In this document: one piece after another, positions 1 to 64,000 of the stretch | Layout of the letters: each line of letters starts with the position of its first letter | How positions within the stretch are numbered: position 1 is the first letter of the stretch | Assembly: GCF_036192275.1 (NCBI RefSeq) | Contig: NZ_CP108088.1 | Coordinates: 4,465,501-4,529,500, forward strand | Length of the DNA: 64,000 nucleotides | Direction: 5' to 3' | Source: Streptomyces sp. NBC_00250 | Lineage (GTDB): Bacteria; Actinomycetota; Actinomycetes; Streptomycetales; Streptomycetaceae | Made by a program: the position numbers and the translations under genes | The notes under the pieces: generated by a model | Databases searched by the model: none | Seen by the model: only the letters and a program-made list of their open reading frames with translations | What the model was told of the DNA's origin: nothing

Positions 1-119
1 TCGGGCTGCGGGAGCGGCTCGCCGCGGTCGGCGGGACGCTTGAGGCGGGGCCGGGGGACGGCGGTACGTTCCTGGTGACGGCCCGGATCCCCGTACCCCG
101 GACGGGGGCGGACCGATGA
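1..119 (+). CDS. Sensor histidine kinase, C-terminal fragment
   Basis: The reading frame is open from the window edge and ends with TGA at 117-119. The residues visible are typical of the last strand and helix of a NarL-type HATPase_c domain (G-L-R-E-R-L-A-A-V-G-G, then a G-D-G-G-T-F-L-V turn). The stop overlaps the ATG of the downstream response regulator (ATGA), so the two are translationally coupled and probably form a two-component pair. Only about 38 residues lie in the window; the sensor and DHp regions are outside it. Confidence 0.8.
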   Translation, partial: GLRERLAAVGGTLEAGPGDGGTFLVTARIPVPRTGADR

Positions 120-748
120 CCGCGGCCGTATCCGTACCCGTACCCGTGCGCGTCCTGCTCGCCGACGACGAGCATCTGATCCGTGGTGCGCTCGCCGCGC
201 TGCTCGGTCTCGAGAACGACCTCGTCGTCGTCGCCGAGGCCGCCACCGGTCCCGAGGCGCTCGCCATGGCCCGCGCCCACCGACCCGATGTCGCCGTGCT
301 CGATCTGCAGATGCCGGGCGCCGACGGTGTGAGGGTCGCCACAGTCCTGCGGGACGAACTGCCCGGCTGCCGCACCATGATCGTGACCGGCCACGGCCGC
401 CCCGGCCACCTCAAGCGGGCCCTCTCGGCCGGCGTCCGCGGCTTCGTCCCGAAGACCGTCAGCGCCCAGCGGCTCGCCGAGATCATCCGCACCGTGCACG
501 CCGGAAACCGTTACGTGGACCCGGAGTTGGCGGCCGACGCCATCGCCGCCGGGGACTCCCCGCTGACCGCGCGGGAGGCCGAGGTGCTCGAATTCTCCGC
601 CGACGGGGCGCCCGTCGCGGAGATCGCCCGGCGCGCCTCGCTCTCCCCCGGAACCGTCCGGAACTACCTCTCCTCGGCCGCCGCGAAACTCGGTGCCGAG
701 AACCGGCACACGGCAGTGCGTCTCGCACAGGCGAAAGGTTGGGTATAG
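116..748 (+). CDS. NarL/FixJ-family response regulator
   Basis: This 210-aa protein has a receiver domain in residues 10-125, with acidic pocket D17/D18, phospho-acceptor D63, switch T91 and K113. A LuxR-type helix-turn-helix follows (about 148-205, beginning L-T-A-R-E-A-E-V-L). The length is normal for the family. It overlaps the upstream kinase by 4 bp and would be phosphorylated by it to act as a DNA-binding regulator. The organisation resembles Streptomyces DesR-like pairs, but the signal and targets cannot be read from this sequence. Confidence 0.93.
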   Translation: MTAAVSVPVPVRVLLADDEHLIRGALAALLGLENDLVVVAEAATGPEALAMARAHRPDVAVLDLQMPGADGVRVATVLRDELPGCRTMIVTGHGRPGHLKRALSAGVRGFVPKTVSAQRLAEIIRTVHAGNRYVDPELAADAIAAGDSPLTAREAEVLEFSADGAPVAEIARRASLSPGTVRNYLSSAAAKLGAENRHTAVRLAQAKGWV

Positions 749-770
749 TTGGCTCCGCGCTACGGCGCAT

Positions 771-846
771 GCGGACGTGGCTCAGTTGGTAGAGCATCAC
801 CTTGCCAAGGTGAGGGTCGCGAGTTCGAATCTCGTCGTCCGCTCCA
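771..846 (+). tRNA. tRNA-Gly (anticodon GCC), CCA encoded
   Basis: A full cloverleaf can be folded. The acceptor stem is GCGGACG (771-777) with CGTCCGC (836-842), discriminator T843 and an encoded CCA at 844-846. The anticodon loop TTGCCAA gives anticodon GCC, and the T-arm has GTTCGAATC. The gene starts 22 bp after the response-regulator stop. Confidence 0.97.
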
Positions 847-851
847 TGAAG

Positions 852-885
852 AAGCCCCCGGTCGAATCGACCGGGGGCTTTCTCG
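852..885 (+). terminator. Rho-independent terminator of tRNA-Gly
   Basis: A 13-bp perfect stem (AAGCCCCCGGTCG and its complement, loop AAT) lies directly after the tRNA CCA and is followed by a short T-rich run. Confidence 0.85.
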
Positions 886-908
886 TTCCCTGACGCATGC
901 CCCTCACC

Positions 909-944
909 CCCGCCCCCGGCGCTCGCGTCGGGGCCGGGGGCCGG
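909..944 (-). terminator. Hairpin downstream of purC
   Basis: GCCCCCGGC (912-920) pairs with GCCGGGGGC (933-941) just after the purC stop codon on the minus strand. There is no clear U-tract. It separates purC from the convergent tRNA-Gly unit. Confidence 0.5.
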
Positions 945-949
945 GGAGG

Positions 950-1858
950 TCAGAAGCTGTCGGACCAGGCCTTGCCGGTCAGCAGCTCGTACGCCTCCAG
1001 GTACTTGGCGCGCGTGGCGTCCACGATCTCCTGCGGGAGCGGCGGCGGGGGCTGCTCGCTCTTGCGGTCCCAGCCGGAGGCCGGGGAGGTCAGCCAGTTC
1101 CGGACGAACTGCTTGTCGTACGAGGGCTGGGCACGACCCGGCTCCCACTGGTCGGCCGGCCAGAAGCGCGAGGAGTCCGGGGTGAGGACCTCGTCGCCGA
1201 GGACGAGCGTCTCCCCGTCGAAACCGAACTCGAACTTGGTGTCCGCGAGGATGATCCCGCGCTCGCGGGCGATGTCCCGCGCCCGGCCGTACACGGCGAG
1301 GGTCGTCCGACGCAGCAGCGCGGCCGTCTCGGCGCCGACCTGGCGGGCGACCTCCTCGTACGACACGTTCTCGTCGTGGTCCCCGACCGCGGCCTTGGTG
1401 GCCGGGGTGAAGATCGGGGCGGGCAGCTCGGAACCGTCGCTGAGGCCCTCGGGGAGCGCGAGGCCGCAGACCGTGCGGGACTCGTCGTACTCCAGGAGGC
1501 CGGAGCCGGTGAGGTAGCCGCGGGCCACGCACTCGACCGGGACCATGGCCAGCGACTTGCAGATCGTGGTGCGGCCCGCCCAGTCGGCGGGGGCGCCGGC
1601 CGGCAGCTCGGTCGAGAGGACGTGGTGCGGGACCAGGTCGGAGAGCTGGTCGAACCACCACAGGGAGAGCTGGGTGAGGACCCGGCCCTTGTCGGGGATC
1701 TCGGTGGGCAGCACCCAGTCGTACGCGGACATGCGGTCGCTCGCCACCATCACGAGGTCGCCGGCCTCGTTCCGGTACAGGTCGCGCACCTTGCCCGTGT
1801 GGAGATGGGTGAGGCCCGGGACCTGGACGGGCTCGGGCTTTTCTACGAATCCGGACAC
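950..1858 (-). CDS. purC: Phosphoribosylaminoimidazole-succinocarboxamide (SAICAR) synthase
   Basis: This 302-aa enzyme joins CAIR and L-aspartate with ATP to form SAICAR in purine synthesis in the cytosol. Visible family signatures include an N-terminal H-T-G-K-V-R-D-L-Y, the A-S-D-R-M-S-A-Y-D nucleotide-binding strand and the L-A-D-T-K-F-E-F-G-F metal/substrate motif. The frame stays open to 2239, but the GTG at 1858 is preceded by GGAGG at 4-bp spacing and begins the conserved S-G-F-V-E-K segment, so that start is chosen. purD lies about 4 kb away in the same orientation, as in other Streptomyces genomes. Confidence 0.95.
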   Translation of the reverse strand: MSGFVEKPEPVQVPGLTHLHTGKVRDLYRNEAGDLVMVASDRMSAYDWVLPTEIPDKGRVLTQLSLWWFDQLSDLVPHHVLSTELPAGAPADWAGRTTICKSLAMVPVECVARGYLTGSGLLEYDESRTVCGLALPEGLSDGSELPAPIFTPATKAAVGDHDENVSYEEVARQVGAETAALLRRTTLAVYGRARDIARERGIILADTKFEFGFDGETLVLGDEVLTPDSSRFWPADQWEPGRAQPSYDKQFVRNWLTSPASGWDRKSEQPPPPLPQEIVDATRAKYLEAYELLTGKAWSDSF

Positions 1859-1946
1859 GGTTCCTCCGCGTAGGTTGATCCAGGAGCGTGTCCGATTCTC
1901 TCGCACATCCGGGCGGCTCCGGCCGCCAGGCCGTGTGACCCCCCGC

Positions 1947-3407
1947 TCAGTCCCTCTTGCAGATCCGGTCGAGGAGGTTCGCGGTGGCGCGCTGGACGCG
2001 GGCGTCGACATGGCCCGGCCGGTCGAGCGACGGCGACCAGGCGAAGGTGCCGGAGGCGAAGACCCAGGCACCCGAGGGCGCCCGGTAGAGACTCGTCTCC
2101 TGATGCCGGAGCGCCCCGTCGCCGTCCCGGTAGGGCGAGTGGGCGAGCAGGATGCGGCCCTGGTGCTCGGGCAGCGCCGTACGCGGGAAGTAGCGGTCGG
2201 CCTCGCCCGCGACCAGACCGGGGAGCTCGTCGCCGTCACCGGCTCCGGTGGCCTCCCAGAGCCAGTGCTCGGCGTTCCGCACGACCAGCGGGTGCGGTTC
2301 GGGCACCCGGCCCGCGTACTGGATGCCGAGGAGCTGCTGCTCGGGCCGGTCGACCTCGCGCCAGAGCGCGGGGCGGCCGGGGCCGCGCCGTTTGCGGCAG
2401 GTGAGGAGCCGGTCCGGCACCCCGGACGGCGAAGGGCCCAGCTCCACCTGCCAGTACATGGTGTTGGCGGACAGGAAGACCAGCGACGTGCCCTGGTCGC
2501 GGGCGAGTTCGACGGTCTTGCGCATCGGCGCCGACCAGTACTCGTCGTGCCCCGGGAAGACCAGACCCCGGTAGCGGCTCGGGTCGACCCGCCCCGCGTG
2601 CAGGTCGCGGGTCTCGGCGTACGCCAGGTCGTAGCCGTAGCGCTCGGCCCAGCGGATGAAGTCGTAGGCGTGCCCGACGTGGAGGGGCAGCCCCGCGCCC
2701 GCGTACGGGCGGTCGAAGGAGACGGTGACGGCCGCGTCCTGCTCGCCGAGCAGCCGCCCCTCCTCGTCCCAGGCGTGGTAGAGGCTGGCGCCGGTGTGGC
2801 CGTCCTCCGGGTAGAGGTTGTACGCCTGCCAGGTCACGTCCGGGAGGACGAGGAGCAGATCGGCCGGGTGGTTGTCGCGGACCGTGAAGGGGATGTGCGA
2901 GCGGTAGCCGTCGGCGGTGGTGAGGACGGCGACGTACGCGCCGATCGACCAGTAGCTGGGCACCTGCAGCCGCCAGGACTGCCACCAGTGGTGGCAGGAG
3001 ACCGTACGGTCGGCGGTCAGCGGGGCCGGCTGGACGATCCCGGAGAGCCGGGGGCTCGTGGTGATCTTCGCGGCGCCGTCGCCGCCGTAGTGACCGATCC
3101 GGTAGACGTCGACCGAGAACTGCTGCGGCGGATCGACCGTGATGTGGAAGTCGATCGACTCGCCCGGTGCCACGGCCCCGTCGGACGCGAAACCCTTGAT
3201 CTGGCGGCGGACGTCGTCGGCCGTGCGCGGGCCGCCGCTGCCGCCCCTGGCCAGGATCTCGTCCGCGTACCAGGGGACCATCTGTCCGGTGTCGTCGAAG
3301 TAGTTCTCGGAACCGCGCAGCCAGGGCAACGGGCCCTGGCCGAAGGGATCGGTGACGGCGTGCGCGAGTGCGCCCGACTCCCACCGCCTGATCTGGTCCG
3401 CCCCCAT
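1947..3407 (-). CDS. DMF-amidase large-subunit C-terminal-like protein
   Basis: The 486-aa protein resembles the C-terminal domain of the N,N-dimethylformamidase beta subunit, an Ig-like plus glutamine-amidotransferase-like fold. The P-D-V-T-W-Q-A-Y-N-L-Y and P-G-H-D-E-Y-W segments are characteristic. The ATG at 3407 has a good Shine-Dalgarno sequence (GGGAGGG) upstream. There is no signal peptide or membrane segment. Family members are widespread in Streptomyces and mostly uncharacterised, so amidase activity is not established here. It is co-directional with purC (88-bp gap), but any metabolic link is unproven. Confidence 0.8.
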   Translation of the reverse strand: MGADQIRRWESGALAHAVTDPFGQGPLPWLRGSENYFDDTGQMVPWYADEILARGGSGGPRTADDVRRQIKGFASDGAVAPGESIDFHITVDPPQQFSVDVYRIGHYGGDGAAKITTSPRLSGIVQPAPLTADRTVSCHHWWQSWRLQVPSYWSIGAYVAVLTTADGYRSHIPFTVRDNHPADLLLVLPDVTWQAYNLYPEDGHTGASLYHAWDEEGRLLGEQDAAVTVSFDRPYAGAGLPLHVGHAYDFIRWAERYGYDLAYAETRDLHAGRVDPSRYRGLVFPGHDEYWSAPMRKTVELARDQGTSLVFLSANTMYWQVELGPSPSGVPDRLLTCRKRRGPGRPALWREVDRPEQQLLGIQYAGRVPEPHPLVVRNAEHWLWEATGAGDGDELPGLVAGEADRYFPRTALPEHQGRILLAHSPYRDGDGALRHQETSLYRAPSGAWVFASGTFAWSPSLDRPGHVDARVQRATANLLDRICKRD

Positions 3408-3680
3408 GCTGCGCCCTCCCTCGACTCCCCCGGGTCGGCTGGTCAGTGCCTGCTGTATGCCCGCCGTGTACGTGCCTCGGCTCGTGCCGCTGGTTCAGGC
3501 GCCCGTTCGTGCCCCTGATTCAGGCGCCCGGTTCAGGCCCCTGGTTCGTGCCTCTGTCAGTGGCGGTCTCCAGCACATCACATAACGCACGCACTCCGTC
3601 ACCGTTCGTCGTGAATTGACGAGAGTGGAAGCCAGGGCTCCGAAACGGGTGATCTCCGGGGCGCGTCCCGGGTGGCCTCG
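3408..3680. other. Intergenic stretch with degenerate short repeats
   Basis: Between the divergently ending neighbours there is no supported gene. At 3485-3560 imperfect copies of GTTCAGGCGCCC and GTTCGTGCC alternate, giving low-complexity DNA that leads into the ordered 12-bp array. No terminator or promoter can be named with confidence. Confidence 0.4.
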
Positions 3681-3800
3681 GCCCCGGCTTCAGGCCCGGC
3701 TTCGGGCCCGGCTTCAGGCCCGGCTTCGTGCCCGGCTTCAGGCCCGGCTTCAGACCAGGCTTCAGACCAGGCTTCAGACCAGGCTTCAGACCAGGCGTAC
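3681..3800. repeat. 12-bp tandem repeat array
   Basis: There are about ten consecutive 12-bp units in two subtypes: GGCCCGGCTTCA-like units (3681-3752) and GACCAGGCTTCA units (3753-3788), plus one degenerate unit. The array runs into the stop codon (3786-3788) of the minus-strand gene, so the last units encode its C-terminus and the rest lie just downstream. Pure 12-mers preserve any reading frame, which suggests slippage-driven expansion. Confidence 0.85.
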
Positions 3801-5726
3801 GGGCTTCTCCGGGCGTACTCCCGTGCGGGCCAGCCAGACCCGCAGCGGCTCCGGGTCGCCGTCCTCGACGAGAGCGAGGACACGGGGGCCGAGGTCCGCC
3901 GCCCGCTCCCCGCCGACGAGCAGGGCGGGCCCGTCGAGCCAGTCGAGGCCGGGGGTGGCCTCGGCGGTGTCCACGGCCGCGCAGCAGACCATCGCGGTGA
4001 CGTGGTCGGCGAGCAGATCGCGGCCGGAACGGGGCGGCTGGAGCGGGAACAACGGCAAGGGCCCGTCGGGGCCGCTGACGGCCACGGGGGGTGTACTGCC
4101 GGACCGGTCGTCCTTCTCGGCGCTCGGGGCCGCCGCCTCGGCGGTCAGCGCTGTGGCGGCCACCCGCGCCTCCCGTTCGGCCTCCTCGCGCGCGAGGAGC
4201 GCGCTGAGCGCGCCCGCGAGCGCCTCGGCGGCAGGGTTGACGGGCTCTTCGTCAGTATCGGTACCGGTGTCGGTGTCGGTGACGTGGCCGTCGTCGTGAG
4301 CGAGGGCGTGATCGCCTTCCGCGGGCGGAAGCTCGGCGGCGGCGGCCTCGGGCGCTGTCCCGTCCACGTCGGCGTCCACACGCGCGTCGGCGTCGGCGTT
4401 CCCGTCGGCGTCGGCGTCGGAGGGCTTCGTCGGCTCCGTGGACAGGTGGGCGATCACCCGGGTCAGGGTCGGGCCGTCGGCGACTCCCGCACCGTTCCCC
4501 GCCCCGCTCCCGGCCGCGGAGTCCGCCAGGCCGAGGCCGTCCAGGACCTGGTGCAGCCGGGCCGCGTCGGTGCGCCACTTCCGGTCGACGACCTCCTCCG
4601 GGTACTGGCTCCACTCCACCGGGGACCAGTCGGGCCCGGGTGCGGCCGGGCCGCCGTGGAAGAGGCGGGCGGCGAGCAGCGAGGTGGCCTCGTCGACCGC
4701 ACCGGGCTCCTCCAGGAGGTCGCAGGCGGGGCGCTCGCCGAGCCGGGAGGAGAAGCCGTCCGCGAGCCGGTCGCGGCGGGAGAGTTCGGTCAGGGCAGAG
4801 ACCACGCCCGCGTCGAGCTTGGCGGGCCAGCGGCCCATGCGCCAGGCGGGGAGCGCGACGCGGGTCAGGAGCCGGTCCCAGCCCGCGTACGCCAGGCCGA
4901 CCTGCTCCTGGGCGACGATCCGTACGCCGTAGTCGACGGCCTGGGCACGCTCCGAGCCGGCGGCGGCGACCCCGCGCTCCATCTCGGCGGCGTGCCCGCG
5001 GCAGGCGCGGAGGAGGACGCGGGCGACCTGCCCGACGCCTCGCGCGCCGAGCCGGCTGACGGGGTCGAGGCCGGGGGTCCCGGGGACGGCCACGGCGGCG
5101 TCCAGGCCTCGGACGAAGCGGCGTGCGGCGGCTATGTCGGGGTGCCCCGCGGGGCCCGTACCGGCGACGACGGGGGCGAGGACCGCCCGCAGCTCGCCGA
5201 CGCGCATCCACCACAGGAAGGGCGAACCTATGACGAGCACGGGCGCGCCTTCGCCGTCGCCCTCACCGCCGGCCTGCGTGCGCAGCGCGCGGTGGGCCCG
5301 GTGGGTGCGGTCCTCCAGCCAGCTGTCGCAGTCCGGGGTCAGGGCTATCGCGGCGGGTGCCGGGACGTCGAGCCGGTCGGCCAGGTCCCGGACGAGCCGG
5401 TAGAGGTCGGGGGCGGCGGTCTCGGAGAGCTCCACCGTCGGAGTGGCGGCCGGGCGGGCCCGGACGACGACGAGGGCGACGGCCGTGGCGGCGAGGAGGA
5501 CGAGGATCGCGAGGACGGTGACGACCCAGCGGGCCGTGTCCCAGCCGGAGCCGGTGAAGTGGCCGGTGACCCCGCCCGCGTAGAGGACGACGGCCACGGC
5601 GGCGGGGAGGACCGCGAGGCCCAGCGCCCTGCCGCGGACCCGGAGGACGGCGAGGGCCCGGGAGTGCGCGGCGCGCGCTCCCCACTCCTCGCCGACAACG
5701 GAACCGGTACCGGACACGCCGTACAT
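3786..5726 (-). CDS. Membrane protein with degenerate M48-peptidase-like domain
   Basis: This 646-aa protein has two N-terminal membrane helices (about residues 37-54 and 67-88). The next region follows the layout of M48 integral-membrane peptidases (L-Y-R-L-V-R-D-L-A-D, then I-G-S-P-F-L-W-W-M, then G-E-L-R-A-V-L-A). Where M48 enzymes have H-E-x-x-H, this protein has P-V-V-A-G (residues 185-189), so the zinc site is missing and it is probably not a protease. The C-terminal half is acidic and low-complexity with D-A-D-A-D runs. The start chosen is the ATG at 5726 behind GGAGGGGG; an upstream frame extension lacks a ribosome site. Confidence 0.7.
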   Translation of the reverse strand: MYGVSGTGSVVGEEWGARAAHSRALAVLRVRGRALGLAVLPAAVAVVLYAGGVTGHFTGSGWDTARWVVTVLAILVLLAATAVALVVVRARPAATPTVELSETAAPDLYRLVRDLADRLDVPAPAAIALTPDCDSWLEDRTHRAHRALRTQAGGEGDGEGAPVLVIGSPFLWWMRVGELRAVLAPVVAGTGPAGHPDIAAARRFVRGLDAAVAVPGTPGLDPVSRLGARGVGQVARVLLRACRGHAAEMERGVAAAGSERAQAVDYGVRIVAQEQVGLAYAGWDRLLTRVALPAWRMGRWPAKLDAGVVSALTELSRRDRLADGFSSRLGERPACDLLEEPGAVDEATSLLAARLFHGGPAAPGPDWSPVEWSQYPEEVVDRKWRTDAARLHQVLDGLGLADSAAGSGAGNGAGVADGPTLTRVIAHLSTEPTKPSDADADGNADADARVDADVDGTAPEAAAAELPPAEGDHALAHDDGHVTDTDTGTDTDEEPVNPAAEALAGALSALLAREEAEREARVAATALTAEAAAPSAEKDDRSGSTPPVAVSGPDGPLPLFPLQPPRSGRDLLADHVTAMVCCAAVDTAEATPGLDWLDGPALLVGGERAADLGPRVLALVEDGDPEPLRVWLARTGVRPEKPVRLV

Positions 5727-5921
5727 CACCCCCTCCTGCCCATGTCGGGACTGCCTGTGGCGGTGTTGCTCACTCCCCCACTGTGGCACCCGTCACTGAC
5801 ATCGCAATGCCGGTGGGCCAAGTGCCGGAACGCCTCCGCCGCACCCTAGTTGGGGCTTCGGCGGACGTCATCCGGATGGCCCAGCCGTCACTCGAAGGTA
5901 TGGCTTTGGGCAAAGGTGATG

Positions 5922-5967
5922 GATTTCGCGCGGCCGTACGGTCCACCGCACGGCCGCGCGAGAAATC
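5922..5967 (-). terminator. Terminator of purD
   Basis: A long inverted repeat, GATTTC-GCGCGGCCGT (5922-5937) with ACGGCCGCGC-GAGAAATC (5950-5967), lies 10 bp beyond the purD stop. The AT-rich ends give a short U-run on the minus transcript. Confidence 0.75.
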
Positions 5968-5977
5968 GGCGGCGCCG

Positions 5978-7228
5978 TCAGGCCTCGGCGGCCTTCCGCG
6001 CGATGTCCGTACGGTGCTGGGAGCCGTCAAGACGGATACGGCCGACCGCCGCGTACGCGCGCTCGCGGGCCTGCGCCAGGTCCGTTCCGGTCGCGGTGAC
6101 CGAAAGGACGCGGCCGCCCGCGCTCACGATCGCGTCGCCGTCCCGACGGGTCCCGGCGTGCAGCACGTACGCGTGGGGGGCGTCCTGCTCGGTGACCTCG
6201 TCGAGGCCCTCGATCGGGTCACCGGTGCGCGGGGTGTCCGGGTAGTTGTGGGAGGCGACGACCACGGTGACCGCGGCATCGTCGCTCCAGCTCAGCGGGG
6301 CCTGGTCGTCCAGGGTGCCGTTGGCGGAGTTCAGCAGGATGCCCGCCAGCGGGGTGCGGAGCCGGGCCAGGACGACCTGGGTCTCGGGGTCGCCGAAGCG
6401 CGCGTTGAACTCGATGACCCGTACGCCACGGCTGGTGATCGCCAGCCCCGCGTACAGCAGGCCCGAGAACGGCGTGCCGCGGCGGCGCAGCTCGTCGACC
6501 GTCGGCTGGAGGACGGTCGCGAGGACCTCGTCGACCAGCTTCGGGTCGGCCCAGGGCAGCGGCGAGTAGGCACCCATGCCACCGGTGTTCGGACCCTCGT
6601 CGCCGTCGAGCGCGCGCTTGAAGTCCTGCGCGGGCCGGAGCGGGAGGACGGTGGTGCCGTCGGTGATGGCGAAGAGGGAGACCTCGGGGCCGTCGAGGTA
6701 CTCCTCGATGACCACGCGGTCGCACGCGAGCGCGTGGGCCCGGGCCTGGGCGAGGTCGTCGGTGACGACGACGCCCTTGCCGGCGGCGAGGCCGTCGTCC
6801 TTCACGACGTACGGAGCGCCGAAGGCGTCGAGCGCCTCGTCGATCTCCTCCGGGGTCGTGCAGACGTAGCTGCGGGCGGTGGGCACCCCGGCGCCGGCCA
6901 TGACGTCCTTGGCGAACGCCTTGGAGCCCTCCAGCTGCGCCGCTTCCCGCGACGGGCCGAAGGCGGGGATGCCGGCCGCGCGGACGGCGTCGGCGACACC
7001 GGCGACCAGCGGGGCCTCCGGACCGACGACGACCAGGCCGGCGCCGAGCTCGGTGGCGAGGCGCGCGACGGCGTCGCCGTCCAGCTGGTCGACGGGGTGC
7101 AGCTCGGCGACCTCCGCGATTCCGGCGTTGCCGGGCGCGCAGTGCAGAGCGGTGACGTCGGGATCGAGGGAGAGAGAGCGGCACAGGGCGTGTTCGCGGG
7201 CGCCGCCGCCGATTACGAGGACCTTCAC
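5978..7228 (-). CDS. purD: Phosphoribosylamine-glycine ligase (GAR synthetase)
   Basis: The 416-aa ATP-grasp enzyme condenses phosphoribosylamine with glycine, the second step of de novo purine synthesis. Visible signatures: V-L-V-I-G-G-G-A-R-E-H-A-L at the N-terminus, K-D-D-G-L-A-A-G-K-G-V in the ATP-grasp lid, and F-N-A-R-F-G-D-P-E-T-Q near the metal-binding site. The GTG at 7228 begins exactly at the conserved V-K-V-L-V-I-G-G-G; the open frame upstream to 7315 lacks family similarity. The start lies 61 bp from the stop of dnaX, so the two may be co-transcribed. Confidence 0.96.
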   Translation of the reverse strand: MKVLVIGGGAREHALCRSLSLDPDVTALHCAPGNAGIAEVAELHPVDQLDGDAVARLATELGAGLVVVGPEAPLVAGVADAVRAAGIPAFGPSREAAQLEGSKAFAKDVMAGAGVPTARSYVCTTPEEIDEALDAFGAPYVVKDDGLAAGKGVVVTDDLAQARAHALACDRVVIEEYLDGPEVSLFAITDGTTVLPLRPAQDFKRALDGDEGPNTGGMGAYSPLPWADPKLVDEVLATVLQPTVDELRRRGTPFSGLLYAGLAITSRGVRVIEFNARFGDPETQVVLARLRTPLAGILLNSANGTLDDQAPLSWSDDAAVTVVVASHNYPDTPRTGDPIEGLDEVTEQDAPHAYVLHAGTRRDGDAIVSAGGRVLSVTATGTDLAQARERAYAAVGRIRLDGSQHRTDIARKAAEA

Positions 7229-7289
7229 GCCAGCCAGGGTAGTCCGCCGACCGGGATGCCCCTTGTGCGGGCCACTGAACGAGACGCCC

Positions 7290-9407
7290 CTACTCGTTCG
7301 TGTATTCCTCCACAACGGTGGCTCCGAGCTCGCGCACGATCAGGTCGTGACCGGAGAGGGCGGAGTCGACGAGGTCCGGATCGTCTTCCTCGGGCACGTC
7401 GTCCTCGGGCGCCACGGGCTGCGGCGCGGGCGGCGTGTACGCGGGCGCGGGGGCCTGCGCCGGGGCGGACGCCTGCGGGAACGCGGGAGCGGCCTGCGCC
7501 TGCGGCTGTACGGGGGCGGGCGGCGGGGCCTGCTGGAAGGCCGGCGCGGGGGCGGGGGCCTGGGGGCGGCCGAAGCCTCCGGTCCCGCCCGACCCGCCGA
7601 AGCCGGTGGCGGCGGGCGGCGGCGAGGCACCGCCCGAGGGGTCGATGATCGCCTCGACCTTCCAGTTCACGTTGAACTGCTCGGCGAGAGCCTGCTTCAG
7701 GACGTCCTCGCTGCCGCTGCTCGCGAAGTTGTCGCGGGCACCGGCGTTGAGGAAGCCGAGCTGGAGGGTGGTGCCGTCGAAGCCCGCGACCTGCGCGTTC
7801 TGGCTGAGCAGGATCCAGGTGAAACGTCGCCGGTTCTTCACGGCGTCGAGGATCTGCGGCCAGAGGTTGCGCACCTGGGCGGTGTCCCCGCCGCCGCCCG
7901 AGGCGGCGGGGGCGGGCGCGGGGGCCTGCGGCGCGGGCTGTGCGTGCACGGGAGCGGGGGCGGCCTGAGCCGGGGCCGCGGGGGCGGACGCGCCGGGCCA
8001 GGCGCCGGGGGCGCCACCGCCCGGGGCGGCGGCGCCGGGCCAGGCACCGGGACGGGGCGCGGCGGGCTGTGCCTGGACGGGTTCGGGGACCGGTGCCGGT
8101 GCGGCCTGCGGCGGAGCCTGGACGGGCATGGGGGCAGGCGCGGGCGCCGGCGGGGGCGGGGCCATCGGGGTGTGGGCGTCGGGACCGGGGACGTACCCCA
8201 TGGCGGTCGCGGGAGGTCCGGGCGTGAAGACGGGCGCGGGCGCGGCGGCCGCACCGCGCTCCAGCCGGTCGAGGCGCGCCTGGACGGACCGCTCGTCGTC
8301 GAAGGCGGCGGGCAGCAGCACGCGCGCGCAGATCAGCTCCAGCTGCAGCCGGGGCGAGGTGGCGCCGCGCATCTCGGTGAGTCCGGTGTTCACCAGGTCG
8401 GCGGCCCGGCTGAGCTCGGCGGCACCGAACACGGACGCCTGCGCCTGCATGCGCTCGATCACGTCGACCGGGGCGTCGATGAGCCCCTTCTCGGCGGCGT
8501 CCGGCACGGCGGCCAGGATCACCAGGTCACGCAGCCTCTCAAGGAGGTCGGCGACGAACCTGCGCGGGTCGTTGCCGCCCTCGATGACCGTGTCGACGAC
8601 CTCGAACGCCGCGGCGCCATCACCGGCGGCGAAGGCCTCCACGACCGCGTCGAGCAGCGACCCGTCCGTGTAGCCCAGCAGGGAGGTGGCCATGGCGTAC
8701 GTCACGCCGTCGTCGGCGGCTCCGGCGAGCAGCTGGTCCATGACGGACATCGAGTCACGCACGGAACCGGCACCGGCGCGCACGACGAGCGGCAGCACGC
8801 CGTCCGCGACGGGGATGCCCTCGCGCCCGCAGACCTCGCCCAGGTACTCCCGCAGGGTGCCGGGGGGCACGAGCCGGAAGGGGTAGTGGTGCGTACGCGA
8901 CCGGATCGTCCCGATGACCTTCTCGGGCTCGGTCGTGGCGAAGATGAACTTGAGGTGCTCCGGCGGCTCCTCGACCACCTTCAGGAGGGCGTTGAAGCCC
9001 GCCGAGGTGACCATGTGGGCCTCGTCGATGATGTAGATCTTGTACCGACTGGAGGCGGGCCCGAAGAAGGCCTTCTCCCGCAGGTCACGGGCGTCGTCCA
9101 CACCACCGTGCGAGGCGGCGTCGATCTCGATGACGTCGATCGACCCCGGCCCGTTCCGCGCGAGGTCACGGCAGGACTGGCACTCCCCGCAGGGCGTCGG
9201 CGTGGGCCCCTGCTCGCAGTTCAGACACCGCGCGAGAATGCGCGCACTGGTCGTCTTGCCACAGCCACGGGGCCCGCTGAACAGGTACGCGTGATTGACC
9301 CGGTTGTTCCGCAGGGCCTGCTGCAACGGGTCGGTGACATGCTCCTGCCCGATGACCTCGGCGAAGGACTCGGGGCGATAGCGGCGGTAGAGCGCGAGAG
9401 ACGACAC
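7290..9407 (-). CDS. dnaX: DNA polymerase III subunit gamma/tau
   Basis: The 705-aa clamp-loader ATPase has an N-terminal L-A-L-Y-R-R-Y-R-P signature, a Walker A loop G-P-R-G-C-G-K-T-T (45-53), a zinc-knuckle with Cys64/73/76/79, and a D-E-A-H Walker B/DEAH box. A proline/alanine-rich linker of about 200 residues precedes the conserved tau C-terminal domain (W-P-Q-I-L-D-A-V-K-N). The long Pro/Ala linker is normal in streptomycetes. The GTG at 9407 matches the family start. No Shine-Dalgarno is visible, and TATAAC lies 9 bp upstream, so a leaderless message is possible. Confidence 0.96.
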   Translation of the reverse strand: MSSLALYRRYRPESFAEVIGQEHVTDPLQQALRNNRVNHAYLFSGPRGCGKTTSARILARCLNCEQGPTPTPCGECQSCRDLARNGPGSIDVIEIDAASHGGVDDARDLREKAFFGPASSRYKIYIIDEAHMVTSAGFNALLKVVEEPPEHLKFIFATTEPEKVIGTIRSRTHHYPFRLVPPGTLREYLGEVCGREGIPVADGVLPLVVRAGAGSVRDSMSVMDQLLAGAADDGVTYAMATSLLGYTDGSLLDAVVEAFAAGDGAAAFEVVDTVIEGGNDPRRFVADLLERLRDLVILAAVPDAAEKGLIDAPVDVIERMQAQASVFGAAELSRAADLVNTGLTEMRGATSPRLQLELICARVLLPAAFDDERSVQARLDRLERGAAAAPAPVFTPGPPATAMGYVPGPDAHTPMAPPPPAPAPAPMPVQAPPQAAPAPVPEPVQAQPAAPRPGAWPGAAAPGGGAPGAWPGASAPAAPAQAAPAPVHAQPAPQAPAPAPAASGGGGDTAQVRNLWPQILDAVKNRRRFTWILLSQNAQVAGFDGTTLQLGFLNAGARDNFASSGSEDVLKQALAEQFNVNWKVEAIIDPSGGASPPPAATGFGGSGGTGGFGRPQAPAPAPAFQQAPPPAPVQPQAQAAPAFPQASAPAQAPAPAYTPPAPQPVAPEDDVPEEDDPDLVDSALSGHDLIVRELGATVVEEYTNE

Positions 9408-9473
9408 ATGTACGAGGTTATAGGCGCCCACCGACAACCCGGGAAAAACCGCCGCGGCTCCACCCGGACCCCG

Positions 9474-9569
9474 CCCCTCACAGACAGGGAGCCGCCCACG
9501 TACGCCGCCCTCCCAGACAGCGGGAGGCCGCCCTCGTAAGCCGCCCTCGCAGACAGCGGGAGCCGCCCC
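9474..9569. repeat. Three tandem 34-36-bp units upstream of dnaX
   Basis: Three imperfect copies share CCCTC-N-CAGACAG-C-GGGAG followed by CCGCCC, starting near 9474, 9508 and 9544. Each can form a small CTCCC/GGGAG hairpin. They lie between the SRP RNA gene and the dnaX start. Confidence 0.7.
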
Positions 9570-9618
9570 GGCACGACGCCCCCACAGCCCCCGGATCCAC
9601 TCCCCGCACGGGAACGCA

Positions 9619-9713
9619 AGCGCCCCCCACGCACCTGCCAGAGCCGACCTACCCTTGCTGCCTTCCGGCCCTGGGGGAGTTCAGTCAGATAGCACCGCGT
9701 GAGGGGCTCCGCC
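9619..9713 (-). ncRNA. ffs: Small bacterial signal recognition particle RNA (4.5S type)
   Basis: On the minus strand the universally conserved SRP domain IV core is present (CCAGGGCCGGAAGGCAGCA, about 9656-9674), including the GGAA tetraloop and the asymmetric bulge. The terminal helix pairs GCCCCTCACGC with GCGTGGGGGGC. The product binds Ffh for co-translational membrane targeting. Its position next to dnaX and tRNA-Ser is the usual one in Streptomyces. The exact 5' and 3' ends are estimated from the closing helix. Confidence 0.93.
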
Positions 9714-9828
9714 CAGAGTACCCGATCGCAGACCCCCCAAGGCCCCACGCCCCCTCCCGGACCCCCTCACCACCCCCCACCAGGATCGAGTTCGCGAGCA
9801 CCCTCTCCGGTCATGTAATGTTCGCCGC

Positions 9829-9916
9829 GGAGGATTCGCCTAGAGGCCTAGGGCGCACGCTTGGAAAGCGTGTTGGGGGCAACCCCTCACGAGTTCGAAT
9901 CTCGTATCCTCCGCCA
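9829..9916 (+). tRNA. tRNA-Ser (anticodon GGA), CCA encoded; integration target
   Basis: This 88-nt class II tRNA has acceptor stem GGAGGAT (9829-9835) with ATCCTCC (9906-9912), discriminator G9913 and an encoded CCA. The anticodon loop TTGGAAA contains GGA, and there is a long variable arm. The 3' 56 bp, from the anticodon loop to the CCA, are repeated exactly at 42779-42834, showing that this gene is the attachment site of the integrated element. The gene remains intact because the element supplies the same 3' end. Confidence 0.96.
9861..9916 (+). repeat. attL core (56-bp direct repeat, tRNA-Ser 3' half)
   Basis: This is identical over 56 bp to 42779-42834. The identity begins in the anticodon loop and ends with CCA, the classical core used by tyrosine recombinases integrating into tRNA genes. 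Confidence 0.95.
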
Positions 9917-9935
9917 GTGCCTCACCGGGCACGAT

Positions 9936-9973
9936 GTCGAAGGGCCCCACCGTTCGCGGTGGGGCCCTTCGAC
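9936..9973 (+). terminator. Terminator after tRNA-Ser at attL
   Basis: A GTCGAAGGGCCCCACCG stem with loop TTCG and its complement ends at 9973. A near-copy follows the attR core at 42854-42893. Confidence 0.85.
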
Positions 9974-9979
9974 GTGCGT

Positions 9980-10000
9980 GGTCTCAGTTTTGGTCTCAGT
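9980..10000. repeat. GGTCTCAGT direct repeats near attL (possible recombinase arm sites)
   Basis: GGTCTCAGT-TTT-GGTCTCAGT starts 64 bp inside the attL core. A similar pair lies at 42664-42684, inside attR and in the same orientation. They could be arm-type integrase/excisionase sites or remnants of older integrase 3' ends. Confidence 0.4.
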
Positions 10001-10343
10001 TGCGCAGGACGGACGGCCCTGAACCTCTGCGGGCAGACTCCAGCGCCGGTCCCTTCTCAAGGATCGGGGCATCGAGTGAGAGCCCGGACCTCCTCCGCGC
10101 CTCGTCCTGCTCTTCCCGCGCTCGACGCTCAGCGTGGACGTTGCTCCATGGAGCCCCGCCGCCGCGCATGTGCGCTCCTCCCCACCCACTGGCCCACCTT
10201 TGCCGCTGGCCTCCGTCGACCTGAACCAGCCAGTAGAAGCGCTGACCACGCCCCACTGCCGGAGGGACAAAATAGGATGCCCAGCGGAAACGCCACGGCT
10301 TCCAGACCGCCACCTTCTTGACGAGCAAGGACACCCTCATCTG
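10001..10343. other. Gap between attL and hsdM, no supported gene
   Basis: About 340 bp without a convincing coding region on either strand. The open frames here have no ribosome site or recognisable product. The hsdM promoter should lie in this stretch, but I cannot place it. Confidence 0.4.
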
Positions 10344-11897
10344 ATGGCAGTGACCCAGCAGGAGATCGAGAACCGGTTGTGGGACGCCGCCGACGAGCTG
10401 CGCGTGGCGATGCCCGAAGCGCAGTACTCCTCGGTCGTCTTCCCGCTGATGTTCTGGAAGTACCTGTCGGACACCTGGGAGCACAACCACCAGGAGTTCC
10501 TGGCCCAGTACGAGGGCCTGGACGGCCTCTCCCCCGAGGAAGCCCGCGAGATCGAGTACCGCGACCACCAGTCGTTCGAGATTCCGTTCATCCACGCTGG
10601 CACCGTCCAGGAGCGCCGCGCTTCTTGGTCGTCCATCCTCGCTACCGTCGCCCAGCACGGCCTTGGGCAGCGGGTTCGTGCATCCCTCCAGGCCATCGAA
10701 TCGGCCAACCCTGACAAGTTCTCCCGTCTGTTCGGGTCCATGACCTGGACCCAGGAAGCGGTGCTGCCGGCGGAAGTGCTGGCGTCGGTCATGCGGGCGA
10801 TGGACCGCACCCCGAAAATGCACGAGGGCAACATGTCCCACGACGTGCTCGGTGGAGCGTACGAGTACCTGCTCAAGCGCTTCTCCGACGGGTCAGGCAC
10901 CCGCGCCGGCCAGTTCTTCACCCCGCGTGAGGTCGTCGAACTGATCATCGAGCTGCTGGACCCCAAGAACCACGAGTCGGTGTACGACCCGACCTGCGGG
11001 TCTGGTGGCATGCTCATTGCCGCCGCGAGCCTCCTGAAGGCCCACGGCGGGCGGGGGTACACACTCAGCCTGAACGGGCAAGAAGCGGTAACGGATACCG
11101 CAGGTGTGGCCCGCATGAACCTCTTCATGCACAACCTGACCGAGTTCAAGGTCGAGGTCGGCGACACCTTGAGGGACCCGCGCTTCAAGAAGCCGGACGG
11201 GTCCGTCAAGCAATTCGACGTGATTGTCGCCAATCCGCCCTACAGCATGAAGTGGAAGCCCTGGGCCAACGACCCGCGCGCCATCGGAGGGGTCGCCCCA
11301 CAGTCGTCGGCGGACTGGGCATTCGTGCAGCACATGATCGCCAGCATGGATCCGAAGAAGGGCCGCGCCGGCGTCGTCCTGCCGCACGGCGTCCTCTTCC
11401 GAGGCGGCCAGGAATCAGCCATCCGCAAGCGTGTCCTGGACGACGACCTGCTTGAAGCCGTGATCGGGCTACCTGCGAACCTCTTTTACAGCACATCGAT
11501 TCCGACCTGCATCCTCGTCTTCCGTGCCCCCGGCACCAAGGCCTCGAAGCGAGAAGACGGCGTGCTGTTCATCGACGCTTCCACACGGTTCACCAAAGCC
11601 AAGAACCGCAGCATCCTCACTGGCGCAGACATCGCCGACGTCGTGACTGCCTACCATTCGGGCTCCGACGGTGATGGAGAGGCCGGCCTCTCTGCGCGGT
11701 TTGTCCCCAGCACAGAGATCGTGGCGAACGGGTACGACCTCAACATCGGCCGTTACATCAAGCAGGCCGCCGCCGAGCAGGAGGACCTCGGCACCCTCAT
11801 CGACGCCTACAACATCGCCCGGGCTGAGCGCCAGAAGGCCGAGCAGCGCATGCTAGCGGTCCTCTCTGCCGCAGGGATCGAGGGCTTCGATGAGTGA
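10344..11897 (+). CDS. hsdM: Type I restriction-modification methyltransferase subunit
   Basis: The 517-aa N6-adenine methyltransferase subunit of a type I RM complex has an N-terminal four-helix domain (L-W-D-A-A-D-E-L-R). Its AdoMet-binding motif I is Y-D-P-T-C-G-S-G-G-M-L and its catalytic motif IV is N-P-P-Y-S. The ATG at 10344 starts at the conserved A-V-T-Q-Q-E-I segment; the frame is open further upstream without similarity. It overlaps hsdS by 8 bp and forms an M-S-R operon with it and hsdR. It would methylate host DNA at the site set by HsdS. Confidence 0.95.
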   Translation: MAVTQQEIENRLWDAADELRVAMPEAQYSSVVFPLMFWKYLSDTWEHNHQEFLAQYEGLDGLSPEEAREIEYRDHQSFEIPFIHAGTVQERRASWSSILATVAQHGLGQRVRASLQAIESANPDKFSRLFGSMTWTQEAVLPAEVLASVMRAMDRTPKMHEGNMSHDVLGGAYEYLLKRFSDGSGTRAGQFFTPREVVELIIELLDPKNHESVYDPTCGSGGMLIAAASLLKAHGGRGYTLSLNGQEAVTDTAGVARMNLFMHNLTEFKVEVGDTLRDPRFKKPDGSVKQFDVIVANPPYSMKWKPWANDPRAIGGVAPQSSADWAFVQHMIASMDPKKGRAGVVLPHGVLFRGGQESAIRKRVLDDDLLEAVIGLPANLFYSTSIPTCILVFRAPGTKASKREDGVLFIDASTRFTKAKNRSILTGADIADVVTAYHSGSDGDGEAGLSARFVPSTEIVANGYDLNIGRYIKQAAAEQEDLGTLIDAYNIARAERQKAEQRMLAVLSAAGIEGFDE

Positions 11898-11988
11898 CTG
11901 GCAGCAGATCAGCCTCGGTGACCTGGAGACTCCTGTGCGTCGCAAGGCAGCCGTTCCGCCGCAGGGATCGAGGGCTTCGATGAGTGAC
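11868..11988. repeat. 31-bp direct repeat at the hsdM/hsdS junction (90-bp period)
   Basis: The 31 bp at 11868-11898 (end of hsdM plus start of hsdS) recur exactly at 11958-11988. The 90-bp offset is in frame, so the second copy provides an alternative internal start (ATG at 11980) followed by M-S-D-S-Y-A-L-R-R-L-G. It looks like a recombination scar from replacement of hsdS sequence. Confidence 0.9.
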
Positions 11989-13179
11989 AGCTACGCACTG
12001 CGTCGGCTCGGAGAAGTAATGCGCCTCGATATTCAGCGCACCCCGATGAATCCTGCAACCACCTATCGTCTGGCCGGGGTCCTGAACGCAGGAAAGGGGC
12101 TTGTCGCTAAAGGCGAATTCGACGGCGGAGACACAGCGTACGCGGCAATGAACGTACTGCGCGCCGACCAGGTCGTAATGCGCAAATTGACCGCATGGGA
12201 AGGCCCGATCACCGTAGTGCCTACCGAGTTCGACGGATTCGTCGTCAGTAACGAGTTCCCGACGTTCACGCTCGGCCCAGAGCTGATGCCCGAATGGATT
12301 AGGCACGTCTGTCGTTCACCGCGCCTGTGGACGGAGATGAAGAATCGGGTGAGCGGGACAGTCCAACGGCGCAAGCGTCTCAACCCAGAGCAACTCTTGC
12401 AGATCCAACTTCCGATCCCGCCCCGCGAGGTACAGACACGGATCGTCGAGCTGCTCGACGCAGTTGATGACCAGATCACCGCGCTCGACACCGAGGCAGA
12501 CGTGCTCGATAAGCTTTGGTGGGCGCTGGGACGGGAGATGGTAGCAGCGGTTACCGACAAGGCGACGGTCCCGTTGGCGTCGTTCTGCGACATCTCCGGA
12601 GGGCTCACCAAGAACAAGAAGGACCTTGAGCAGCCAGACCTTGTGGAGGTGCCATACCTGCGGGTGGCGAATGTCCACCGGCATCATCTGGATTTGTCTG
12701 AGGTGGCGAGAATCCAGACCACCCAGGCCAAGGCAGACAAGCTCCGACTGTATGCCGGCGACATTCTGATGAACGAGGGCGGCGACAAGGACAAACTCGG
12801 TCGGGGGCACGTCTGGGAGGACCAGATTCCCGACTGCATCCACCAGAACCACGTCTTCAGGGTCCGGGTCACCAATCGGCACTTCGACCCATATTTCGTG
12901 TCTGCCTGGGGTAATACCTTCGGTCGGGAGTGGTTCGAGACATTCGGCACCCAGACGACAGGGATCGCCTCCATCAACCGCGCGACCCTCAGCAGATTCC
13001 CCGTCCCGGACATCCCATTGTCCGTCCAGCAGGATTGGGCGGGGCGTCTCGGGGCCATCGTAGAGACCATGGACTCCCTCCGTATCCAGGCGAGCGGTCT
13101 CCGAGCGACCCGCGCAAGCCTAGCGGCGGGGCTACTGGACTGCGCGATCGACATCAAGTCTGCCGAGTTGGAGGTCTGA
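11890..13179 (+). CDS. hsdS: Type I restriction-modification specificity subunit
   Basis: The 429-aa protein has two target-recognition regions. Each ends in a conserved helical spacer beginning I-P-P-R-E-V-Q-T-R-I-V-E-L-L-D (about residue 177) and I-P-L-S-V-Q-Q-D-W-A (about 376), the normal HsdS layout. The first start, ATG at 11890, overlaps hsdM. A second ATG at 11980 lies in a duplicated copy of the same junction, and the first 30 residues appear to be a relic of an older hsdS N-terminus. The protein starting at 11980 (399 aa) may be the functional form. Confidence 0.92.
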   Translation: MSDWQQISLGDLETPVRRKAAVPPQGSRASMSDSYALRRLGEVMRLDIQRTPMNPATTYRLAGVLNAGKGLVAKGEFDGGDTAYAAMNVLRADQVVMRKLTAWEGPITVVPTEFDGFVVSNEFPTFTLGPELMPEWIRHVCRSPRLWTEMKNRVSGTVQRRKRLNPEQLLQIQLPIPPREVQTRIVELLDAVDDQITALDTEADVLDKLWWALGREMVAAVTDKATVPLASFCDISGGLTKNKKDLEQPDLVEVPYLRVANVHRHHLDLSEVARIQTTQAKADKLRLYAGDILMNEGGDKDKLGRGHVWEDQIPDCIHQNHVFRVRVTNRHFDPYFVSAWGNTFGREWFETFGTQTTGIASINRATLSRFPVPDIPLSVQQDWAGRLGAIVETMDSLRIQASGLRATRASLAAGLLDCAIDIKSAELEV

Positions 13180-13182
13180 GCC

Positions 13183-16100
13183 GTGACGAAGGGCATTCGG
13201 GAGCGCGAGTTTCAGAACTTGATGATCCAGTGGTCCCTCCCGATGGGATGGGGCTTCACAGCGGGCAGGTCGCTGCCGCGGGAGACGACGCAAACGGTGC
13301 TCGCCGGCCAGCTGCGTGACGCCATCGTCCAGCTCAACCCTGGGGTGATCGACGGGTTCGACGTGGACGCCGTAGTCGAGGAGATCATCGCGACGGTCAA
13401 CGCCGTCGACGGCGGGCTGGTGCGGGCCAACGAGCAGGTGCTGAAACTGCTGCGCGGACACAAGGAGTTCCGGGACGCTGACGGCGTGTGGCACACCCTG
13501 AAGGTCATCGATTTAGAGCACCCGACCGCCAACACGCTAGTCGTGTCGGACGAGGTGACCATAACCGTCCCCGGCAAGACCCCTCGGCGATTCGACCTCG
13601 TCTACTGGGTCAACGGCCTGCCCCTGGTAGTAGTCGAGGTTAAATCACCGACCGCGAAGTCCGGGTGGGCCGACGCCGCGCGCGAGATCAACGACGTGTA
13701 CGCCACCGAGTACCCGTGGTTCTTCACCCCCAACGTCTTCGCCATCGCCTCCGATGGGCTGAAGCTGCGGTTCGGTGCCGCTGGTGCGCCCCTGAACCTG
13801 TGGCAGCCGTTCCGATCCACTGACGACGACGAGAACCTGTCCGGGCAGGCCGACGTGCAGCGCTCCGTCGAGCTGCTGCTCAACCCGGCCACGGTCCTGG
13901 ACATGCTCGAAAACTTCGTCCTCTTCGACACCTCTGGGGGCGGGGCGGACAAGAAGTACCTGCCCCGTTACCCACAGATGGAGGCCGCCCACCTGATCCA
14001 CAGGCGGGTCCTGGCCGACGGCAAGAAGGGTCTGGTCTGGCACCACCAAGGCAGCGGGAAGACGCTGTTGATGGTGTTCGCTGCTTCGCTGCTGCTGGCT
14101 GACACCCGTACCGAGTCGCCCACGATCATCTTGCTCTCGGACCGAACCCAGCTCGTGCGGCAAACATCCGGGGTATTCACCTCCGCGATGGGCAACGCGT
14201 ACTTCCACCAGCCCTCCACCAGCAAGGAGTTGCGTTCCCTGCTGGCTGACGATGTGCGCGGCGTCATCTCCACGACTGTCCACAAGTTCGCCGACGCCGG
14301 CAAGAACCTGTCGACCCGTCGCAACATCATCGTGCTGGTCGACGAGGCACACCGCACCCAGTCATCCGAGGAAGAGTCCCTGGCGGGGCAGATGCGCGCA
14401 GCATTGCCGCACGCGAAGTTCTTCGGCATGACCGGCACACCCGTCAGGAACCTCGCCACCAACACCTTCGCCCTCTTCGGCGAGGAGAGCGACCCGAACA
14501 GGGTGCTGCACCGGTATTCGGTGTCCCGGTCTCTGCAGGACGAGGCAACCGTTCCAGTCATGCTGGACCCGCACCCGGTCACCTTCGAGATGAACGACCG
14601 TGCTCTACAGGCCGAGTTCGACCAGTTCGCCGACGAATTCGACCTCGACGACCCCGACCGTGAAACCTTGTCCCGCAAGTTCGGGCGCCTCACCTCGGTG
14701 TTTGCCAACCCCGAACGCATCCACACGGTCTGCCAGGACATCGTGGATCACTACCTGGCCGGCACCTATCGCAACGGCCTCAAGGCGCAGGTCGTCGCCT
14801 ACAACCGTGAGCTGGCCGTGGCATACACGGACAAGATCAACGAGCTGCTGGCCGGCTTCGAGGCGTCGCAGGTACTCGCCGAGGTCGGCAAGCACGATCG
14901 GATCACCGCAGAGGTGAATATCCACGTCTCGGACGCCAAGACCGAGGAAGCGGCCATGCGGCCCTACCGGCTCTCCGAGGTCGACGAGGAGGACCAGAAG
15001 CGGCGATTCCTCACCCCCGATGACCCACTGTGCTTCCTGGTCGTGACGGCCAAGCTGATGACTGGGTTTGATGCCCCCAACGAGGGCGTCCTCTACCTGG
15101 ACAAGCCAATGAAGGCTCACAACCTGTTCCAGACGATCACCCGCCCGAACCGCACTTGGGTGTCCCCGGCCGGATTCGTGAAGACCACCGGCGTGGTCGT
15201 GGACTACATCAGCCTGGCCGAAGAGGTCCAGCGTGCGGTCGTCGACCCTACCTCGGAGGGGTCCGCCGGCAAGGGCGGTGGGTTCGTAACCGACCTGACC
15301 GACCTCGTCGCCGAGTTCCGCACCACCTTCGCCCGCATCGAAGACCTCCTCGCAGACGTGGACGGCCTCGACCTCACAGCCCACGGATACGAGTCCGTAC
15401 GTTGCATCAACGGCTTCCTGGACGCCAACCCTGACGCCGCCGAGGTCTTCAGCAAGAACTACCGGCTTCTGGCCCGCCTGTACCCACTCATCAACACAGA
15501 CAAGCGGGTCGCCAAGTACCAGGACGGCTTCGGGCTCTTCGGGTCTGCGTACACGACCCTGTTCAAGAAGTCTTCTGACGAGGAAAGGAAGGAGCGACTG
15601 GGCGAGCTGGGGCCGATGGTCCTGGAGATAATCAACGCCCACGTCCACTCCTTCTCGGTGGCCGCCTCCCAGGAAGAAGCCCTCGTCCTGGACGCTCAGG
15701 GCATCACCATCCTCAAGGAGCTGCTGTCCCTCGTCCGTCCCAAGCCCGACGAGGACGACAGCGAGGACAAAAGGCCGCCGTCTGCGGCGGAGATCCTGGA
15801 CCACATCAAGGCTGCCCTCGAGAAAGGCATCGAACCGGGGTCCGCGAAGTACACCGCCCTGGCAGAGCGGATCAGGCAGCTGCGGGATCGGATCATCCAG
15901 AACGCCCAGGACGCCCTGGAGTTTCTGGCCGAAGCACTTCGGGTCGCCCGTGCCATCGTGAACGCCGAGAAGCACCCCGACGAAGCCGTCGTACTGGACG
16001 ACGACCATGTGGGTGTCCTGTCGCGGATCATCCACGACCACGCGCCACCCGGCCTCACCGTCACCGAGCAGAACCTGGCCGAAGAGATCGACCAGGTAGT

Positions 16101-16260
16101 CAAGCGCACCCTCGCCCAGTCATGGGACAACGCTGAGGCCCGCAACCGCGGTGTCCGCCGTGGCACCGCCGCAGTCTTCCGCCGGTACATGTTGAAGCCG
16201 GTGGGAGAGCCCTACGGCTCCACCGTGGCCTACGTCGAAGCCCACTATCTCGTCGACTGA
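13183..16260 (+). CDS. hsdR: Type I restriction-modification endonuclease/translocase subunit
   Basis: The 1025-aa motor-nuclease starts at GTG, 3 bp after hsdS. The N-terminal nuclease has the E-V-K of a PD-(D/E)xK site (L-V-V-V-E-V-K-S). The SF2 translocase has Walker A H-H-Q-G-S-G-K-T, the box V-D-E-A-H-R and motif III M-T-G-T-P. The helical C-terminal domain is complete. Leu111 is encoded by TTA (13513-13515), the rare codon read by the developmentally controlled bldA tRNA in Streptomyces. hsdM and hsdS show no in-frame TTA, so restriction but not modification may lag in young mycelium. Confidence 0.95.
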   Translation: MTKGIREREFQNLMIQWSLPMGWGFTAGRSLPRETTQTVLAGQLRDAIVQLNPGVIDGFDVDAVVEEIIATVNAVDGGLVRANEQVLKLLRGHKEFRDADGVWHTLKVIDLEHPTANTLVVSDEVTITVPGKTPRRFDLVYWVNGLPLVVVEVKSPTAKSGWADAAREINDVYATEYPWFFTPNVFAIASDGLKLRFGAAGAPLNLWQPFRSTDDDENLSGQADVQRSVELLLNPATVLDMLENFVLFDTSGGGADKKYLPRYPQMEAAHLIHRRVLADGKKGLVWHHQGSGKTLLMVFAASLLLADTRTESPTIILLSDRTQLVRQTSGVFTSAMGNAYFHQPSTSKELRSLLADDVRGVISTTVHKFADAGKNLSTRRNIIVLVDEAHRTQSSEEESLAGQMRAALPHAKFFGMTGTPVRNLATNTFALFGEESDPNRVLHRYSVSRSLQDEATVPVMLDPHPVTFEMNDRALQAEFDQFADEFDLDDPDRETLSRKFGRLTSVFANPERIHTVCQDIVDHYLAGTYRNGLKAQVVAYNRELAVAYTDKINELLAGFEASQVLAEVGKHDRITAEVNIHVSDAKTEEAAMRPYRLSEVDEEDQKRRFLTPDDPLCFLVVTAKLMTGFDAPNEGVLYLDKPMKAHNLFQTITRPNRTWVSPAGFVKTTGVVVDYISLAEEVQRAVVDPTSEGSAGKGGGFVTDLTDLVAEFRTTFARIEDLLADVDGLDLTAHGYESVRCINGFLDANPDAAEVFSKNYRLLARLYPLINTDKRVAKYQDGFGLFGSAYTTLFKKSSDEERKERLGELGPMVLEIINAHVHSFSVAASQEEALVLDAQGITILKELLSLVRPKPDEDDSEDKRPPSAAEILDHIKAALEKGIEPGSAKYTALAERIRQLRDRIIQNAQDALEFLAEALRVARAIVNAEKHPDEAVVLDDDHVGVLSRIIHDHAPPGLTVTEQNLAEEIDQVVKRTLAQSWDNAEARNRGVRRGTAAVFRRYMLKPVGEPYGSTVAYVEAHYLVD

Positions 16261-16270
16261 TGTACGCACT

Positions 16271-16304
16271 GAGGCCCGGCAACCTGTGGCGGTTGCCGGG
16301 CCTC
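16271..16304. terminator. Bidirectional terminator between hsdR and int
   Basis: GAGGCCCGGCAACC (16271-16284) pairs perfectly with GGTTGCCGGGCCTC (16291-16304), 10 bp past the hsdR stop and ahead of the convergent integrase stop. Confidence 0.85.
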
Positions 16305-16387
16305 GTCGCGCGTTGGCCCGATGCACACCTTGGCATCACCTGGTCGGCACCCCATTGATTCGCCGTGGTGGGCGGCAATCTGGGGCG

Positions 16388-18154
16388 CTACCAGTCTTCG
16401 GTGTCCCCGTATTTCCCAGGATGCCGCGCTCGATCCACAGCCTGTGCACACGCCTCGGCGAAGTCCGCCTCTACAGCCGCCTTGTCCGTGCCTCGCACCT
16501 GAGCCTCGACCTCCTGGCCCGTGCCGGGTCGTCGGGCCGTGCGCCAGGCCGAGGCGCGGTCGGTGTAGCGGTCGGTCTCGAAGTCCCAGGCCGGCACCGA
16601 CCACTGCTCCGGGACCCCGGTCGCCGCGCGTTCCCCGCCGGGGAGGAACAGGGCTCGGGCGTGGAAGACAACGGCCCGCTCCGGCACGCGGTCGCGGATA
16701 GCGCTCGGGCCGCCGGGGCCCTGGTGTTCCCAGCGCCAGCGGTCCCATTCTTCGACCTCGGCAGGGTGGTCGGGCCAGTCCTCGCTCCAGCGTGTGACGA
16801 CCTCGTCGGCGTGCTCGCGGTGGAGGAAGGGCACGCGTCGCTCGCCGAGGCGGGCCACGTGGACCATCAGCTCGGCGGGGACGGGGCTCTGGTCGGCCTC
16901 CGGCGCGGCGCTTCCCTCCGCCTGGTCCGTGCCCCACAGGAGGCCGCCGACCTTGGCGGCGGTGTCCTTGAGGACGCGGCTGGTCAGGTGCTGGTAGCGG
17001 CGGCGCATCCGGGCGGACTTGCCGGGTTCCCAGCCCATGATGGCGTCGACGACCGCGTCGGAGACGCCGAGGATGAGCAGGACAGTTGCTGCGGTGTGGC
17101 GGGCGTCATGGAGGCGGGCATCGCGGACGCCAGCGGCCTTCAGCAGCTCCTTCCACTTGTGGTAATCCGTGTTCGGGTTCAGGGGCTCGCCGGTGGGCGA
17201 AGTGAAGACGTACCCCTTCTCCGTCCACAGGTCACGGGCCCGGGCTCGCTCGCGTGCCTGCTCCTCCTTGTGCTGGCGCAGGAGCTGGAGGAGTTCATCG
17301 GGGGCACCGATGGGGCGCTGGCCGGCGCGGGACTTGGCGTTCTTCGTCTCACGGCGGGTGTTGATCTTCTGGGGGCAGTAGCCGGGTTTGCGTCCACAGC
17401 GTTCGCCGCAGCCGTGCTTGTAGCGGGGCCGCAGCCGGCCACGGCGTACGCGGACGACGCCGAGCTCGAAGTCGACGTCGTCCCACTGCATACCGAGGAC
17501 CTCGCCCTGGCGCAGGCCGAGGGCGAGCGCGATGACCCAACGGGCGGTGTTGCGGTGCTTGGCGGCCTCAGCGAGGAGCCGCTGGACCTCCTCGACCGTG
17601 TACGGCTCGACCTCCTCCTCTTCGACCTTGGGGGCCTTGGCGATGGAGGCCGGGTTCGCCGTGAGGTGCTTGCGGCGCACGGCCTCGTTCAGCGCCGTGC
17701 GAATCGTGCGGTGGGCCTGGTGGGCGGTGCCGGCGGCGCTGCCGTTGTCCTGCATCTTCTTGTAGAAGCGCTCCAGGTGCTCCGGGTCGAGCTTCTCCAG
17801 GCGGTGGGCGCCCAGGCCGGGGATGAGGTGGTGGTTCACCGCGACGCGGTAGCCGTCGATCGTGTTCTCCGAGACGTGCGCGGCGGCGATGTTCTCGACC
17901 CAGTGGGTGAGCCATGTCTTCACGGTCCACGACTGGCCGGCCTTGCGGACGGCGCCCTTGTCGCGCTGCCGTTCCAGCTCGCGTACGAGCTTGGTGACCT
18001 CGGCTCGGGTCTTGCGGCCGACGTGGCGACGGTCCGGGGTGCCGTCGTCCTTGACGCCGACGGTGACGCGGCCGTGCCAGCGCCCGTCTTTGCCGAGGTA
18101 GATGGACGAGGCGCCGTTGGGCTGGCGGGGCTTCGGTGCGGAGGCTCGCGTCAT
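16388..18154 (-). CDS. int: Tyrosine site-specific integrase with C-terminal extension
   Basis: The 588-aa recombinase resembles integrases of actinobacterial elements such as pSAM2. An arm-binding N-terminus and SAM-like core-binding domain (about 75-165) precede the catalytic domain. The catalytic domain shows R215 (G-L-R-Q-G-E), H349-x-x-R352 (L-H-D-A-R-H-T), W375 and nucleophile Y387 (R-R-Y-Q-H-L). A Cys-containing insert (C249/C253/C260) interrupts the catalytic fold. About 180 residues after Y387 form a tail not usual for the family. The ATG at 18154 overlaps the excisionase stop (ATGA), so the pair is coupled. It should recombine the tRNA-Ser attachment cores. Confidence 0.93.
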   Translation of the reverse strand: MTRASAPKPRQPNGASSIYLGKDGRWHGRVTVGVKDDGTPDRRHVGRKTRAEVTKLVRELERQRDKGAVRKAGQSWTVKTWLTHWVENIAAAHVSENTIDGYRVAVNHHLIPGLGAHRLEKLDPEHLERFYKKMQDNGSAAGTAHQAHRTIRTALNEAVRRKHLTANPASIAKAPKVEEEEVEPYTVEEVQRLLAEAAKHRNTARWVIALALGLRQGEVLGMQWDDVDFELGVVRVRRGRLRPRYKHGCGERCGRKPGYCPQKINTRRETKNAKSRAGQRPIGAPDELLQLLRQHKEEQARERARARDLWTEKGYVFTSPTGEPLNPNTDYHKWKELLKAAGVRDARLHDARHTAATVLLILGVSDAVVDAIMGWEPGKSARMRRRYQHLTSRVLKDTAAKVGGLLWGTDQAEGSAAPEADQSPVPAELMVHVARLGERRVPFLHREHADEVVTRWSEDWPDHPAEVEEWDRWRWEHQGPGGPSAIRDRVPERAVVFHARALFLPGGERAATGVPEQWSVPAWDFETDRYTDRASAWRTARRPGTGQEVEAQVRGTDKAAVEADFAEACAQAVDRARHPGKYGDTEDW

Positions 18155-18447
18155 GCGGCAGCTCCGAAGTCGGTCGCCGACAGACGGCGGGCCAGGAATT
18201 CGTTCACCGCCTCTGCTGGGATGCGGCGCAAACTGCCTATCTTGACGGAGACGATCTCGCCGGAGGAGACGTACTCGTACAGCTTGGTGCGGCCGATGCC
18301 GATCCGGCGGGCGGCCTCGGCGACGGTGAGGGCGACCAAGGTCGTGTCGCCGACGGATCGCCGCTCGGCCATCAGGGTGCGCAGGGCGTCTTCGGGGACG
18401 TCCAGGAGCTGGGCTATCTGGGAAATGGGCAGCGCGGGCTGCGGCAT
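18151..18447 (-). CDS. xis: Excisionase-type helix-turn-helix protein
   Basis: This 98-aa protein has a MerR/excisionase-like winged helix in residues 37-90 (L-T-V-A-E-A-A-R-R-I-G-I-G-R-T-K-L-Y-E). It lies directly upstream of, and overlaps, the integrase gene. That arrangement, the size and the fold support a role as recombination directionality factor. The N-terminal 35 residues are an additional helical stretch. The ATG at 18447 follows a GGAGGAG-like site. Confidence 0.85.
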   Translation of the reverse strand: MPQPALPISQIAQLLDVPEDALRTLMAERRSVGDTTLVALTVAEAARRIGIGRTKLYEYVSSGEIVSVKIGSLRRIPAEAVNEFLARRLSATDFGAAA

Positions 18448-18617
18448 GGGGTACTCCTCCCGCCGGCATCGCGGCGTCGCGGGAGCGGCAACTCCCGTCG
18501 GCCTGGCCGGTGGCGTCGTTCAGGGATGGATGGGTCGGTGGATGATGGTCGGCGACGGATGTCGCCGTGCGTGGGGGTTCTCGGCGTTCGTAGCGCCATG
18601 AAAGGGGCAGCGGCCGA

Positions 18618-19157
18618 CTATTCGCCTGTGGGTGGCTGCCCCTGGTTTCGCAGGTGCGCCCGGGATGGGTGCAGGCTCCTCTGCAGGGCCCGTTCTTCGA
18701 GCCGGAGGAGTTCGTCGACCTGTCCTCTCTGCTCGGGGCCCTTGTCCCCGTATGCATTGAGTTCCATGTCGATCTCGTGCAGGTGCATCTGGTTCCGGTC
18801 GATCGTCGCTCGCAGTTGGTGGTACTCGCGCGTCATCTGGACGTACTCACGGGCAAGCTCGCGAATGCGGGGCGTGGCCAGCTCTCCTGGCGGCCCCGTC
18901 AGGTCCTGCATGGTGATGTCGAAGACCTTGCAGAAGCCGAGCGCCTCGTCGAGGTTGACCCTGCGACGGGGTTTGCCGCTCTCGATGCGCCAGATCGCCG
19001 ACTGGTTGATCGGATGGCCGACGGCGGCCATCTCCTCGGCGAGCTTCACCGTGCTCCAACCGCGGACCTCGCGCTCCAGCTTGATGCGGGCAGCGACGTG
19101 CTCCTCCGGCATCGGACGACCGGGGCCGGCACGCTCCGCACCTTCCTCACCGCTCAC
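18618..19157 (-). CDS. XRE-family transcriptional regulator of the element
   Basis: The 179-aa protein has an N-terminal HTH_XRE domain (about residues 20-85: W-S-T-V-K-L-A-E-E-M, then I-N-Q-S-A-I-W-R-I-E-S-G-K). A charged C-terminal helix is likely to be a coiled-coil dimeriser. GTG at 19157 is preferred because GGGAGG lies 5 bp upstream; a GTG at 19163 would overlap that site. It is divergent from the replication ATPase, and an inverted repeat sits in the shared promoter region. A repressor role for replication and excision is inferred from this position. Confidence 0.85.
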   Translation of the reverse strand: MSGEEGAERAGPGRPMPEEHVAARIKLEREVRGWSTVKLAEEMAAVGHPINQSAIWRIESGKPRRRVNLDEALGFCKVFDITMQDLTGPPGELATPRIRELAREYVQMTREYHQLRATIDRNQMHLHEIDMELNAYGDKGPEQRGQVDELLRLEERALQRSLHPSRAHLRNQGQPPTGE

Positions 19158-19230
19158 TCGCACCTCCCTTCACACGACAACGGGTCCACTGGGGCCAGCA
19201 TCCACAACTAAACATCGTTGCGGAGTGAAA

Positions 19231-19267
19231 TGCAAGGCGTTGCACTGCCGAAAATCTCGGCTATGGT
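19231..19267 (+). promoter_or_regulatory. Candidate promoter and operator for the replication ATPase
   Basis: TTGCAC (19240-19245) and TATGGT (19262-19267), 16 bp apart, fit a vegetative promoter. The perfect inverted repeat TGCAA-GGCG-TTGCA (19231-19244) covers the -35 box, a good place for the divergent XRE regulator to bind. Confidence 0.5.
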
Positions 19268-19309
19268 CGTAGTCCGCCGTACAGCGGCGGACGGATCCGC
19301 ACACGCAAG

Positions 19310-19338
19310 CGGCCCCGGTGCTACGAACACCGGGGCCG
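19310..19338 (+). terminator. Leader hairpin before the replication ATPase
   Basis: CGGCCCCGGTG pairs with CACCGGGGCCG across a 7-nt loop, between the candidate promoter and the GTG at 19435. There is no U-tract. It may act as an attenuator or stabilise the leader. Confidence 0.5.
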
Positions 19339-19434
19339 AAGTAGAGGCTCCACCGCACAACCATCCATCCCTGAACGATCGAAACCGGAGGCCGGGGTTG
19401 CCGCCCCGTAATGGCCTGCCGGATGAGGAGCTCC

Positions 19435-20955
19435 GTGACCCAGGGTACGACCCTGCCATCCCAGACGCCATCCCGCTTCGACGAAGGTCCCACCCCGACG
19501 GAACCCCCGTTCAACCTGGACGCCGAGCGCGCGGTCCTTGGCGCCTGCATGCACAAAGCCGACGTCATCGACGCGGTCCGGCCCGTCCTCGGCGACGACG
19601 CCTTCTACCGGCCCGCCCACGAGACCATCTGGCGCGCGCTCCTCACCCAGCACCGCGAGGACAAGCCGACCGACCCGATCGTCCTCACCGAACTGCTCCA
19701 GCAGCAAGGCGATCTGCAACGGGTCGGCGGTCCCACCTACGTGTTCCAGCTCGCCGACGCGCCCTACGGCACCGGCAGCGCCGAGCACCACGCGGAGATC
19801 GTCCGCGCGAAGGCCGACCTACGCCGCCTGATGACCTCCGCTGTACGGACCCTCCAGCGGGCCCAGGAACCCGGCGCTGATCCCGAGGCGATCCGCAGCG
19901 AGGTCGAAGCGGAAGTACGCGCCGAACGCGAGCGCGCACTCGCCTCGGGACAGGGACGGCTGTCCCGCTTCGCCACCAACGGATGGTCGTTCGTCAAAGA
20001 GAGCGGCGCGGACACCGAGCCCCTGTGGGGCACCCGCGAGAAGACCGTCTGGGCCTCTGGCGAGAGCCTGATGATCGTCGGCGCTCCGGGCGTCGGCAAG
20101 ACGACCCTGGCCCATCAGGTGATCTTCGCCCGCATCGGCCTGCAGGAGACCGTCCTGGAGATGCCCGTCGCCCCCAGCAGGCGCGTGCTCTACCTGGCGA
20201 TGGACCGCCCCAAGCAGATCGCCAAGGCCATGGCCCGCCGCGTCTTCCCCACCGACGAGAAGATCCTGCGCGAGCGGCTCGTGGTCTGGGAAGGTCCGCT
20301 GCCCGCCACACTCGACAAGGAGCCCGACCTCCTCGCTGACCTCGCCGCCGCCCACCAGGCCGACACCATCGTGATCGACAGCCTCAAGGACGCGGTCAGC
20401 ACGATGGTCGACGACAGCCTCGCGGTCGCCTTCCACAACGCCCGCATGCGCGCCATTCGCAACGGCGTGGAGATCATGGAGCTGCACCACCAGCGCAAGG
20501 CCACCGCCGACGCACCGCGCGGCCAGCGTCCCAGCCTCGACCAGGTCTACGGCTCCACCTGGTTCACCTCCGGCGCGGGCAGCGTCCTGTTCGTCACCGG
20601 CCGGGCAGGCGACCCCGCGGTCACCCTGCACCACCTCAAAACCTCCACCGGTGAAGTCGGCCCCCTGGACGTCACCCACGACCACGTACGCGGCACCACC
20701 ACCCTCGACCCCACCAAGGACCCCGCTGTCCTGCTGCAGAACGCCCCCAACGGGCTGACCGCACGGGACCTGGCCACCGTCCTCATCGGCGGAGGCGACC
20801 CCGAACGCGCCGACATCGAGAAGGCGCGACGCCACCTCAGCCGCCTCGTCGACAGCGGCCTGGCCACCAAGGCAGAAGGCATCGCCGGAGGGGCCGGAGG
20901 CGGCCAGCAGGCCCGCTACTACGCCTCCGCCCGCCACCTCACCGCCGTCGGCTGA
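19435..20955 (+). CDS. DnaB-N / RecA-like replication ATPase
   Basis: The 506-aa protein begins at GTG after AGGAG. Residues about 20-110 match the DnaB-helicase N-terminal domain (N-L-D-A-E-R-A-V-L-G-A, then I-W-R-A-L). A RecA-type ATPase follows, with Walker A G-A-P-G-V-G-K-T-T (217-225) and a Walker B strand ending I-V-I-D-S. The C-terminal 70 residues look like a winged helix (G-L-T-A-R-D-L-A). Such proteins act as replicative helicases or initiators on actinobacterial plasmids and integrative elements. Iteron-like repeats lie just downstream. Its exact role is inferred. Confidence 0.8.
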   Translation: MTQGTTLPSQTPSRFDEGPTPTEPPFNLDAERAVLGACMHKADVIDAVRPVLGDDAFYRPAHETIWRALLTQHREDKPTDPIVLTELLQQQGDLQRVGGPTYVFQLADAPYGTGSAEHHAEIVRAKADLRRLMTSAVRTLQRAQEPGADPEAIRSEVEAEVRAERERALASGQGRLSRFATNGWSFVKESGADTEPLWGTREKTVWASGESLMIVGAPGVGKTTLAHQVIFARIGLQETVLEMPVAPSRRVLYLAMDRPKQIAKAMARRVFPTDEKILRERLVVWEGPLPATLDKEPDLLADLAAAHQADTIVIDSLKDAVSTMVDDSLAVAFHNARMRAIRNGVEIMELHHQRKATADAPRGQRPSLDQVYGSTWFTSGAGSVLFVTGRAGDPAVTLHHLKTSTGEVGPLDVTHDHVRGTTTLDPTKDPAVLLQNAPNGLTARDLATVLIGGGDPERADIEKARRHLSRLVDSGLATKAEGIAGGAGGGQQARYYASARHLTAVG

Positions 20956-20977
20956 GCCCCGCACCGAACCCCTGAAA

Positions 20978-21116
20978 GCGTTCACGCGACCGTCCACGCG
21001 GCCCCCGCGCCCGCACACCGCCGTGAACCGCCCACAGCGCACACGCTCACCGCAAAACCGCAGGTAGAGCGATCACGCGACCGTCCACGCCGTACACGCA
21101 CCCAAGCGATCACGCG
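20978..21116. repeat. Iteron-like direct repeats, candidate origin
   Basis: GCG(T/A)TCACGCGACCG followed by TCCACGC occurs at 20978-20999 and 21069-21090, and the first 11 bp occur again at 21106-21116. They fill the 188-bp gap after the replication ATPase. Their position suggests an origin of replication or transfer, but this is not proven. Confidence 0.5.
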
Positions 21117-21144
21117 CGGGGCCCCCTTTAGAAGGGGGCCCGCG
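21115..21144 (+). promoter_or_regulatory. Hairpin overlapping the DUF2637 ribosome site
   Basis: CGCGGGGCCCCCTT pairs with AAGGGGGCCCGCG, leaving one bulged G. The right arm contains the AAGGGGG Shine-Dalgarno and reaches the GTG at 21144. It could terminate the upstream transcript or occlude translation of the next gene. Confidence 0.5.
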
Positions 21145-22568
21145 TGTACGCCCTCATCCGTGAACGCCGTGATCGCCTCCTCACTCGCCCCGGAGTAGCC
21201 CCGTACATGCCCCCTGCCATAACCGACATGCTCGCCGCCGCTTCGCTCCCGTTCACCGATGGTCCGCTCCTGCCCCTGGCCGTCCTGGCCGTCGCCGCCG
21301 GCGCACTGCTCGCGTGCCTGAAGGCGCGACGCAGCCAACACCGCACCCGCGATCGGAAGCGGCGCGTCTCGGCCGCAGTCGCCACTGCGACCGTGGCGGC
21401 GCTCGTGTGCACCGCGTACAGCGCGGACACAAGCTGGCGGTTCGCCGCCCACTACCTCGACATGCGGAACACCGCCGAGCGCGCCGCGATGTTCGCCGCC
21501 GCCGAGCTCGCCCTGTTCTCGATGGCCCTGATGGCCCGCCAGAACCTGCACGGGCCGCGGCAGGCGGCCGGCCTGCCCGGAGTCCTGGTCTGGGTGATCA
21601 CCGCCATGCAGACCATCCCCGCTTACGCCGAGTCCGGCCCGGTCGGCGGCACCGTGCGTGCCTTCACCGGCCCGGTGATGGCCGCCGTGCTGTGGCACCT
21701 GGCCATGGGCATCGAGCTCCGCCAGCGGACCCCCGACGCCGCCTCCCGCGGGCTCGCCGCCGTCCTCACACGGCAGGCCCGCGAGCGGCTGCTCGCCCGC
21801 CTGGGGATCGTCGAGCAGGACCAGGGCGCCGCCCAGATCATCCGCGACCGGGCTACGCACCGGGCTGTCGCTCTGGCCGCCCGCCTCGCCGAGATGACGC
21901 CCGAGCAGCGCACCGGACGGGCGGGCCGGCGCACCGTGCGCCGTCTGTCCAAGGCCCTCGCCCGCTCCGGCATCGACGCCGACCCGCTCCGCAACGAGCA
22001 GCTGCTGCGCCAGCTCGCCACCCGCCGTCAAGCAGCCGCCCTGGCCACCATCGGCCTGCCCGAGCGCTGGACCACGCCCGCCGGGCAGCCCGTCAGCCCG
22101 CCCGACCACTCCCGGGCTGACGTCAACGAGCGGGCGGGAGGCAAGGGGCGGGCAGAAGACCGCGCCCGCCCGCACCCATCAGTTCCGGGCGACGAAGAAC
22201 CCCACCCGGGCGTCCGCCCGCAATCCACCCGCCCGAATCCCACCACCCGCTCCGGCCCGGAAACGACAGCCCGACCGGAACGGGCAGCCCGCCTGCAAGA
22301 GGCGGCTCCGCCGCCCACGGGCAGCGGCTCTGGCACCGCACCGGTCAAGCGCGCTACGTCGAAGCCGAAACGGCCGGGCCACAAGCCTCGCGCTACCGAC
22401 GAGATCCTTCGCGACTACGCCCACCGACTCAACGGCGAGTACGGCCGCCTGTCTCGCGACCTCTTGGAGCAGGCCGTACGCGGCGACGGATACACCGTCG
22501 CCAGCGACGACGCCGGCGCCATCGTCCGCGCGGTCAAGGCCGAACTGAACGCCTCCCACGACGGCTGA
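21144..22568 (+). CDS. DUF2637-type membrane protein with disordered tail
   Basis: In this 474-aa protein the first 215 residues contain about four hydrophobic helices (near 40-60, 76-95, 112-132 and 145-190), as in DUF2637 proteins from actinobacterial plasmids and elements. Residues 290-405 are Pro/Arg-rich and disordered. The last 60 residues are a small helical domain (D-E-I-L-R-D-Y-A-H-R-L). The GTG start sits in a hairpin that carries its ribosome site. The role is unknown; spread or transfer function has been proposed for neighbours of this kind, without direct evidence here. Confidence 0.75.
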   Translation: MYALIRERRDRLLTRPGVAPYMPPAITDMLAAASLPFTDGPLLPLAVLAVAAGALLACLKARRSQHRTRDRKRRVSAAVATATVAALVCTAYSADTSWRFAAHYLDMRNTAERAAMFAAAELALFSMALMARQNLHGPRQAAGLPGVLVWVITAMQTIPAYAESGPVGGTVRAFTGPVMAAVLWHLAMGIELRQRTPDAASRGLAAVLTRQARERLLARLGIVEQDQGAAQIIRDRATHRAVALAARLAEMTPEQRTGRAGRRTVRRLSKALARSGIDADPLRNEQLLRQLATRRQAAALATIGLPERWTTPAGQPVSPPDHSRADVNERAGGKGRAEDRARPHPSVPGDEEPHPGVRPQSTRPNPTTRSGPETTARPERAARLQEAAPPPTGSGSGTAPVKRATSKPKRPGHKPRATDEILRDYAHRLNGEYGRLSRDLLEQAVRGDGYTVASDDAGAIVRAVKAELNASHDG

Positions 22569-22612
22569 CGACCACCTCACCCATCCTCCCTCCCCTCCCG
22601 GAGATCCCGATC

Positions 22613-23344
22613 GTGACGCACGACCCCCACCACGCTGGCAACCCCGGCGTACTGCCGTCGCTGACGAAGTCGCCTACGCTGAAGGAGCGTTTGCGGAACG
22701 CGTTCGGACGGCCTGCCCCTGGCGGAGCCAGTAGTACCCCGAGTCCGACTCAAGGCCGGTCTTCGGGGATCGCCGCCCCGGGGGTGGCGGAGACGGCCCA
22801 GCGCCAGGGGGCGCCGGACCGGGAGGTCGGGACCGAGGGCGGCCCCGACCCAGAGACGCTCCACGCCGTCCAGCAGCAGATCCTCCGCCCCACACATGCC
22901 ACCGAGCCGACGGCCGGCGAGCGAGCGGTGCAGAGCGTCGAGCCGGCAATCCGCCGTTTCACCGGCACCAAGCGGACCGTGCGCGTCGGCCCGCTGCGCT
23001 TCACCGGCGACGAGCACGCCGGCCTCCAGGAGGCCGCCGCCGAGCACGGCTACAAGGGGGAATCCGGCTTCGCCGCCGACATCGTCCTCGCATTCGTATC
23101 CGGTCGGTTCACCGCGAACCTGCCGCTGTCCGAGGACCGCCGCCGTACCCACATGTTCCGCGCCCAGGTGCTGCGCGAGCTCAACCGGATCGGCGTCAAC
23201 GTCAACCAGATCGCCCGCGCCCTCAACAGCGACCTCACCCCGCCCGACATCCGACACCGTCTCGACGAGCTCCACCGCCTGCTGGAGCTGATCGCCGATG
23301 CCCTGCGCGAACCGACCGAATCCGGGAAGGACCTGGCCGCGTGA
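22613..23344 (+). CDS. mobC: MobC-like relaxosome protein
   Basis: The 243-aa protein has a disordered N-terminus and a MobC-like C-terminal half (from about residue 120). It contains the ribbon-helix-helix-like R-V-G-P-L-R-F-T and the signature L-N-R-I-G-V-N-V-N-Q-I-A-R-A-L-N. MobC proteins bind oriT and help the relaxase nick. The start GTG at 22613 follows GGAG. The stop overlaps the relaxase GTG (GTGA), so the two are coupled. Confidence 0.87.
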   Translation: MTHDPHHAGNPGVLPSLTKSPTLKERLRNAFGRPAPGGASSTPSPTQGRSSGIAAPGVAETAQRQGAPDREVGTEGGPDPETLHAVQQQILRPTHATEPTAGERAVQSVEPAIRRFTGTKRTVRVGPLRFTGDEHAGLQEAAAEHGYKGESGFAADIVLAFVSGRFTANLPLSEDRRRTHMFRAQVLRELNRIGVNVNQIARALNSDLTPPDIRHRLDELHRLLELIADALREPTESGKDLAA

Positions 23345-25041
23345 TCGCCGCCATCAAACCGGCCGGGTCCAACACCCGTGGCCTGCTCGCCTACCTCTAC
23401 GGCCCCGGCCGCCACGACGAGCACAGCGACCCGCACATCGTCGCCGGCTTCGCCATGCTCGGCATGCCCGACCCCGGCCGCGACCCCGATGCCACCCTCA
23501 CCCAGCTCGCCCGCCACCTCGATGAGCCCGTCCGTCTTCGGAACAGCGAGTTCGGCAAGAAGGTCAGCGACCACGTCTGGCACTGCCCCGTCCGCACCGC
23601 CCACGAAGACCGCCACCTCTCCGACACCGAGTGGGCCGACATCGCCCAGCGCATCGTCGAAGCCGCCGGCATCGCCCCGCCCGGAGACGACCTGGCCTGC
23701 CGGTGGATCGCCGTACGCCACGCGGACGACCACATCCACATCCTCGCCACGACCGTCCGAGAGGACGGTCGCCGCCCCAAACTCCACGACAGCGGCATCC
23801 GCGTCGGCGACGCCTGCCGCGAGATCGAGAAGGACTACGGTCTGCGTCGCCTGAAGAAGGGCGACCGCACTGGCACCCGCGCCCCCACCCAGGCCGAGAT
23901 GCACAAGGCGCAGCGCCTCGGCTGGGAGCAGACGAGCCGCGAATGGCTCCAGGACTGCATCCGCGCCGCCATCCCTCACGCGCGCACCGCCGAGGAACTC
24001 CTCGGCTACCTCGAAGCTGACGGCATCGCGATCAAGGCCCGCCGCGGACCTTCCGGAGACCTCCTCGGCTACGCCGCAGGCCGTCCCGGCGACCTCAACA
24101 AGGAAGGCGAACAGATCTTCCACCCGGGCGGGAAGATCGCTCCCGACCTCACGCTTCCCAAGCTCCAGGCCCGCCTGGAAGCCGGCCAACCCGTGGAACA
24201 CCCCACCGCCCGGCGCAACCGACCGACCACCGCTTGGCACCAGGCCACCGAAGCCCTCGACAGCTTCCGCACCGACCTTGCCGACGACACGCACGCCCAG
24301 GCCCACATCACCGCCCTCGGTGAACTCCTCGAAGCCACATCCCAGAAAGCGCCCATCCACCTCCGCGCCGAACTCCAGGCCGCATCCAAGGCATTCGCCC
24401 GCGCCCAGCGCTCCCAGATCCGGGCAGAAGACCGCGCTGCCCACGCCATCCGGAACGCGGCCCGCGACATCGTCCACACCGCCACCGGCCCCGACGGCAG
24501 CGCCCTTGCCGCCCTCATCGCCGCCCTCCTGTGGGCCGGGATCATCGCCAACCGCTGGCACGAGGCCAAGGGCCACGCCCACCAGGCCGACGCCGCCCGC
24601 CAAGCCCTCCACCACCTACAGGCAGCCGCCGACCAGGCCCTCACCCCCACGCTCGTCGTACTCGAACAGCGTCAACCGAAGCAGGAAACCCGCCGTACTC
24701 TCGCCCACGACGTCCGCGCCGCCGTCCCCGACCAGGCCGACCGCATCCTCACCGACCCCAGCTGGCCCGCCCTCGCCGCCCTCCTGGCCGACGCGGAGGC
24801 CCAAGGCCACCAACCCCACCAGCTCCTGAAGGAGGCCGCAGCCCAGCGCGAACTGGGTACAGCCCGCCAGCCGGCCCGCGTCCTGATCACCCGACTCCAG
24901 CACACCAGCCGCAACCCAAGCCCCAACCTTCGGGCTGAAGCCGCCCGCCTCCGCACCACGGCGGCGGTGACCGGCCAGCAGGCCACCGCCGCACAGCTGC
25001 CAGCAGTCCCCGGAGTCCGGCCCAACCGCCCGCGACGCTGA
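23341..25041 (+). CDS. mobA: Relaxase / mobilization nuclease
   Basis: The 566-aa protein has an N-terminal MOB relaxase domain. Metal-binding histidines lie in R-H-A-D-D-H-I-H-I (H127, H131, H133), and the catalytic tyrosine is probably in the first 25 residues (L-L-A-Y-L-Y). A long helical C-terminal half (Ala/Arg/His-rich) may bind DNA or the recipient coupling protein; a hydrophobic stretch near 385-400 is seen. It would nick the element's oriT for transfer through a helper system. The oriT was not identified. Confidence 0.9.
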   Translation: MIAAIKPAGSNTRGLLAYLYGPGRHDEHSDPHIVAGFAMLGMPDPGRDPDATLTQLARHLDEPVRLRNSEFGKKVSDHVWHCPVRTAHEDRHLSDTEWADIAQRIVEAAGIAPPGDDLACRWIAVRHADDHIHILATTVREDGRRPKLHDSGIRVGDACREIEKDYGLRRLKKGDRTGTRAPTQAEMHKAQRLGWEQTSREWLQDCIRAAIPHARTAEELLGYLEADGIAIKARRGPSGDLLGYAAGRPGDLNKEGEQIFHPGGKIAPDLTLPKLQARLEAGQPVEHPTARRNRPTTAWHQATEALDSFRTDLADDTHAQAHITALGELLEATSQKAPIHLRAELQAASKAFARAQRSQIRAEDRAAHAIRNAARDIVHTATGPDGSALAALIAALLWAGIIANRWHEAKGHAHQADAARQALHHLQAAADQALTPTLVVLEQRQPKQETRRTLAHDVRAAVPDQADRILTDPSWPALAALLADAEAQGHQPHQLLKEAAAQRELGTARQPARVLITRLQHTSRNPSPNLRAEAARLRTTAAVTGQQATAAQLPAVPGVRPNRPRR

Positions 25042-25215
25042 CCCCTGAAGTCTTCTCAGTGGCACCCGCGCTGTGCCCAGCAGGACACGACTGCCCCGCA
25101 GCACACCGCGGCTGTGCTCGTATGACCGGCCGCCACTGTGGCCGTTCTGCGTGCCGAGGGGCACAGACGGATCCGGACGCGATTGCCGTGGGAGGGCCGA
25201 CGTATATAGCCGACG

Positions 25216-25310
25216 ATCCCCGGTTAGCCAAACCGGGGATTCCCCAGACCATTTACATGCCCGGGCCCTGCGCCCAACCCCACCAAGCCGCACAGCACCG
25301 CACGGTGCTG
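25216..25310. promoter_or_regulatory. Two inverted repeats upstream of the ParB-like gene
   Basis: ATCCCCGGTT-AGCCA-AACCGGGGAT (25216-25240) is probably the terminator of the mob operon, though it lacks a U-run. CAGCACCG-CA-CGGTGCTG (25293-25310) ends about 30 bp before the ParB-like start and is a candidate operator or parS-like site. The rest of the 300-bp gap shows nothing definite. Confidence 0.45.
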
Positions 25311-25341
25311 TCGGCACACCCACACCACAAGGAGCACCACC

Positions 25342-26157
25342 CTGAAGTTCCACCCCACCGCTGCCATGTTCCCGCCGCTCACCGACGAAGAGCTCCACGA
25401 GCTGACCGAGTCGTTCAGGACCCACGGCCTGCGTCACGCGATCGTCCTCGGCCCCGATGGGACCGTCCTCGATGGCCGCCACCGACTCGCCGTCTGCAAG
25501 GCTCTCGGAGTCGAACCCCGCTTCACCACCTACGAAGGCGATGATCCCGACGGATACGCCTTGTCCGTCAACATCCGCCAGCGCAAACTGACCACGGGAC
25601 AGGCCGCGATGATCGCTACCAAGGCCCAGGCCGGCACCAAGGCGCACGAGCACCTCTCCCCCGAGGAGGCGATGCGTTCCCTCAGTGAGACGACCGGTGT
25701 CTCCACTGGCCGACTGGAGCTCGCCGACATGGTCATGCGACACGAGCCCGAGCTCGTTGAACCGGTCATCACGCGTACTGTCAGTCTGGACAAGGCCCAC
25801 GAGATCGCACTCGCCAACAAGGCCCGGGCACAAGCCAGCCAGGAGTACCTGGCCCGGCTGCACACCGAGGCCCCTGACCTCGCGGACTCGGTCATCATGG
25901 GCGAACTCACCGCGCTTCAGGCATGGACCAAGCACCGGGATCGCCTCAAGGAAGACGCACGACAGCGCAGGGTCGCGACCTATCTCCTGTGCGACGTCGT
26001 GACGTCTCTGGCGCAGACGCGGGGCACCAGAACCTTTGCCAAGTACGACCCCCAGTACCAGGCTCCGGGCCGCTCCGTCACCCGCGAGACCATCGCCCAC
26101 GCGATGACCGCGCTGACCGAAATGGACGCTGTATGGCGGGAGCGTGACCTCCCCTGA
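25342..26157 (+). CDS. ParB N-terminal-domain protein, probable CTG start
   Basis: The 271-aa protein carries the ParB/Srx nuclease-like domain: H-P-T-A-A-M-F-P-P-L at the very start, D-G-R-H-R-L-A-V at about 45, then an HTH region. The first ATG (25366) would remove the conserved H-P-x-A-x-x-F-P motif. The in-frame CTG at 25342 keeps it and has AAGGAG 7 bp upstream, whereas the ATG has no ribosome site. A CTG start is therefore proposed. It may serve partition, copy control or transcriptional regulation of the element. Confidence 0.78.
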   Translation: MKFHPTAAMFPPLTDEELHELTESFRTHGLRHAIVLGPDGTVLDGRHRLAVCKALGVEPRFTTYEGDDPDGYALSVNIRQRKLTTGQAAMIATKAQAGTKAHEHLSPEEAMRSLSETTGVSTGRLELADMVMRHEPELVEPVITRTVSLDKAHEIALANKARAQASQEYLARLHTEAPDLADSVIMGELTALQAWTKHRDRLKEDARQRRVATYLLCDVVTSLAQTRGTRTFAKYDPQYQAPGRSVTRETIAHAMTALTEMDAVWRERDLP

Positions 26158-26308
26158 GCCCTACCCGTGGGACCCGGCAACGGAAGAACATTCGGCAGGC
26201 GGGCCACGTCTGCCCCACACCTCACCGGGTCCTTCGAGAGGGATGGCCGGCACCTCCGGAGTCGCGTCCTCATCCCATGGCTCCATAGCCCGACTTGACC
26301 TCATGACG

Positions 26309-26350
26309 CCCTCTGGGGGCTAGCGCCGAAACGCACTGGCCCCCAGAGGG
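26309..26350. terminator. Terminator between the ParB-like gene and serS
   Basis: CCCTCTGGGGGCTAG pairs with CTGGCCCCCAGAGGG with a 12-nt loop. It lies between two convergent genes. Confidence 0.75.
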
Positions 26351-26438
26351 TCGCGCTTACCGGCGCGGCTCACCCTCGACGAGGCGGGCAACCGGCGGCC
26401 ACGGAACTCGGAGCTCGCCGAACAGAGCCCGGTACGCG

Positions 26439-27731
26439 CTACGCCTCCGGTGTTCCGTCCGCCGAGATGCGGCGGAAGCCTAGGTACGGGAAGAGGGATT
26501 CCGGCAGGACGATCGAGCCGTCCTGCTGCTGGCACTGCTCGAGGAGCGCGGCCAGGGTGCGGCCGATGGGCAGGCCGGAGCCGTTCAGGGTGGCGACGAG
26601 CTTGGGCTTGCCGTCCTCGCCGCGGGTGCGAATGTTGGCGCGGCGGGCTTGGAACGTGCCGAAGTTGGAGACCGAGGAGATCTCCCGGTAGGTGCTCTGG
26701 CTCGGGATCCAGACCTCGATGTCGTACGTGAGCTGGGCGGAGAAGCCCGTGTCACCGGCGGCCAGCTTGACGACGCGGTACGCGAGGCCGAGCTCCTTCA
26801 GGCACGCCTCGGCGTGGTCGACCATCGTCTCCAGCGTGGCGTCCGCGTCCGCCGGGTCGACCATCTGGACGATCTCGACCTTGGCGAACTGGTGCTGGCG
26901 GATCAGGCCCCGGGTGTCACGACCGTACGAGCCTGCCTCGGACCGGAAGCACGGCGTGTGCGCAGTCAGTGCCAGCGGCAGGTCGGCCGGCGGGATGATC
27001 TCGTCGGCGTAGAGGTTGGTCAGCGGTACCTCGGCCGTCGGGATGAGGAACAGCTCACGGTCGGCTACGCCGGTCTTGAACAGGTCCTCCTCGAACTTCG
27101 GCAACTGTCCGGTGCCGGTCATCGTCTTGCGGCTGACCAGGTACGGGACCGCGTGCTCGACGTACCCGTGCCGGCGGGTGTGGATGTCGAGGAAGAGCGT
27201 CGCCAGTGCGCGCTCCAGGGCAGCGCCCGCCCCGCGGGAGACGACGAACCGGGGGCCCGACAGTTTCGTCGCCCGGGCGAAGTCGAGGATGCCTGTGCTC
27301 TCGCCCAGGTCGACGTGGTCCTTCGGCTCGAAGGAGAAGGCCGGCGGGGTGCCGACGCGCCGGACCTCGACCGCGAACTCCTCGGAGTCGCCGTCGGGGG
27401 CCGCGTCGTCGGGCAGGTTCGGGATGGTGAGGAGCAGCTCGCGCAGCTCCTCCTGCACCTGCTCCTGCTCGGCGTCGATGTCCCGGATCTGGTCCTTCAG
27501 CTCGCGGGCGCGCTCCTTCATCTTGGAGATATCGCCGCCCTGCTTGGCCGCCTGTTGAACCTCGCTCGCCACCCGCTTGGCCTCCGTCCGCAGCTCGTCG
27601 GCTGAGCGGATGTTCTGGTTGCGCCGGGACTGGAGGTCTTCCAGCCGGGACAGGTCCAGGGAATAACCGCGACGAGCGAGCCGGCGAACAGCTTCGGCAC
27701 CCATTTCGATCAGGGCGCGGGCGTCATGCAT
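26439..27731 (-). CDS. serS: Seryl-tRNA synthetase, element-borne second copy
   Basis: The 430-aa class II synthetase is complete. It has an N-terminal long coiled-coil arm (about 30-105), motif 2 F-R-S-E-A-G-S-Y-G-R-D-T-R-G-L-I-R-Q-H-Q-F, and motif 3 ending L-P-I-G-R-T-L-A-A-L-L-E. The housekeeping serS of Streptomyces is normally elsewhere, not by dnaX, so this is probably an extra copy. Extra SerRS genes act as self-resistance (albomycin) or supply seryl-tRNA for biosynthesis (valanimycin VlmL). ATG at 27731 follows AAGGA. No T-box was found in its leader. Confidence 0.93.
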   Translation of the reverse strand: MHDARALIEMGAEAVRRLARRGYSLDLSRLEDLQSRRNQNIRSADELRTEAKRVASEVQQAAKQGGDISKMKERARELKDQIRDIDAEQEQVQEELRELLLTIPNLPDDAAPDGDSEEFAVEVRRVGTPPAFSFEPKDHVDLGESTGILDFARATKLSGPRFVVSRGAGAALERALATLFLDIHTRRHGYVEHAVPYLVSRKTMTGTGQLPKFEEDLFKTGVADRELFLIPTAEVPLTNLYADEIIPPADLPLALTAHTPCFRSEAGSYGRDTRGLIRQHQFAKVEIVQMVDPADADATLETMVDHAEACLKELGLAYRVVKLAAGDTGFSAQLTYDIEVWIPSQSTYREISSVSNFGTFQARRANIRTRGEDGKPKLVATLNGSGLPIGRTLAALLEQCQQQDGSIVLPESLFPYLGFRRISADGTPEA

Positions 27732-27929
27732 GAGGGGATCCTTTTTATCCAGCGAGTGGGATGGGGATTCCAGAGCGACGGTAGCAACAGCGACCCCTCG
27801 CGGATCCGGAATATCGCCGTGTGATGTCTACGGCGCAGCGCCACTGGGCTCACGTACTGTCCAGATCCCGCCAGCCTCGACCAGGGTCGGGATGGTGCCC
27901 GCCTGGTGCTTCGTGACAGGGTCGAGCCC

Positions 27930-28952
27930 ATGCGGATTTTGGTGATGGGCGGCACCTGGTTCCTCGGCCGCGCGATTGTTGACGAAGCTCTGCGACGGGG
28001 CTGGGAGGTGACAACCTTCAACCGCGGCCGTTCCGGTGCAGTAGAGGGCGCCGACACGGTCCGCGGTGACCGGACTGACCCCGATGACGTGAAGCGGCTG
28101 GCCAGCCAAGGGCCGTGGGATGCCGTCATCGACACCTCCAGCAGCGAGTTCTCGCCTCGTGATGTACTCCTCGCCACCGAGGCCCTGCGCCCGGTTGCCG
28201 CCCGGTGGGTGCACGTCTCCACGGTGTCCGTTTACCAGGGCTGGCCCCACCACCCGCTCACTGAGGATTCCCCGCTGCTGGAGTGCCCACCGGATGCCGA
28301 CGAGTCGTTCGGTCACACCGGCGCCGACGGCAGCCCGACGAAGTACGGATTCCAGAAAGCTGGCGGAGAGGCCGCGGTGAGGACCGCGTTCGGGGACGAT
28401 TCGGTGTTCGTACGGCCGGGGGTGATCCTGGGCCCCGGCGAGTACGTCGGCCGCCTCCCGTGGTGGCTCACCAGGGCCCATCGCGGCGGCCCGATCGTTG
28501 TCCCGGCGCCGGGCGAGCAGCGCATCCAGCCCGTCGACGTGCGCGACGTCGCCGTCTTCGCCGTCGATCAGGCCGCGGCCAGTACCCCCGGGCGGGCCTT
28601 CAACATCGCCCACCCCGAGGGCATCAGCTGGGCGGACTTCATCAGCGCATGCCTCGCGATCACGGGCGGCGTCGGCCATCCGGTGTGGACCGACGCTGCG
28701 ACCCTCACGGCGCACGACGTCAAGCAGTGGACAGAGCTTCCGCTGTGGCGTACCCATGCCGGCGTGTGGTCCGTCGACGCCTCCCGTGCCGCAGCAGCCG
28801 GGCTCCGGTGCCGTCCGCTCGCGGACACCATCGCCGACACCTGGGCGTGGATGCAGGCGGATGGACGACCGGTCGAGCACCCGAGGTGGTCCGAACACGG
28901 AGTGGCCCCGGACAAGGAGGCCCGGATCCTCACTGCCCTCGGGCAAAGGTAG
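27930..28952 (+). CDS. Extended short-chain dehydrogenase/epimerase
   Basis: The 340-aa NAD(P)-dependent enzyme has a Rossmann motif G-G-T-W-F-L-G at residues 7-13 and the catalytic Y139-x3-K143 pair (K-Y-G-F-Q-K). C-terminal substrate-binding elements follow. The ATG at 27930 begins the first beta strand; an in-frame GTG at 27906 is less likely. It is divergent from serS across a 198-bp shared promoter region. The substrate is unknown; NDP-sugar or reductase-like activity are both possible. Confidence 0.85.
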   Translation: MRILVMGGTWFLGRAIVDEALRRGWEVTTFNRGRSGAVEGADTVRGDRTDPDDVKRLASQGPWDAVIDTSSSEFSPRDVLLATEALRPVAARWVHVSTVSVYQGWPHHPLTEDSPLLECPPDADESFGHTGADGSPTKYGFQKAGGEAAVRTAFGDDSVFVRPGVILGPGEYVGRLPWWLTRAHRGGPIVVPAPGEQRIQPVDVRDVAVFAVDQAAASTPGRAFNIAHPEGISWADFISACLAITGGVGHPVWTDAATLTAHDVKQWTELPLWRTHAGVWSVDASRAAAAGLRCRPLADTIADTWAWMQADGRPVEHPRWSEHGVAPDKEARILTALGQR

Positions 28953-28968
28953 GAAGGGGCGGAGCGGG

Positions 28969-30291
28969 TCAGGAGTCGACGGCGAGCAGTCCCCGCCCAG
29001 TACCCAGCTGCCTCGGCGCTGAGCGGCGGCCGAACTCCTCGATCCGCTCGCCCAGCGTGACCGCCGCGCCCGCCCCCCTGAACGCGGGGGCGGTCAGCGC
29101 CCGCCTCAAGGTCCCGGTGCGCTCCAGCAGTCCCGCCACGCGTTGGTCTTCAGGAATCGCCCAGACCGTCTCCAGCGTCACGGCCGCCGCGTCCAGGTCG
29201 CCCCGCAGGAGCTGCGCGGCGGCGAGGTCGGCCGCGGCCTTCCCGCGCACCGACACCGACTGCCGAGCCGGCGGCCGGGACGAGACAAGGGCCAATGCCT
29301 GCTGTGCGGTGGTCTCGGCACCTACCCCGTCGCCGACGAGGAGGGCCGTCGTGCCGTTGGACATCAGCAGCCGCTCCTCGCTGAACGCGAACTCGCCGCC
29401 CACGCCGTCGTGCAGCTCGTCCCGCTCCCCTCGATCCTGCTGGGTCGATGCGACGAGCGCCCGTGTCGCCCGCTCGTGGTCTCCGAGGTGTCCGTGGGCG
29501 CGAGCCTCGATGGACAGCAGTCGACGACGCGCGGTGTCCCCCAATCCGGCATAGGCCAGCGCCGTCCGGGCCTGCCGTACCGCCTCGGACGGCCGCCCCG
29601 TGAAGTAGGCGCAGATCGCCAAGGAGCCGGTCGCGTACGCGCGCAGCGGATCGAACCGAGCCATCTCCCCGTACAGGGCTGCCGACCGAGCAAGGCGCGC
29701 CGAGTCGTCCAGGGAGCCGAGGTCGAACGCGGCGGTCGACAGCAGCGCGCACGCCTGCCCCGCCACGATCAGCAGGTCCTGTTGCTGGGCGGGCACCTGT
29801 GTCAGCCCCCGCTGGTGCTCCGCCTCCGTGCGAAGCACTCTGGCGCGCCGGAAGATGTCGAACGCGCTCACCGCCCCATACGAGCGGGCGAGGGCAAGAG
29901 CATCGTCGCGGAGCTGGTCGATGGTGGTGTCGGATACGGACTGCGCGGCGGCAGCACCGGCTTCATCTGCGGCGTCACGTGCGGTCATGGCGATGTCACT
30001 TTCGAGGTCGTACACAGCGGGAGCCCCCGACATGGTCGGGGACGACGCAGGTGGAGGACCGAAAAGGGCGACGGTCTCCACCTCGAACAGGTGCTCAAGC
30101 ACGCGGCATGTATCCGGTCCCGGCAGGGTTTTGATCCGGCCCGACGTCCACCGTCGGAACTGCGCTTCCGATACCGACAGGCCCGGTAAGCCGGCCTGCG
30201 ATGCCGCCCGTGCGAAGGCGGTGGCGAAGTCCCGGTACCGCCAGCGTCGTTGCTGGACTAACACCCGTAGCAGCGTGGCCGGATCTTGCAT
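28969..30291 (-). CDS. XRE/TPR-type regulator with TTA codon
   Basis: The 440-aa regulator has an N-terminal HTH (about residues 5-70, with F-R-R-W-T-S-G-R) and a long all-helical TPR-like C-terminus (150-430). ATG at 30291 has GGGAG upstream. Leu11 is a TTA codon (30259-30261), a feature of pathway-specific regulators whose synthesis depends on the bldA tRNA in Streptomyces. It is divergent from the small-ORF/radical-SAM operon and so probably controls it. The 235-bp divergent gap contains several ATGACAC-like copies. Confidence 0.87.
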   Translation of the reverse strand: MQDPATLLRVLVQQRRWRYRDFATAFARAASQAGLPGLSVSEAQFRRWTSGRIKTLPGPDTCRVLEHLFEVETVALFGPPPASSPTMSGAPAVYDLESDIAMTARDAADEAGAAAAQSVSDTTIDQLRDDALALARSYGAVSAFDIFRRARVLRTEAEHQRGLTQVPAQQQDLLIVAGQACALLSTAAFDLGSLDDSARLARSAALYGEMARFDPLRAYATGSLAICAYFTGRPSEAVRQARTALAYAGLGDTARRRLLSIEARAHGHLGDHERATRALVASTQQDRGERDELHDGVGGEFAFSEERLLMSNGTTALLVGDGVGAETTAQQALALVSSRPPARQSVSVRGKAAADLAAAQLLRGDLDAAAVTLETVWAIPEDQRVAGLLERTGTLRRALTAPAFRGAGAAVTLGERIEEFGRRSAPRQLGTGRGLLAVDS

Positions 30292-30526
30292 CGGTCGCTC
30301 CCTCAAAGTCAGGAGACGGACCACATCGCCCCGTCCCTATGCGTTGCCTACCGGCCAACAGGCTTGATCTGCAATGGAATCCGCGCACATGACATGCCGA
30401 TGCCACCTCCATGACACCCCACACACCCAAGTGGGCACCAGATGACACTCGCCGCGTCATGGCCGTGACACCCGCACTGGAGCGACTCTTACGCCACCCC
30501 AAAGAGACCAGCGAAGGGAACGGACC
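30292..30526. promoter_or_regulatory. Divergent control region with TGACAC copies
   Basis: TGACAY motifs recur (near 30396, 30410, 30443 and 30467), most preceded by CCA or GA. They sit between the XRE/TPR regulator and the small-ORF operon. No -10/-35 pair is assigned. Confidence 0.35.
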
Positions 30527-30742
30527 GTGAGCAGCCCCCGGCTTCCCCGCCGAACCCCCGGCGCGACCAACCCGCAGTACGAGGCAGCCGTAGCCCCGTA
30601 CGCGGAGTCGGACGCGGCCCCGTCGTTGGAGAGGCGCCGCTTGCCGCGGGCGGCGGAGGCATTCCGAACCGAGCACGGTGATCCCGCCACCTGGAGCTCC
30701 GCCCAGTTCGACGCCTTCCTCGGTCTCGGGGGTGCCCAGTGA
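30527..30742 (+). CDS. Small hypothetical protein, first in the operon
   Basis: This 71-aa protein begins with GTG after AAGGGAA. It is rich in Arg, Ala and Pro and has no Cys. The C-terminal part (D-P-A-T-W-S-S-A-Q-F-D-A-F-L-G-L-G-G) could form a short helix and a glycine-rich tail. The stop overlaps the next gene (GTGA). I do not recognise a family. It could be a peptide precursor, but no cleavage motif is evident. Confidence 0.6.
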   Translation: MSSPRLPRRTPGATNPQYEAAVAPYAESDAAPSLERRRLPRAAEAFRTEHGDPATWSSAQFDAFLGLGGAQ

Positions 30743-31005
30743 TCACGGCCAACGACGCGAATCTCTGGGTGGCGGACGACCGTGGCCACCAGCTCCTCGG
30801 CCGAGAGGTCGTCCAGCCCTCCAGCGGACGACGCGGAACCGTCGCCACCGTGCTGGTCTACACCTCGAAGACCACCGACAAGGTGGTCAAGAGGGTCGCG
30901 CACATGCGTCCGATGGACGACTCGGGTCGCGAGTGGACGGCGGATCCCGGATCGCTCCAGCCCCTGCTCCCGAGCGCCTCGAACGTGGCGGCGGACACTC
31001 GGTGA
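30739..31005 (+). CDS. Small hypothetical protein, second in the operon
   Basis: This 88-aa protein is translationally coupled to the previous ORF through GTGA. It is predicted mostly beta (V-A-T-V-L-V-Y-T-S-K) with a basic patch, and there are no Cys or membrane segments. The family is unrecognised. The next gene is 212 bp downstream, so a separate promoter may exist there. Confidence 0.6.
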   Translation: MITANDANLWVADDRGHQLLGREVVQPSSGRRGTVATVLVYTSKTTDKVVKRVAHMRPMDDSGREWTADPGSLQPLLPSASNVAADTR

Positions 31006-31217
31006 CCACCGTCCAGTCGGCACGGGGCAACGGCACCCGGAGCTGAGCAGACTTCCCGCCCGTTGCCGGTCAACCAGACGACCACGCGTGGGAAACGGCG
31101 CCCCTGGGCGCCGAGCAACAAACCGGTCGGAGTGCAGTCGGCTCTCCGACCGGCGGCCAGCAGAGCGGATCAGAGCTGCCCAACCCGGGCAGTCACCCTT
31201 CCATCAAGGAGATCGGC

Positions 31218-31577
31218 ATGCCGACACCCAGGAAAGAGAAGCAGAACCACCTGATCTACGCGGACGTCGTGGACTCCAAGTCCAAGGCGGGTGTGTGGAT
31301 GGGCGAGCGCGCCTCCTTCCGCGAGAAGCAGGGTCGCATCCTCGACGCGCTCAAGGAGCGCACCGACTGGGTCGAGCTGAACGACGCGATCATGGTCATC
31401 AGCACCGAGCCCGCCGGCCTCACGGTCATCGTGCCCAACCCGACGCTGCCCGGCGTCATCGTCCTCTCCGACGGCGGCAGCCCCGCGGCCTCGGCCCAGC
31501 TCCAGGCCGGCGCCGAGGAGCAGGTCCGCGCCGTGATGGCCGAGCTGGGCATCGCCGAAGAGGAAACGGCGGCCTGA
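31218..31577 (+). CDS. 119-aa unknown protein coupled to a radical SAM enzyme
   Basis: It has a strong ribosome site (AAGGAG) before ATG 31218. The sequence is mixed alpha/beta, Lys-rich at the N-terminus, with a hydrophobic core (A-I-M-V-I-S-T-E, then L-T-V-I-V-P-N-P-T-L-P-G-V-I-V-L) and an acidic Ala/Glu-rich C-terminus. It has no Cys. The stop is 4 bp from the radical SAM start. It may be the substrate or carrier peptide, or a partner of the maturase. No family is recognised. Confidence 0.75.
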   Translation: MPTPRKEKQNHLIYADVVDSKSKAGVWMGERASFREKQGRILDALKERTDWVELNDAIMVISTEPAGLTVIVPNPTLPGVIVLSDGGSPAASAQLQAGAEEQVRAVMAELGIAEEETAA

Positions 31578-31581
31578 CCCA

Positions 31582-32883
31582 GTGGCCGCTCCCCTGCAGC
31601 TGTGGGGGAAGTACTTCCAGTACGACCGGGCCGGGGAGGCTGTACTCCTCGACCCGGTCACCCTGGAAAGTGTGCTTCTCGACTCCGGCGAGGTCGCTGA
31701 CCTCGCCGGGGTCTCCCCGACCGCGACCCACGAAGCCCTCGCCGGGCTCGGCTTCACCCAGGACGGCCCCGCCGCCGACCGCCGTGAAGCACTCCACAAC
31801 CGCCTCAACGCCCTCGGTTTCGACCCGACACCGCAACGGATCAGCGGGCTCCGGGTGGTCCTCACCGACCGCTGCAACATGGCCTGTACGTACTGCTTCG
31901 TCGACACCAACAGCGGCAAGCCCGACATGACCGAGGAGGAGCTCGCCACCGGCCTGGAGTTCCTGTTCGAGCAGAACGCCGGCCGGGAGGAGGTGTCCAT
32001 CCAGTGGTTCGGCGGCGAGCCGACCATCCGCTTCGACCTCATGAAGTACGGCGACGAACTCGCCGACACCCTCGCCGCCCGCCACGGCGTCGCACGTGTC
32101 CGCCGCACCGTCGTCACCAACGGCGCCCGCCTCACGGACGAAGCCCTCGACCACTTCGTGCAGCGCGAGTACGGCGTCGGCATCTCCATCGACGGCCCGC
32201 CCGGAATCAACTCCGCCAACCGGCTCCTCCTGGGTGGCCAGCCCGCCGACGACCGGATCCGCCGCAACGTCGGCCGCCTGGTCGCGGCCAAGGGCCTGCA
32301 CGTCGGATGCAACCTCACCCCCACGGCATCGAACATCGGGCGTCTGGCCGAGACCGTGCGGTGGATCATCGACGACCTCGGCCTGAAGTTCATCTACGTC
32401 AACACCCCCATCCCCACGGGGGGTGAGTGGCGAGTCAACGGCGCCGATCTGGCCCGCGAGCTGTACGAGGCCCGCCTGACCGCGCTCGGCAGGGGCGGGA
32501 TGCTCTTCTCCGTCCTCGACCGCGCGTTTCAGGCTCTCGACACCCGCCGGCCGATGCTGTTCGACCACATGCAGGGCGACCGCAGCCTGAACGCCGCCCT
32601 GCTGCCCGGCAACCGGGTCAGCGTCTGCGACATCAACTTCACCGAGCCCTCGTTCCTCCACACCGTCGACGAGCTCCGCCAAAACCCCGGCCTGCTGGCC
32701 GCTGCGGCCAAGAAAGTCGCCCCGATCCCCGCCTGCGGCGACTGCCCGGCCCTGGCCATCTGCGGCGGACCGTCCCGAAACGAGCAGGCCCTCATCGGCG
32801 GCGACACCCCGGACCCGCAGATGTGCGCCTTCTACACCAGCACCGTGGCCATCGCGGTCTGGGACAACACGGGGGTGCAATGA
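31582..32883 (+). CDS. Radical SAM/SPASM maturase
   Basis: The 433-aa enzyme has an N-terminal 85-residue extension, possibly a substrate-recognition domain. Next comes the radical SAM cluster motif C98-N-M-A-C102-T-Y-C105 in L-T-D-R-C. The G-G-E-P strand binds SAM (W-F-G-G-E-P). The C-terminal SPASM region has C-D-I-N and C-G-D-C-x5-C-G-G-x-C spaced cysteines for auxiliary [4Fe-4S] clusters. Such enzymes modify peptides post-translationally. Start GTG 31582; the stop overlaps the next radical SAM ATG (ATGA). Confidence 0.92.
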   Translation: MAAPLQLWGKYFQYDRAGEAVLLDPVTLESVLLDSGEVADLAGVSPTATHEALAGLGFTQDGPAADRREALHNRLNALGFDPTPQRISGLRVVLTDRCNMACTYCFVDTNSGKPDMTEEELATGLEFLFEQNAGREEVSIQWFGGEPTIRFDLMKYGDELADTLAARHGVARVRRTVVTNGARLTDEALDHFVQREYGVGISIDGPPGINSANRLLLGGQPADDRIRRNVGRLVAAKGLHVGCNLTPTASNIGRLAETVRWIIDDLGLKFIYVNTPIPTGGEWRVNGADLARELYEARLTALGRGGMLFSVLDRAFQALDTRRPMLFDHMQGDRSLNAALLPGNRVSVCDINFTEPSFLHTVDELRQNPGLLAAAAKKVAPIPACGDCPALAICGGPSRNEQALIGGDTPDPQMCAFYTSTVAIAVWDNTGVQ

Positions 32884-33758
32884 GCACGCCCGCCCGCACA
32901 GCGCTGGTCTCGACGGCCGGCCACTGCAAGGTCGCCTGCGGTTTCTGCTTCCGCGCGGACCGCGCCCACGGCTTCCTCAGCATCGACACCTACACCCGGG
33001 CCCTGTCCCGGCTGAAGGAGACCGGGGTGGAGGGCGTCTGCCTGACCGGAGGCGAGCCGACCCATCACCCCCAGCTCCGGCAGCTCGTCCGCTTGGCCCA
33101 CCAGTTCGGCATGGCGGTGTCCATGGTGACCTCGGCCCGCACCGAGGCCGAGGTCACCGCCCTCGCGGAGGTCGAGCACCTTCTGACCAACGTCACCGTC
33201 TCGGCCGATTCCGAGGGCGCGATGGCCCTTGGTCGGACGACCCGGACCGTGGCCTCCGCCGTTGCGACGCTGCTGGCCGTGGACGTTCCCGCGAAGGTCC
33301 TCCACTTGACCTATTTGGACGTGGCGGAGGAGGAGGCAGCGCAGATCGCCGGCCTCGTCGCCGGGACAGGCATTGAGGTCCAGCTCAGCCCCGTACTCCT
33401 GAACGAACAGGGCTTGATCAGGGCCGGCGGATCGCTCCAGGACTCTGTGAAGCTCAGAGAGGCTGACACGGCGACCCTTGCCGGGCGCTTCCGTCTGTCC
33501 AACGCGTACCGGTCCTACCTCGATGATCTGCGTCGGATGCAGCTGTCCGACGACGAGGGCCATCCCTGCCGGTCAGCGACCCTCTACATGTCCGCCGAAG
33601 GCGAGATACGACGTTGCCCCTACGGCGTGGACGGGGTCAGCGTCCAGGCCCCGCGTGCCGAGATCAGGGGTTTCCTCGAAGCGCCGTCGAAGGACCGTGT
33701 CGGACCCGACTGCGCCGCCATCTGCCGCCCCGCGTCGCACGCCTGCGCGGCGGCCTGA
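32880..33758 (+). CDS. Radical SAM protein, second in the operon
   Basis: The 292-aa protein has C16-K-V-A-C20-G-F-C23, the CxxxCxxC cluster motif, followed by a T-G-G-E-P-T SAM-binding strand. The C-terminus has several cysteines (H-P-C-R-S, R-R-C-P-Y-G, D-C-A-A-I-C, H-A-C) consistent with an auxiliary cluster. It is coupled by ATGA to the first radical SAM gene. It resembles MoaA/SPASM-like enzymes; the reaction is unknown. Confidence 0.88.
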   Translation: MSTPARTALVSTAGHCKVACGFCFRADRAHGFLSIDTYTRALSRLKETGVEGVCLTGGEPTHHPQLRQLVRLAHQFGMAVSMVTSARTEAEVTALAEVEHLLTNVTVSADSEGAMALGRTTRTVASAVATLLAVDVPAKVLHLTYLDVAEEEAAQIAGLVAGTGIEVQLSPVLLNEQGLIRAGGSLQDSVKLREADTATLAGRFRLSNAYRSYLDDLRRMQLSDDEGHPCRSATLYMSAEGEIRRCPYGVDGVSVQAPRAEIRGFLEAPSKDRVGPDCAAICRPASHACAAA

Positions 33759-33773
33759 GACCAGGGAGCCATC

Positions 33774-34556
33774 GTGCACGCACCGGTCTCTGTCACCGAC
33801 CCGCACAACTTCACCGCCTGCTGGAGGCAGCCGCCGAACTTTCGCCTGCACGTCCCGTTCGACTACCTCTTCATACCCGCCATCGACATACTCGACCACA
33901 TCCGCCAGGACGAAGAGGTGCGGTTCACCATCCTCGGCGAGGAGGACTGGCAGGTCCGCATGGACCGCACTGCCGCCTTCCGGACGGCCCCGGTCGAGGA
34001 GATCAGCACCTGGCCCTTCCGCCTGGTGCACTTCAACCTCTCCCGGTTCTACGGCGAACTCCTGGACGGCTTCCAGGACGAGGTCGTGATCCCCTGGCGC
34101 ACGTACCTCGCCTCCCAGGGATTCACCTGGCAGCGGTGCGCGCCTATCCTCTTCCTGTCCTCTCAGGGGGCCACGTCGACGTACCACAACGACAACTCGC
34201 ACGGCCTCGTCTGGCAGGTCCACGGCACCAAGACCTTCCACAGCTACCACAACCCCGACAAGCACCTGTCGGCCGAAGCCGCCGTCCTCGGTGAGACCAC
34301 AGCCGAGGAACCGCCGGCCCACGACGAGACGGACCGGCAGTCCGTGACCATGCACCCCGGTGACCAGCTGTGGAGCCACGCCCTGACCCCGCACTGGGTC
34401 ACCACGGAGTCTCCGCTCGCCCTCAGCGTCACGTTGTCCCACGGCGGCCTGTGCCACCAGGGCCGCTACGCCGACCGCGAGCTCGCCCTCCGGTCCCACT
34501 GGGACAAGAACCCGGCCGAAGCATGGGCCCTCGACCTGGGCCACACCCGCTACTGA
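33774..34556 (+). CDS. JmjC/cupin-like Fe(II)/2-oxoglutarate oxygenase
   Basis: This 260-aa protein ends the operon. The cupin core has H138-N-D140 and a distal H207 (T-P-H-W) that would bind iron. K153, 13 residues after the aspartate, occupies the position of the 2-oxoglutarate lysine in FIH-type enzymes. These proteins hydroxylate protein or tRNA residues, but the substrate is not known here. Start GTG 33774 with AGGGAG upstream, 16 bp from the second radical SAM gene. Confidence 0.85.
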   Translation: MHAPVSVTDPHNFTACWRQPPNFRLHVPFDYLFIPAIDILDHIRQDEEVRFTILGEEDWQVRMDRTAAFRTAPVEEISTWPFRLVHFNLSRFYGELLDGFQDEVVIPWRTYLASQGFTWQRCAPILFLSSQGATSTYHNDNSHGLVWQVHGTKTFHSYHNPDKHLSAEAAVLGETTAEEPPAHDETDRQSVTMHPGDQLWSHALTPHWVTTESPLALSVTLSHGGLCHQGRYADRELALRSHWDKNPAEAWALDLGHTRY

Positions 34557-34563
34557 TCACCCC

Positions 34564-34609
34564 GTGCTGCTGCCCCCCACCGCCAGTCGGCGGTGGGGGG
34601 CAGCAGCAC
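34564..34609. terminator. Bidirectional terminator between the JmjC gene and aspS
   Basis: A 19-bp stem (GTGCTGCTGCCCCCCACCG with its complement) lies between the convergent genes. Confidence 0.85.
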
Positions 34610-34621
34610 GTACGCACTCAA

Positions 34622-35938
34622 TCAGGGAGTCAGGCGGTTCGGGCCGCGGAAGAGGAAGGCCGCCTCGCGGATGGAGTCCAGACCGAGCATGACCATGAGG
34701 ATCCGTCCGAGGCCGGCGCCGAGGCCGCCGTGGGGCGGGCAGCCGAACCGGAAGATGTTCAGGTAGTCCTGCATCGGCTCGGTGTTCATGCCCTTCTCCT
34801 CCGCCTGCTTCAGCAGGACGTCGGAGCGGTGCTCGCGCTGGGCGCCGGTGGTGACCTCCAGGCCCTTCCACAGCAGGTCGAAGCTGAGCGTCAGGTCCGA
34901 CCGGTCCGCCGGGCGCATGTGGTAGAAGGGCCGGATGCTCGCCGGGTAGTGCGTGATGAACGCGAACTCGTGCCCGGTCTGCTCCTTCATGTGCGCGGCG
35001 ATCCGACGCTCACCGTCCGGGTCCAGGTCCTCCTTCACCCCCTCCGGGTCCCAGCCGCCAGCCCGCAGGACCTCCTGAGCCTCGGCCATCGTGATCCGCG
35101 GGAACGGCGTCTCCGGCACCGCCACCTCAACCCCGAAGACCTCCCGGATCCGCTCCCCGTGGATCTCGGCGACCTTAGCGATGGCGTGCGCCAGCATCCG
35201 CTCCTCGAAGACCATCACGTCCTCGACGTCGTCGATCCACGACAGCTCCACGTCCACGCCGGTGAATTCGGTCGCGTGCCGCGAGGTGTACGACGGCTCG
35301 GCCCGGAAGACCGGCCCGATCTCGAAGACCCGGTCGATGCCGGCCGCCACCGCCATCTGCTTGTAGAACTGCGGCGACTGGGCCAGATAGGCCGACCGGT
35401 CGAAGTACCCGAGCTTGAACACCTCCGCCCCGGACTCCGAGGCGGTCCCCATCAGCTTCGGGGTGTGCATCTCCGTGCAGCCGTGCTCCATGGCGTACTC
35501 GCGCAGTCCCTCTTCCAAGGTCGTCTGCACGGTGAACACGAGCTGCGCGGTCTCGCGCTTGCGGACGTCGAGGAACCGCCAGTCGAGCCGGTGCTCGGGC
35601 CCGGTCTGCTCGTCGATCGGCAGCGGCGTCTCCGCCAGGTTCAGCACCTCGACCGACTCGGGGACGAGCTCCAGACCGCCGAGCTTGACCTGGGCCGCGT
35701 CCACGACGCGGCCGGTGATCCGGACGGCGGACTCCGGGGTGAGGGACTCGAGGACAGCCTCCAGCGGGCCGCCGTCGCGCTTGTGGGTCACCTGGACCAT
35801 GCCAGCGTGGTCGCGCAGGATCACGAACTGCATCTTCCGCTGCAGCCGGAGTGCGTTTACCCAGCCGGACACGGAGACGGTCTGGTCGAGGTGGCCACGT
35901 AGGTCAGAGGTCAGAACGCGGCTCGTAGTGTGGATCAT
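34622..35938 (-). CDS. aspS: Archaeal-type aspartyl-tRNA synthetase, second copy
   Basis: The 438-aa class II enzyme has an N-terminal OB-fold anticodon domain (V-S-G-W-V-N) and motif 2 F-R-A-E-P-S-Y-T-S-R-H-A-T-E-F. It lacks the GAD insertion of bacterial AspRS, so it is the short archaeal/eukaryotic type (non-discriminating Asp/Asn in many bacteria). In motif 3 the sequence is A-G-L-G-R, where A-G-L-E-R is usual, and the C-terminus reads F-L-F-R-G-P instead of the usual F-P-R-D, both unusual. The ATG at 35938 has GGAGGG upstream and a T-box leader. Resistance or tRNA supply roles are inferred. Confidence 0.93.
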   Translation of the reverse strand: MIHTTSRVLTSDLRGHLDQTVSVSGWVNALRLQRKMQFVILRDHAGMVQVTHKRDGGPLEAVLESLTPESAVRITGRVVDAAQVKLGGLELVPESVEVLNLAETPLPIDEQTGPEHRLDWRFLDVRKRETAQLVFTVQTTLEEGLREYAMEHGCTEMHTPKLMGTASESGAEVFKLGYFDRSAYLAQSPQFYKQMAVAAGIDRVFEIGPVFRAEPSYTSRHATEFTGVDVELSWIDDVEDVMVFEERMLAHAIAKVAEIHGERIREVFGVEVAVPETPFPRITMAEAQEVLRAGGWDPEGVKEDLDPDGERRIAAHMKEQTGHEFAFITHYPASIRPFYHMRPADRSDLTLSFDLLWKGLEVTTGAQREHRSDVLLKQAEEKGMNTEPMQDYLNIFRFGCPPHGGLGAGLGRILMVMLGLDSIREAAFLFRGPNRLTP

Positions 35939-36175
35939 CGCAGCCCTCCAGGGGGCGTCGTCATGATCCCTTGGGAGCGTGGGCGAGAAGGGTACTCGCG
36001 GTGCCACCACGCCTTTGCCACCGCCAGACAGCGGCGGCCTCATTCAGCCCGATGACGGCGGCAAACCGGCGGGGCATTGGGCCATAGGGCCGTTCCTCCC
36101 CGCGCTCAGGAGGGTCTTCACCTCGGGCGCGAGTCCGCCTTCCCAGCTACCGGCGGCTCTCTCTGCTCGCGTGAT
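35939..36175 (-). promoter_or_regulatory. T-box riboswitch leader of aspS
   Basis: On the minus strand the leader contains the T-box core GGTGGCACCGCG (36008-35997), followed by the expected GCGAG...CTCGCCC pairing. The 5' portion has AGAGAGAG and a CCGCC/GGCGG hairpin with a GCTG loop (36167-36135), as in Stem I. UGGC in the T-box would pair with the 3' GCCA of tRNA-Asp (discriminator G). A GCCC/GGGC helix near the start codon could sequester the ribosome site, as in translational actinobacterial T-boxes. The specifier triplet is not certain; a GAC at 36116-36114 is a candidate. Confidence 0.85.
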
Positions 36176-36316
36176 CCTTGGCTACTCGTCTCCATCTACG
36201 CGTTGCCCACCACGATAGGGAGCGTGAAGGGCCCCTGCAACGCAATCACCGTGACGGCGAAGACTTGGCCGAATGACGATCATCGACAGAGCTGCGCACA
36301 CGCCGCTGTCCCCGGC
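36176..36316. other. Region upstream of the aspS leader
   Basis: It probably holds the aspS promoter. No clear -10/-35 pair or gene is supported. Confidence 0.3.
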
Positions 36317-36511
36317 ATGTCGGCGACGGCTGAACTCAGGTCCTGGATCACTTTCCGTATCAAGCTGACGGACAGCCACCGGCAGGGCCGGGCGGACGCC
36401 GGGTCATGCGGCGAGGAGTACGCGCTTGCGCAGGAGGCCGCCGGCATGGCCAGCCCGATCGTGGAGACGCTCGAGCAGCAGAATGCGGGAACATCACCAT
36501 TCTGGTTGTAG
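36317..36511 (+). CDS. Doubtful 64-aa ORF
   Basis: ATG 36317, ending at 36511, encodes a hydrophilic peptide with a W-I-T-F-R-I-K-L segment and no recognisable domain. The ribosome site is weak. It may be a remnant of a degraded gene at the end of the aspS control region. Kept only because no better explanation exists for the stretch. Confidence 0.25.
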   Translation: MSATAELRSWITFRIKLTDSHRQGRADAGSCGEEYALAQEAAGMASPIVETLEQQNAGTSPFWL

Positions 36512-36541
36512 GCGCTCGGTAGGACCGGTACGACGGTCACC

Positions 36542-38239
36542 ATGTACCGATGGTCGCCGCTCAACGATCGACAGCTGGCCTTGCTCACTCGCATTGGAGA
36601 GGGAACGGATCCCGTCACCTCGGCAAGCCCGGAACTCGCCCACACCGCGCGTGCCCTCAAAGGCCGGGGCCTCATCACCATGCCCAAGCACGGTGGGAAG
36701 TGGCGAGCGGAGATCACTGATGGCGGCCGCTTCTATCTGGAACACGGACACCACCCCGACCGGCCCGAGCCAGCCCCGCGCAAGCAACGACCATTAGCCG
36801 TCGAGCCGAAGCCAGAGGTTGCGCCCTCTCCCCGTCAGCGGGCGACACCCCCGCCCGAGGCGAAGCCAGCGCCAGCGCGCCCCGCGAAACCGCCACGGCA
36901 GTCGCCGGTGGAAATCGGCACTGCTTTGATCGCGGAGGTGCAGAAGGCCGGCCGGTTCCTCCGGATCCCGGATCCGAACGCCGAAGAGCGGGCCCGCTAT
37001 CGCCGAGCGTTCGACGCCGCGCGGCAGTGCGCACCAAAGGGCTACCACCTGAAATACAGCGGTCGGGCGAAGGGAGACTTCTTCCTCGGCCTGCTGCGGG
37101 CGACGGGCGAGGACGACACCGAGTGGAACCGAATCCGCCTGGCGCGCAGCCGTGTGATCACCGACGTCGAGGACGTGATCGCAGCGGTCACCGCGGATCA
37201 CAGCGCCTTCGAGATCTCGGACGAGGTCCTCCCACGGGTGCTTTCTCTCCTTCGGCTCCTCGCCGAGCAGGCCCTCGCGCGGCACGGCGATATCGCGGTG
37301 TCGAAGAAGCGCAGGCAGGTGCGGCCGCTGCTAACGGTCCACGGCAGGACGTACGAGATCAGATTCAAGGAACGGCAGAAGCAGGTCCGGTACGTGCCCA
37401 CGCAGCCGGGCCGGCGGACGTACGAATGGCAGCGGGTCACCCCGGCCCACCGGCTCGAACCGTCCGGCGAGCTGGAGCTGCAGGTGGCCCAGCAATCGGG
37501 GTACAGCTACGGCTACCGCTACGGCTGGACGAAGGAATGGTCCGACACCGCCAAGAAGCCGTTGGAGGACCAGATCGACGCCGTCCTCCGAGCGCTGAAG
37601 GCCCGCGCGGAGGAAGAGGAGCAGGCCCGGCTGGCGCGGGAGGCGGAACAACAGCGTCAGCGGGAGGAGCGGGAGCGTCAGGAGGAGGAACGCCGCCTGC
37701 GAGAGGTCCAGGAAGAAGAGGAGCACCGCCGGCGGAAGGCGGAGAAGAAGGAGCGCACGCGGCGAGAATGGGAAGCGGCGGTCAGCGTCGCGACGATCAA
37801 GGCAGTGGACGCCGTACGGGTCGACCGGTTCGGCACCGCCTTGGCGCAGTGGCGGGCCGCAGGGGAGATGCGGGCCTTCTGCGCCGCGCTCGACGAGGCC
37901 GCCTCCACCTCGGACGACGCCCACGAAGCCGAGCGGCTCCGCGAGTGGTCAGCGTGGGGGAAGGCGGAGGCTGACCGGCTCGACCCGACCGTGGCTGGCA
38001 GAAGCCTGACCGGCCACAGCCTCCACGCCGAACCCACGGGCGACCAGCTGCGGCCGTTCCTCGACGGCTGGCATCCGCAGCGGCCGGAGAAAGAGAAGCC
38101 TCCGAAGCAGGAAGAACCCAAGGCGGAGGCCGAGCCGCCCAAGCCGGCGCCGGAGCGGTGGCGCGGCTTCACCGACGAACGTCTGGATCAAGGCTGGAGA
38201 TATGGACCCCGAGGTCGCGCTCAATGGTGGAGGCGATGA
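36542..38239 (+). CDS. Coiled-coil protein of unknown function (TTA codon)
   Basis: The 565-aa protein starts with a winged-helix-like segment (about 10-65), then has a proline-rich linker (75-125) and a helical middle. A long charged coiled coil lies at about 350-420 (E-E-E-E-Q-A-R-L-A-R-E-A-E-Q-Q-R). Leu85 is TTA (36794-36796). It ends 71 bp inside the 3' part of the convergent gene. No family is recognised. Being a large helical protein next to other accessory genes, it may belong to the cargo (defence) set. Confidence 0.7.
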   Translation: MYRWSPLNDRQLALLTRIGEGTDPVTSASPELAHTARALKGRGLITMPKHGGKWRAEITDGGRFYLEHGHHPDRPEPAPRKQRPLAVEPKPEVAPSPRQRATPPPEAKPAPARPAKPPRQSPVEIGTALIAEVQKAGRFLRIPDPNAEERARYRRAFDAARQCAPKGYHLKYSGRAKGDFFLGLLRATGEDDTEWNRIRLARSRVITDVEDVIAAVTADHSAFEISDEVLPRVLSLLRLLAEQALARHGDIAVSKKRRQVRPLLTVHGRTYEIRFKERQKQVRYVPTQPGRRTYEWQRVTPAHRLEPSGELELQVAQQSGYSYGYRYGWTKEWSDTAKKPLEDQIDAVLRALKARAEEEEQARLAREAEQQRQREERERQEEERRLREVQEEEEHRRRKAEKKERTRREWEAAVSVATIKAVDAVRVDRFGTALAQWRAAGEMRAFCAALDEAASTSDDAHEAERLREWSAWGKAEADRLDPTVAGRSLTGHSLHAEPTGDQLRPFLDGWHPQRPEKEKPPKQEEPKAEAEPPKPAPERWRGFTDERLDQGWRYGPRGRAQWWRR

Positions 38240-39011
38240 CGCCGTGCCCGCGGTCGCGTAGGGCCTTCACCGATTTCTCCACGAGCTTCCCGAGCCGGAC
38301 GACCTCCTCGCGCAGGGCGACCAGCTCGTCGTAGCGCTCGGCCTTGTCCTGACCACACCACTCACGGACGGTCCGCAGGACGGCCGCTTCCGCGTCCAGC
38401 TTGCGGTCGTCCCGGCGGCTGTAGGAGTACCAGGAGGACTGCGTGCGCTCCTGATCGATGGCCTGCTGCCTGCGGTCCACCTCCGGAAGGATGTCCTCGG
38501 CAAGACGCCCGGCCACGAGGCGCGCGATGCGCTCAGTGACCGGCCACCCTGCCAGACACCTGCTGTAGCGGTTCTCGTAGACCATCGGATCGCCTCGCAG
38601 CTCCGCGGGATCCATGCCGACAAGGGGAGCGCTGCCGTCGAGACTGCCCATCTCCAGGATCCCTGCGTCCGCGACACTGCGCCGCAGCCGCAGCTTGCTC
38701 TTCGGGCGGACGAACCCGAGGATCAACCGTGCGGCCTCGAAGTCGGCACTCCCCCGCACATGCCGCGACGCCTCGGCCAGAGCGAGCTCGCTCGCGTCGT
38801 CCGCACGAAACGCCGCGACGTCCTCCCAGCGCGCCACGAGGGAAGTCGCGTCGACCCACTCCTGCAGTCCGGCGTCGTCACCGTCGAGGAACCGCACGTG
38901 GAGCCAATCAGCCCGGCCACGACCGCCTACCCGTACTACCTCGACCCGACGAACCGGGCCGCCCAGCTCCTTCGGCCTCGCTCGGTAGGCCCAGTGCTCA
39001 CCCATCTCCAT
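38169..39011 (-). CDS. Conserved hypothetical protein
   Basis: The 280-aa protein begins M-E-M-G-E-H-W-A-Y-R-A-R, a start resembling that of a hypothetical group in Streptomyces genomes that is often mislabelled PE-PGRS. The first 60 residues form an SH3/Tudor-like beta region (V-E-V-V-R-V-G-G-R-G-R-A-D-W-L-H-V-R-F). The rest is helical, ending in a leucine-rich coiled coil. TTG 39059 is an alternative start. The function is unknown. It overlaps the convergent coiled-coil gene by 71 bp at the stops. Confidence 0.7.
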   Translation of the reverse strand: MEMGEHWAYRARPKELGGPVRRVEVVRVGGRGRADWLHVRFLDGDDAGLQEWVDATSLVARWEDVAAFRADDASELALAEASRHVRGSADFEAARLILGFVRPKSKLRLRRSVADAGILEMGSLDGSAPLVGMDPAELRGDPMVYENRYSRCLAGWPVTERIARLVAGRLAEDILPEVDRRQQAIDQERTQSSWYSYSRRDDRKLDAEAAVLRTVREWCGQDKAERYDELVALREEVVRLGKLVEKSVKALRDRGHGVIASTIERDLGVHISSLDPDVRR

Positions 39012-39213
39012 GGGTCCATTGAGCCAGGGCTGTTGATCCGGCTGCCCGGCGATTGCCAAAACCAGCAGATGGAACTGAGCGCCACGGAGGTTCCTTCAGG
39101 GGCGATCAGGGGCCCAATACCTGTGCCATCTGCAGTCGAGCGACGCGTTGAATCTTCCTGGCGGGTACTCAGCGTCCACGCGTCCCGGTCGAGGCGGGCC
39201 ACGGCCGTTCCCT

Positions 39214-39918
39214 CTACTCGTACGTCTTCTTCCACCGCTCCCGATGCCGGCGGTCACCCTGCCCCAAGCCGTTTACCGCACCGAGTGACACCAGCGAGGC
39301 GCCGTTGTTCCACAACCCGAGGTGATCACGGTGGACGGCGAGGATGTCGTTCTCCGTGGCGAACTTCTCCGCCGGCCCGCTGAAGTACGTCGTGGCCACG
39401 AAGATCGCCACGTCGACCTTGAAGTGCACCTTCGCTCCGAGCAGGTCACGGATCTCCCGGCTGGGGATCTTGCTCTTGGGCGTGTACCGCTTGCACTGGA
39501 TCACCATGCTCCGCCCATCGGGGAGGCACCCCAGCACGTCAGCCCCGTTGTCGTGCGAGCCACCGACCCGCCGCACGTCGGTGCACCCGTCTCGTCGGCA
39601 CAGGTCCACGACGAAGTCCTCGAACTCCGTCCCCGTCATTACGTCGACCTCGGCCAGCGTCCGGTGTCCAGCCTTCACGGCCTCGTCATGCCTCCACTGC
39701 CGATCACCGCCCCGGATGAACCGATCGGTGCGCCACAACCACCACCCACAGCCGGCGACGCCACCGAGAATGAGCGCACCGACGAGATAGGGCCAGATCA
39801 CGCTCCAGAAGGCCACCAGCACGACGATGCTCAGGGCCCCAGCCAGGGCTCCGATCTTGAGTCGCTGCTGGCGTCGCTTGCGCGCAGCCGATACCCGCCG
39901 CTTCCGTGCCGCCCCCAT
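39214..39918 (-). CDS. Membrane-anchored Mrr-like restriction endonuclease
   Basis: The 234-aa protein has a basic N-terminus, two adjacent membrane helices (about residues 22-62), then an Mrr catalytic domain (PD-(D/E)xK). G-T-E-F-E-D-F-V begins the fold, with catalytic G-A-D and Q-C-K (residues about 137 and 151-153). Such enzymes cleave modified or foreign DNA, or act in stress responses. ATG 39918 follows GGGAGGG. It fits a defensive cargo role on the element. Confidence 0.88.
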   Translation of the reverse strand: MGAARKRRVSAARKRRQQRLKIGALAGALSIVVLVAFWSVIWPYLVGALILGGVAGCGWWLWRTDRFIRGGDRQWRHDEAVKAGHRTLAEVDVMTGTEFEDFVVDLCRRDGCTDVRRVGGSHDNGADVLGCLPDGRSMVIQCKRYTPKSKIPSREIRDLLGAKVHFKVDVAIFVATTYFSGPAEKFATENDILAVHRDHLGLWNNGASLVSLGAVNGLGQGDRRHRERWKKTYE

Positions 39919-40097
39919 GACCCTCCCTGTAGTCCAGCACAGCAGGATCAAGGAGGAGGCACCGAACCGTAAGGGCGCCGATCAGCCAATGGCTGACAAC
40001 CGGTCCTCCGCTCCTCCCGCCTATGAGGGACCGCTCATCCGCCCGGTAACAACGACCGATAACGCGACGGGCCACGCCGGCTCCCGCTCGTTCCCGA
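39919..40097. other. Gap between two minus-strand genes
   Basis: No convincing gene or hairpin. It probably contains the promoter of the Mrr-like gene. Confidence 0.3.
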
Positions 40098-40793
40098 TCA
40101 CTGCCGGCGTCCATCTGACGCAAGCTGGGCAGCTGGGCGACATGGGCGCCCGATGCTTGCGCATCGCGACTCGAAGTCTGCTGGCAGCCACCCTCGCCCA
40201 AGTAGACGGGGGTGAGCTGGGAACGCCGTAACAGCAGCGACGACGAAGATGAGCGATGCCCACGGCGTATGCACACGGATCGTCGCGTGTTGCCCGCGGG
40301 TGTTAACGAAGCTTGTCTGGAACACATCCGGGGCTACGAGATCGATCGTGCTGAGCGCCCTCCAGTCGAGGTCAAGCTCAGCTACCGGATGGGCGAAGAA
40401 CAGCCTCCGCAGGGTGATGGTCACCTCTCCCGCGCCGTCCAGCACCCACCGCGGTTGTGCATCGTGCTCCGCTTGACGACGCCGAGAGGAGTTGCCGAGC
40501 GCGGAGCCCACCAAACTGCCGATGACGAAGGCCGGACTACCGGCCGCGACCACGTTGCTGTGTTGATATCTCCCGTTTCCCAGGGCTCGCCAGGTCGAAC
40601 GTTGCCCGGGCCCGACGGCAAGGGCGCAGTCTCCTTGAGCGAGCCGGGCGGTCGTGGCGACGAGTGGGCGGCCAGCCATTCGGCCTTCGAGGAGATCGGC
40701 GAGAATGTCGCACGTGTGCCACAGGTACTCGTCTAACGCAGACCAGGGTGGCCGATGTGCGTTCTTCGGCGGCGGCGCGAAAGGATTGGCCAC
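40098..40793 (-). CDS. Hypothetical protein, PH-like or beta-rich
   Basis: The 231-aa protein contains Y-Q-H-S-N-V-V-A-A-G-S-P and a glycine/alanine hydrophobic stretch (A-F-V-I-G-S-L-V-G-S-A-L-G) that may be a membrane hairpin, then beta-rich sequence. GTG 40793 is favoured by GGAG 5 bp upstream; GTG 40799 overlaps that site. Members are known in actinobacteria without function. Confidence 0.6.
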   Translation of the reverse strand: MANPFAPPPKNAHRPPWSALDEYLWHTCDILADLLEGRMAGRPLVATTARLAQGDCALAVGPGQRSTWRALGNGRYQHSNVVAAGSPAFVIGSLVGSALGNSSRRRQAEHDAQPRWVLDGAGEVTITLRRLFFAHPVAELDLDWRALSTIDLVAPDVFQTSFVNTRGQHATIRVHTPWASLIFVVAAVTAFPAHPRLLGRGWLPADFESRCASIGRPCRPAAQLASDGRRQ

Positions 40794-41053
40794 TGTCACT
40801 CCGGCGTGTCTGTCAGAGGTCTCGATCGGCTGCGTAGCGCGATCAAGCCTAGTCAGACAGCGCAGCGAGCAGGGTGCCGTTCAACTGTTGACCGATTTCG
40901 TTCGCTCGGACTATCGGAGGAGGGGCAGGCACTGGCCTCATGCACCGAACATGACTGCGCCGTACGGGTGTTGCCGTGACAGTATGCTGCCCCGGTTCTG
41001 GCGCGGAGGGCAGGACTCGTCGCCCTGAACCTCGAACGGTGTAAGGGGGCTCA

Positions 41054-42604
41054 ATGCAGCAGCTGTACGTCGTTGGCTTCGAGGTAGGCGTGGCGGGTGA
41101 GGGTGGCACCTCAGCCGCCTTCGATCGACTCCTGTCACATATGGAAGAGCACCTTGACCCAGGATCGACCGGGTTGTCAGCCACGGATCTCATGGTCGAC
41201 AGCGGCCAGATCACGGTCCCTGGACACGGCCCTGGCAGGCCCGACCAGCACGTGACCTGGACCCCTGTCGCTGTCAGCAACGATGTGCGGGCCTTGCGGA
41301 TGGAAATCGAACAGGACCTGCCTCGAGGCGGCCGGTTCCTATGTCAGCTGACTGCATCCCAATACGACGAGAAGACGCGCTTCCGTGTCGCAATGGGGCG
41401 GAAGAGTGGTGGCGTGCTCGCGCCAGCGACGGTGGAAGACCTGAAGCCGCCTCGCGCGCTCAACGGAATCATGGCTGATCCCGAACTCCATCGCGCGGAG
41501 GGTTCCGACAAGATCGCCGCAGCCGCGACGCCGGTCCTCGCCGCTCAGGTTCCCGCGGTGCTGGAGCGCCTGGGCAGCCCACAGAGGCGGCTTCCAGTCC
41601 TCGCCGTCTCATCAATCCGCATGATGGGGCCTTCGGATGCCTTCGCGCGCAAAGCCGCACGCCGTCTTGCAGGTCTAGCCCATGTGGTGGTGGTTTCGGG
41701 TTGGCTGGCCTTCGATTCCTTCAACACAAGCGTGGACCGAAGCCTGCTGCCCAGGGACGGTGCGCGGCTGTACTGGCCCACGCTGGAAGCCCGCAATCCA
41801 TGGTGGGGACCGAGCGAACTCTGCGGCGACCATGAGGCGCTCCTGCGCACGATGATGCGACTCCTCGCCCCTCTCAGCGTTGTCGCACGAGGCAGGGACC
41901 GCCACTGGGACGCAGTCCGCTCAGCCGAGACGAACTCCATCCTCGAGAGCCTGGCAGGGGAAGCCGAGACCGAACAGATCGTGCTCCTGAAGGCAAAGCT
42001 GGCGGAGGAGCGGAGTCAGACCCTCAAGCTTCTCGAAGAAAACGAGGTGCTGGAGAGCAAGGTCGGCAGACTGGAGATCGACGTTGCGAACCTGGAGGCT
42101 CGCCTCGACGCCGAGGCGGCGCCTTCGCCTGCAGAGCCGGCTGAGGTGGCAGCACAGCACCTGGTCTCCGTCAGCCGCGACTTCTCCAGCGACTGGGACC
42201 GGTGGACCCAGGAATCCGGGGGAGCTCTCGTCTTCACACCAAACGCGAAGACGCAGTGGCGCAAGTGTTCGTACAAGGACTTCGAGCGTATGAGGGAGGC
42301 ACTGGACTCGCTGGCCGCTCTCGCCAAGGCATGGAGGGGGAAGAAGAGTAGGGTCGGTGAATCCTTGGTCTCCTGGATCGGCAACCAAACGGCCTTGACC
42401 TATGCGCCTGAAGACGAACCACTGCGGATCAAGGGGCTGCACGAGTTCAACTTCGACGAGAAGACTTGGGATCGGCAGCCCCACATCAAGCTCGATGACC
42501 ACACCAGCAAGGACCGGGTGGGCCGAATCTACTTCGCGATCGACGGCGAGGCATACCGCTGGATCGTCGACCACGTCGGGCTGAAGTTGTACGGCCTGTC
42601 CTGA
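41054..42604 (+). CDS. Unknown 516-aa cargo protein near attR
   Basis: The protein has an alpha/beta N-terminal half, a coiled coil at about 300-355 (L-K-A-K-L-A-E-E-R-S-Q-T-L-K-L-L-E-E-N-E) and a beta-rich C-terminus (W-D-R-Q-P-H-I-K-L-D-D, then V-G-R-I-Y-F-A-I-D). The C-terminal block (R-I-Y-F plus I-V-D-H-V-G-L) resembles the end of uncharacterised proteins in accessory regions. It is the last gene before attR, a common place for passenger genes. The family is not recognised and a defence role is a guess. Confidence 0.7.
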   Translation: MQQLYVVGFEVGVAGEGGTSAAFDRLLSHMEEHLDPGSTGLSATDLMVDSGQITVPGHGPGRPDQHVTWTPVAVSNDVRALRMEIEQDLPRGGRFLCQLTASQYDEKTRFRVAMGRKSGGVLAPATVEDLKPPRALNGIMADPELHRAEGSDKIAAAATPVLAAQVPAVLERLGSPQRRLPVLAVSSIRMMGPSDAFARKAARRLAGLAHVVVVSGWLAFDSFNTSVDRSLLPRDGARLYWPTLEARNPWWGPSELCGDHEALLRTMMRLLAPLSVVARGRDRHWDAVRSAETNSILESLAGEAETEQIVLLKAKLAEERSQTLKLLEENEVLESKVGRLEIDVANLEARLDAEAAPSPAEPAEVAAQHLVSVSRDFSSDWDRWTQESGGALVFTPNAKTQWRKCSYKDFERMREALDSLAALAKAWRGKKSRVGESLVSWIGNQTALTYAPEDEPLRIKGLHEFNFDEKTWDRQPHIKLDDHTSKDRVGRIYFAIDGEAYRWIVDHVGLKLYGLS

Positions 42605-42663
42605 CCCGGTCGGCTGCGGAGCCGTAACGGGGGGACCGGCAGTAGAGGCCGAAGGGCTCGGCT

Positions 42664-42684
42664 GGTCTCAGTCCTGGTCTCATT
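42664..42684. repeat. GGTCTCA direct repeats near attR
   Basis: GGTCTCAGT-CCT-GGTCTCATT is the right-hand counterpart of 9980-10000, about 95 bp inside the attR core and in the same orientation. Confidence 0.4.
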
Positions 42685-42778
42685 CGCCCCCGTCCGGCCC
42701 GGTCCGGACAAGGCCACCGCGAACACTCCGTCGCAGGTCAGGACGCCTACGACCCTCGCCGGACCCCCGTACGAACAT

Positions 42779-42834
42779 TTGGAAAGCGTGTTGGGGGCAA
42801 CCCCTCACGAGTTCGAATCTCGTATCCTCCGCCA
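42779..42834 (+). repeat. attR core (56-bp copy of tRNA-Ser 3' half)
   Basis: Identical to 9861-9916. It contains only the anticodon-loop-to-CCA half, so it is not a functional tRNA. Confidence 0.95.
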
Positions 42835-42853
42835 TTGCTCTCACCGGGCAATT

Positions 42854-42893
42854 CGTTGAAGGGCCCCACCGTTCGCGGTGGGGCCCTTCGACG
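42854..42893 (+). terminator. Second copy of the tRNA-Ser terminator
   Basis: The CGTTGAAGGGCCCCACCG stem with TTCG loop is nearly the same as 9936-9973. The flanks around the copies are similar but not identical, so the element and host carry related, separate versions. Confidence 0.8.
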
Positions 42894-43149
42894 TTGGTGG
42901 TCGTGGTGCGCCGGGATCCGAAGCCGTCCGGGATTCACAGCCGGCTCACGGCCTGCGACGATCCCTCGCGCGCACGACCGCTCTCCACCGCGGTGCCCCT
43001 CGGGCCCGCCCTCAATGCCGTTTCTCCCTCAACTCGTCTCCGGCAGAGCCGTAGGATCGGCGAGGCAGCTGTCGCCGCGAAGAGATCGCCGGAAGGCGTG
43101 CGCGCCGCGCCGGCGGTCGACTTCGCTGCTGATGCCGGGGAGGGGCCCA
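42894..43149. other. Upstream region of the kinase-FtsK gene
   Basis: The coding frame of the next gene is open here, but it lacks family similarity, and the ribosome site is GGGGAGGGG at 43137-43145. No other gene is supported. Confidence 0.4.
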
Positions 43150-45876
43150 GTGGAGGGGACACGCATTGTCGGCCGCTATCGGCTGATCGAACTCGTCGGC
43201 GAAGGCGGCATGGGCCAGGTGTGGCGCGCCTACGACGAGCGCCTGGGCCGGGAAGTCGCGGTGAAGACCCTGACAGCCGGTGGGAACGAACCGGACCCCC
43301 GTGCCATCGCTCGGTTCGACCGTGAGGCTCAAGCGGTCGCACGCCTCGACAGCCAGCACATCGTGACCCTGCACGACATCGGCTCGACCGAAGCAGAAGG
43401 TCGTGCACTGCTCTTCATCGTCATGGAGATGATCGGCGGACAGCCCCTCGACCACATCATCGAGCAGGGACTGCCGTCCCTCTCCGTGGCGGCCGGCTGG
43501 GGCGGTCAGATGTGTGACGGGCTCGCGACGGCACACTCGGCCGGAGTGCTGCATCGTGACATCAAGCCCGCCAACGTCATGGTCACGGCGCGTGGCGTCG
43601 TCAAGATCCTGGACTTCGGCATCGCCGCGTTCCTGGACACCACGTCACCCCACACGACGTTGACGGAAGTCGGGACGTCCGTCGGAACCCCGGCCTACAT
43701 GTCTCCGGAGCAGGCCCATGCGGTTCCGGTGGACCACCGGAGCGACCTGTACTCCCTGGGCTGTGTGCTCTACGCCCTCGTCACCGGTCGCCCCCCGTTC
43801 TCGGCGGCGAACCACGTCGCCCTGCTCGTCAAGCACGTCACCGAGACCCCGGCACCCCCCGGGCGCTACCGGTCGGGCCTTCCGGCCGGGTGGGACGAGC
43901 TGATCCTCGCGCTCTTGGAGAAGCAGCCCGCGCACCGGCCGCAGAGCGCGGCGGAGGTGGCGCATCGCCTGCGCGGCATGAGCGCGGCCCGCCCGAGTCC
44001 TTCCGCGGGAACAGCGATCCGGAAGCTGGCACAGCGTCTCTGGCGATCGCCTTCGCCGGTGCGGATCCCGCCCTATCCCTCGTCGCCTCCGCCGGCCCCA
44101 CAACGACGGCCGTTCGATCCTCGGGACGTCGCCGCAGCGGCTGCCGCCGCGCTCGACGGGGCGGTGCTCTCGGGCCTGCCTCCCTCGCCTCCGAGCGACG
44201 GCGCACCCCGGACCACCGCTGTGGCCGGCGAACAGGCCCGCGACATCACCGGCGGCAACGTCCCGCGTCAGTCGATCACCCGGCCTCTGCCACCCCCACC
44301 CCCCACCAAGGTCCTGCCGGAAGCGGAGGTGGCCGCGCTGTCCGGAGCTGAGGTGGCCGCGCCGTCCGGAGCGGAGTCCCGGTCGATGCCCGGGGACATC
44401 ACGTACGCGCTGCCGTCGCTGGATCTGCTGGAGCGGGGTGGGCCGGGCAAGACGCGTAGTGCCGCCAATGACGCCGTGGTGGATTCGCTCTCCAACGTCT
44501 TCAGCGAGTTCAAGGTCGACGCGGCGGTCACCGGTTTCACCCGGGGGCCGACGGTCACGCGGTACGAGGTCGAGCTCGGGCCCGCGGTGAAGGTCGAGAA
44601 GATCACGGCGCTGACCAAGAACATCGCGTATGCCGTGGCCTCGCCGGACGTGCGGATCATCTCGCCGATCCCGGGCAAGTCCGCGGTCGGCATCGAGATC
44701 CCCAACAGTGACCGGGAGATGGTCAACCTCGGCGACGTGCTGCGGCTCGCGGCCGCGGCCGAGGACGACCACCCGATGCTGGTGGCGCTCGGCAAGAACG
44801 TCGAGGGCGGCTACGAGATGGCCAACCTGGCGAAGATGCCGCACGTCCTGGTCGCCGGTGCCACCGGCTCCGGCAAGTCCTCCTGCATCAACTGCCTGAT
44901 CACTTCGATCATGATAAGAGCGACCCCCGAGGACGTCCGGATGGTCCTGGTCGACCCCAAGCGGGTCGAGCTCACCGCCTACGAGGGCATCCCGCACCTG
45001 ATCACCCCGATCATCACCAACCCGAAGCGGGCCGCCGAGGCCCTGCAGTGGGTGGTGAAGGAGATGGACCTGCGCTACGACGATCTGGCGGCGTTCGGCT
45101 ACCGGCACATCGACGACTTCAACCAGGCCATCCGGGACGGGAAGATCAAGCTGCCCGAGGGCAGCGAGCGGGAGCTCAAGACGTACCCGTACCTGCTGGT
45201 CATCGTCGACGAGCTCGCCGACCTGATGATGGTCGCGCCCCGGGACGTCGAGGACTCGATCGTGCGCATCACGCAGCTCGCGCGGGCCGCCGGCATCCAC
45301 CTCGTGCTCGCCACCCAGCGGCCGTCGGTGGACGTCGTCACCGGTCTCATCAAGGCCAACGTGCCCTCCCGGCTCGCCTTCGCGACCTCCTCCCTCGCCG
45401 ACAGCCGCGTCATCCTGGACCAGCCGGGCGCCGAGAAGCTCATCGGAAAGGGTGACGGACTGTTCCTGCCGATGGGTGCCAACAAGCCCGTCCGCATGCA
45501 GGGCGCGTTCGTCACCGAGGCCGAGGTCGCGGCCGTCGTGCAGCACTGCAAGGACCAGATGACCCCGGTCTTCCGGGAGGACGTCACCGTCGCCACCCGG
45601 CAGAAGAAGGAGATCGACGAGGACATCGGCGACGACCTCGACCTGCTGTGCCAGGCGGCCGAACTGGTCGTCTCCACACAGTTCGGCTCCACATCGATGC
45701 TCCAGCGCAAACTCCGCGTCGGCTTCGCCAAGGCCGGACGGCTGATGGACCTGATGGAGTCACGGAACATCGTCGGACCTAGTGAGGGGTCCAAGGCGCG
45801 CGAGGTGCTCGTCCCGCCCTATGAGCTGACCAGGGTGCTCGCCCTCATCCGCCGCGATGCGGGGCGCAGCGCCTGA
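43150..45876 (+). CDS. Ser/Thr kinase fused to an FtsK/SpoIIIE motor
   Basis: This is a 908-aa fusion. Residues 8-270 are a Hanks-type kinase: glycine loop G-E-G-G-M-G (18-23), K39 in V-A-V-K, H135-R-D-I-K-P-A-N, D155-F-G and a P-A-Y-M-S-P-E-Q activation segment. A proline-rich linker spans 270-415. Residues 415-908 are a full FtsK motor with Walker [10 protein letters not shown] (570-578), L-V-I-V-D-E-L and a gamma-type winged helix. The motor is close to housekeeping Streptomyces FtsK, but the N-terminal four membrane helices are absent. The start is GTG 43150. Confidence 0.9.
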
Positions 45877-46058
45877 ACCGCGCATCCGCGGCGATCCGGG
45901 ACGCAGCGTCCGAACCGCCGGGGAGGATCAAGGCGCGGGCGAGGATCAAGGCTCGGGCGTGGAGACCACGGCCCGTTGCGACATTCGGTCGCGGACGGCG
46001 CTCGTGCCGCCGGGATCCTGGTGCTCCCGGGGTCGATGATCCCCTGCAACTCGTCGAC

Positions 46059-46086
46059 AGGGCCCCGCTGCTTGCAGCGGGGCCCT
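46059..46086. terminator. Terminator after the kinase-FtsK gene
   Basis: AGGGCCCCGCTG-CTTG-CAGCGGGGCCCT is a perfect stem. It lies between this gene and the convergent TetR. Confidence 0.8.
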
Positions 46087-46105
46087 TCGGCGTTGCCGGG
46101 GTCGG

Positions 46106-46750
46106 TCAGTGTTCCCCGGCGGGGAGGCCGGCTTCGAGGAGGTCGAAGACGTACGTGGCCTCCGGGGCCACGGTGGCGGCGATCCGGGCATTGGGCTCCC
46201 CGGCGAGCGTGAGTTCCTGGATCCGTTGGAACAGCAGGCGGTGGGCGGCGCCGAGGAGTGCCGCAGCGGCCCGGGGGGCGATGGCCGGGCGCTCGGGCGA
46301 AGGGTCGGCGGGGACGTCGGCCGCGAGGGCCTCGGCGAGGGCCTCCTCGCGCAGGTCGTGGAGTTCGCGCAGGCGGGCGCTCAGGGTGGGGCTCTCGGCG
46401 ATCATGCGGGCGAACTCCGGTCCGGCGAAGCCCGCGACGGGGTCGCACCGCTCCACCGCGGCGGCGAACTCGCGCCGCAGCACGGTGAGCGCCGATTCGC
46501 CCGCGGCCCGGTCGGCGACCGCGCGGGCCAGGGTCGCGGTGAACGCCTCGTGGTGGTCGAGAGCCAGGTCCTCCTTCCGCGGGAAGTAGTTGGTGACCGT
46601 CTTCTTGGCGACGCGGGCCGCCGTGGCGATCTCGGCGATGGTCGTCTGCTCGAAACCCTGCTCCATGAAGAGGCGGGTGGCGTGGTCGGAGATCAGCTGC
46701 CTGGTCTCCTGCTTCTTGGACTCGCGGAGTCCCATGCTCTCGGTACCCAT
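46106..46750 (-). CDS. TetR/AcrR-family regulator
   Basis: The 214-aa protein has an N-terminal HTH (about 25-60: T-T-I-A-E-I-A-T-A-A-R-V-A-K-K-T-V-T-N-Y-F) and a helical ligand domain. ATG 46750 is used; ATG 46735 is possible. Two similar inverted-repeat sites in its promoter region suggest it represses itself and the divergent 64-aa gene. The inducer is unknown. Confidence 0.92.
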   Translation of the reverse strand: MGTESMGLRESKKQETRQLISDHATRLFMEQGFEQTTIAEIATAARVAKKTVTNYFPRKEDLALDHHEAFTATLARAVADRAAGESALTVLRREFAAAVERCDPVAGFAGPEFARMIAESPTLSARLRELHDLREEALAEALAADVPADPSPERPAIAPRAAAALLGAAHRLLFQRIQELTLAGEPNARIAATVAPEATYVFDLLEAGLPAGEH

Positions 46751-46759
46751 GAGCGAATC

Positions 46760-46830
46760 TTACACGCGACGTAAAAATATGCTTGACGCACTCGCGCCGT
46801 CGTGCGTAAAGTTACACCCGTCGCAAAAAT
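46760..46830. promoter_or_regulatory. Twin TetR-operator-like sites
   Basis: TTACACGCGACGTAAAAAT (46760-46778) and TTACACCCGTCGCAAAAAT (46812-46830) are 52 bp apart, about five helical turns. They lie between the divergent TetR and the 64-aa gene. Confidence 0.65.
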
Positions 46831-46862
46831 CGCCTCGTAGAACCAGAGGGAAGAGGTCGCGC

Positions 46863-47057
46863 ATGCCGCATCTGCCGAAGCTGGATCCCGCCACGTTCAG
46901 CACCGCGAAGCTCGCCGCCGCCGTCGGCGGGCAGGACACGGGGCCGGCGCCCGTCACCGCCCAGCGGCGCCCGCTCCGCGAACTGCCGCGCACCGGCCAC
47001 CGCGGGGCGCCCACCGCCACCCGCAACCGGATCCAGGCGCCGCGGCGCACGTACTGA
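46863..47057 (+). CDS. Small basic protein (64 aa)
   Basis: ATG 46863 follows GAAGAGG. The product is Arg/Pro-rich (P-T-A-T-R-N-R-I-Q-A-P-R-R) and has no domain I can name. It is divergent from the TetR gene, behind its twin operator sites, so it is the likely target. A short unstructured protein of unknown function. Confidence 0.65.
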   Translation: MPHLPKLDPATFSTAKLAAAVGGQDTGPAPVTAQRRPLRELPRTGHRGAPTATRNRIQAPRRTY

Positions 47058-47173
47058 GACCCGGCCCCGCCCACCTGGCCGCTTGACCGCTTGATTTCTT
47101 GACCGCTCCACCGCTCCACCGCTCGACCACCTGATCGCCTGATCGCCTGCCGCCTGACCAGCGAGGAGTCGCC

Positions 47174-47578
47174 GTGAACGTCTCAACCTCCACCCTCTCC
47201 CTCACCGTCGCCGACGTGGACGCCTCCCGCGAGTTCCTCACCACCCACCTCGGCTACCAGGTGGCCATGGCCGCCGACGGCTTCGCCTCGCTGACCCGCG
47301 AGGACGCCGCCGTCGACATCGTGCTGCTCAGCCGGGGCACCGAGGTACTCCCGCCCGAGCAGCGCGACCAGCAGGCCGCCGGCCTGATCCTGGCGCTGAC
47401 CGTGACCGACCTCGCGGCGGAAGAGGCCCGCCTGCGCGCTGCGGGCGCCCCCATCACGATGCCGCTGCGCGAAGAGCCCTGGGGCGAGCGCCTGTTCCAG
47501 CTGACCGACCCCAACGGCGTCGTCGTCCAGCTGGTCGAATGGGTCACGCCCTCCGCCGCACACGGCACGACCGAGTAG
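47174..47578 (+). CDS. VOC-family protein (glyoxalase/bleomycin-resistance fold)
   Basis: The 134-aa single-domain protein has two beta-alpha-beta-beta-beta modules (L-S-L-T-V-A-D-V-D-A-S-R-E-F at the N-terminus and L-T-D-P-N-G-V-V-V-Q-L-V-E at the C-terminus). GTG 47174 has GAGGAG upstream. It may bind a metal and a small molecule. The 110 bp before it are low-complexity. Confidence 0.88.
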   Translation: MNVSTSTLSLTVADVDASREFLTTHLGYQVAMAADGFASLTREDAAVDIVLLSRGTEVLPPEQRDQQAAGLILALTVTDLAAEEARLRAAGAPITMPLREEPWGERLFQLTDPNGVVVQLVEWVTPSAAHGTTE

Positions 47579-47599
47579 GAGACCCCCGCGATGCGGGGA

Positions 47600-47643
47600 A
47601 CGCCGGTGGGCCGGGACGCTGATGCGTTCCGGCCCACCGGCGT
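47600..47643. terminator. Terminator after the VOC gene
   Basis: ACGCCGGTGGGCCGGGA pairs with TTCCGGCCCACCGGCGT with a 10-nt loop, between two convergent genes. Confidence 0.8.
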
Positions 47644-47660
47644 ACGTGCGTTCCGCCCGC

Positions 47661-48245
47661 CTACACGGGGCAGGGGCGGTACTCGAGGCTGAGCTCGCGG
47701 TCGACGGCGTAGCTGGTCCGCATCGACGCGTCGATCACCTGCTGCCAGGAGCCGTACTTGGCGTACAGCTGGTCCGCGGTGGGGCCGAGCGGGTTGCCGT
47801 ACTTGGCGACGTTCCGCTCCTCCAGGATCCGGACCTCCTCCCGGGTCATACCGGCGCGGGTGATCTCCTTGGCCTGGTTCCGCATGTCGACCAGCTCCCG
47901 GGCGATCTCCTCGTCCGTGGCACCCGCCTCCCGCATGGCGGCCTCCGTGCGGTGCATGTCCTCCAGGAGCCCGTGGTACCGCATCCGGGTCCGCTGTGCC
48001 TCGACCTTCTCGTCCATCGGCAGAACGCGGATCCGGCACACGACCGGGTCGGCGCTGGGACAGGGATCGTCGGCGGATACAGGCCGGGCGAGCGGCGCCG
48101 TGATGACGGAACCGCATGCCTCCACGGCGCCGGCACCGGATGAACCGGCGGTGGCCAGGAGGGCGACGGCGGCCACGAGTGGCAGAAGCGCTCGGCGCAG
48201 CCTGGAGGACGAAGAGGACGGGGAAGGGGAAGGGGAATTCGGCAT
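47661..48245 (-). CDS. Secreted protein of unknown function
   Basis: The 194-aa protein has a signal peptide (basic R-L-R-R then a hydrophobic segment A-L-L-P-L-V-A-A-V-A-L-L) with likely cleavage near residue 36. A mostly helical mature region follows (E-E-I-A-R-E-L-V-D-M) and ends R-P-C-P-V. The ATG at 48245 keeps the signal peptide. A cysteine after the signal is possible, but the lipobox is weak. No function is known. Confidence 0.7.
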   Translation of the reverse strand: MPNSPSPSPSSSSSRLRRALLPLVAAVALLATAGSSGAGAVEACGSVITAPLARPVSADDPCPSADPVVCRIRVLPMDEKVEAQRTRMRYHGLLEDMHRTEAAMREAGATDEEIARELVDMRNQAKEITRAGMTREEVRILEERNVAKYGNPLGPTADQLYAKYGSWQQVIDASMRTSYAVDRELSLEYRPCPV

Positions 48246-48533
48246 GCGGGCATCTTTGGGGACGCCGCCGCACCCCCTCGCGCAGGCGCACCGATGATCA
48301 CCCCTACGGGGCGCCGGGAGGGTGAGCCGGCCGCGCAGCGGGCGGCTGTGCGGGGCTAACACGACGTCACCGGCGACCAGTTCGCCACCCCTGAAGGTGC
48401 TGCGGGTTCCACGGGGCCGCGTTCACTGGATCGGGGGGTGATGGGAGGGAGGGACGTTACTGCGACCACCGGTGTGTAGTGATGTCGATACTTTCTGTGA
48501 TGACCAGTCGGCTCGACCAAACAGGGGTTATCG
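48246..48533. other. Divergent intergenic region
   Basis: Promoters of the two flanking secreted-protein genes should lie here. I see no clear hairpin or operator. Confidence 0.35.
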
Positions 48534-48947
48534 ATGAGGAAGTTCGCTACGGCGGTGGTGGCCGCGGGGCTGTTCTTCGGGGGGATGGGGGTGGCGGTGG
48601 CGGACTCGTGGCATTCCGTCAAGGATCCTCTGACAACCACGGGAGCCCACTTTGAAGACGTGGAGTACAGGTGGGAACCAGCAGGAGAGAAGCACGGAGC
48701 GTTTCGTTTCAGGGGTTCCTTGCGTGACGGCAACTACTCCGACGGCCACAACACCTACGTGGAGGTGAGGGCACACTCCTACGGATGGCAGCGATTCAAG
48801 GGCGTACAGAAGAGCAGCGTCCAGCTGGAGAACATCGTCTACGACGGCGCGACTCGCTACACGAATTCAGCTGACATGCGAGTGTGCCGGGACCGCGGGT
48901 CGCTACGTCCGAACAACTGCTCGCCGATTCGCCCCTTCAAGCGCTAG
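48534..48947 (+). CDS. Small secreted protein
   Basis: The 137-aa protein has a signal peptide (R-K-F-A-T-A-V-V-A-A-G-L-F-F-G-G) with likely cleavage after A-V-A-D. The mature part is beta-rich and has two cysteines near the C-terminus that could pair. The family is unknown. It lies upstream of the ABC exporter genes. Confidence 0.7.
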   Translation: MRKFATAVVAAGLFFGGMGVAVADSWHSVKDPLTTTGAHFEDVEYRWEPAGEKHGAFRFRGSLRDGNYSDGHNTYVEVRAHSYGWQRFKGVQKSSVQLENIVYDGATRYTNSADMRVCRDRGSLRPNNCSPIRPFKR

Positions 48948-49010
48948 CAGTCAACGGTTCGGGGAGCCGTCGACCAGCGGCTCCCCTCGTCAAAGGGAGT
49001 GCGAACCACG

Positions 49011-49685
49011 ATGGACGTCATCCTTCGCGCCGACGGCGTGGATCTCTTCTACGGCACTCAGCAAGCTGTAAGCAATGCCGACTTCACACTCAAGCGCGGT
49101 GAAGTTGCCGCCATCATGGGCAGCAGTGGGTCGGGCAAGTCGTCGTTGCTGTACTGCCTTGCCGGCGTTCTACCTCCCACCAACGGCACTGTGACCTTCG
49201 ACGGGGTGCAGCTTTCGACGCTGCCCGACGGGGAGCTGAGCGCCATGCGTCGTACCCGCCTCGGGTTCGTATTCCAGTACGGGGAGTTGCTGCCCGAACT
49301 GACCGTCGAGGAGAACGCGGCGCTTCCCCTCCGGCTCGCCGGGATCAGCAAGACGCATGCCCACGCGGTGGCCGCCCAGGTACTGGGGCGGCTCGGGATG
49401 GGTGATCTGTTGCGGCGCAGGACCTCGAAGCTGTCGGGGGGCCAGAGTCAGCGCGTTGCGGTTGCGCGGGCTCTGGTCCACCGACCGGACGTGGTGTTCG
49501 CGGACGAGCCGACCGGGGCACTCGACAGCGCCAACGCGGCTGCTGTGCTGGAGGAGTTTCTTCAGCTGGCGCGGAGACAGAAGACGGCCGTGATCATCGT
49601 GACGCACGATGCCGACGTCGCCGCGAGGGCCGATACGCAGTACACGATGTCGGACGGCCTCCTGTCTCAAAGGGTGGCTGTGTGA
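49011..49685 (+). CDS. ABC transporter ATP-binding protein (MacB/LolD-like)
   Basis: The 224-aa ATPase has Walker A G-S-S-G-S-G-K-S-S, signature L-S-G-G-Q-S-Q-R-V, Walker B V-V-F-A-D-E-P-T-G-A-L-D and a switch His (V-T-H-D). ATG 49011 is preferred over GTG 48999. It overlaps the next gene by 4 bp, and the two form an export pair. Substrates of this group include peptides and lipoproteins. Confidence 0.93.
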   Translation: MDVILRADGVDLFYGTQQAVSNADFTLKRGEVAAIMGSSGSGKSSLLYCLAGVLPPTNGTVTFDGVQLSTLPDGELSAMRRTRLGFVFQYGELLPELTVEENAALPLRLAGISKTHAHAVAAQVLGRLGMGDLLRRRTSKLSGGQSQRVAVARALVHRPDVVFADEPTGALDSANAAAVLEEFLQLARRQKTAVIIVTHDADVAARADTQYTMSDGLLSQRVAV

Positions 49686-51934
49686 ACGCGTTCACCCTCG
49701 GACTTCGCCTGCTGTGGGGCAGTGGGCGTCGGGGAAGGGCCCGCTTTCTCTTGATGGCACTCGGCTCGGCGCTCGGAATCTCCTGCCTTGCGGCAGTCCT
49801 CGCCATTCCGTCGATCCTCACAGCTCATGACGCTCGCACGGCCGCTCGTGAACCGAACCCAGGCACAAGTAACGTTCTGTACCAGGAATTTCGGGATCCG
49901 TATGGTTCACGGCCACTCCATCGGGTCTTCGTGGCGCAGACGAGTCCTGGGCCCACCCCTGTACCCCCGGGTATCAAGAAGCTTCCCGGTGCCGGTGAAG
50001 CAATCATCTCACCGAAGCTCGGTGAGATCCTGGCTACACACCCGGGGACAGCCGGTCTCGTCCCCGGCCGCGTGACCGGCACCATCACGCCGGAGGGATT
50101 GGGCGACTCCGAAGATTTGTATGCGTACATCGGCACCACTCCAGCGACGCTGACCGAAGCAGAGGAACTGGGCAGCTTCGGCACCAGCCAGTCGTGGCGT
50201 CAGATCGTCGAGCCGACGACGCTCAATATCTTGCGCTTCACCCTCGGGTGCATCGTGCTGTTACCACTCGTCATCTTTCTCTCCGTCTGCGCCCGGCTCT
50301 CCGGAGAGTCACGCGCCCGACGGCTCGCTGCCCTCCGGCTCGTCGGACTCAGCATGAAGGACACCCTGCGGGTCAACGCCGCGGAGAGCGCCGCCGCCGC
50401 CCTGCTCGGGGCCGTACTCGGGATCGCGGGGTACGTCGGGGCCAACGAGGTGATGGCACGGGTCGGATTGCCCGGGCTGCACTGGTACCCGGCCGATGGC
50501 CGGCCCTCAGTGGCGACCCTGGCCGTGTGCCTGCTCGGGTGCCCGGCGCTCGCATGGTTCGTGGGGCAGTTCAGTGCGCGGCGGGCCGCCCTGTCCCCGA
50601 TCAGTGTGCGGCGTACGGGAGAGCGCAAGCCTCCGAAGAAGTTCGGGATGCTGCTGCTAGTCCCTGGCCTCGGCATCATCGGGGGGTACTGCGTGCTCAG
50701 CGTGGTGGGGCGTGACCCCTCAGGAGGGTCAGCCAATTCGGTGCTGGTACCCGGTGCCGTGCTGTTTACCGGAGCCGGGCTCGTCTTCGGGTTGGCGCCG
50801 ATCACGGCGTGGCTGGCGCGGCGGCTGGCAGGATCAGCAGACTCATTGCCAGTGGTGTTGGCGATGCGGCGTACGGAGGTCGATCCGGGAGCATCATTGC
50901 GGGTGGCCACTGGGCTTGTGCTGCTGGTGTTCGGAGCCTCACTCACTCACGGCGTGCTAGTCGAACTGGATCAAGTAGGCCGCCCTAGCAACCCCGTCCA
51001 GGAGTACAGCCTGCCGTTCTCCCAGCTGAGCACCCATCAACAGGTGGAGACGGCCCGGGTGGCAGATGTGCAGGCCCATGCGATGTCTTCGGCCTCGTGG
51101 TACGAACCCTCTGGGAACCGCCCTTCTCGAACCCTGGCCGTAGTTGCCACATGCCGGCAGCTCGATGCCTTCGTGGAGGAGGCGGAAGGATGCATGGAGC
51201 ACAAGGTGCTGCGAATCCGTGATCGGAACTTCTCTGTCGACGCAGATGCCCTGCCAGGCAGAAAGTTCCCGTTCTTGCTGAGCAATGGCCGAAAGCTCGA
51301 CGTCACCGTCCCAGAGGCGAGTGTCACGGTTCGCGCCTACCAGCCGTCGAACTTTTCCGGACCCAGCCTGCTCATTCCACCATCGTTGATCCCCAAGGGA
51401 ACTGTCCTCTCCCAAGGAAATCTCGTTCTTCTCAGCGACGCCGACCCCGCTACCATCCGTTCCGTTCTCGACGGCATCGGGGCCATCGCGCCCACCTCCT
51501 CCGTCGAGCCCGTCGGGATCGTCATCGACTCGCTCGCTCAGCTCACCGTCATCCGGAGTCTGCTGGCCGTCGGGATGGTGCTCGGGCTTGTCATCGGGGT
51601 GGCCGCGTTCGTGGTGTCCGTGGCCGATCGGGCCATGGAGCGGCGGGGGCAGGTGACTGCGCTGGCCTTGTTGGGGGCTCGGGCGGGGACGTTGCGGGGG
51701 GTGCAGGTCATGCAGGTGTTGTTGCCGCTCGTGGTGGGGTTGGGGGCGGCGATCGTCACCGGGTGGCTTGCCGAGTCCAGTTATCTGATCACCGGGGGTG
51801 GGGCTGTGCACTGGGACTGGGACGGGTTGCCGTTGCTGTTCGTCTGTGCGCTCGGGGTGCTGCTCGCCGCCGCGCTCGCTTCCGTGCCGATGGTGCGGCG
51901 GCACATCGATCCCGAGCACATTCGGCGGGATTGA
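49682..51934 (+). CDS. FtsX-like ABC transporter permease
   Basis: The 750-aa permease has an N-terminal helix, an extracytoplasmic domain and two FtsX-type membrane blocks (about residues 180-260 and 610-740), the MacB/FtsX layout for extracytoplasmic substrate extraction. It starts with GTG overlapping the ATPase stop. Leu194 is TTA (50261-50263), which may tie expression to development. Confidence 0.9.
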   Translation: MNAFTLGLRLLWGSGRRGRARFLLMALGSALGISCLAAVLAIPSILTAHDARTAAREPNPGTSNVLYQEFRDPYGSRPLHRVFVAQTSPGPTPVPPGIKKLPGAGEAIISPKLGEILATHPGTAGLVPGRVTGTITPEGLGDSEDLYAYIGTTPATLTEAEELGSFGTSQSWRQIVEPTTLNILRFTLGCIVLLPLVIFLSVCARLSGESRARRLAALRLVGLSMKDTLRVNAAESAAAALLGAVLGIAGYVGANEVMARVGLPGLHWYPADGRPSVATLAVCLLGCPALAWFVGQFSARRAALSPISVRRTGERKPPKKFGMLLLVPGLGIIGGYCVLSVVGRDPSGGSANSVLVPGAVLFTGAGLVFGLAPITAWLARRLAGSADSLPVVLAMRRTEVDPGASLRVATGLVLLVFGASLTHGVLVELDQVGRPSNPVQEYSLPFSQLSTHQQVETARVADVQAHAMSSASWYEPSGNRPSRTLAVVATCRQLDAFVEEAEGCMEHKVLRIRDRNFSVDADALPGRKFPFLLSNGRKLDVTVPEASVTVRAYQPSNFSGPSLLIPPSLIPKGTVLSQGNLVLLSDADPATIRSVLDGIGAIAPTSSVEPVGIVIDSLAQLTVIRSLLAVGMVLGLVIGVAAFVVSVADRAMERRGQVTALALLGARAGTLRGVQVMQVLLPLVVGLGAAIVTGWLAESSYLITGGGAVHWDWDGLPLLFVCALGVLLAAALASVPMVRRHIDPEHIRRD

Positions 51935-52010
51935 GGTTGCCGCGCCGATGAGTTTTCGGTGAGGTGGGGGTCCTACCTTGAGTTGCCCCGCCCACACCGA
52001 GGAGATTCCC

Positions 52011-52220
52011 GTGGCCGAGAACGTCGTCAAGGGTCCTGCCAGCTACTTCCCTTCCATCGAGAAGAAGTACGGGCGGCCGGTCTCCGAGTGGCAGGAGCTC
52101 ATCCGTTCCTCGCCGCTCACCAAGCACATGGAGCTGGTCTCCTGGTTGAAGGCCGAGCACGGGCTGGGCCACGGGCACGCGAACGCGCTCGTGGCCCACA
52201 CGCTTGCCGAGGGGAAGTAG
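52011..52220 (+). CDS. DUF4287 protein
   Basis: The 69-aa protein has the typical G-P-A-S-Y-F-P-S-I-E-K-K-Y-G-R-P start and H-G-x-G-H-G-H-A-N-A-L end. GTG 52011 follows GAGGAG. These small proteins are common in actinobacteria with unknown function. Confidence 0.9.
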   Translation: MAENVVKGPASYFPSIEKKYGRPVSEWQELIRSSPLTKHMELVSWLKAEHGLGHGHANALVAHTLAEGK

Positions 52221-52230
52221 CGGCACCTGC

Positions 52231-53529
52231 TCACGCGGCCAGTTCATGGGCCGTGCGGGCGTTCACCCGCGCCGTCAGCGCGAGCGTCGCCGCCGCTGTG
52301 GCCGTGCCCGCCACCAGGGCCGTCCACCACAGGGCCGACGGGCCCAGCGTCGTGTACGTGGCGACCCCCAGGGTGAGCGCCGCGAACCGGGCCACTCCCC
52401 ACGTCCAGCTGAACGCCCCCTGGTAGCGGCCCCTGGCGTGTGCCGGGGCCAGGTTGGCCACGACGCCCGCCGCGATGCCCGCGACGACCACCTCGCCCAG
52501 GGACCAGACGACGACCGACACCGTGTAGCCGACGATCCCGTCCGCCAGACCCGTGAGCGCCACTCCCACCGCGATCAGCGTGCTGCCCGCACTCTGCACC
52601 GCCAGCTGCGGGAGCCGGGCCAGCAGGGCCGTCGCGAAGGGCTGCACCGCCACGACCAGGATCGCGTTGACCGCCGCCATCGCCCCGTACACCGCCGGCG
52701 ACAGGCCGCTGTCGTGGACCGCCAGCGGCAGGGCGACCTCGGTGAGCGAGTACACGAAGAGCTGGACCCCGAAGAGCGGCAGCAGGAGCAGCGCCAGGCG
52801 GTCGCGGAGTACCACCCCGTATCCGATGCCGTCCTTCTTCGCCGTCTCGGACCCCGCCCTCTCGGCATTCCCTCCGGACTTCCCCTCCGCCGTCCCGCGC
52901 TTCGGCTCCGGCAGGCGGACCGCCACCACCAGTGCGTACAGCAGCATCGAGCCCGCGTCGACCGCGAAGAGCAACCAGTAGCCGTGTGCGGCCAGGTAGC
53001 CGCCGAGGATGCCCGCCACGGCCGTGCCGATGTTCACTCCCCAGCCGAACAGGGCGTACGCGCGCTGCCGGCGCTCGCTGTCCACGGCGTCGGCGAGGAG
53101 CGCGTACGCCGCCGGTGACACCGTGCTGCCCGCCGCGCTGATCAGCAGCGCCGCCGCTGCCATCGTCCATACGCCGGGGGCCAGGAACAGCGCGCCCTGT
53201 GCCGCCGACGCGCCGATCAGGCCGATCAGCATCGTGGGGCGGCGTCCGATCCGGTCGGCCAGGATGCCGCCCACGGCCGGGCCCAGGAGGTTGCCCGCGC
53301 CCAGCGCTCCCAGGACGTACGAGGTCTCCGTGCCCGTCACTCCGCGCGCGGCCAGGAAGAAGACCAGGAACGGGGTCACGAGGTAGCCGAGCCTGTTGAC
53401 GATCGTTCCCGCGAAGATCGTCCACACGACGGGCGGCAGCCCCTGGAAGGAGGACGGGATGAACGACGGAGTCCGGGGAGCAGTCCCGGAGGGGGTGCGA
53501 GTTGGCATGCTGCGAGCCTGCTCGGACAT
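52231..53529 (-). CDS. MFS transporter
   Basis: The 432-aa major facilitator protein has about 12 membrane helices and the motif A G-G-I-L-A-D-R-I-G-R-R after helix 2. ATG 53529 has GGAGCGGGG upstream. It is divergent from the ArsR-like regulator, which may control it. The substrate is unknown. Confidence 0.9.
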   Translation of the reverse strand: MSEQARSMPTRTPSGTAPRTPSFIPSSFQGLPPVVWTIFAGTIVNRLGYLVTPFLVFFLAARGVTGTETSYVLGALGAGNLLGPAVGGILADRIGRRPTMLIGLIGASAAQGALFLAPGVWTMAAAALLISAAGSTVSPAAYALLADAVDSERRQRAYALFGWGVNIGTAVAGILGGYLAAHGYWLLFAVDAGSMLLYALVVAVRLPEPKRGTAEGKSGGNAERAGSETAKKDGIGYGVVLRDRLALLLLPLFGVQLFVYSLTEVALPLAVHDSGLSPAVYGAMAAVNAILVVAVQPFATALLARLPQLAVQSAGSTLIAVGVALTGLADGIVGYTVSVVVWSLGEVVVAGIAAGVVANLAPAHARGRYQGAFSWTWGVARFAALTLGVATYTTLGPSALWWTALVAGTATAAATLALTARVNARTAHELAA

Positions 53530-53648
53530 CCCCCGCTCCTCCATTGATTAAGCTCAGGCCGAATCCAATCTCCTCTCACGCACTCCCCTCACGCGCTCCT
53601 CTCACGCATTCCTCTCGCGCGCTCCTCTCGCAGCTAGGACGTGGAACC

Positions 53649-54626
53649 TTGGAATCCGGGCTCAGCTTCTCCGCCGCCGACCTCGCCCAGACCCGTTTCG
53701 CCGTCTCCCCCATGTGGGAGGTCGTCACCAGCTACCGCGTCCTCGTCGGCCGGCCGGACTCCGCCCCCCATCGGCGCTGGGCCGCCCAGGTCCGGCCCCG
53801 GATGGCGCGGGCCGGGCTCGACCGGGGGTGGCTCGCCGCGCTCGTTCCCGGGCGCGGATACCTCGCCGACTTCCTCAACCCCACCCCCTCCGGGCCCTTC
53901 CCCACCCTCGACGCCGAGCTCGACGCCATCCGCCGCACCCCCGCCGAGCAGGTACGCAACGACCTCCGCATGCTGGCCGAGGAGGGGGATCCCGATGCGA
54001 AGCTCCGGCTTCTGCAGGACGATCCGCCGGCCGCCCTCCACAAGGTCACACACGAGATCGAGACCTACTGGGAACTTGCCCTCGCCCCCTACTGGGCCCG
54101 GATCCAGCAGGTACTGGAAGCCGATGTCTTCCACCGGGCCCGGCAGGTCGCCGAGCACGGTTCCGCCCGGGTCCTGAGCGAGCTCCACGACACCGTGCGA
54201 TGGGACGACGGCACCCTGCGGCTCGTACGGCGGCACTGCTCGCTCAGCCGCGACCAGGCCGGGTCCGGGCTGCTGCTCGTCCCCTCCGTGTTCGCCTGGC
54301 CCCGGGTCCTCACCCGGTCCGTCCATCCCGACCCTCCCCAACTCGCTTATCCGGCACTGGGGTTCGGTGCCGTCTGGGAGCCCCGTACCGCCGACGCCAC
54401 GGAAGCCGTCGCCGCCGTGCTCGGGCGCTCCCGAACCCTGCTCCTCACCGAGCTCGACACGCCCTCCTCCACCACCCGACTCGCCGCGCACTGCGGACTG
54501 TCCGCCGCCGGCGTCTCCCAGCACCTCATCGCCCTGCGGAACGCCGGCCTCGTCACCGCCCACCGCAGCGGCCGCTCCGTCCTCTACGCCCGCACCGCCG
54601 TCGCCGACCAGCTCCTCAACCCGTAG
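53649..54626 (+). CDS. ArsR-like winged-helix regulator
   Basis: The 325-aa protein has a C-terminal HTH (about 270-320: T-T-R-L-A-A-H-C-G-L-S-A-A-G-V-S-Q-H-L). The large N-terminal domain is the one that accompanies this HTH in Streptomyces. The TTG start at 53649 is chosen because the family-like S-F-S-A-A-D-L-A begins there; the ribosome site is modest. It is divergent from the MFS gene and followed by a hydrolase. Confidence 0.85.
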   Translation: MESGLSFSAADLAQTRFAVSPMWEVVTSYRVLVGRPDSAPHRRWAAQVRPRMARAGLDRGWLAALVPGRGYLADFLNPTPSGPFPTLDAELDAIRRTPAEQVRNDLRMLAEEGDPDAKLRLLQDDPPAALHKVTHEIETYWELALAPYWARIQQVLEADVFHRARQVAEHGSARVLSELHDTVRWDDGTLRLVRRHCSLSRDQAGSGLLLVPSVFAWPRVLTRSVHPDPPQLAYPALGFGAVWEPRTADATEAVAAVLGRSRTLLLTELDTPSSTTRLAAHCGLSAAGVSQHLIALRNAGLVTAHRSGRSVLYARTAVADQLLNP

Positions 54627-54640
54627 GGGATCATGGAGAG

Positions 54641-55516
54641 ATGACTCCTTCCTCCTGGTCGGAACGGTTCGTGACACGTGACGGGGTACGGCTGGCCTGC
54701 CGCGACTGGGGCGGCTCCGGGCCCGACGTACTCCTCCTCCACGGGCTCGCCGGGCAGGCCGGCGAGTGGGACGACACGGCGCGACTCCTGCGGGACTCCG
54801 GCCATCGCGTCGTCGCCCTCGACCAGCGCGGGCACGGCGGCAGCGAACGGCACCCCGAGGACGTCTCGCGGGCCGCCTACGTCGCGGATGTCGTCGCCGT
54901 CGTCGACCGACTCGGGCTCGAACGTCCCGTGTTGATCGGACAGTCGATGGGCGGAAGCACCGCTCTCCTCACCGCCGCCGCCCACCCCGGTCTGCCGCGC
55001 GCCCTCGTCCTCGTCGAGGCCGGTCCCGGCGGGGCCGACCCCGGCATCCAGAAGCAGATCGGGGGCTGGTTGCGGGCCTGGCCGGTGCCGTTCCCCTCGC
55101 GAGAGGCGGCCGTCGCCTACCTGGGCGGCGGGACGGATCCCGTGGGGGAGGGCTGGGCCCGTGGGCTCGACGAGCGTGCCGACGGGTTGTGGCCGCGCTT
55201 CGACCCCGAGGTCATGGTGCGGTCCCTCGACGACCACGCCGCCCGCGCCTTCTGGGACGAGTGGACCGCCATCACCTGCCCCACACTCGCCGTCCTCGGG
55301 CAGGGCGAGCGGGGCGGAATCATCGACGGCGAGGAGTACGCGGAGATGGTCCGGCTCCGGCCCGCGCTGCACGGCGCCAGCCTGCCGGGCGCCGGCCACG
55401 ACGTACACCTGGAGCGGCCCGGGATCCTGCACCGGCTCGTCGTCGACTTCCTCCGCAGCGACGCCCTCCAGGCCGGCCCGCACACCCCTTGCCTTGGAGC
55501 GCACTCCAATTCCTAG
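54641..55516 (+). CDS. Alpha/beta hydrolase
   Basis: The 291-aa protein has the nucleophile elbow G-Q-S-M-G-G (Ser about 107), an oxyanion H-G-L-A-G and a C-terminal H (A-G-H-D-V). ATG 54641 is 15 bp after the regulator stop, so the two probably form an operon. The last 20 codons overlap a MerR-type promoter for the next gene. Confidence 0.9.
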   Translation: MTPSSWSERFVTRDGVRLACRDWGGSGPDVLLLHGLAGQAGEWDDTARLLRDSGHRVVALDQRGHGGSERHPEDVSRAAYVADVVAVVDRLGLERPVLIGQSMGGSTALLTAAAHPGLPRALVLVEAGPGGADPGIQKQIGGWLRAWPVPFPSREAAVAYLGGGTDPVGEGWARGLDERADGLWPRFDPEVMVRSLDDHAARAFWDEWTAITCPTLAVLGQGERGGIIDGEEYAEMVRLRPALHGASLPGAGHDVHLERPGILHRLVVDFLRSDALQAGPHTPCLGAHSNS

Positions 55517-55519
55517 AGT
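55489..55519 (+). promoter_or_regulatory. MerR-type promoter of the aldo/keto reductase gene
   Basis: TTGCCT (55489-55494) and TAGAGT (55514-55519) are separated by 19 bp, the long spacer typical of MerR-controlled promoters. The dyad TTGGAG-CGCA-CTCCAA (55494-55509) lies between them. The first transcribed base would fall at or next to the ATG at 55526, so the message may be leaderless. Confidence 0.7.
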
Positions 55520-55525
55520 GCGCGC

Positions 55526-56584
55526 ATGCGCTATCGGGTACTCGGCGGGACCGGGTTCGAAGTAAGTACGTACTGCCTCGGCACGATGATGTTCGGCGCC
55601 GTCGGCAATCCTGACCACCAGGACTCCGTGCGGATCATCCACGCGGCCCTCGACCAGGGCATCAACTTCGTGGACACCGCCGACATGTACTCCGCCGGCG
55701 AGTCCGAGGAGATCGTCGGCAAGGCACTGCGCGACTCCCGTCGGCGGGACGAGACCGTGCTCGCCACCAAGGTGTACTTCCCCTTCGGCGGCGAGGGCCC
55801 CAACCGGGGCGGTCTCTCCCGTCGTTGGATCACCCGCGCCGTCGAGAACAGCCTCAAGCGGCTCGGCACCGACTGGATCGACCTCTACCAGGTCCACCGG
55901 CCCGACCACCGCACGGACATCGAGGAGACCCTCGACGTCCTCGGCGACCTCGTCGGCCAGGGGAAGATCCGGGCGTTCGGCTGCTCCACCTTCCCCGCCG
56001 AGGACATCGTCGAGGCCCACGCCGTCGCCGAGCGGCGCGGGCTGCGCCGCTTCCGCTCCGAGCAGCCGCCGTACTCGCTGCTCGCGCGCGGCATCGAGGC
56101 CTCCGTCCTGCCCGTCGCCCAGCGGTACGGGATGGGCGTCCTGACCTGGTCGCCGCTCGCCTCCGGCTTCCTCACCGGCAAGTACCGCAAGGGCCGGCCG
56201 ATCGACCTCACCAGCGGGCGCCCGGCGCTCACCCCGCACCGCTTCGACCCGACGCTTCCGGGCAACGCCGCCAAGCTCGACGCCGTCGAGGAGTTCGTCG
56301 CCCTCGCCGACGAGATCGGCTGCTCCCTGCCCGAACTCGCGATCTCCTTCGCCGCCTCGCACCCGGCCGTGACCTCCGTCATCATCGGGCCCCGGACGAT
56401 GGAGCAGTTGGAGGGGCTGCTGAAGGGCGCGCCCGTCGTCCTCACGGACGAGGTCCTGGACCGGATCGACGCGATCGTGCCGCCGGGGACGAACCTCTAC
56501 CGCGCGGACGGCGTCTGGCAGCCGCCCGCCCTGACCGAACCCGCCCTGCGGCGGCGGCCGTTGGAGGAGCGGGCGGCGGGCTGA
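55526..56584 (+). CDS. Aldo/keto reductase
   Basis: The 352-aa NADPH-dependent oxidoreductase has the catalytic tetrad D (V-D-T-A-D-M-Y), Y, K (A-T-K-V-Y) and H (Q-V-H-R-P-D-H). The NADPH-binding C-terminus is I-I-G-P-R-T. It is controlled from a MerR-type promoter inside the previous gene. No MerR gene is seen nearby. Confidence 0.94.
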   Translation: MRYRVLGGTGFEVSTYCLGTMMFGAVGNPDHQDSVRIIHAALDQGINFVDTADMYSAGESEEIVGKALRDSRRRDETVLATKVYFPFGGEGPNRGGLSRRWITRAVENSLKRLGTDWIDLYQVHRPDHRTDIEETLDVLGDLVGQGKIRAFGCSTFPAEDIVEAHAVAERRGLRRFRSEQPPYSLLARGIEASVLPVAQRYGMGVLTWSPLASGFLTGKYRKGRPIDLTSGRPALTPHRFDPTLPGNAAKLDAVEEFVALADEIGCSLPELAISFAASHPAVTSVIIGPRTMEQLEGLLKGAPVVLTDEVLDRIDAIVPPGTNLYRADGVWQPPALTEPALRRRPLEERAAG

Positions 56585-56608
56585 GCAGACTGGAGCCGGG
56601 GCCGGTCC

Positions 56609-56652
56609 GCCTCTTGAGGCCTCAAGAGACCTCAAGAGGCCTCAAGAGGCCG
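56609..56652. terminator. Hairpin with 10-bp repeats after the aldo/keto reductase
   Basis: CTCTTGAG-GC-CTCAAGAG (56611-56628) is an inverted repeat, followed by two more copies of CTCAAGAGRC (56631-56650). Alternative stems are possible. Confidence 0.55.
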
Positions 56653-56763
56653 AGGTCGTGGCCGGTCGGCTCAGGTCGTGGGTTGCTGCGGTCGTGGGTT
56701 GCCGGCTCAGGCCGGGGATGGGTGGGACCGTGGACGGGTGCGACCGTCGCTGAGCGAGCCCGA

Positions 56764-57615
56764 TCAGGTCGTCGCCGTGAACTGTTCCGTGCCCACCACC
56801 CTCAGCAGCGCGAGCCGCTCCCCCGCGTCCGTGCCCGGCGGTGGGGTGAACAGGACGAGCCGCTGCTCTCCCTCCGGGGCGAGCAGCACCTGGCAGTCCA
56901 GGTCCACCGTGCCGATCACCGGGTGCGCGACCCGCATCCGGCTGTTCCGGCGGACCGCCACCTCGTGCCGGTCCCACAGCTCCGCGAACTCCTCGCTCGC
57001 CCCGCACAGCCGCTCCACCAGCCGCGTCGCGGCCGGGTCGCCCGAGCGGCGGCCGAACGCCGCGCGCAGATCGGCGACATGGAGGCGGCTGTAGTAGGCG
57101 TGCTCCTCGGCCGGGTACGCCGTACGGGCCTCCGGGTCGGCGAACCAGCGCCACACCACGTTCCGGCCGTGCTCCGACACCGTGCACACCCCGCCGAGCA
57201 GCGCGCGGGCCATCGCGTTCTGCGCCAGTACGTCCCCCAGGTCGCCCAGGACCTGCGCGGGGGTCGTCGCCAGCTGGTCGAGCAGGTGGAGCAGGCCGGG
57301 TGCGACGTGGTCGCCCGCCATGGGTCCCGCCGGCGGGCGGTGTCCGGCCAGGAGGTGGAGGTGGTCGCGCTGGTCCGTGTCGAGCCGCAGCGCGCGGGCG
57401 AGCGCGGCGAGCATCTGCGGCGAGGGCTGCGGGCCGCGGGCCTGCTCCAGGCGGATGTAGTAGTCGGCGGACATGCCGGCCAGCTGGGCGACCTCCTCGC
57501 GGCGCAGTCCGGGCGTACGGCGCCGGGGACCGGCCGGGAGGCCCGCGTCCTGCGGACGGACCCGGTCGCGGGAACGGCGTAGGAAGTCGGCGAGTTCACG
57601 GCGGTCGATCGTCAT
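56764..57615 (-). CDS. MmyB-family XRE regulator
   Basis: The 283-aa protein has an N-terminal HTH_XRE (R-R-T-P-G-L-R-R-E-E-V-A-Q-L-A-G-M-S-A-D-Y, about 32-80) and a C-terminal MmyB ligand-binding PAS-like domain (W-R-W-F-A-D-P). ATG 57615 has AGGA upstream. It is divergent from the next hydrolase gene, a usual target relationship for this family. Confidence 0.92.
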   Translation of the reverse strand: MTIDRRELADFLRRSRDRVRPQDAGLPAGPRRRTPGLRREEVAQLAGMSADYYIRLEQARGPQPSPQMLAALARALRLDTDQRDHLHLLAGHRPPAGPMAGDHVAPGLLHLLDQLATTPAQVLGDLGDVLAQNAMARALLGGVCTVSEHGRNVVWRWFADPEARTAYPAEEHAYYSRLHVADLRAAFGRRSGDPAATRLVERLCGASEEFAELWDRHEVAVRRNSRMRVAHPVIGTVDLDCQVLLAPEGEQRLVLFTPPPGTDAGERLALLRVVGTEQFTATT

Positions 57616-57773
57616 GCGGATCATCCTGCCGGAGGCCCGACCCCTCATCCAGGCCGTATCCAGGGACTGGCGATCCCAGGGTCGGAAGGGCTCTCCCGCC
57701 TGTTTCCGGTGGGCGGCAGAGTCTTCGGTGTCAGCCAAGGACACCCCGCCCACCAGCACCGGGAGCAGAAATC

Positions 57774-58691
57774 ATGGCCACCGTCACCGTCGGCACCGCC
57801 CGCGTCCACTACGACGTCGAGGGCTCGGGCGCCGGGCCCGCCCTGCTCCTCGTCCACGGCACCGGTTCCGGTGGCGCCGTCGTCAACTGGGGGCAGACCG
57901 CGCCCCGCTTCACCTCCGGCCGTACGGTCATCACCCTGGACCTGTCCGGCGCCGACCGGACCGTCGACGACGGCGGTCCGCTGACCGTCGAGTCGCTCGC
58001 CGCGCAGGTGATCGCGGTGATCGAGGACGCCGGCACCGGGCCCGTCGACCTGCTCGGGTTCTCCATGGGCTCCCCGGTCTCGGCGACCGTCGCCGCCCTC
58101 CGTCCCGACCTGGTCAACCGTCTCGTCCTGGTCGCGGGGTGGGCGTACACCGACGGCGACGAGTACCTGCGGAACCTGTTCACGCTCTGGCAGCGGCTCG
58201 GGGAGTTCGACCCGGCGGGGTTCGGGCGGAGCGTGACGATGACCGGGTTCAGCCGCGGCTTCCTCAACTCGATCGGCCGCGAGGGGGTCGAGGCGCTCAT
58301 CCCGAACATGCCGCCCACTCCGGGCACCCTGCGGCACGTGGCGCTCGACCTGGAGGTCGACATCCGCGCGCTGCTGCCCGGGATCACGGCACGGACGCTG
58401 GTGGTGGGTTGCGCGCAGGACGCCACCGTCCCGGTGGAGAACAGCCGGGAGCTGCACGCGGCGATCGGCGGCAGCTCGTACGCGGAGATCGACGCCGGTC
58501 ATGTCGTCTTCTTCGAGAAGGAGGACGAGTTCGTGAGGACGGTGACGGACTTCCTCGACTCGGGCGTCGGCTCCGAGGGCCTCGGCTCCGAGGGCCTCGG
58601 GTCCGAGGGCCTCGGGTCGGATGTCCTCGGGTCGGATGTCCTCGGGTCGGTTGTCCTCGGGTCGGATGTCCTCGTGTCCGCCGGTGCCTGA
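57774..58691 (+). CDS. Alpha/beta hydrolase with repeat tail
   Basis: The 305-aa protein has an H-G-T-G-S oxyanion loop, the nucleophile G-F-S-M-G (Ser about 97) and a C-terminal catalytic G-H. It ends with pentapeptide repeats (L-G-S-E-G and L-G-S-D-V) encoded by a 15-bp tandem array, absent from typical family members. ATG 57774. Divergent from the MmyB-type regulator. Confidence 0.88.
   Translation: MATVTVGTARVHYDVEGSGAGPALLLVHGTGSGGAVVNWGQTAPRFTSGRTVITLDLSGADRTVDDGGPLTVESLAAQVIAVIEDAGTGPVDLLGFSMGSPVSATVAALRPDLVNRLVLVAGWAYTDGDEYLRNLFTLWQRLGEFDPAGFGRSVTMTGFSRGFLNSIGREGVEALIPNMPPTPGTLRHVALDLEVDIRALLPGITARTLVVGCAQDATVPVENSRELHAAIGGSSYAEIDAGHVVFFEKEDEFVRTVTDFLDSGVGSEGLGSEGLGSEGLGSDVLGSDVLGSVVLGSDVLVSAGA
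58566..58670. repeat. 15-bp tandem array in the hydrolase 3' end
   Basis: There are seven units (58566-58670) of the CTCGGGTCGGATGTC type, with older CTCGGCTCCGAGGGC variants first and a partial eighth. They encode L-G-S-(E/D)-(G/V) repeats. Confidence 0.9.
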
Positions 58692-58707
58692 GGTCATCCT
58701 TGACCGC

Positions 58708-60000
58708 ATGGGTGAGACGAGGGCGAGGACGATCGGGGCCGCCGAGCGCAGGGCGCGGCTCGGAGTGCGGCACCGGCTGGCGCGGGGCGCGCGGGCCGGG
58801 TCGGCGGAGGAGGTCGCGGGCTCGCTCGTGGCACTGCACGGGACGGACCCGGCGAGTGTGTTCCTCGCGGTGGGGGCGCGGCTGACCGAGAAGGTCGGGC
58901 CGGTGGCGGACGTCGAGCGGGCGCTGTACGAGGACCGGTCGCTGGTCCGGATGCACGGCATGCGGCACACGGTCTTCGTCTTCCCCTCCGCGCTGGCCCC
59001 CGCCGTACAGGCCTCGACGACCGGACCGGCCGCGGTCCGCGAACGCACCACGCTCCTCAAGCACTTGGCGGACGGCAGCACCTTCGACGCGGAGTGGCTG
59101 GCGGAGACCGAGCGGCTCGTTCTGGCCGAGCTGGCCGTGCGGGGCGAGGCCACCGGAACCGAACTCGGTGGAGCGGTACCGCGGTTGAGATCGACGTATG
59201 TGTACGGGAAGGGCACCCGCCAGGAGGGTGTCCAGTCCGTCGCGAGCCGGGTGCTGCGGGTGCTCGGCATGGAGGGGCGGATCGTACGGGGCCGGCCGCA
59301 GGGCACCTGGACGTCGAGCCGGTTTCGCTGGGCGCCCGCTGTTCCCCACTCCGCTTCCGACTCCGTTCTCGATCCGGCGGAGGCGCGGGCGGAGCTGATC
59401 CGGGGGTGGCTCGGGGCGTGCGGGCCGGCGACCGAGGCGGATCTGAAGTGGTGGACGGGGTGGAAGGTGACGGATGTCCGCGGGGCGCTCGCCGCCGTCG
59501 GGGCGGTGCCGGTGACGCTCGACGAGGGGACCGGGTACGTCCTGCCGGACGACCTCGACCCCGTGACGGACCGGGATCCGGGTCCTTGGGCGGCGTTGCT
59601 GCCCGCGCTCGATCCGACGCCGATGGGGTGGCAGGCCCGGGACTGGTACCTGGACCCGGAGCACCGGGCGGCGCTGTACGACCGCAGCGGGAACATCGGG
59701 CCGACGGTGTGGTGGGACGGCCGGATCGTCGGCGGCTGGGCGCAGCGCCCGGACGGCGAGATCGTCCACCGGCTCCTGACGGACGTGGGGGCGGCGGCGG
59801 AGCGGGCGATCGGGGCGGAGACGGAGCGGCTGGCGGGCTGGATCGGGGGCGGGGTCGGGGGCGGGGTCGGGGTCGGGTCCCCTTCCGATTCCGGGTCTCC
59901 TTCCGATTCCGGGGCCGAAGCCGGCTCCGATTCCGGGGCCGGGGGCGTACGGGTGACGCCTCGTTTCCGTACGCCGCTGGAGCGCGAGCTGAGCGGCTGA
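58708..60000 (+). CDS. Winged-helix DNA-binding protein (YcaQ/HTH_42-like)
   Basis: The 430-aa protein begins R-R-A-R-L-G-V-R-H-R and has the L-V-A-L-H-G-T-D-P motif typical of the HTH_42 family, which includes DNA glycosylases for crosslink repair. A glycine/serine-rich repeat insert (G-G-G-V-G-G-G-V, then S-P-S-D-S-G) splits the conserved C-terminus V-T-P-R-F-R-T-P-L-E-R. ATG 58708. Confidence 0.87.
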   Translation: MGETRARTIGAAERRARLGVRHRLARGARAGSAEEVAGSLVALHGTDPASVFLAVGARLTEKVGPVADVERALYEDRSLVRMHGMRHTVFVFPSALAPAVQASTTGPAAVRERTTLLKHLADGSTFDAEWLAETERLVLAELAVRGEATGTELGGAVPRLRSTYVYGKGTRQEGVQSVASRVLRVLGMEGRIVRGRPQGTWTSSRFRWAPAVPHSASDSVLDPAEARAELIRGWLGACGPATEADLKWWTGWKVTDVRGALAAVGAVPVTLDEGTGYVLPDDLDPVTDRDPGPWAALLPALDPTPMGWQARDWYLDPEHRAALYDRSGNIGPTVWWDGRIVGGWAQRPDGEIVHRLLTDVGAAAERAIGAETERLAGWIGGGVGGGVGVGSPSDSGSPSDSGAEAGSDSGAGGVRVTPRFRTPLERELSG

Positions 60001-60015
60001 TCGCGTCCCGGCGGC

Positions 60016-60645
60016 TCAGTGGCGCAGGTACAGGCCCGGGACGCCCAGGTCGGAGAGGCCGTCGAGGACCAGGTCGACGCCGACGGCGGCGAGCAGCAGG
60101 CCCAGGAGACGGCCGAGGAGCTCGATCGTGGCGTGGTGGGTGCGGCGCAGGACGCGGGCGAGGAGCAGGACGCAGATCAGGTCGAGCGCGATGACGGACA
60201 CGTACGAGCCGACGACGGTCGAGCGCCAGGTGAAGGAGTTGCGGGCGGCCGCCTCGATGAGCACGGCGGTCATGGCGAGCGGGCTCACGACGTACGGCAT
60301 GAGCAGGTCGCGCACGCCGCTGACCAGGTCGGGGGCGTCCTGGTGGGTGGTGCTGGAGCCGAGGTGGAGACCGAGGACGAGCCCGACGGCGTAGACGAAG
60401 AAGATGAGGCCGCCCGCGAGCTGGAGCGCGGGGGTGCTGATGTGGAAGACGTTCAGCAGCCAGGGGGCGGTGATGCCGACGACCAGGCCCACGAGGACGG
60501 CCGCGCCCGAGGAGATCAGGGCGATGGTCCGCAGCTGGCTCACGGAGTGGACCTGGGCGAGGCCGGCGAAGGCGAGGAGGACCTTCGGGGGGCCGACGAC
60601 GGAGAAGAAGGTGATGAAGGCGGCGGAGTAGCTGAAGGCGTTCAC
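60016..60645 (-). CDS. MarC-family membrane protein
   Basis: The 209-aa protein has six membrane helices, with F-S-V-V-G-P-P-K near the N-terminus and a second helix set containing P-Y-V-V-S-P-L-A-M-T-A-V. GTG 60645. Function unknown; MarC proteins are putative inner-membrane transporters. Confidence 0.9.
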   Translation of the reverse strand: MNAFSYSAAFITFFSVVGPPKVLLAFAGLAQVHSVSQLRTIALISSGAAVLVGLVVGITAPWLLNVFHISTPALQLAGGLIFFVYAVGLVLGLHLGSSTTHQDAPDLVSGVRDLLMPYVVSPLAMTAVLIEAAARNSFTWRSTVVGSYVSVIALDLICVLLLARVLRRTHHATIELLGRLLGLLLAAVGVDLVLDGLSDLGVPGLYLRH

Positions 60646-60804
60646 ACCGGAATCATGGTGCGGGCGGGTGATTTCTCCCGGTTCTGCGGCTGCTGTCCGC
60701 GCGGTGTCGAGAACCGGTCCTCGGCTCCGACTGTGCTGCGAGAGGCGGTACGGAGTACCGCAGCACCCCCCAGGAAGCAGAGAACGAGACGCGAGGAGGA
60801 CGTC

Positions 60805-61221
60805 ATGAAGTATCTGGTGATGGTGCAGGGCAGCCAGGCCGACTACGAGGCCATGGTGGGCCGCCCCACCGACAGCAGCCCCGCCTGGACCAAGGCCGAC
60901 CTCACGGCGATGTTCGCGCACATGAACGCGATCAACGAGGAACTGACGGCGAACGGCGAGATGATCGACGGCCAGGGCCTCACCGCCCCGTCCTCGACCC
61001 GGTTCGTGACCGTGGACGGCGACGGCAAGCCGGTCGTCACCGACGGCCCCTACGCGGAGACGAAGGAGGTCATCGCCGGCTACTGGCTGCTGGACTGCGC
61101 CTCTCTGGAACGCGTCACGGAAATCGCCGCCCAGGTGGCCCGCTGCCCCCAGCCGGCCGGCGCCCCGGAGTACGCGGTGGTCGTCCGCCAGGTCGACGAG
61201 AGGGGCCCGAGCCAGGACTGA
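60805..61221 (+). CDS. YCII/DGPF-domain protein
   Basis: The 138-aa protein has the typical start M-K-Y-L-V-M-V and the D-G-P-Y-A-E-T-K-E-V-I motif. ATG 60805 has GAGGAGG upstream. Such proteins are often near ECF sigma factors, but none is seen here. Role unknown. Confidence 0.92.
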   Translation: MKYLVMVQGSQADYEAMVGRPTDSSPAWTKADLTAMFAHMNAINEELTANGEMIDGQGLTAPSSTRFVTVDGDGKPVVTDGPYAETKEVIAGYWLLDCASLERVTEIAAQVARCPQPAGAPEYAVVVRQVDERGPSQD

Positions 61222-61312
61222 CGGGTCCGAGCCAGGACCGGCCGGCCCGCGCCAGGACTCACCCGCTCCCTCGCACCCGGCACTGTCCGTGTCGGGTGCG
61301 AGGATCGCCCGC

Positions 61313-61855
61313 GTGGATATCGGAACACTCGACATACGACAGGTCACGGCTCCGGAGGACGTCTCCCCCGAGCTGCGGCACGAACTCGTCGACTGTTGGA
61401 TCGAGGTGACCAACGCCGGTGGTGCGGCCGGTTTCCCCTTCCCTCCCATCGACGCGCGCCTGGCCGCCCCCGCGGTCGACTCCCTCGTCGCGGGCCTTGC
61501 CCCGGGGACGAGCCGCCTCGTGGTCGCCTCGCTCGACGACGAACTCGTCGGGTGGCTGAACGTCCGCCGCGACCCCTTCGAACTCATCGCGCACTGGGGG
61601 ACGCTGCACCATGTCCAGACGCGGACGGGTCTGCGGGGCCTCGGCATCGGGGCCGCTCTCCTGCGTCGCGTACGGGAGATCGCCCGCGACGAGATGGGTC
61701 TTGAGCAGCTCCGTCTCGCCGCGCGCGGCGGCGTCGGCCTGGAGACGTTCTACGGACGCCTCGGCTGGAAGGAGATCGGCCGTTGGCCGGGCGCCCTTCG
61801 CCTGGCCCCCGGGGACGATCGGGACGAGGTCCTGATGGTCCTGGCCCCGCTCTGA
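61313..61855 (+). CDS. GNAT-family N-acetyltransferase
   Basis: The 180-aa protein has the acetyl-CoA loop R-G-L-G-I-G-A-A-L-L and an F-Y-G-R-L-G-W end. GTG 61313 has GAGGA upstream; GTG 61289 is an alternative. Substrate unknown. Confidence 0.9.
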   Translation: MDIGTLDIRQVTAPEDVSPELRHELVDCWIEVTNAGGAAGFPFPPIDARLAAPAVDSLVAGLAPGTSRLVVASLDDELVGWLNVRRDPFELIAHWGTLHHVQTRTGLRGLGIGAALLRRVREIARDEMGLEQLRLAARGGVGLETFYGRLGWKEIGRWPGALRLAPGDDRDEVLMVLAPL

Positions 61856-61856
61856 C

Positions 61857-61950
61857 CTCGGTCGGCCTCGTGCCCCGGTCGGCCTCGTGCCCCGGTCGGC
61901 CTCCTGCCCCGGTCGGCTCGTGGCGCAGTCGCCTCGTGCCGCGGTCGGCC
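61857..61950. repeat. 17-bp tandem repeats downstream of the GNAT gene
   Basis: About five imperfect copies of CCCGGTCGGCCTCGTGC fill the space between the GNAT stop and the MFS stop. Confidence 0.8.
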
Positions 61951-61952
61951 GC

Positions 61953-63422
61953 TCAGTGCATCCCGTGCGGGCCGCCCGTCAGGTGGGGGCGGCCTCGGGG
62001 GATGAGGAACGGGGCGGCCAGGGCTGTGGCTGCCGCGGTGAGGGTGCAGAGGGTGTAGGCGAGGGTGAGGCCGTCGGGGGTGGGGGTCGTGGCGGTCAGT
62101 GCGACGGTGGAGACGGTCGCCACGCCGATGGAGCCGCCCAGCTCGTGGAAGGTGTTCACGATGCCGGAGGCGAGGCCCGCCTCGTGCGGGGCGATCAGGC
62201 CCAGGGCCGTGGTCGTCGCCGAGACGAAGACCGCGCCGAGGCCGAACGCCGCCGTCGCCAGGGCCGGGAGGAGAGTGGTCCACGGGCCGGAGTCGGGGCT
62301 GAGGAACACCAGCGGCAGGCAGCCCAGGGCCGCGATCGTCAGGCCGCCCGTCGCGCAGGCGCGCGGGCCCGCCGTGGCCACCAGCCGCGAGCCCAGGTGG
62401 GCGCCGATCGCCGTGGTGAGTGCCACCGGGAGGAAGAGCAGGCCGGTGCGGAGGGCGTCGAGGTGGTGGACGTGCTGGAGCTGCATCGAGCCCAGGAAGA
62501 AGAACGAGATCAGGAGCGCCGTCGCCACCAGCATGAGCAGCGAGCCCGCGACGACCGGTCGCCGGGTGAACATCCGCAGGTCCATCAGTGGCGTGCGGGC
62601 CCTTCGCTCGGCCGCCGCGAAAGCCCCGTAGAGCACGAGCGCCCCCAGGAGGGGCAGCAGGGTCGCCGTCGACGTCCAGCCGGAGTCGCCCGCCGTGACC
62701 AGGGCGTAGACGAGTGCGCCGGTCGCCGTCGTGACGAGCAGGGCTCCCGGGATGTCCAGGCCGCCCACCGTGGTGCGCTTCGCCGTCGCCGGTACGAACC
62801 TCGGGAGGGTCGCCAGGACCGCGAGGCCCACCGGGACGTTGACGTAGAAGATCCACGGCCAGCCCGGGCCCGAGGCGAGCGCGCCGCCGAGCAGGACGCC
62901 CACCGCCGAGCCCGTACCGCCGATGGCTGCCCAGACGCCGAGCGCCCTGGGCCTTTCGCGGCCGTGGAACATCGTCGTGACCAGGGCGAGTGCCGCCGGG
63001 GAGAGCAGCGCGGCGCCGATGCCCTGGGCGATGCGGCCGCCGAGCAGGACGCCGGCGTTCGGCGCGAGGCCGCACGTCAGGGACGCGGCGGTGAAGAGGG
63101 CCAGTCCGGTGAGGAGCACGCGGCGCGCTCCGAGGGCGTCGGCGAGCCGTCCGCCGAGCAGCATCAGCCCGCCGAAGCAGAGCGTGTACGCGGTGACGAC
63201 CCAGGTCAGAGCGGTGCGTCCGAGGTCGAGGTCGGTGGCGAGCGCCGGTAGGGCGACGTTCACCACCGTCACGTCGAGGACCAGCATGAACTGGGCCGCG
63301 CAGATCAGCGCAAGGGCCTTCCAGCGGCGCGGGTCGGGCTGCGGGTGGTCAGGGGCAGGGGCCTCGGAGTGGGCCTCGGAGTGGGCGTGGGCAGGGGAGG
63401 GTGCGGTGTCGTCGGTGGGCAT
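61953..63422 (-). CDS. DHA2-type MFS drug exporter
   Basis: The 489-aa protein has about 14 membrane helices, motif A G-G-R-L-A-D-A-L-G-A-R-R and the antiporter motif C (G-I-G-A-A-L-L-S-P-A-A-L). ATG 63422. It is divergent from a TetR regulator with a shared operator, a common efflux arrangement. Substrate unknown. Confidence 0.93.
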   Translation of the reverse strand: MPTDDTAPSPAHAHSEAHSEAPAPDHPQPDPRRWKALALICAAQFMLVLDVTVVNVALPALATDLDLGRTALTWVVTAYTLCFGGLMLLGGRLADALGARRVLLTGLALFTAASLTCGLAPNAGVLLGGRIAQGIGAALLSPAALALVTTMFHGRERPRALGVWAAIGGTGSAVGVLLGGALASGPGWPWIFYVNVPVGLAVLATLPRFVPATAKRTTVGGLDIPGALLVTTATGALVYALVTAGDSGWTSTATLLPLLGALVLYGAFAAAERRARTPLMDLRMFTRRPVVAGSLLMLVATALLISFFFLGSMQLQHVHHLDALRTGLLFLPVALTTAIGAHLGSRLVATAGPRACATGGLTIAALGCLPLVFLSPDSGPWTTLLPALATAAFGLGAVFVSATTTALGLIAPHEAGLASGIVNTFHELGGSIGVATVSTVALTATTPTPDGLTLAYTLCTLTAAATALAAPFLIPRGRPHLTGGPHGMH

Positions 63423-63427
63423 AACTG

Positions 63428-63467
63428 AACTGTACGGCACAGTACAGTTGAACTCAACAGTACAGTT
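63428..63467. promoter_or_regulatory. TetR operator between MFS and TetR genes
   Basis: AACTGTAC-N6-GTACAGTT (63428-63449) is a perfect dyad. A second GTACAGTT half (63460-63467) follows an imperfect arm. The site sits next to the MFS start and 20 bp before the TetR ATG. Confidence 0.75.
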
Positions 63468-63486
63468 CCGTTGGTAGGGTGGAGCC

Positions 63487-64000
63487 ATGGACGCCCAGCC
63501 CGCACCGGCCGCCAAGCCCGCCCCCACCGGCCCCCGCGCCGCCCGCAAGCGGCAGGCCGTCGTACGGGCCGCGCGCGACCTCTTCCTCCGCGAGGGCTTC
63601 GGCGTCGGCATGGACGCCATCGCCGCCGAGGCGGGCGTCTCCAAGGTCACCGTCTACAACCACTTCGGCAGCAAGGAAGCCCTCTTCACCGCCGTGGTCG
63701 CGGGTGTCCTCGACGAGCCCCTGGCCGGTGACGGACAGACGGCGGGTGACGGACAGACCGGCGGGCCCGATCTCGCGCGGCTCGTCGAAGCCGACGGGCC
63801 CGACCGGCTCAAGGCCGCGCTCGTCGAGGCCGGTCGCGCCTGGGGGCGGGCCGTCCGCGCCGACGCCGAGGGCCGCGCCCTGCGCACCCTCGTCGCCACC
63901 GAGCTCCACCGCTTCCCCGAGCTGGGCCGCGCCTGGCGCGCACACGGCCCGGCCGGCCACCACCCCGCCGTCGCGGACGCCCTGCGCACCCTCGCCGACC
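63487..64000 (+). CDS. TetR/AcrR-family regulator (partial, runs off window)
   Basis: ATG 63487 follows GGGTGGAG. About 171 residues are present. The HTH is at about residues 20-65 (M-D-A-I-A-A-E-A-G-V-S-K-V-T-V-Y-N-H-F), with a short G-D-G-Q-T repeat after residue 80. The ligand-binding domain continues beyond the window. It probably represses the divergent MFS exporter through the dyad above. Confidence 0.92.
   Translation, partial: MDAQPAPAAKPAPTGPRAARKRQAVVRAARDLFLREGFGVGMDAIAAEAGVSKVTVYNHFGSKEALFTAVVAGVLDEPLAGDGQTAGDGQTGGPDLARLVEADGPDRLKAALVEAGRAWGRAVRADAEGRALRTLVATELHRFPELGRAWRAHGPAGHHPAVADALRTLAD

Follow-up and report, generated by a model that had tools for sequence, protein, structure and literature searches.

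The window analysed here, a 64,000-nucleotide stretch of DNA from Streptomyces sp. NBC_00250, contains a mobilizable element of ~33 kb that is inserted in a tRNA-Ser gene and carries an operon headed by a small gene, p119. The attachment site is the tRNA-Ser(GGA) at 9829..9916 on the + strand (ARAGORN and repeat comparison). The left att repeat (9854..9983), formed by the 3' end of this tRNA and its terminator, recurs as the right att repeat (42772..42902); these direct repeats (D2/D3) lie 32.9 kb apart and are 94% identical over the 67 nt of tRNA and 89% over the 63 nt of terminator. The element also encodes a tyrosine-type integrase of the phage integrase family (16388..18154, - strand; PF00589, matched on a longer frame to 18757), and a MobC-like protein with a MobA/VirD2-type relaxase (22613..25041, +; PF05713, PF03432). 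We note that p119 has no match in a genome of the same species (G401), and it is because of the att repeats, the integrase, MobC-like and relaxase genes and this p119-free relative that we read the region as an integrative and mobilizable element, in agreement with the initial annotation, which had described the cluster as element-borne. No complete conjugation set was seen among the classified genes, which are a part of the element's gene content. The type I restriction-modification genes hsdM, S and R (10134..16260, +; Pfam for hsdM and hsdR, a partial match below cut-off for hsdS at 11890-13179) are cargo of the element and lie outside the biosynthetic cluster.

The core of the cluster is a four-gene operon of p119, two radical SAM enzymes and a JmjC-like oxygenase, with an archaeal-type AspRS gene convergent to it; Pfam and NCBIfam scans and the reading frames bear out that the genes first listed are present and open where they had been placed. 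p119 (31218..31577, +), identified as a putative precursor from alignments and an AF2 model, matches no Pfam or NCBIfam family within the limits applied. Its N-terminal motif is A15-D-x-V-D19-S20-x-x-K23-x-G25-V-W27, in which position 19 may be D, G, A, H, Q or K and is followed by an invariant Ser and an invariant K-x-x-x-W. The model predicts a disordered N-terminus followed by a folded C-terminal domain (about 34-110), and the low confidence of the N-terminus is compatible with a peptide core, though no proof of one.

The first radical SAM enzyme, rS1 (31582..32883, +), is a radical SAM/SPASM protein and a probable precursor maturase, whose model has the RRE-SAM-SPASM architecture of peptide maturases. 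A RiPP recognition element (RRE) is defined by three strands followed by three helices, according to the accessible portion of PMC12710340. The rS1 model has a short strand at residues 5-7, strands at 11-16, 19-23 and 30-33 and helices at 35-41, 48-55 and 67-78, and so appears to fit this definition, at the level of fold only, few alignment rows covering the domain; 5wgg and 8vpo align to it from residues 9 and 7, respectively. The second enzyme, rS2 (32880..33758, +), was recognised by PF04055 on a longer frame and by conservation. SPASM cysteines had been assigned to one enzyme of the pair, which holds for rS1, with the refinement that conserved C-terminal cysteines are also present in rS2. 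The last gene of the operon encodes a JmjC/cupin-8-like protein of the Fe(II)/2-oxoglutarate-type oxygenases (33774..34556, +), whose Pfam score is below cut-off (22.1 of 27.4) and whose HxD and distal His are kept in 37 aligned proteins. The core shows no recognisable peptidase or exporter of its own; an amino-acid permease (c6) is present at some loci and an ABC transporter at one (L148).

Radical SAM enzymes on an element that also carries restriction genes might suggest anti-phage defence of the viperin type, and prokaryotic viperin models indeed match both enzymes (46.6 and 48.6 bits). These matches are limited to the shared SAM core, however, and the NCBIfam viperin scores (46 and 42 bits) are far below the cut-off of 180; neither p119 nor the JmjC-like protein has a PADLOC match, and rS1 aligns to a peptide maturase over almost its whole length. 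We therefore rejected viperin-type defence as highly improbable.

Upstream of the core lie several genes that are less firmly attached to it. A complete second SerRS (26439..27731, -; TIGR00414 455 bits, cut-off 302), additional to the chromosomal SerRS at G000:C1:4603015, had been proposed as a partner of the cluster on an equal footing with the AspRS. This proposal finds little support, since only 5 of 31 p119-positive genomes have a SerRS less than 20 kb away from the cluster, and among the loci of the AspRS-linkage survey the window-type SerRS adjoins the cluster only in the window and in S. purpureus (L018). It lies away from the cluster in three genomes (G647, G532, G132), on a separate contig in a fourth (G022), and occurs in a p119-negative genome (G092); we thus rejected it as a core gene and regard it as a loose companion. 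An NAD-dependent epimerase/SDR (27906..28952, +; PF01370, no NCBIfam family above cut-off), first described as flanking the core, and two ORFs of 71 and 88 aa (30527..30742 and 30739..31005, both +; conserved ORFs that match no Pfam or NCBIfam family within the same limits as for p119), first grouped with it, are indeed present, but they and close relatives of the regulator are limited to a sub-group of loci (L018-L021, L206, L208). That regulator (28969..30324, -; NF053720, 101.7 bits, cut-off 75) is a TPR-like protein of the NsdA family; it has the expected TTA codons, at positions 22 and 46, but the XRE part of its earlier description has no match to back it, no Pfam domain, XRE included, passing E 0.001. 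NsdA-like genes of loci outside the sub-group are at most 26-30% identical to it.

The core itself is widely conserved. p119 is followed by rS1 in all 52 distinct loci and rS2 is present in 50; of the 46 distinct loci whose p119 has Asp at position 19 (D19), 45 have a JmjC-like gene and 44 an AspRS no more than 10 kb away, these loci being related, so that linkage counts are not independent events. Fisher tests, which take no account of relatedness, were not counted as proof. In the two remaining D19 loci the contig breaks off 3.0 and 1.3 kb downstream. The order p119-rSAM-rSAM-JmjC-AspRS recurs in dozens of genomes, and the cluster is more than a chance grouping. This supports the initial suggestion that a conserved cluster makes a modified peptide and, as far as the AspRS is concerned, that a synthetase probably serves in self-resistance. 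The gene set is not universal, given that only two of six loci with Gly at position 19 (G19) have a JmjC-like gene near p119 and that L149 has no rS2. Related clusters vary further: L148 surrounds the p119 pair with YcaO, TfuA, a P450, two PhyH, an AKR and an ABC transporter (named by sequence). In two of the 44 linked loci the AspRS is a different one, only ~38% identical (NF003483 526 bits, cut-off 353; below the TIGR00458 cut-off), which suggests that the link between AspRS and cluster may have arisen more than once.

The AspRS of the window (AspRS2; 34622..35938, -), whose start we place at 35938 rather than 36043 on the basis of homologue lengths, scores as a full non-discriminating AspRS and retains its anticodon-binding domain (NF003483 468 bits, cut-off 353; TIGR00458 377, cut-off 368). 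Its motif 3 is altered. Among 72 AspRS2 rows, including the window, the motif 3 Glu of solved archaeal AspRSs is replaced by Gly (67 rows), Ser (4) or Ala (1), and all 72 have FLFRGP where the solved enzymes read PRD; the other AspRS family keeps the Glu in 8 rows. Such a motif 3 might signal a different function and not resistance, and it is found in lone AspRS2 copies too.

A bacterial-type AspRS is retained in 54 of 54 genomes tested, so that the cluster AspRS is an extra copy. Of the three PF00152 genes in the genome, two encode AspRSs and one asparagine synthetase A; the genome thus appears to be without AsnRS, and a substitute AspRS2 would consequently need to charge tRNA-Asp as well as tRNA-Asn, which would fit its match to the non-discriminating family. 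Linked to the cluster, with the housekeeping copy kept, AspRS2 shows the pattern of a linked second synthetase and is a probable self-resistance gene. Albomycin producers use a spare SerRS.

We propose, with a probability of about 0.6, that the operon makes a ribosomally synthesized, post-translationally modified peptide (RiPP) that inhibits the ordinary AspRS, and that the extra archaeal-type AspRS protects the producer. p119 would be the precursor. The enzymes would hold its folded C-terminal domain, and rS1, rS2 and the JmjC-like oxygenase would modify the flexible N-terminal motif that surrounds D19-S20...K23...W27. Host proteases would then free the product. The ordinary AspRS of the cell would be inhibited by it, while the extra AspRS with its changed active-site signature would keep the producer translating. 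If this is true, Streptomyces RiPPs that come with their own AspRS immunity, at times on mobile elements, represent a new source of AspRS inhibitors.

Alternatively, the AspRS might be biosynthetic, adenylating aspartate or supplying Asp-tRNA for the product, as VlmL supplies seryl-tRNA in valanimycin biosynthesis. The altered motif 3 would suit such a role, as would distant Glycomyces clusters whose AspRS-like protein matches the catalytic domain alone. We consider it unlikely: AspRS2 has kept the domain that binds the anticodon and its scores are those of a complete enzyme, it persists where the biosynthetic genes are lost, and its place is filled by two different AspRS families. The earlier idea that charged tRNAs are used in biosynthesis likewise finds no counterpart, no enzyme using aminoacyl-tRNA being recognised in the core.

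The neighbourhood comparison first suggested gave a two-sided outcome, the core genes being conserved together, as described, but AspRS2 also occurring alone: 60 of 68 family genomes in which AspRS2 occurs have no credible p119 match. Two relics were found (L129 and L130), in which an open AspRS stands beside JmjC fragments, and the tree of cluster copies has lone AspRS2 genes at scattered positions, requiring 7 changes, of which supported branches force at least 6. Because these fit, we read AspRS2 without p119 as immunity without production, although 16 of the 20 p119-free places read have no core relic. In one decayed cluster (L147) the AspRS itself contains stops. Lone AspRS2 genes also have other spare synthetases for neighbours in accessory regions (in L140 a SerRS and a GluRS relative, in L136 a GluRS), as might be expected if the synthetases were general resistance cargo and the operon's product, whether a cofactor, a signal or something else, had no effect on AspRS; that both radical SAM enzymes fall under the cut-off of every NCBIfam family shown (for rS1, the best 25 of 59) would leave room for such a product. 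The fixed position of the AspRS and its 44/46 linkage make this reading improbable, as does the replacement of AspRS by GlyRS in two clusters with another p119 type.

Those two clusters bear on our proposal of an AspRS-directed RiPP in a further way. An extra GlyRS occurs in two of the six G19 clusters and an AspRS in none, with no GlyRS nearby in the other four, so that residue 19 perhaps sets the target. We tentatively speculate, rating it somewhat below even odds, that the mature peptide starts at residue 19, before Ser20; that its free N-terminal residue makes an aminoacyl mimic; and that residue 19 picks the synthetase, matched by the immunity synthetase (Asp with AspRS, Gly with GlyRS, and, as a prediction, Ala, His, Gln and Lys likewise). 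Were residue 19 lost, Ser20 would become the exposed end and the peptide would act on SerRS, which would account for the SerRS beside some D19 clusters. Such a code would rest on the synthetase match and not on variability, since positions 17, 21 and 22 vary more than 19 among 59 representatives; the notion that position 19 is uniquely hypervariable was rejected. If the code is true, single-residue swaps retarget one antibiotic scaffold in nature, the cluster's synthetase names the target of each uncharacterised family member, and the family offers a genetically readable natural system for retargeting synthetase inhibitors.

We found no publication on the p119 cluster in the open-licence literature, from which most subscription papers are missing. 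The rS1 model has the same three-domain architecture as chain 5wgg, which we take to be CteB, and as the streptide enzyme SuiB, which aligns to it only from residue 79 or 83 onward. p119 shares the K-x-x-x-W spacing of streptide, for which TIGR04080 is named. A Lys-Trp link is known for streptide (PMC8326336, available part). p119 is far longer than the precursors of RRE-SAM-SPASM maturases and has a folded C-terminal domain. By score the two enzymes do not qualify as streptide-type (KxxxW) maturases, as rS2 scores 31.7 bits against the TIGR04080 cut-off of 500 and this family is outside the best 25 of 59 for rS1, the 25th scoring 42.6 bits. Biphenomycin is a Streptomyces RiPP whose biosynthesis combines a radical SAM enzyme with a JmjC hydroxylase (PMC12707348, in the text available, where the word tRNA is absent), a similar combination in a similar setting, but its cluster differs in having a B12 radical SAM enzyme, an MNIO and a TldD-type peptidase.

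AspRS-directed natural products are few to our knowledge. Microcin C is made from a short peptide by nucleotidyl transfer, and we know of no spare AspRS among its immunity genes. It is a RiPP whose processed form inhibits AspRS, and a Trojan-horse precedent (PMC7136475, accessible portion). The product proposed here would resemble it as a RiPP inhibitor of AspRS, and the cluster differs in its core, without a matched ThiF/MccB-like gene (no ThiF match among the ten genes scanned in 26439-36043 with Pfam and NCBIfam). Albomycin, as described in the available part of PMC7916415, is a Streptomyces aminoacyl-adenylate mimic that targets SerRS, and its core inhibited SerRS when it carried Ser and AspRS when it carried Asp. 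Both systems are from Streptomyces and, in our proposal, synthetase-directed, but albomycin is a siderophore-nucleoside with an NRPS-made siderophore (PMC7916415), whereas the product of the p119 cluster would be a RiPP.

Scanning genomes with rS1, the first radical SAM enzyme, yielded 123 relatives, from which 77 loci were retained; the first 37 (L018-L054) constitute the near family. Mapping the window's genes onto the rS1-relative loci reveals a fixed core in variable surroundings, namely the 119-aa putative precursor (p119), rS1, the second radical SAM enzyme (rS2), a JmjC/cupin-8-like oxygenase (JmjC) and a convergent AspRS. The p119 motif is present in 69 of 95 pooled loci (the window plus L018-L054, L128-L163, L193-L210 and L241-L243; short or duplicated sequences excluded), or 52 after merging identical p119 DNA, and the 26 loci without it are L051 and L054, which are cut or truncated clusters, and L128-L147 and L160-L163, which were picked for AspRS. 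In all 52 distinct loci rS1 is the downstream neighbor of p119, and rS2 is present in 50 (absent from L149; contig end in L242/L243). An ARMT1-like damage-control phosphatase gene repeatedly lies near the cluster (L038, L040, L049, L151). Only 13 of 394 family genomes carry a credible p119, because two of the 15 matches are weak (E about 6e-4); the counts are 23/392 for the genus and 1/286 for the class, the last being the window's own genome.

Position 19 of p119, immediately before Ser20, is Asp in 46 of the distinct loci and Gly in six. An AspRS lies within 10 kb in 44 of the Asp19 loci, both exceptions being cut by contig ends, and JmjC within 10 kb of p119 in 45 (the remaining one is a contig end); a fused GlyRS was found in none of the 46. 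These loci share kinship and are therefore not 46 independent events. The window's archaeal-type family (AspRS2) accounts for 42 of the 44 (two pieces in L049), and the other two (L038/L155, L040/L154) belong to another AspRS family, at ~38% identity, which also occurs without p119 in L160-L163. Bacterial-type AspRS was found in all 54 genomes tested, cluster present or not, and the motif 3 Glu is replaced by Gly, Ser or Ala in 72/72 AspRS2 rows, lone copies included. We consider the best reading, at a probability of about 0.62, to be that a RiPP-type pathway produces an AspRS inhibitor and that the accompanying AspRS confers immunity.

Window-type AspRS also occurs alone: it is present in 68 of 394 family genomes, eight of which have a credible p119, and in an AspRS2 tree of 60 proteins, from which 12 same-strain rows and eight rows of the other AspRS family were excluded, lone copies are interspersed with cluster copies. 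Among 20 p119-less AspRS places examined, JmjC fragments persist at L129 and L130, the cluster is truncated at L132, and at L147 it has decayed, with stops in the AspRS itself; at the remaining 16 no core relic was detected at E 1e-5. The accessory regions L140 (G365; lone AspRS2, extra SerRS, an asparaginase-like gene and a relative of L136's GluRS) and L136 (G005; lone AspRS2 paired with GluRS) are possibly stores of resistant synthetases.

The block (26439-36175) is held in a ~33 kb element at tRNA-Ser(GGA), the tRNA 3' end and terminator being repeated 32.9 kb away with integrase, MobC-like and relaxase genes between the repeats; in 2-kb steps, G+C is 62-74% inside the element versus 72-76% to its left. 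No p119 match was found in G401, a genome of the same species. The element also carries type I restriction-modification genes (10134-16260), an Mrr-type nuclease (39214-39951) and a protein with weak likeness to PADLOC HEC-07 (41054-42604; 47.5 bits). Directly adjoining the right att repeat, a single long frame (42835-45876) combines a Ser/Thr kinase domain with the alpha, motor and gamma domains of FtsK. The 9.27-Mb host genome keeps a bacterial-type AspRS and a second SerRS besides the block's own; a third gene with PF00152 encodes asparagine synthetase A (436 bits against a cut-off of 368), and thus no AsnRS was seen there.

The initial annotation had placed SerRS beside AspRS as a possible target. 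An extra SerRS occurs in 12/31 p119-positive versus 4/28 p119-negative genomes, a count that excludes G365 (lone AspRS2, adjoined by an extra SerRS) and includes G022, where the single SerRS found is of the window type. It lies within 20 kb of the cluster in G000 (the window's genome), G490, G702, G429 and G682 (the last copy with a stop), and cluster-side copies fall into two kinds, one of the window type and the other sharing ~40% identity with it. The data are suggestive of a SerRS-cluster link much weaker than that with AspRS.

A stronger reading is that residue 19 of the precursor names the target. The p119 model (mean pLDDT 77) is below 50 at residues 7-20 and folds with high confidence at 34-110. 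Among 55 sequences outside the window's sub-group S20, K23, G25, W27 and F28 are invariant, and position 19 is G in 29, D in 14, A in eight, H in two, Q in one and K in one; within the sub-group, counting short fragments, 50/51 have D, the lone G being a fragment. A tree of 102 sequences, built on p119 residues from 34 on (fragmentary rows P0048-P0051 and P0202 dropped; 55/99 inner branches open), implies at least 15 changes at this position. Ala19 and Gly19 forms are intermixed within one supported clade, and P0150 (Ala19) and P0154 (Gly19) are 89% identical.

No AspRS lies within 10 kb at any of the six distinct Gly19 loci, and two of them have JmjC within that distance of p119. A fused alpha-beta GlyRS accompanies p119 in two Gly19 strains, starting 3.5 kb away in G272 (L148; scored by NCBIfam as a complete GlyRS, with 1429 bits against a cut-off of 1244) and about 12 kb away in S. 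pseudovenezuelae (L048/L194); an ordinary GlyRS is present in 12/12 genomes tested, these two included. L148 (1521-16747) is related to the window's cluster but richer, with YcaO, TfuA, P450, two PhyH oxygenases, an aldo-keto reductase, a BTAD-type regulator and the fused GlyRS. No GlyRS was seen at L149, L150, L193 or L195 in stretches of about 5-10 kb each way, and whole-genome searches found no fused form in the L149 and L150 genomes. In the GlyRS-less clusters L193 (G402; 10081-17479), L150 and L195, the genes next to p119 include one for an unclassified protein of ~630 aa and one that is NRPS-like, the latter run against Pfam in L193 only.

A fused GlyRS also adjoins the more distant Glycomyces clusters L055 and L057, and in L056 lies on the same contig >60 kb away. 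L055-L057 hold a 61-aa peptide (without p119 likeness), a distant rS1 relative, an HExxH-motif protein, a second radical SAM, MFS and P450 genes, and an AspRS-like protein lacking an anticodon-domain match.

A residue-19 code would account for the pairing of Asp19 with AspRS and of Gly19 with GlyRS, and for the sporadic SerRS; with two precursor types behind it and four Gly19 cases unexplained, we regard it as tentative and less likely than not. It does agree with known warhead chemistry, in which the synthetase that is hit depends on the warhead's amino acid (PMC7916415).
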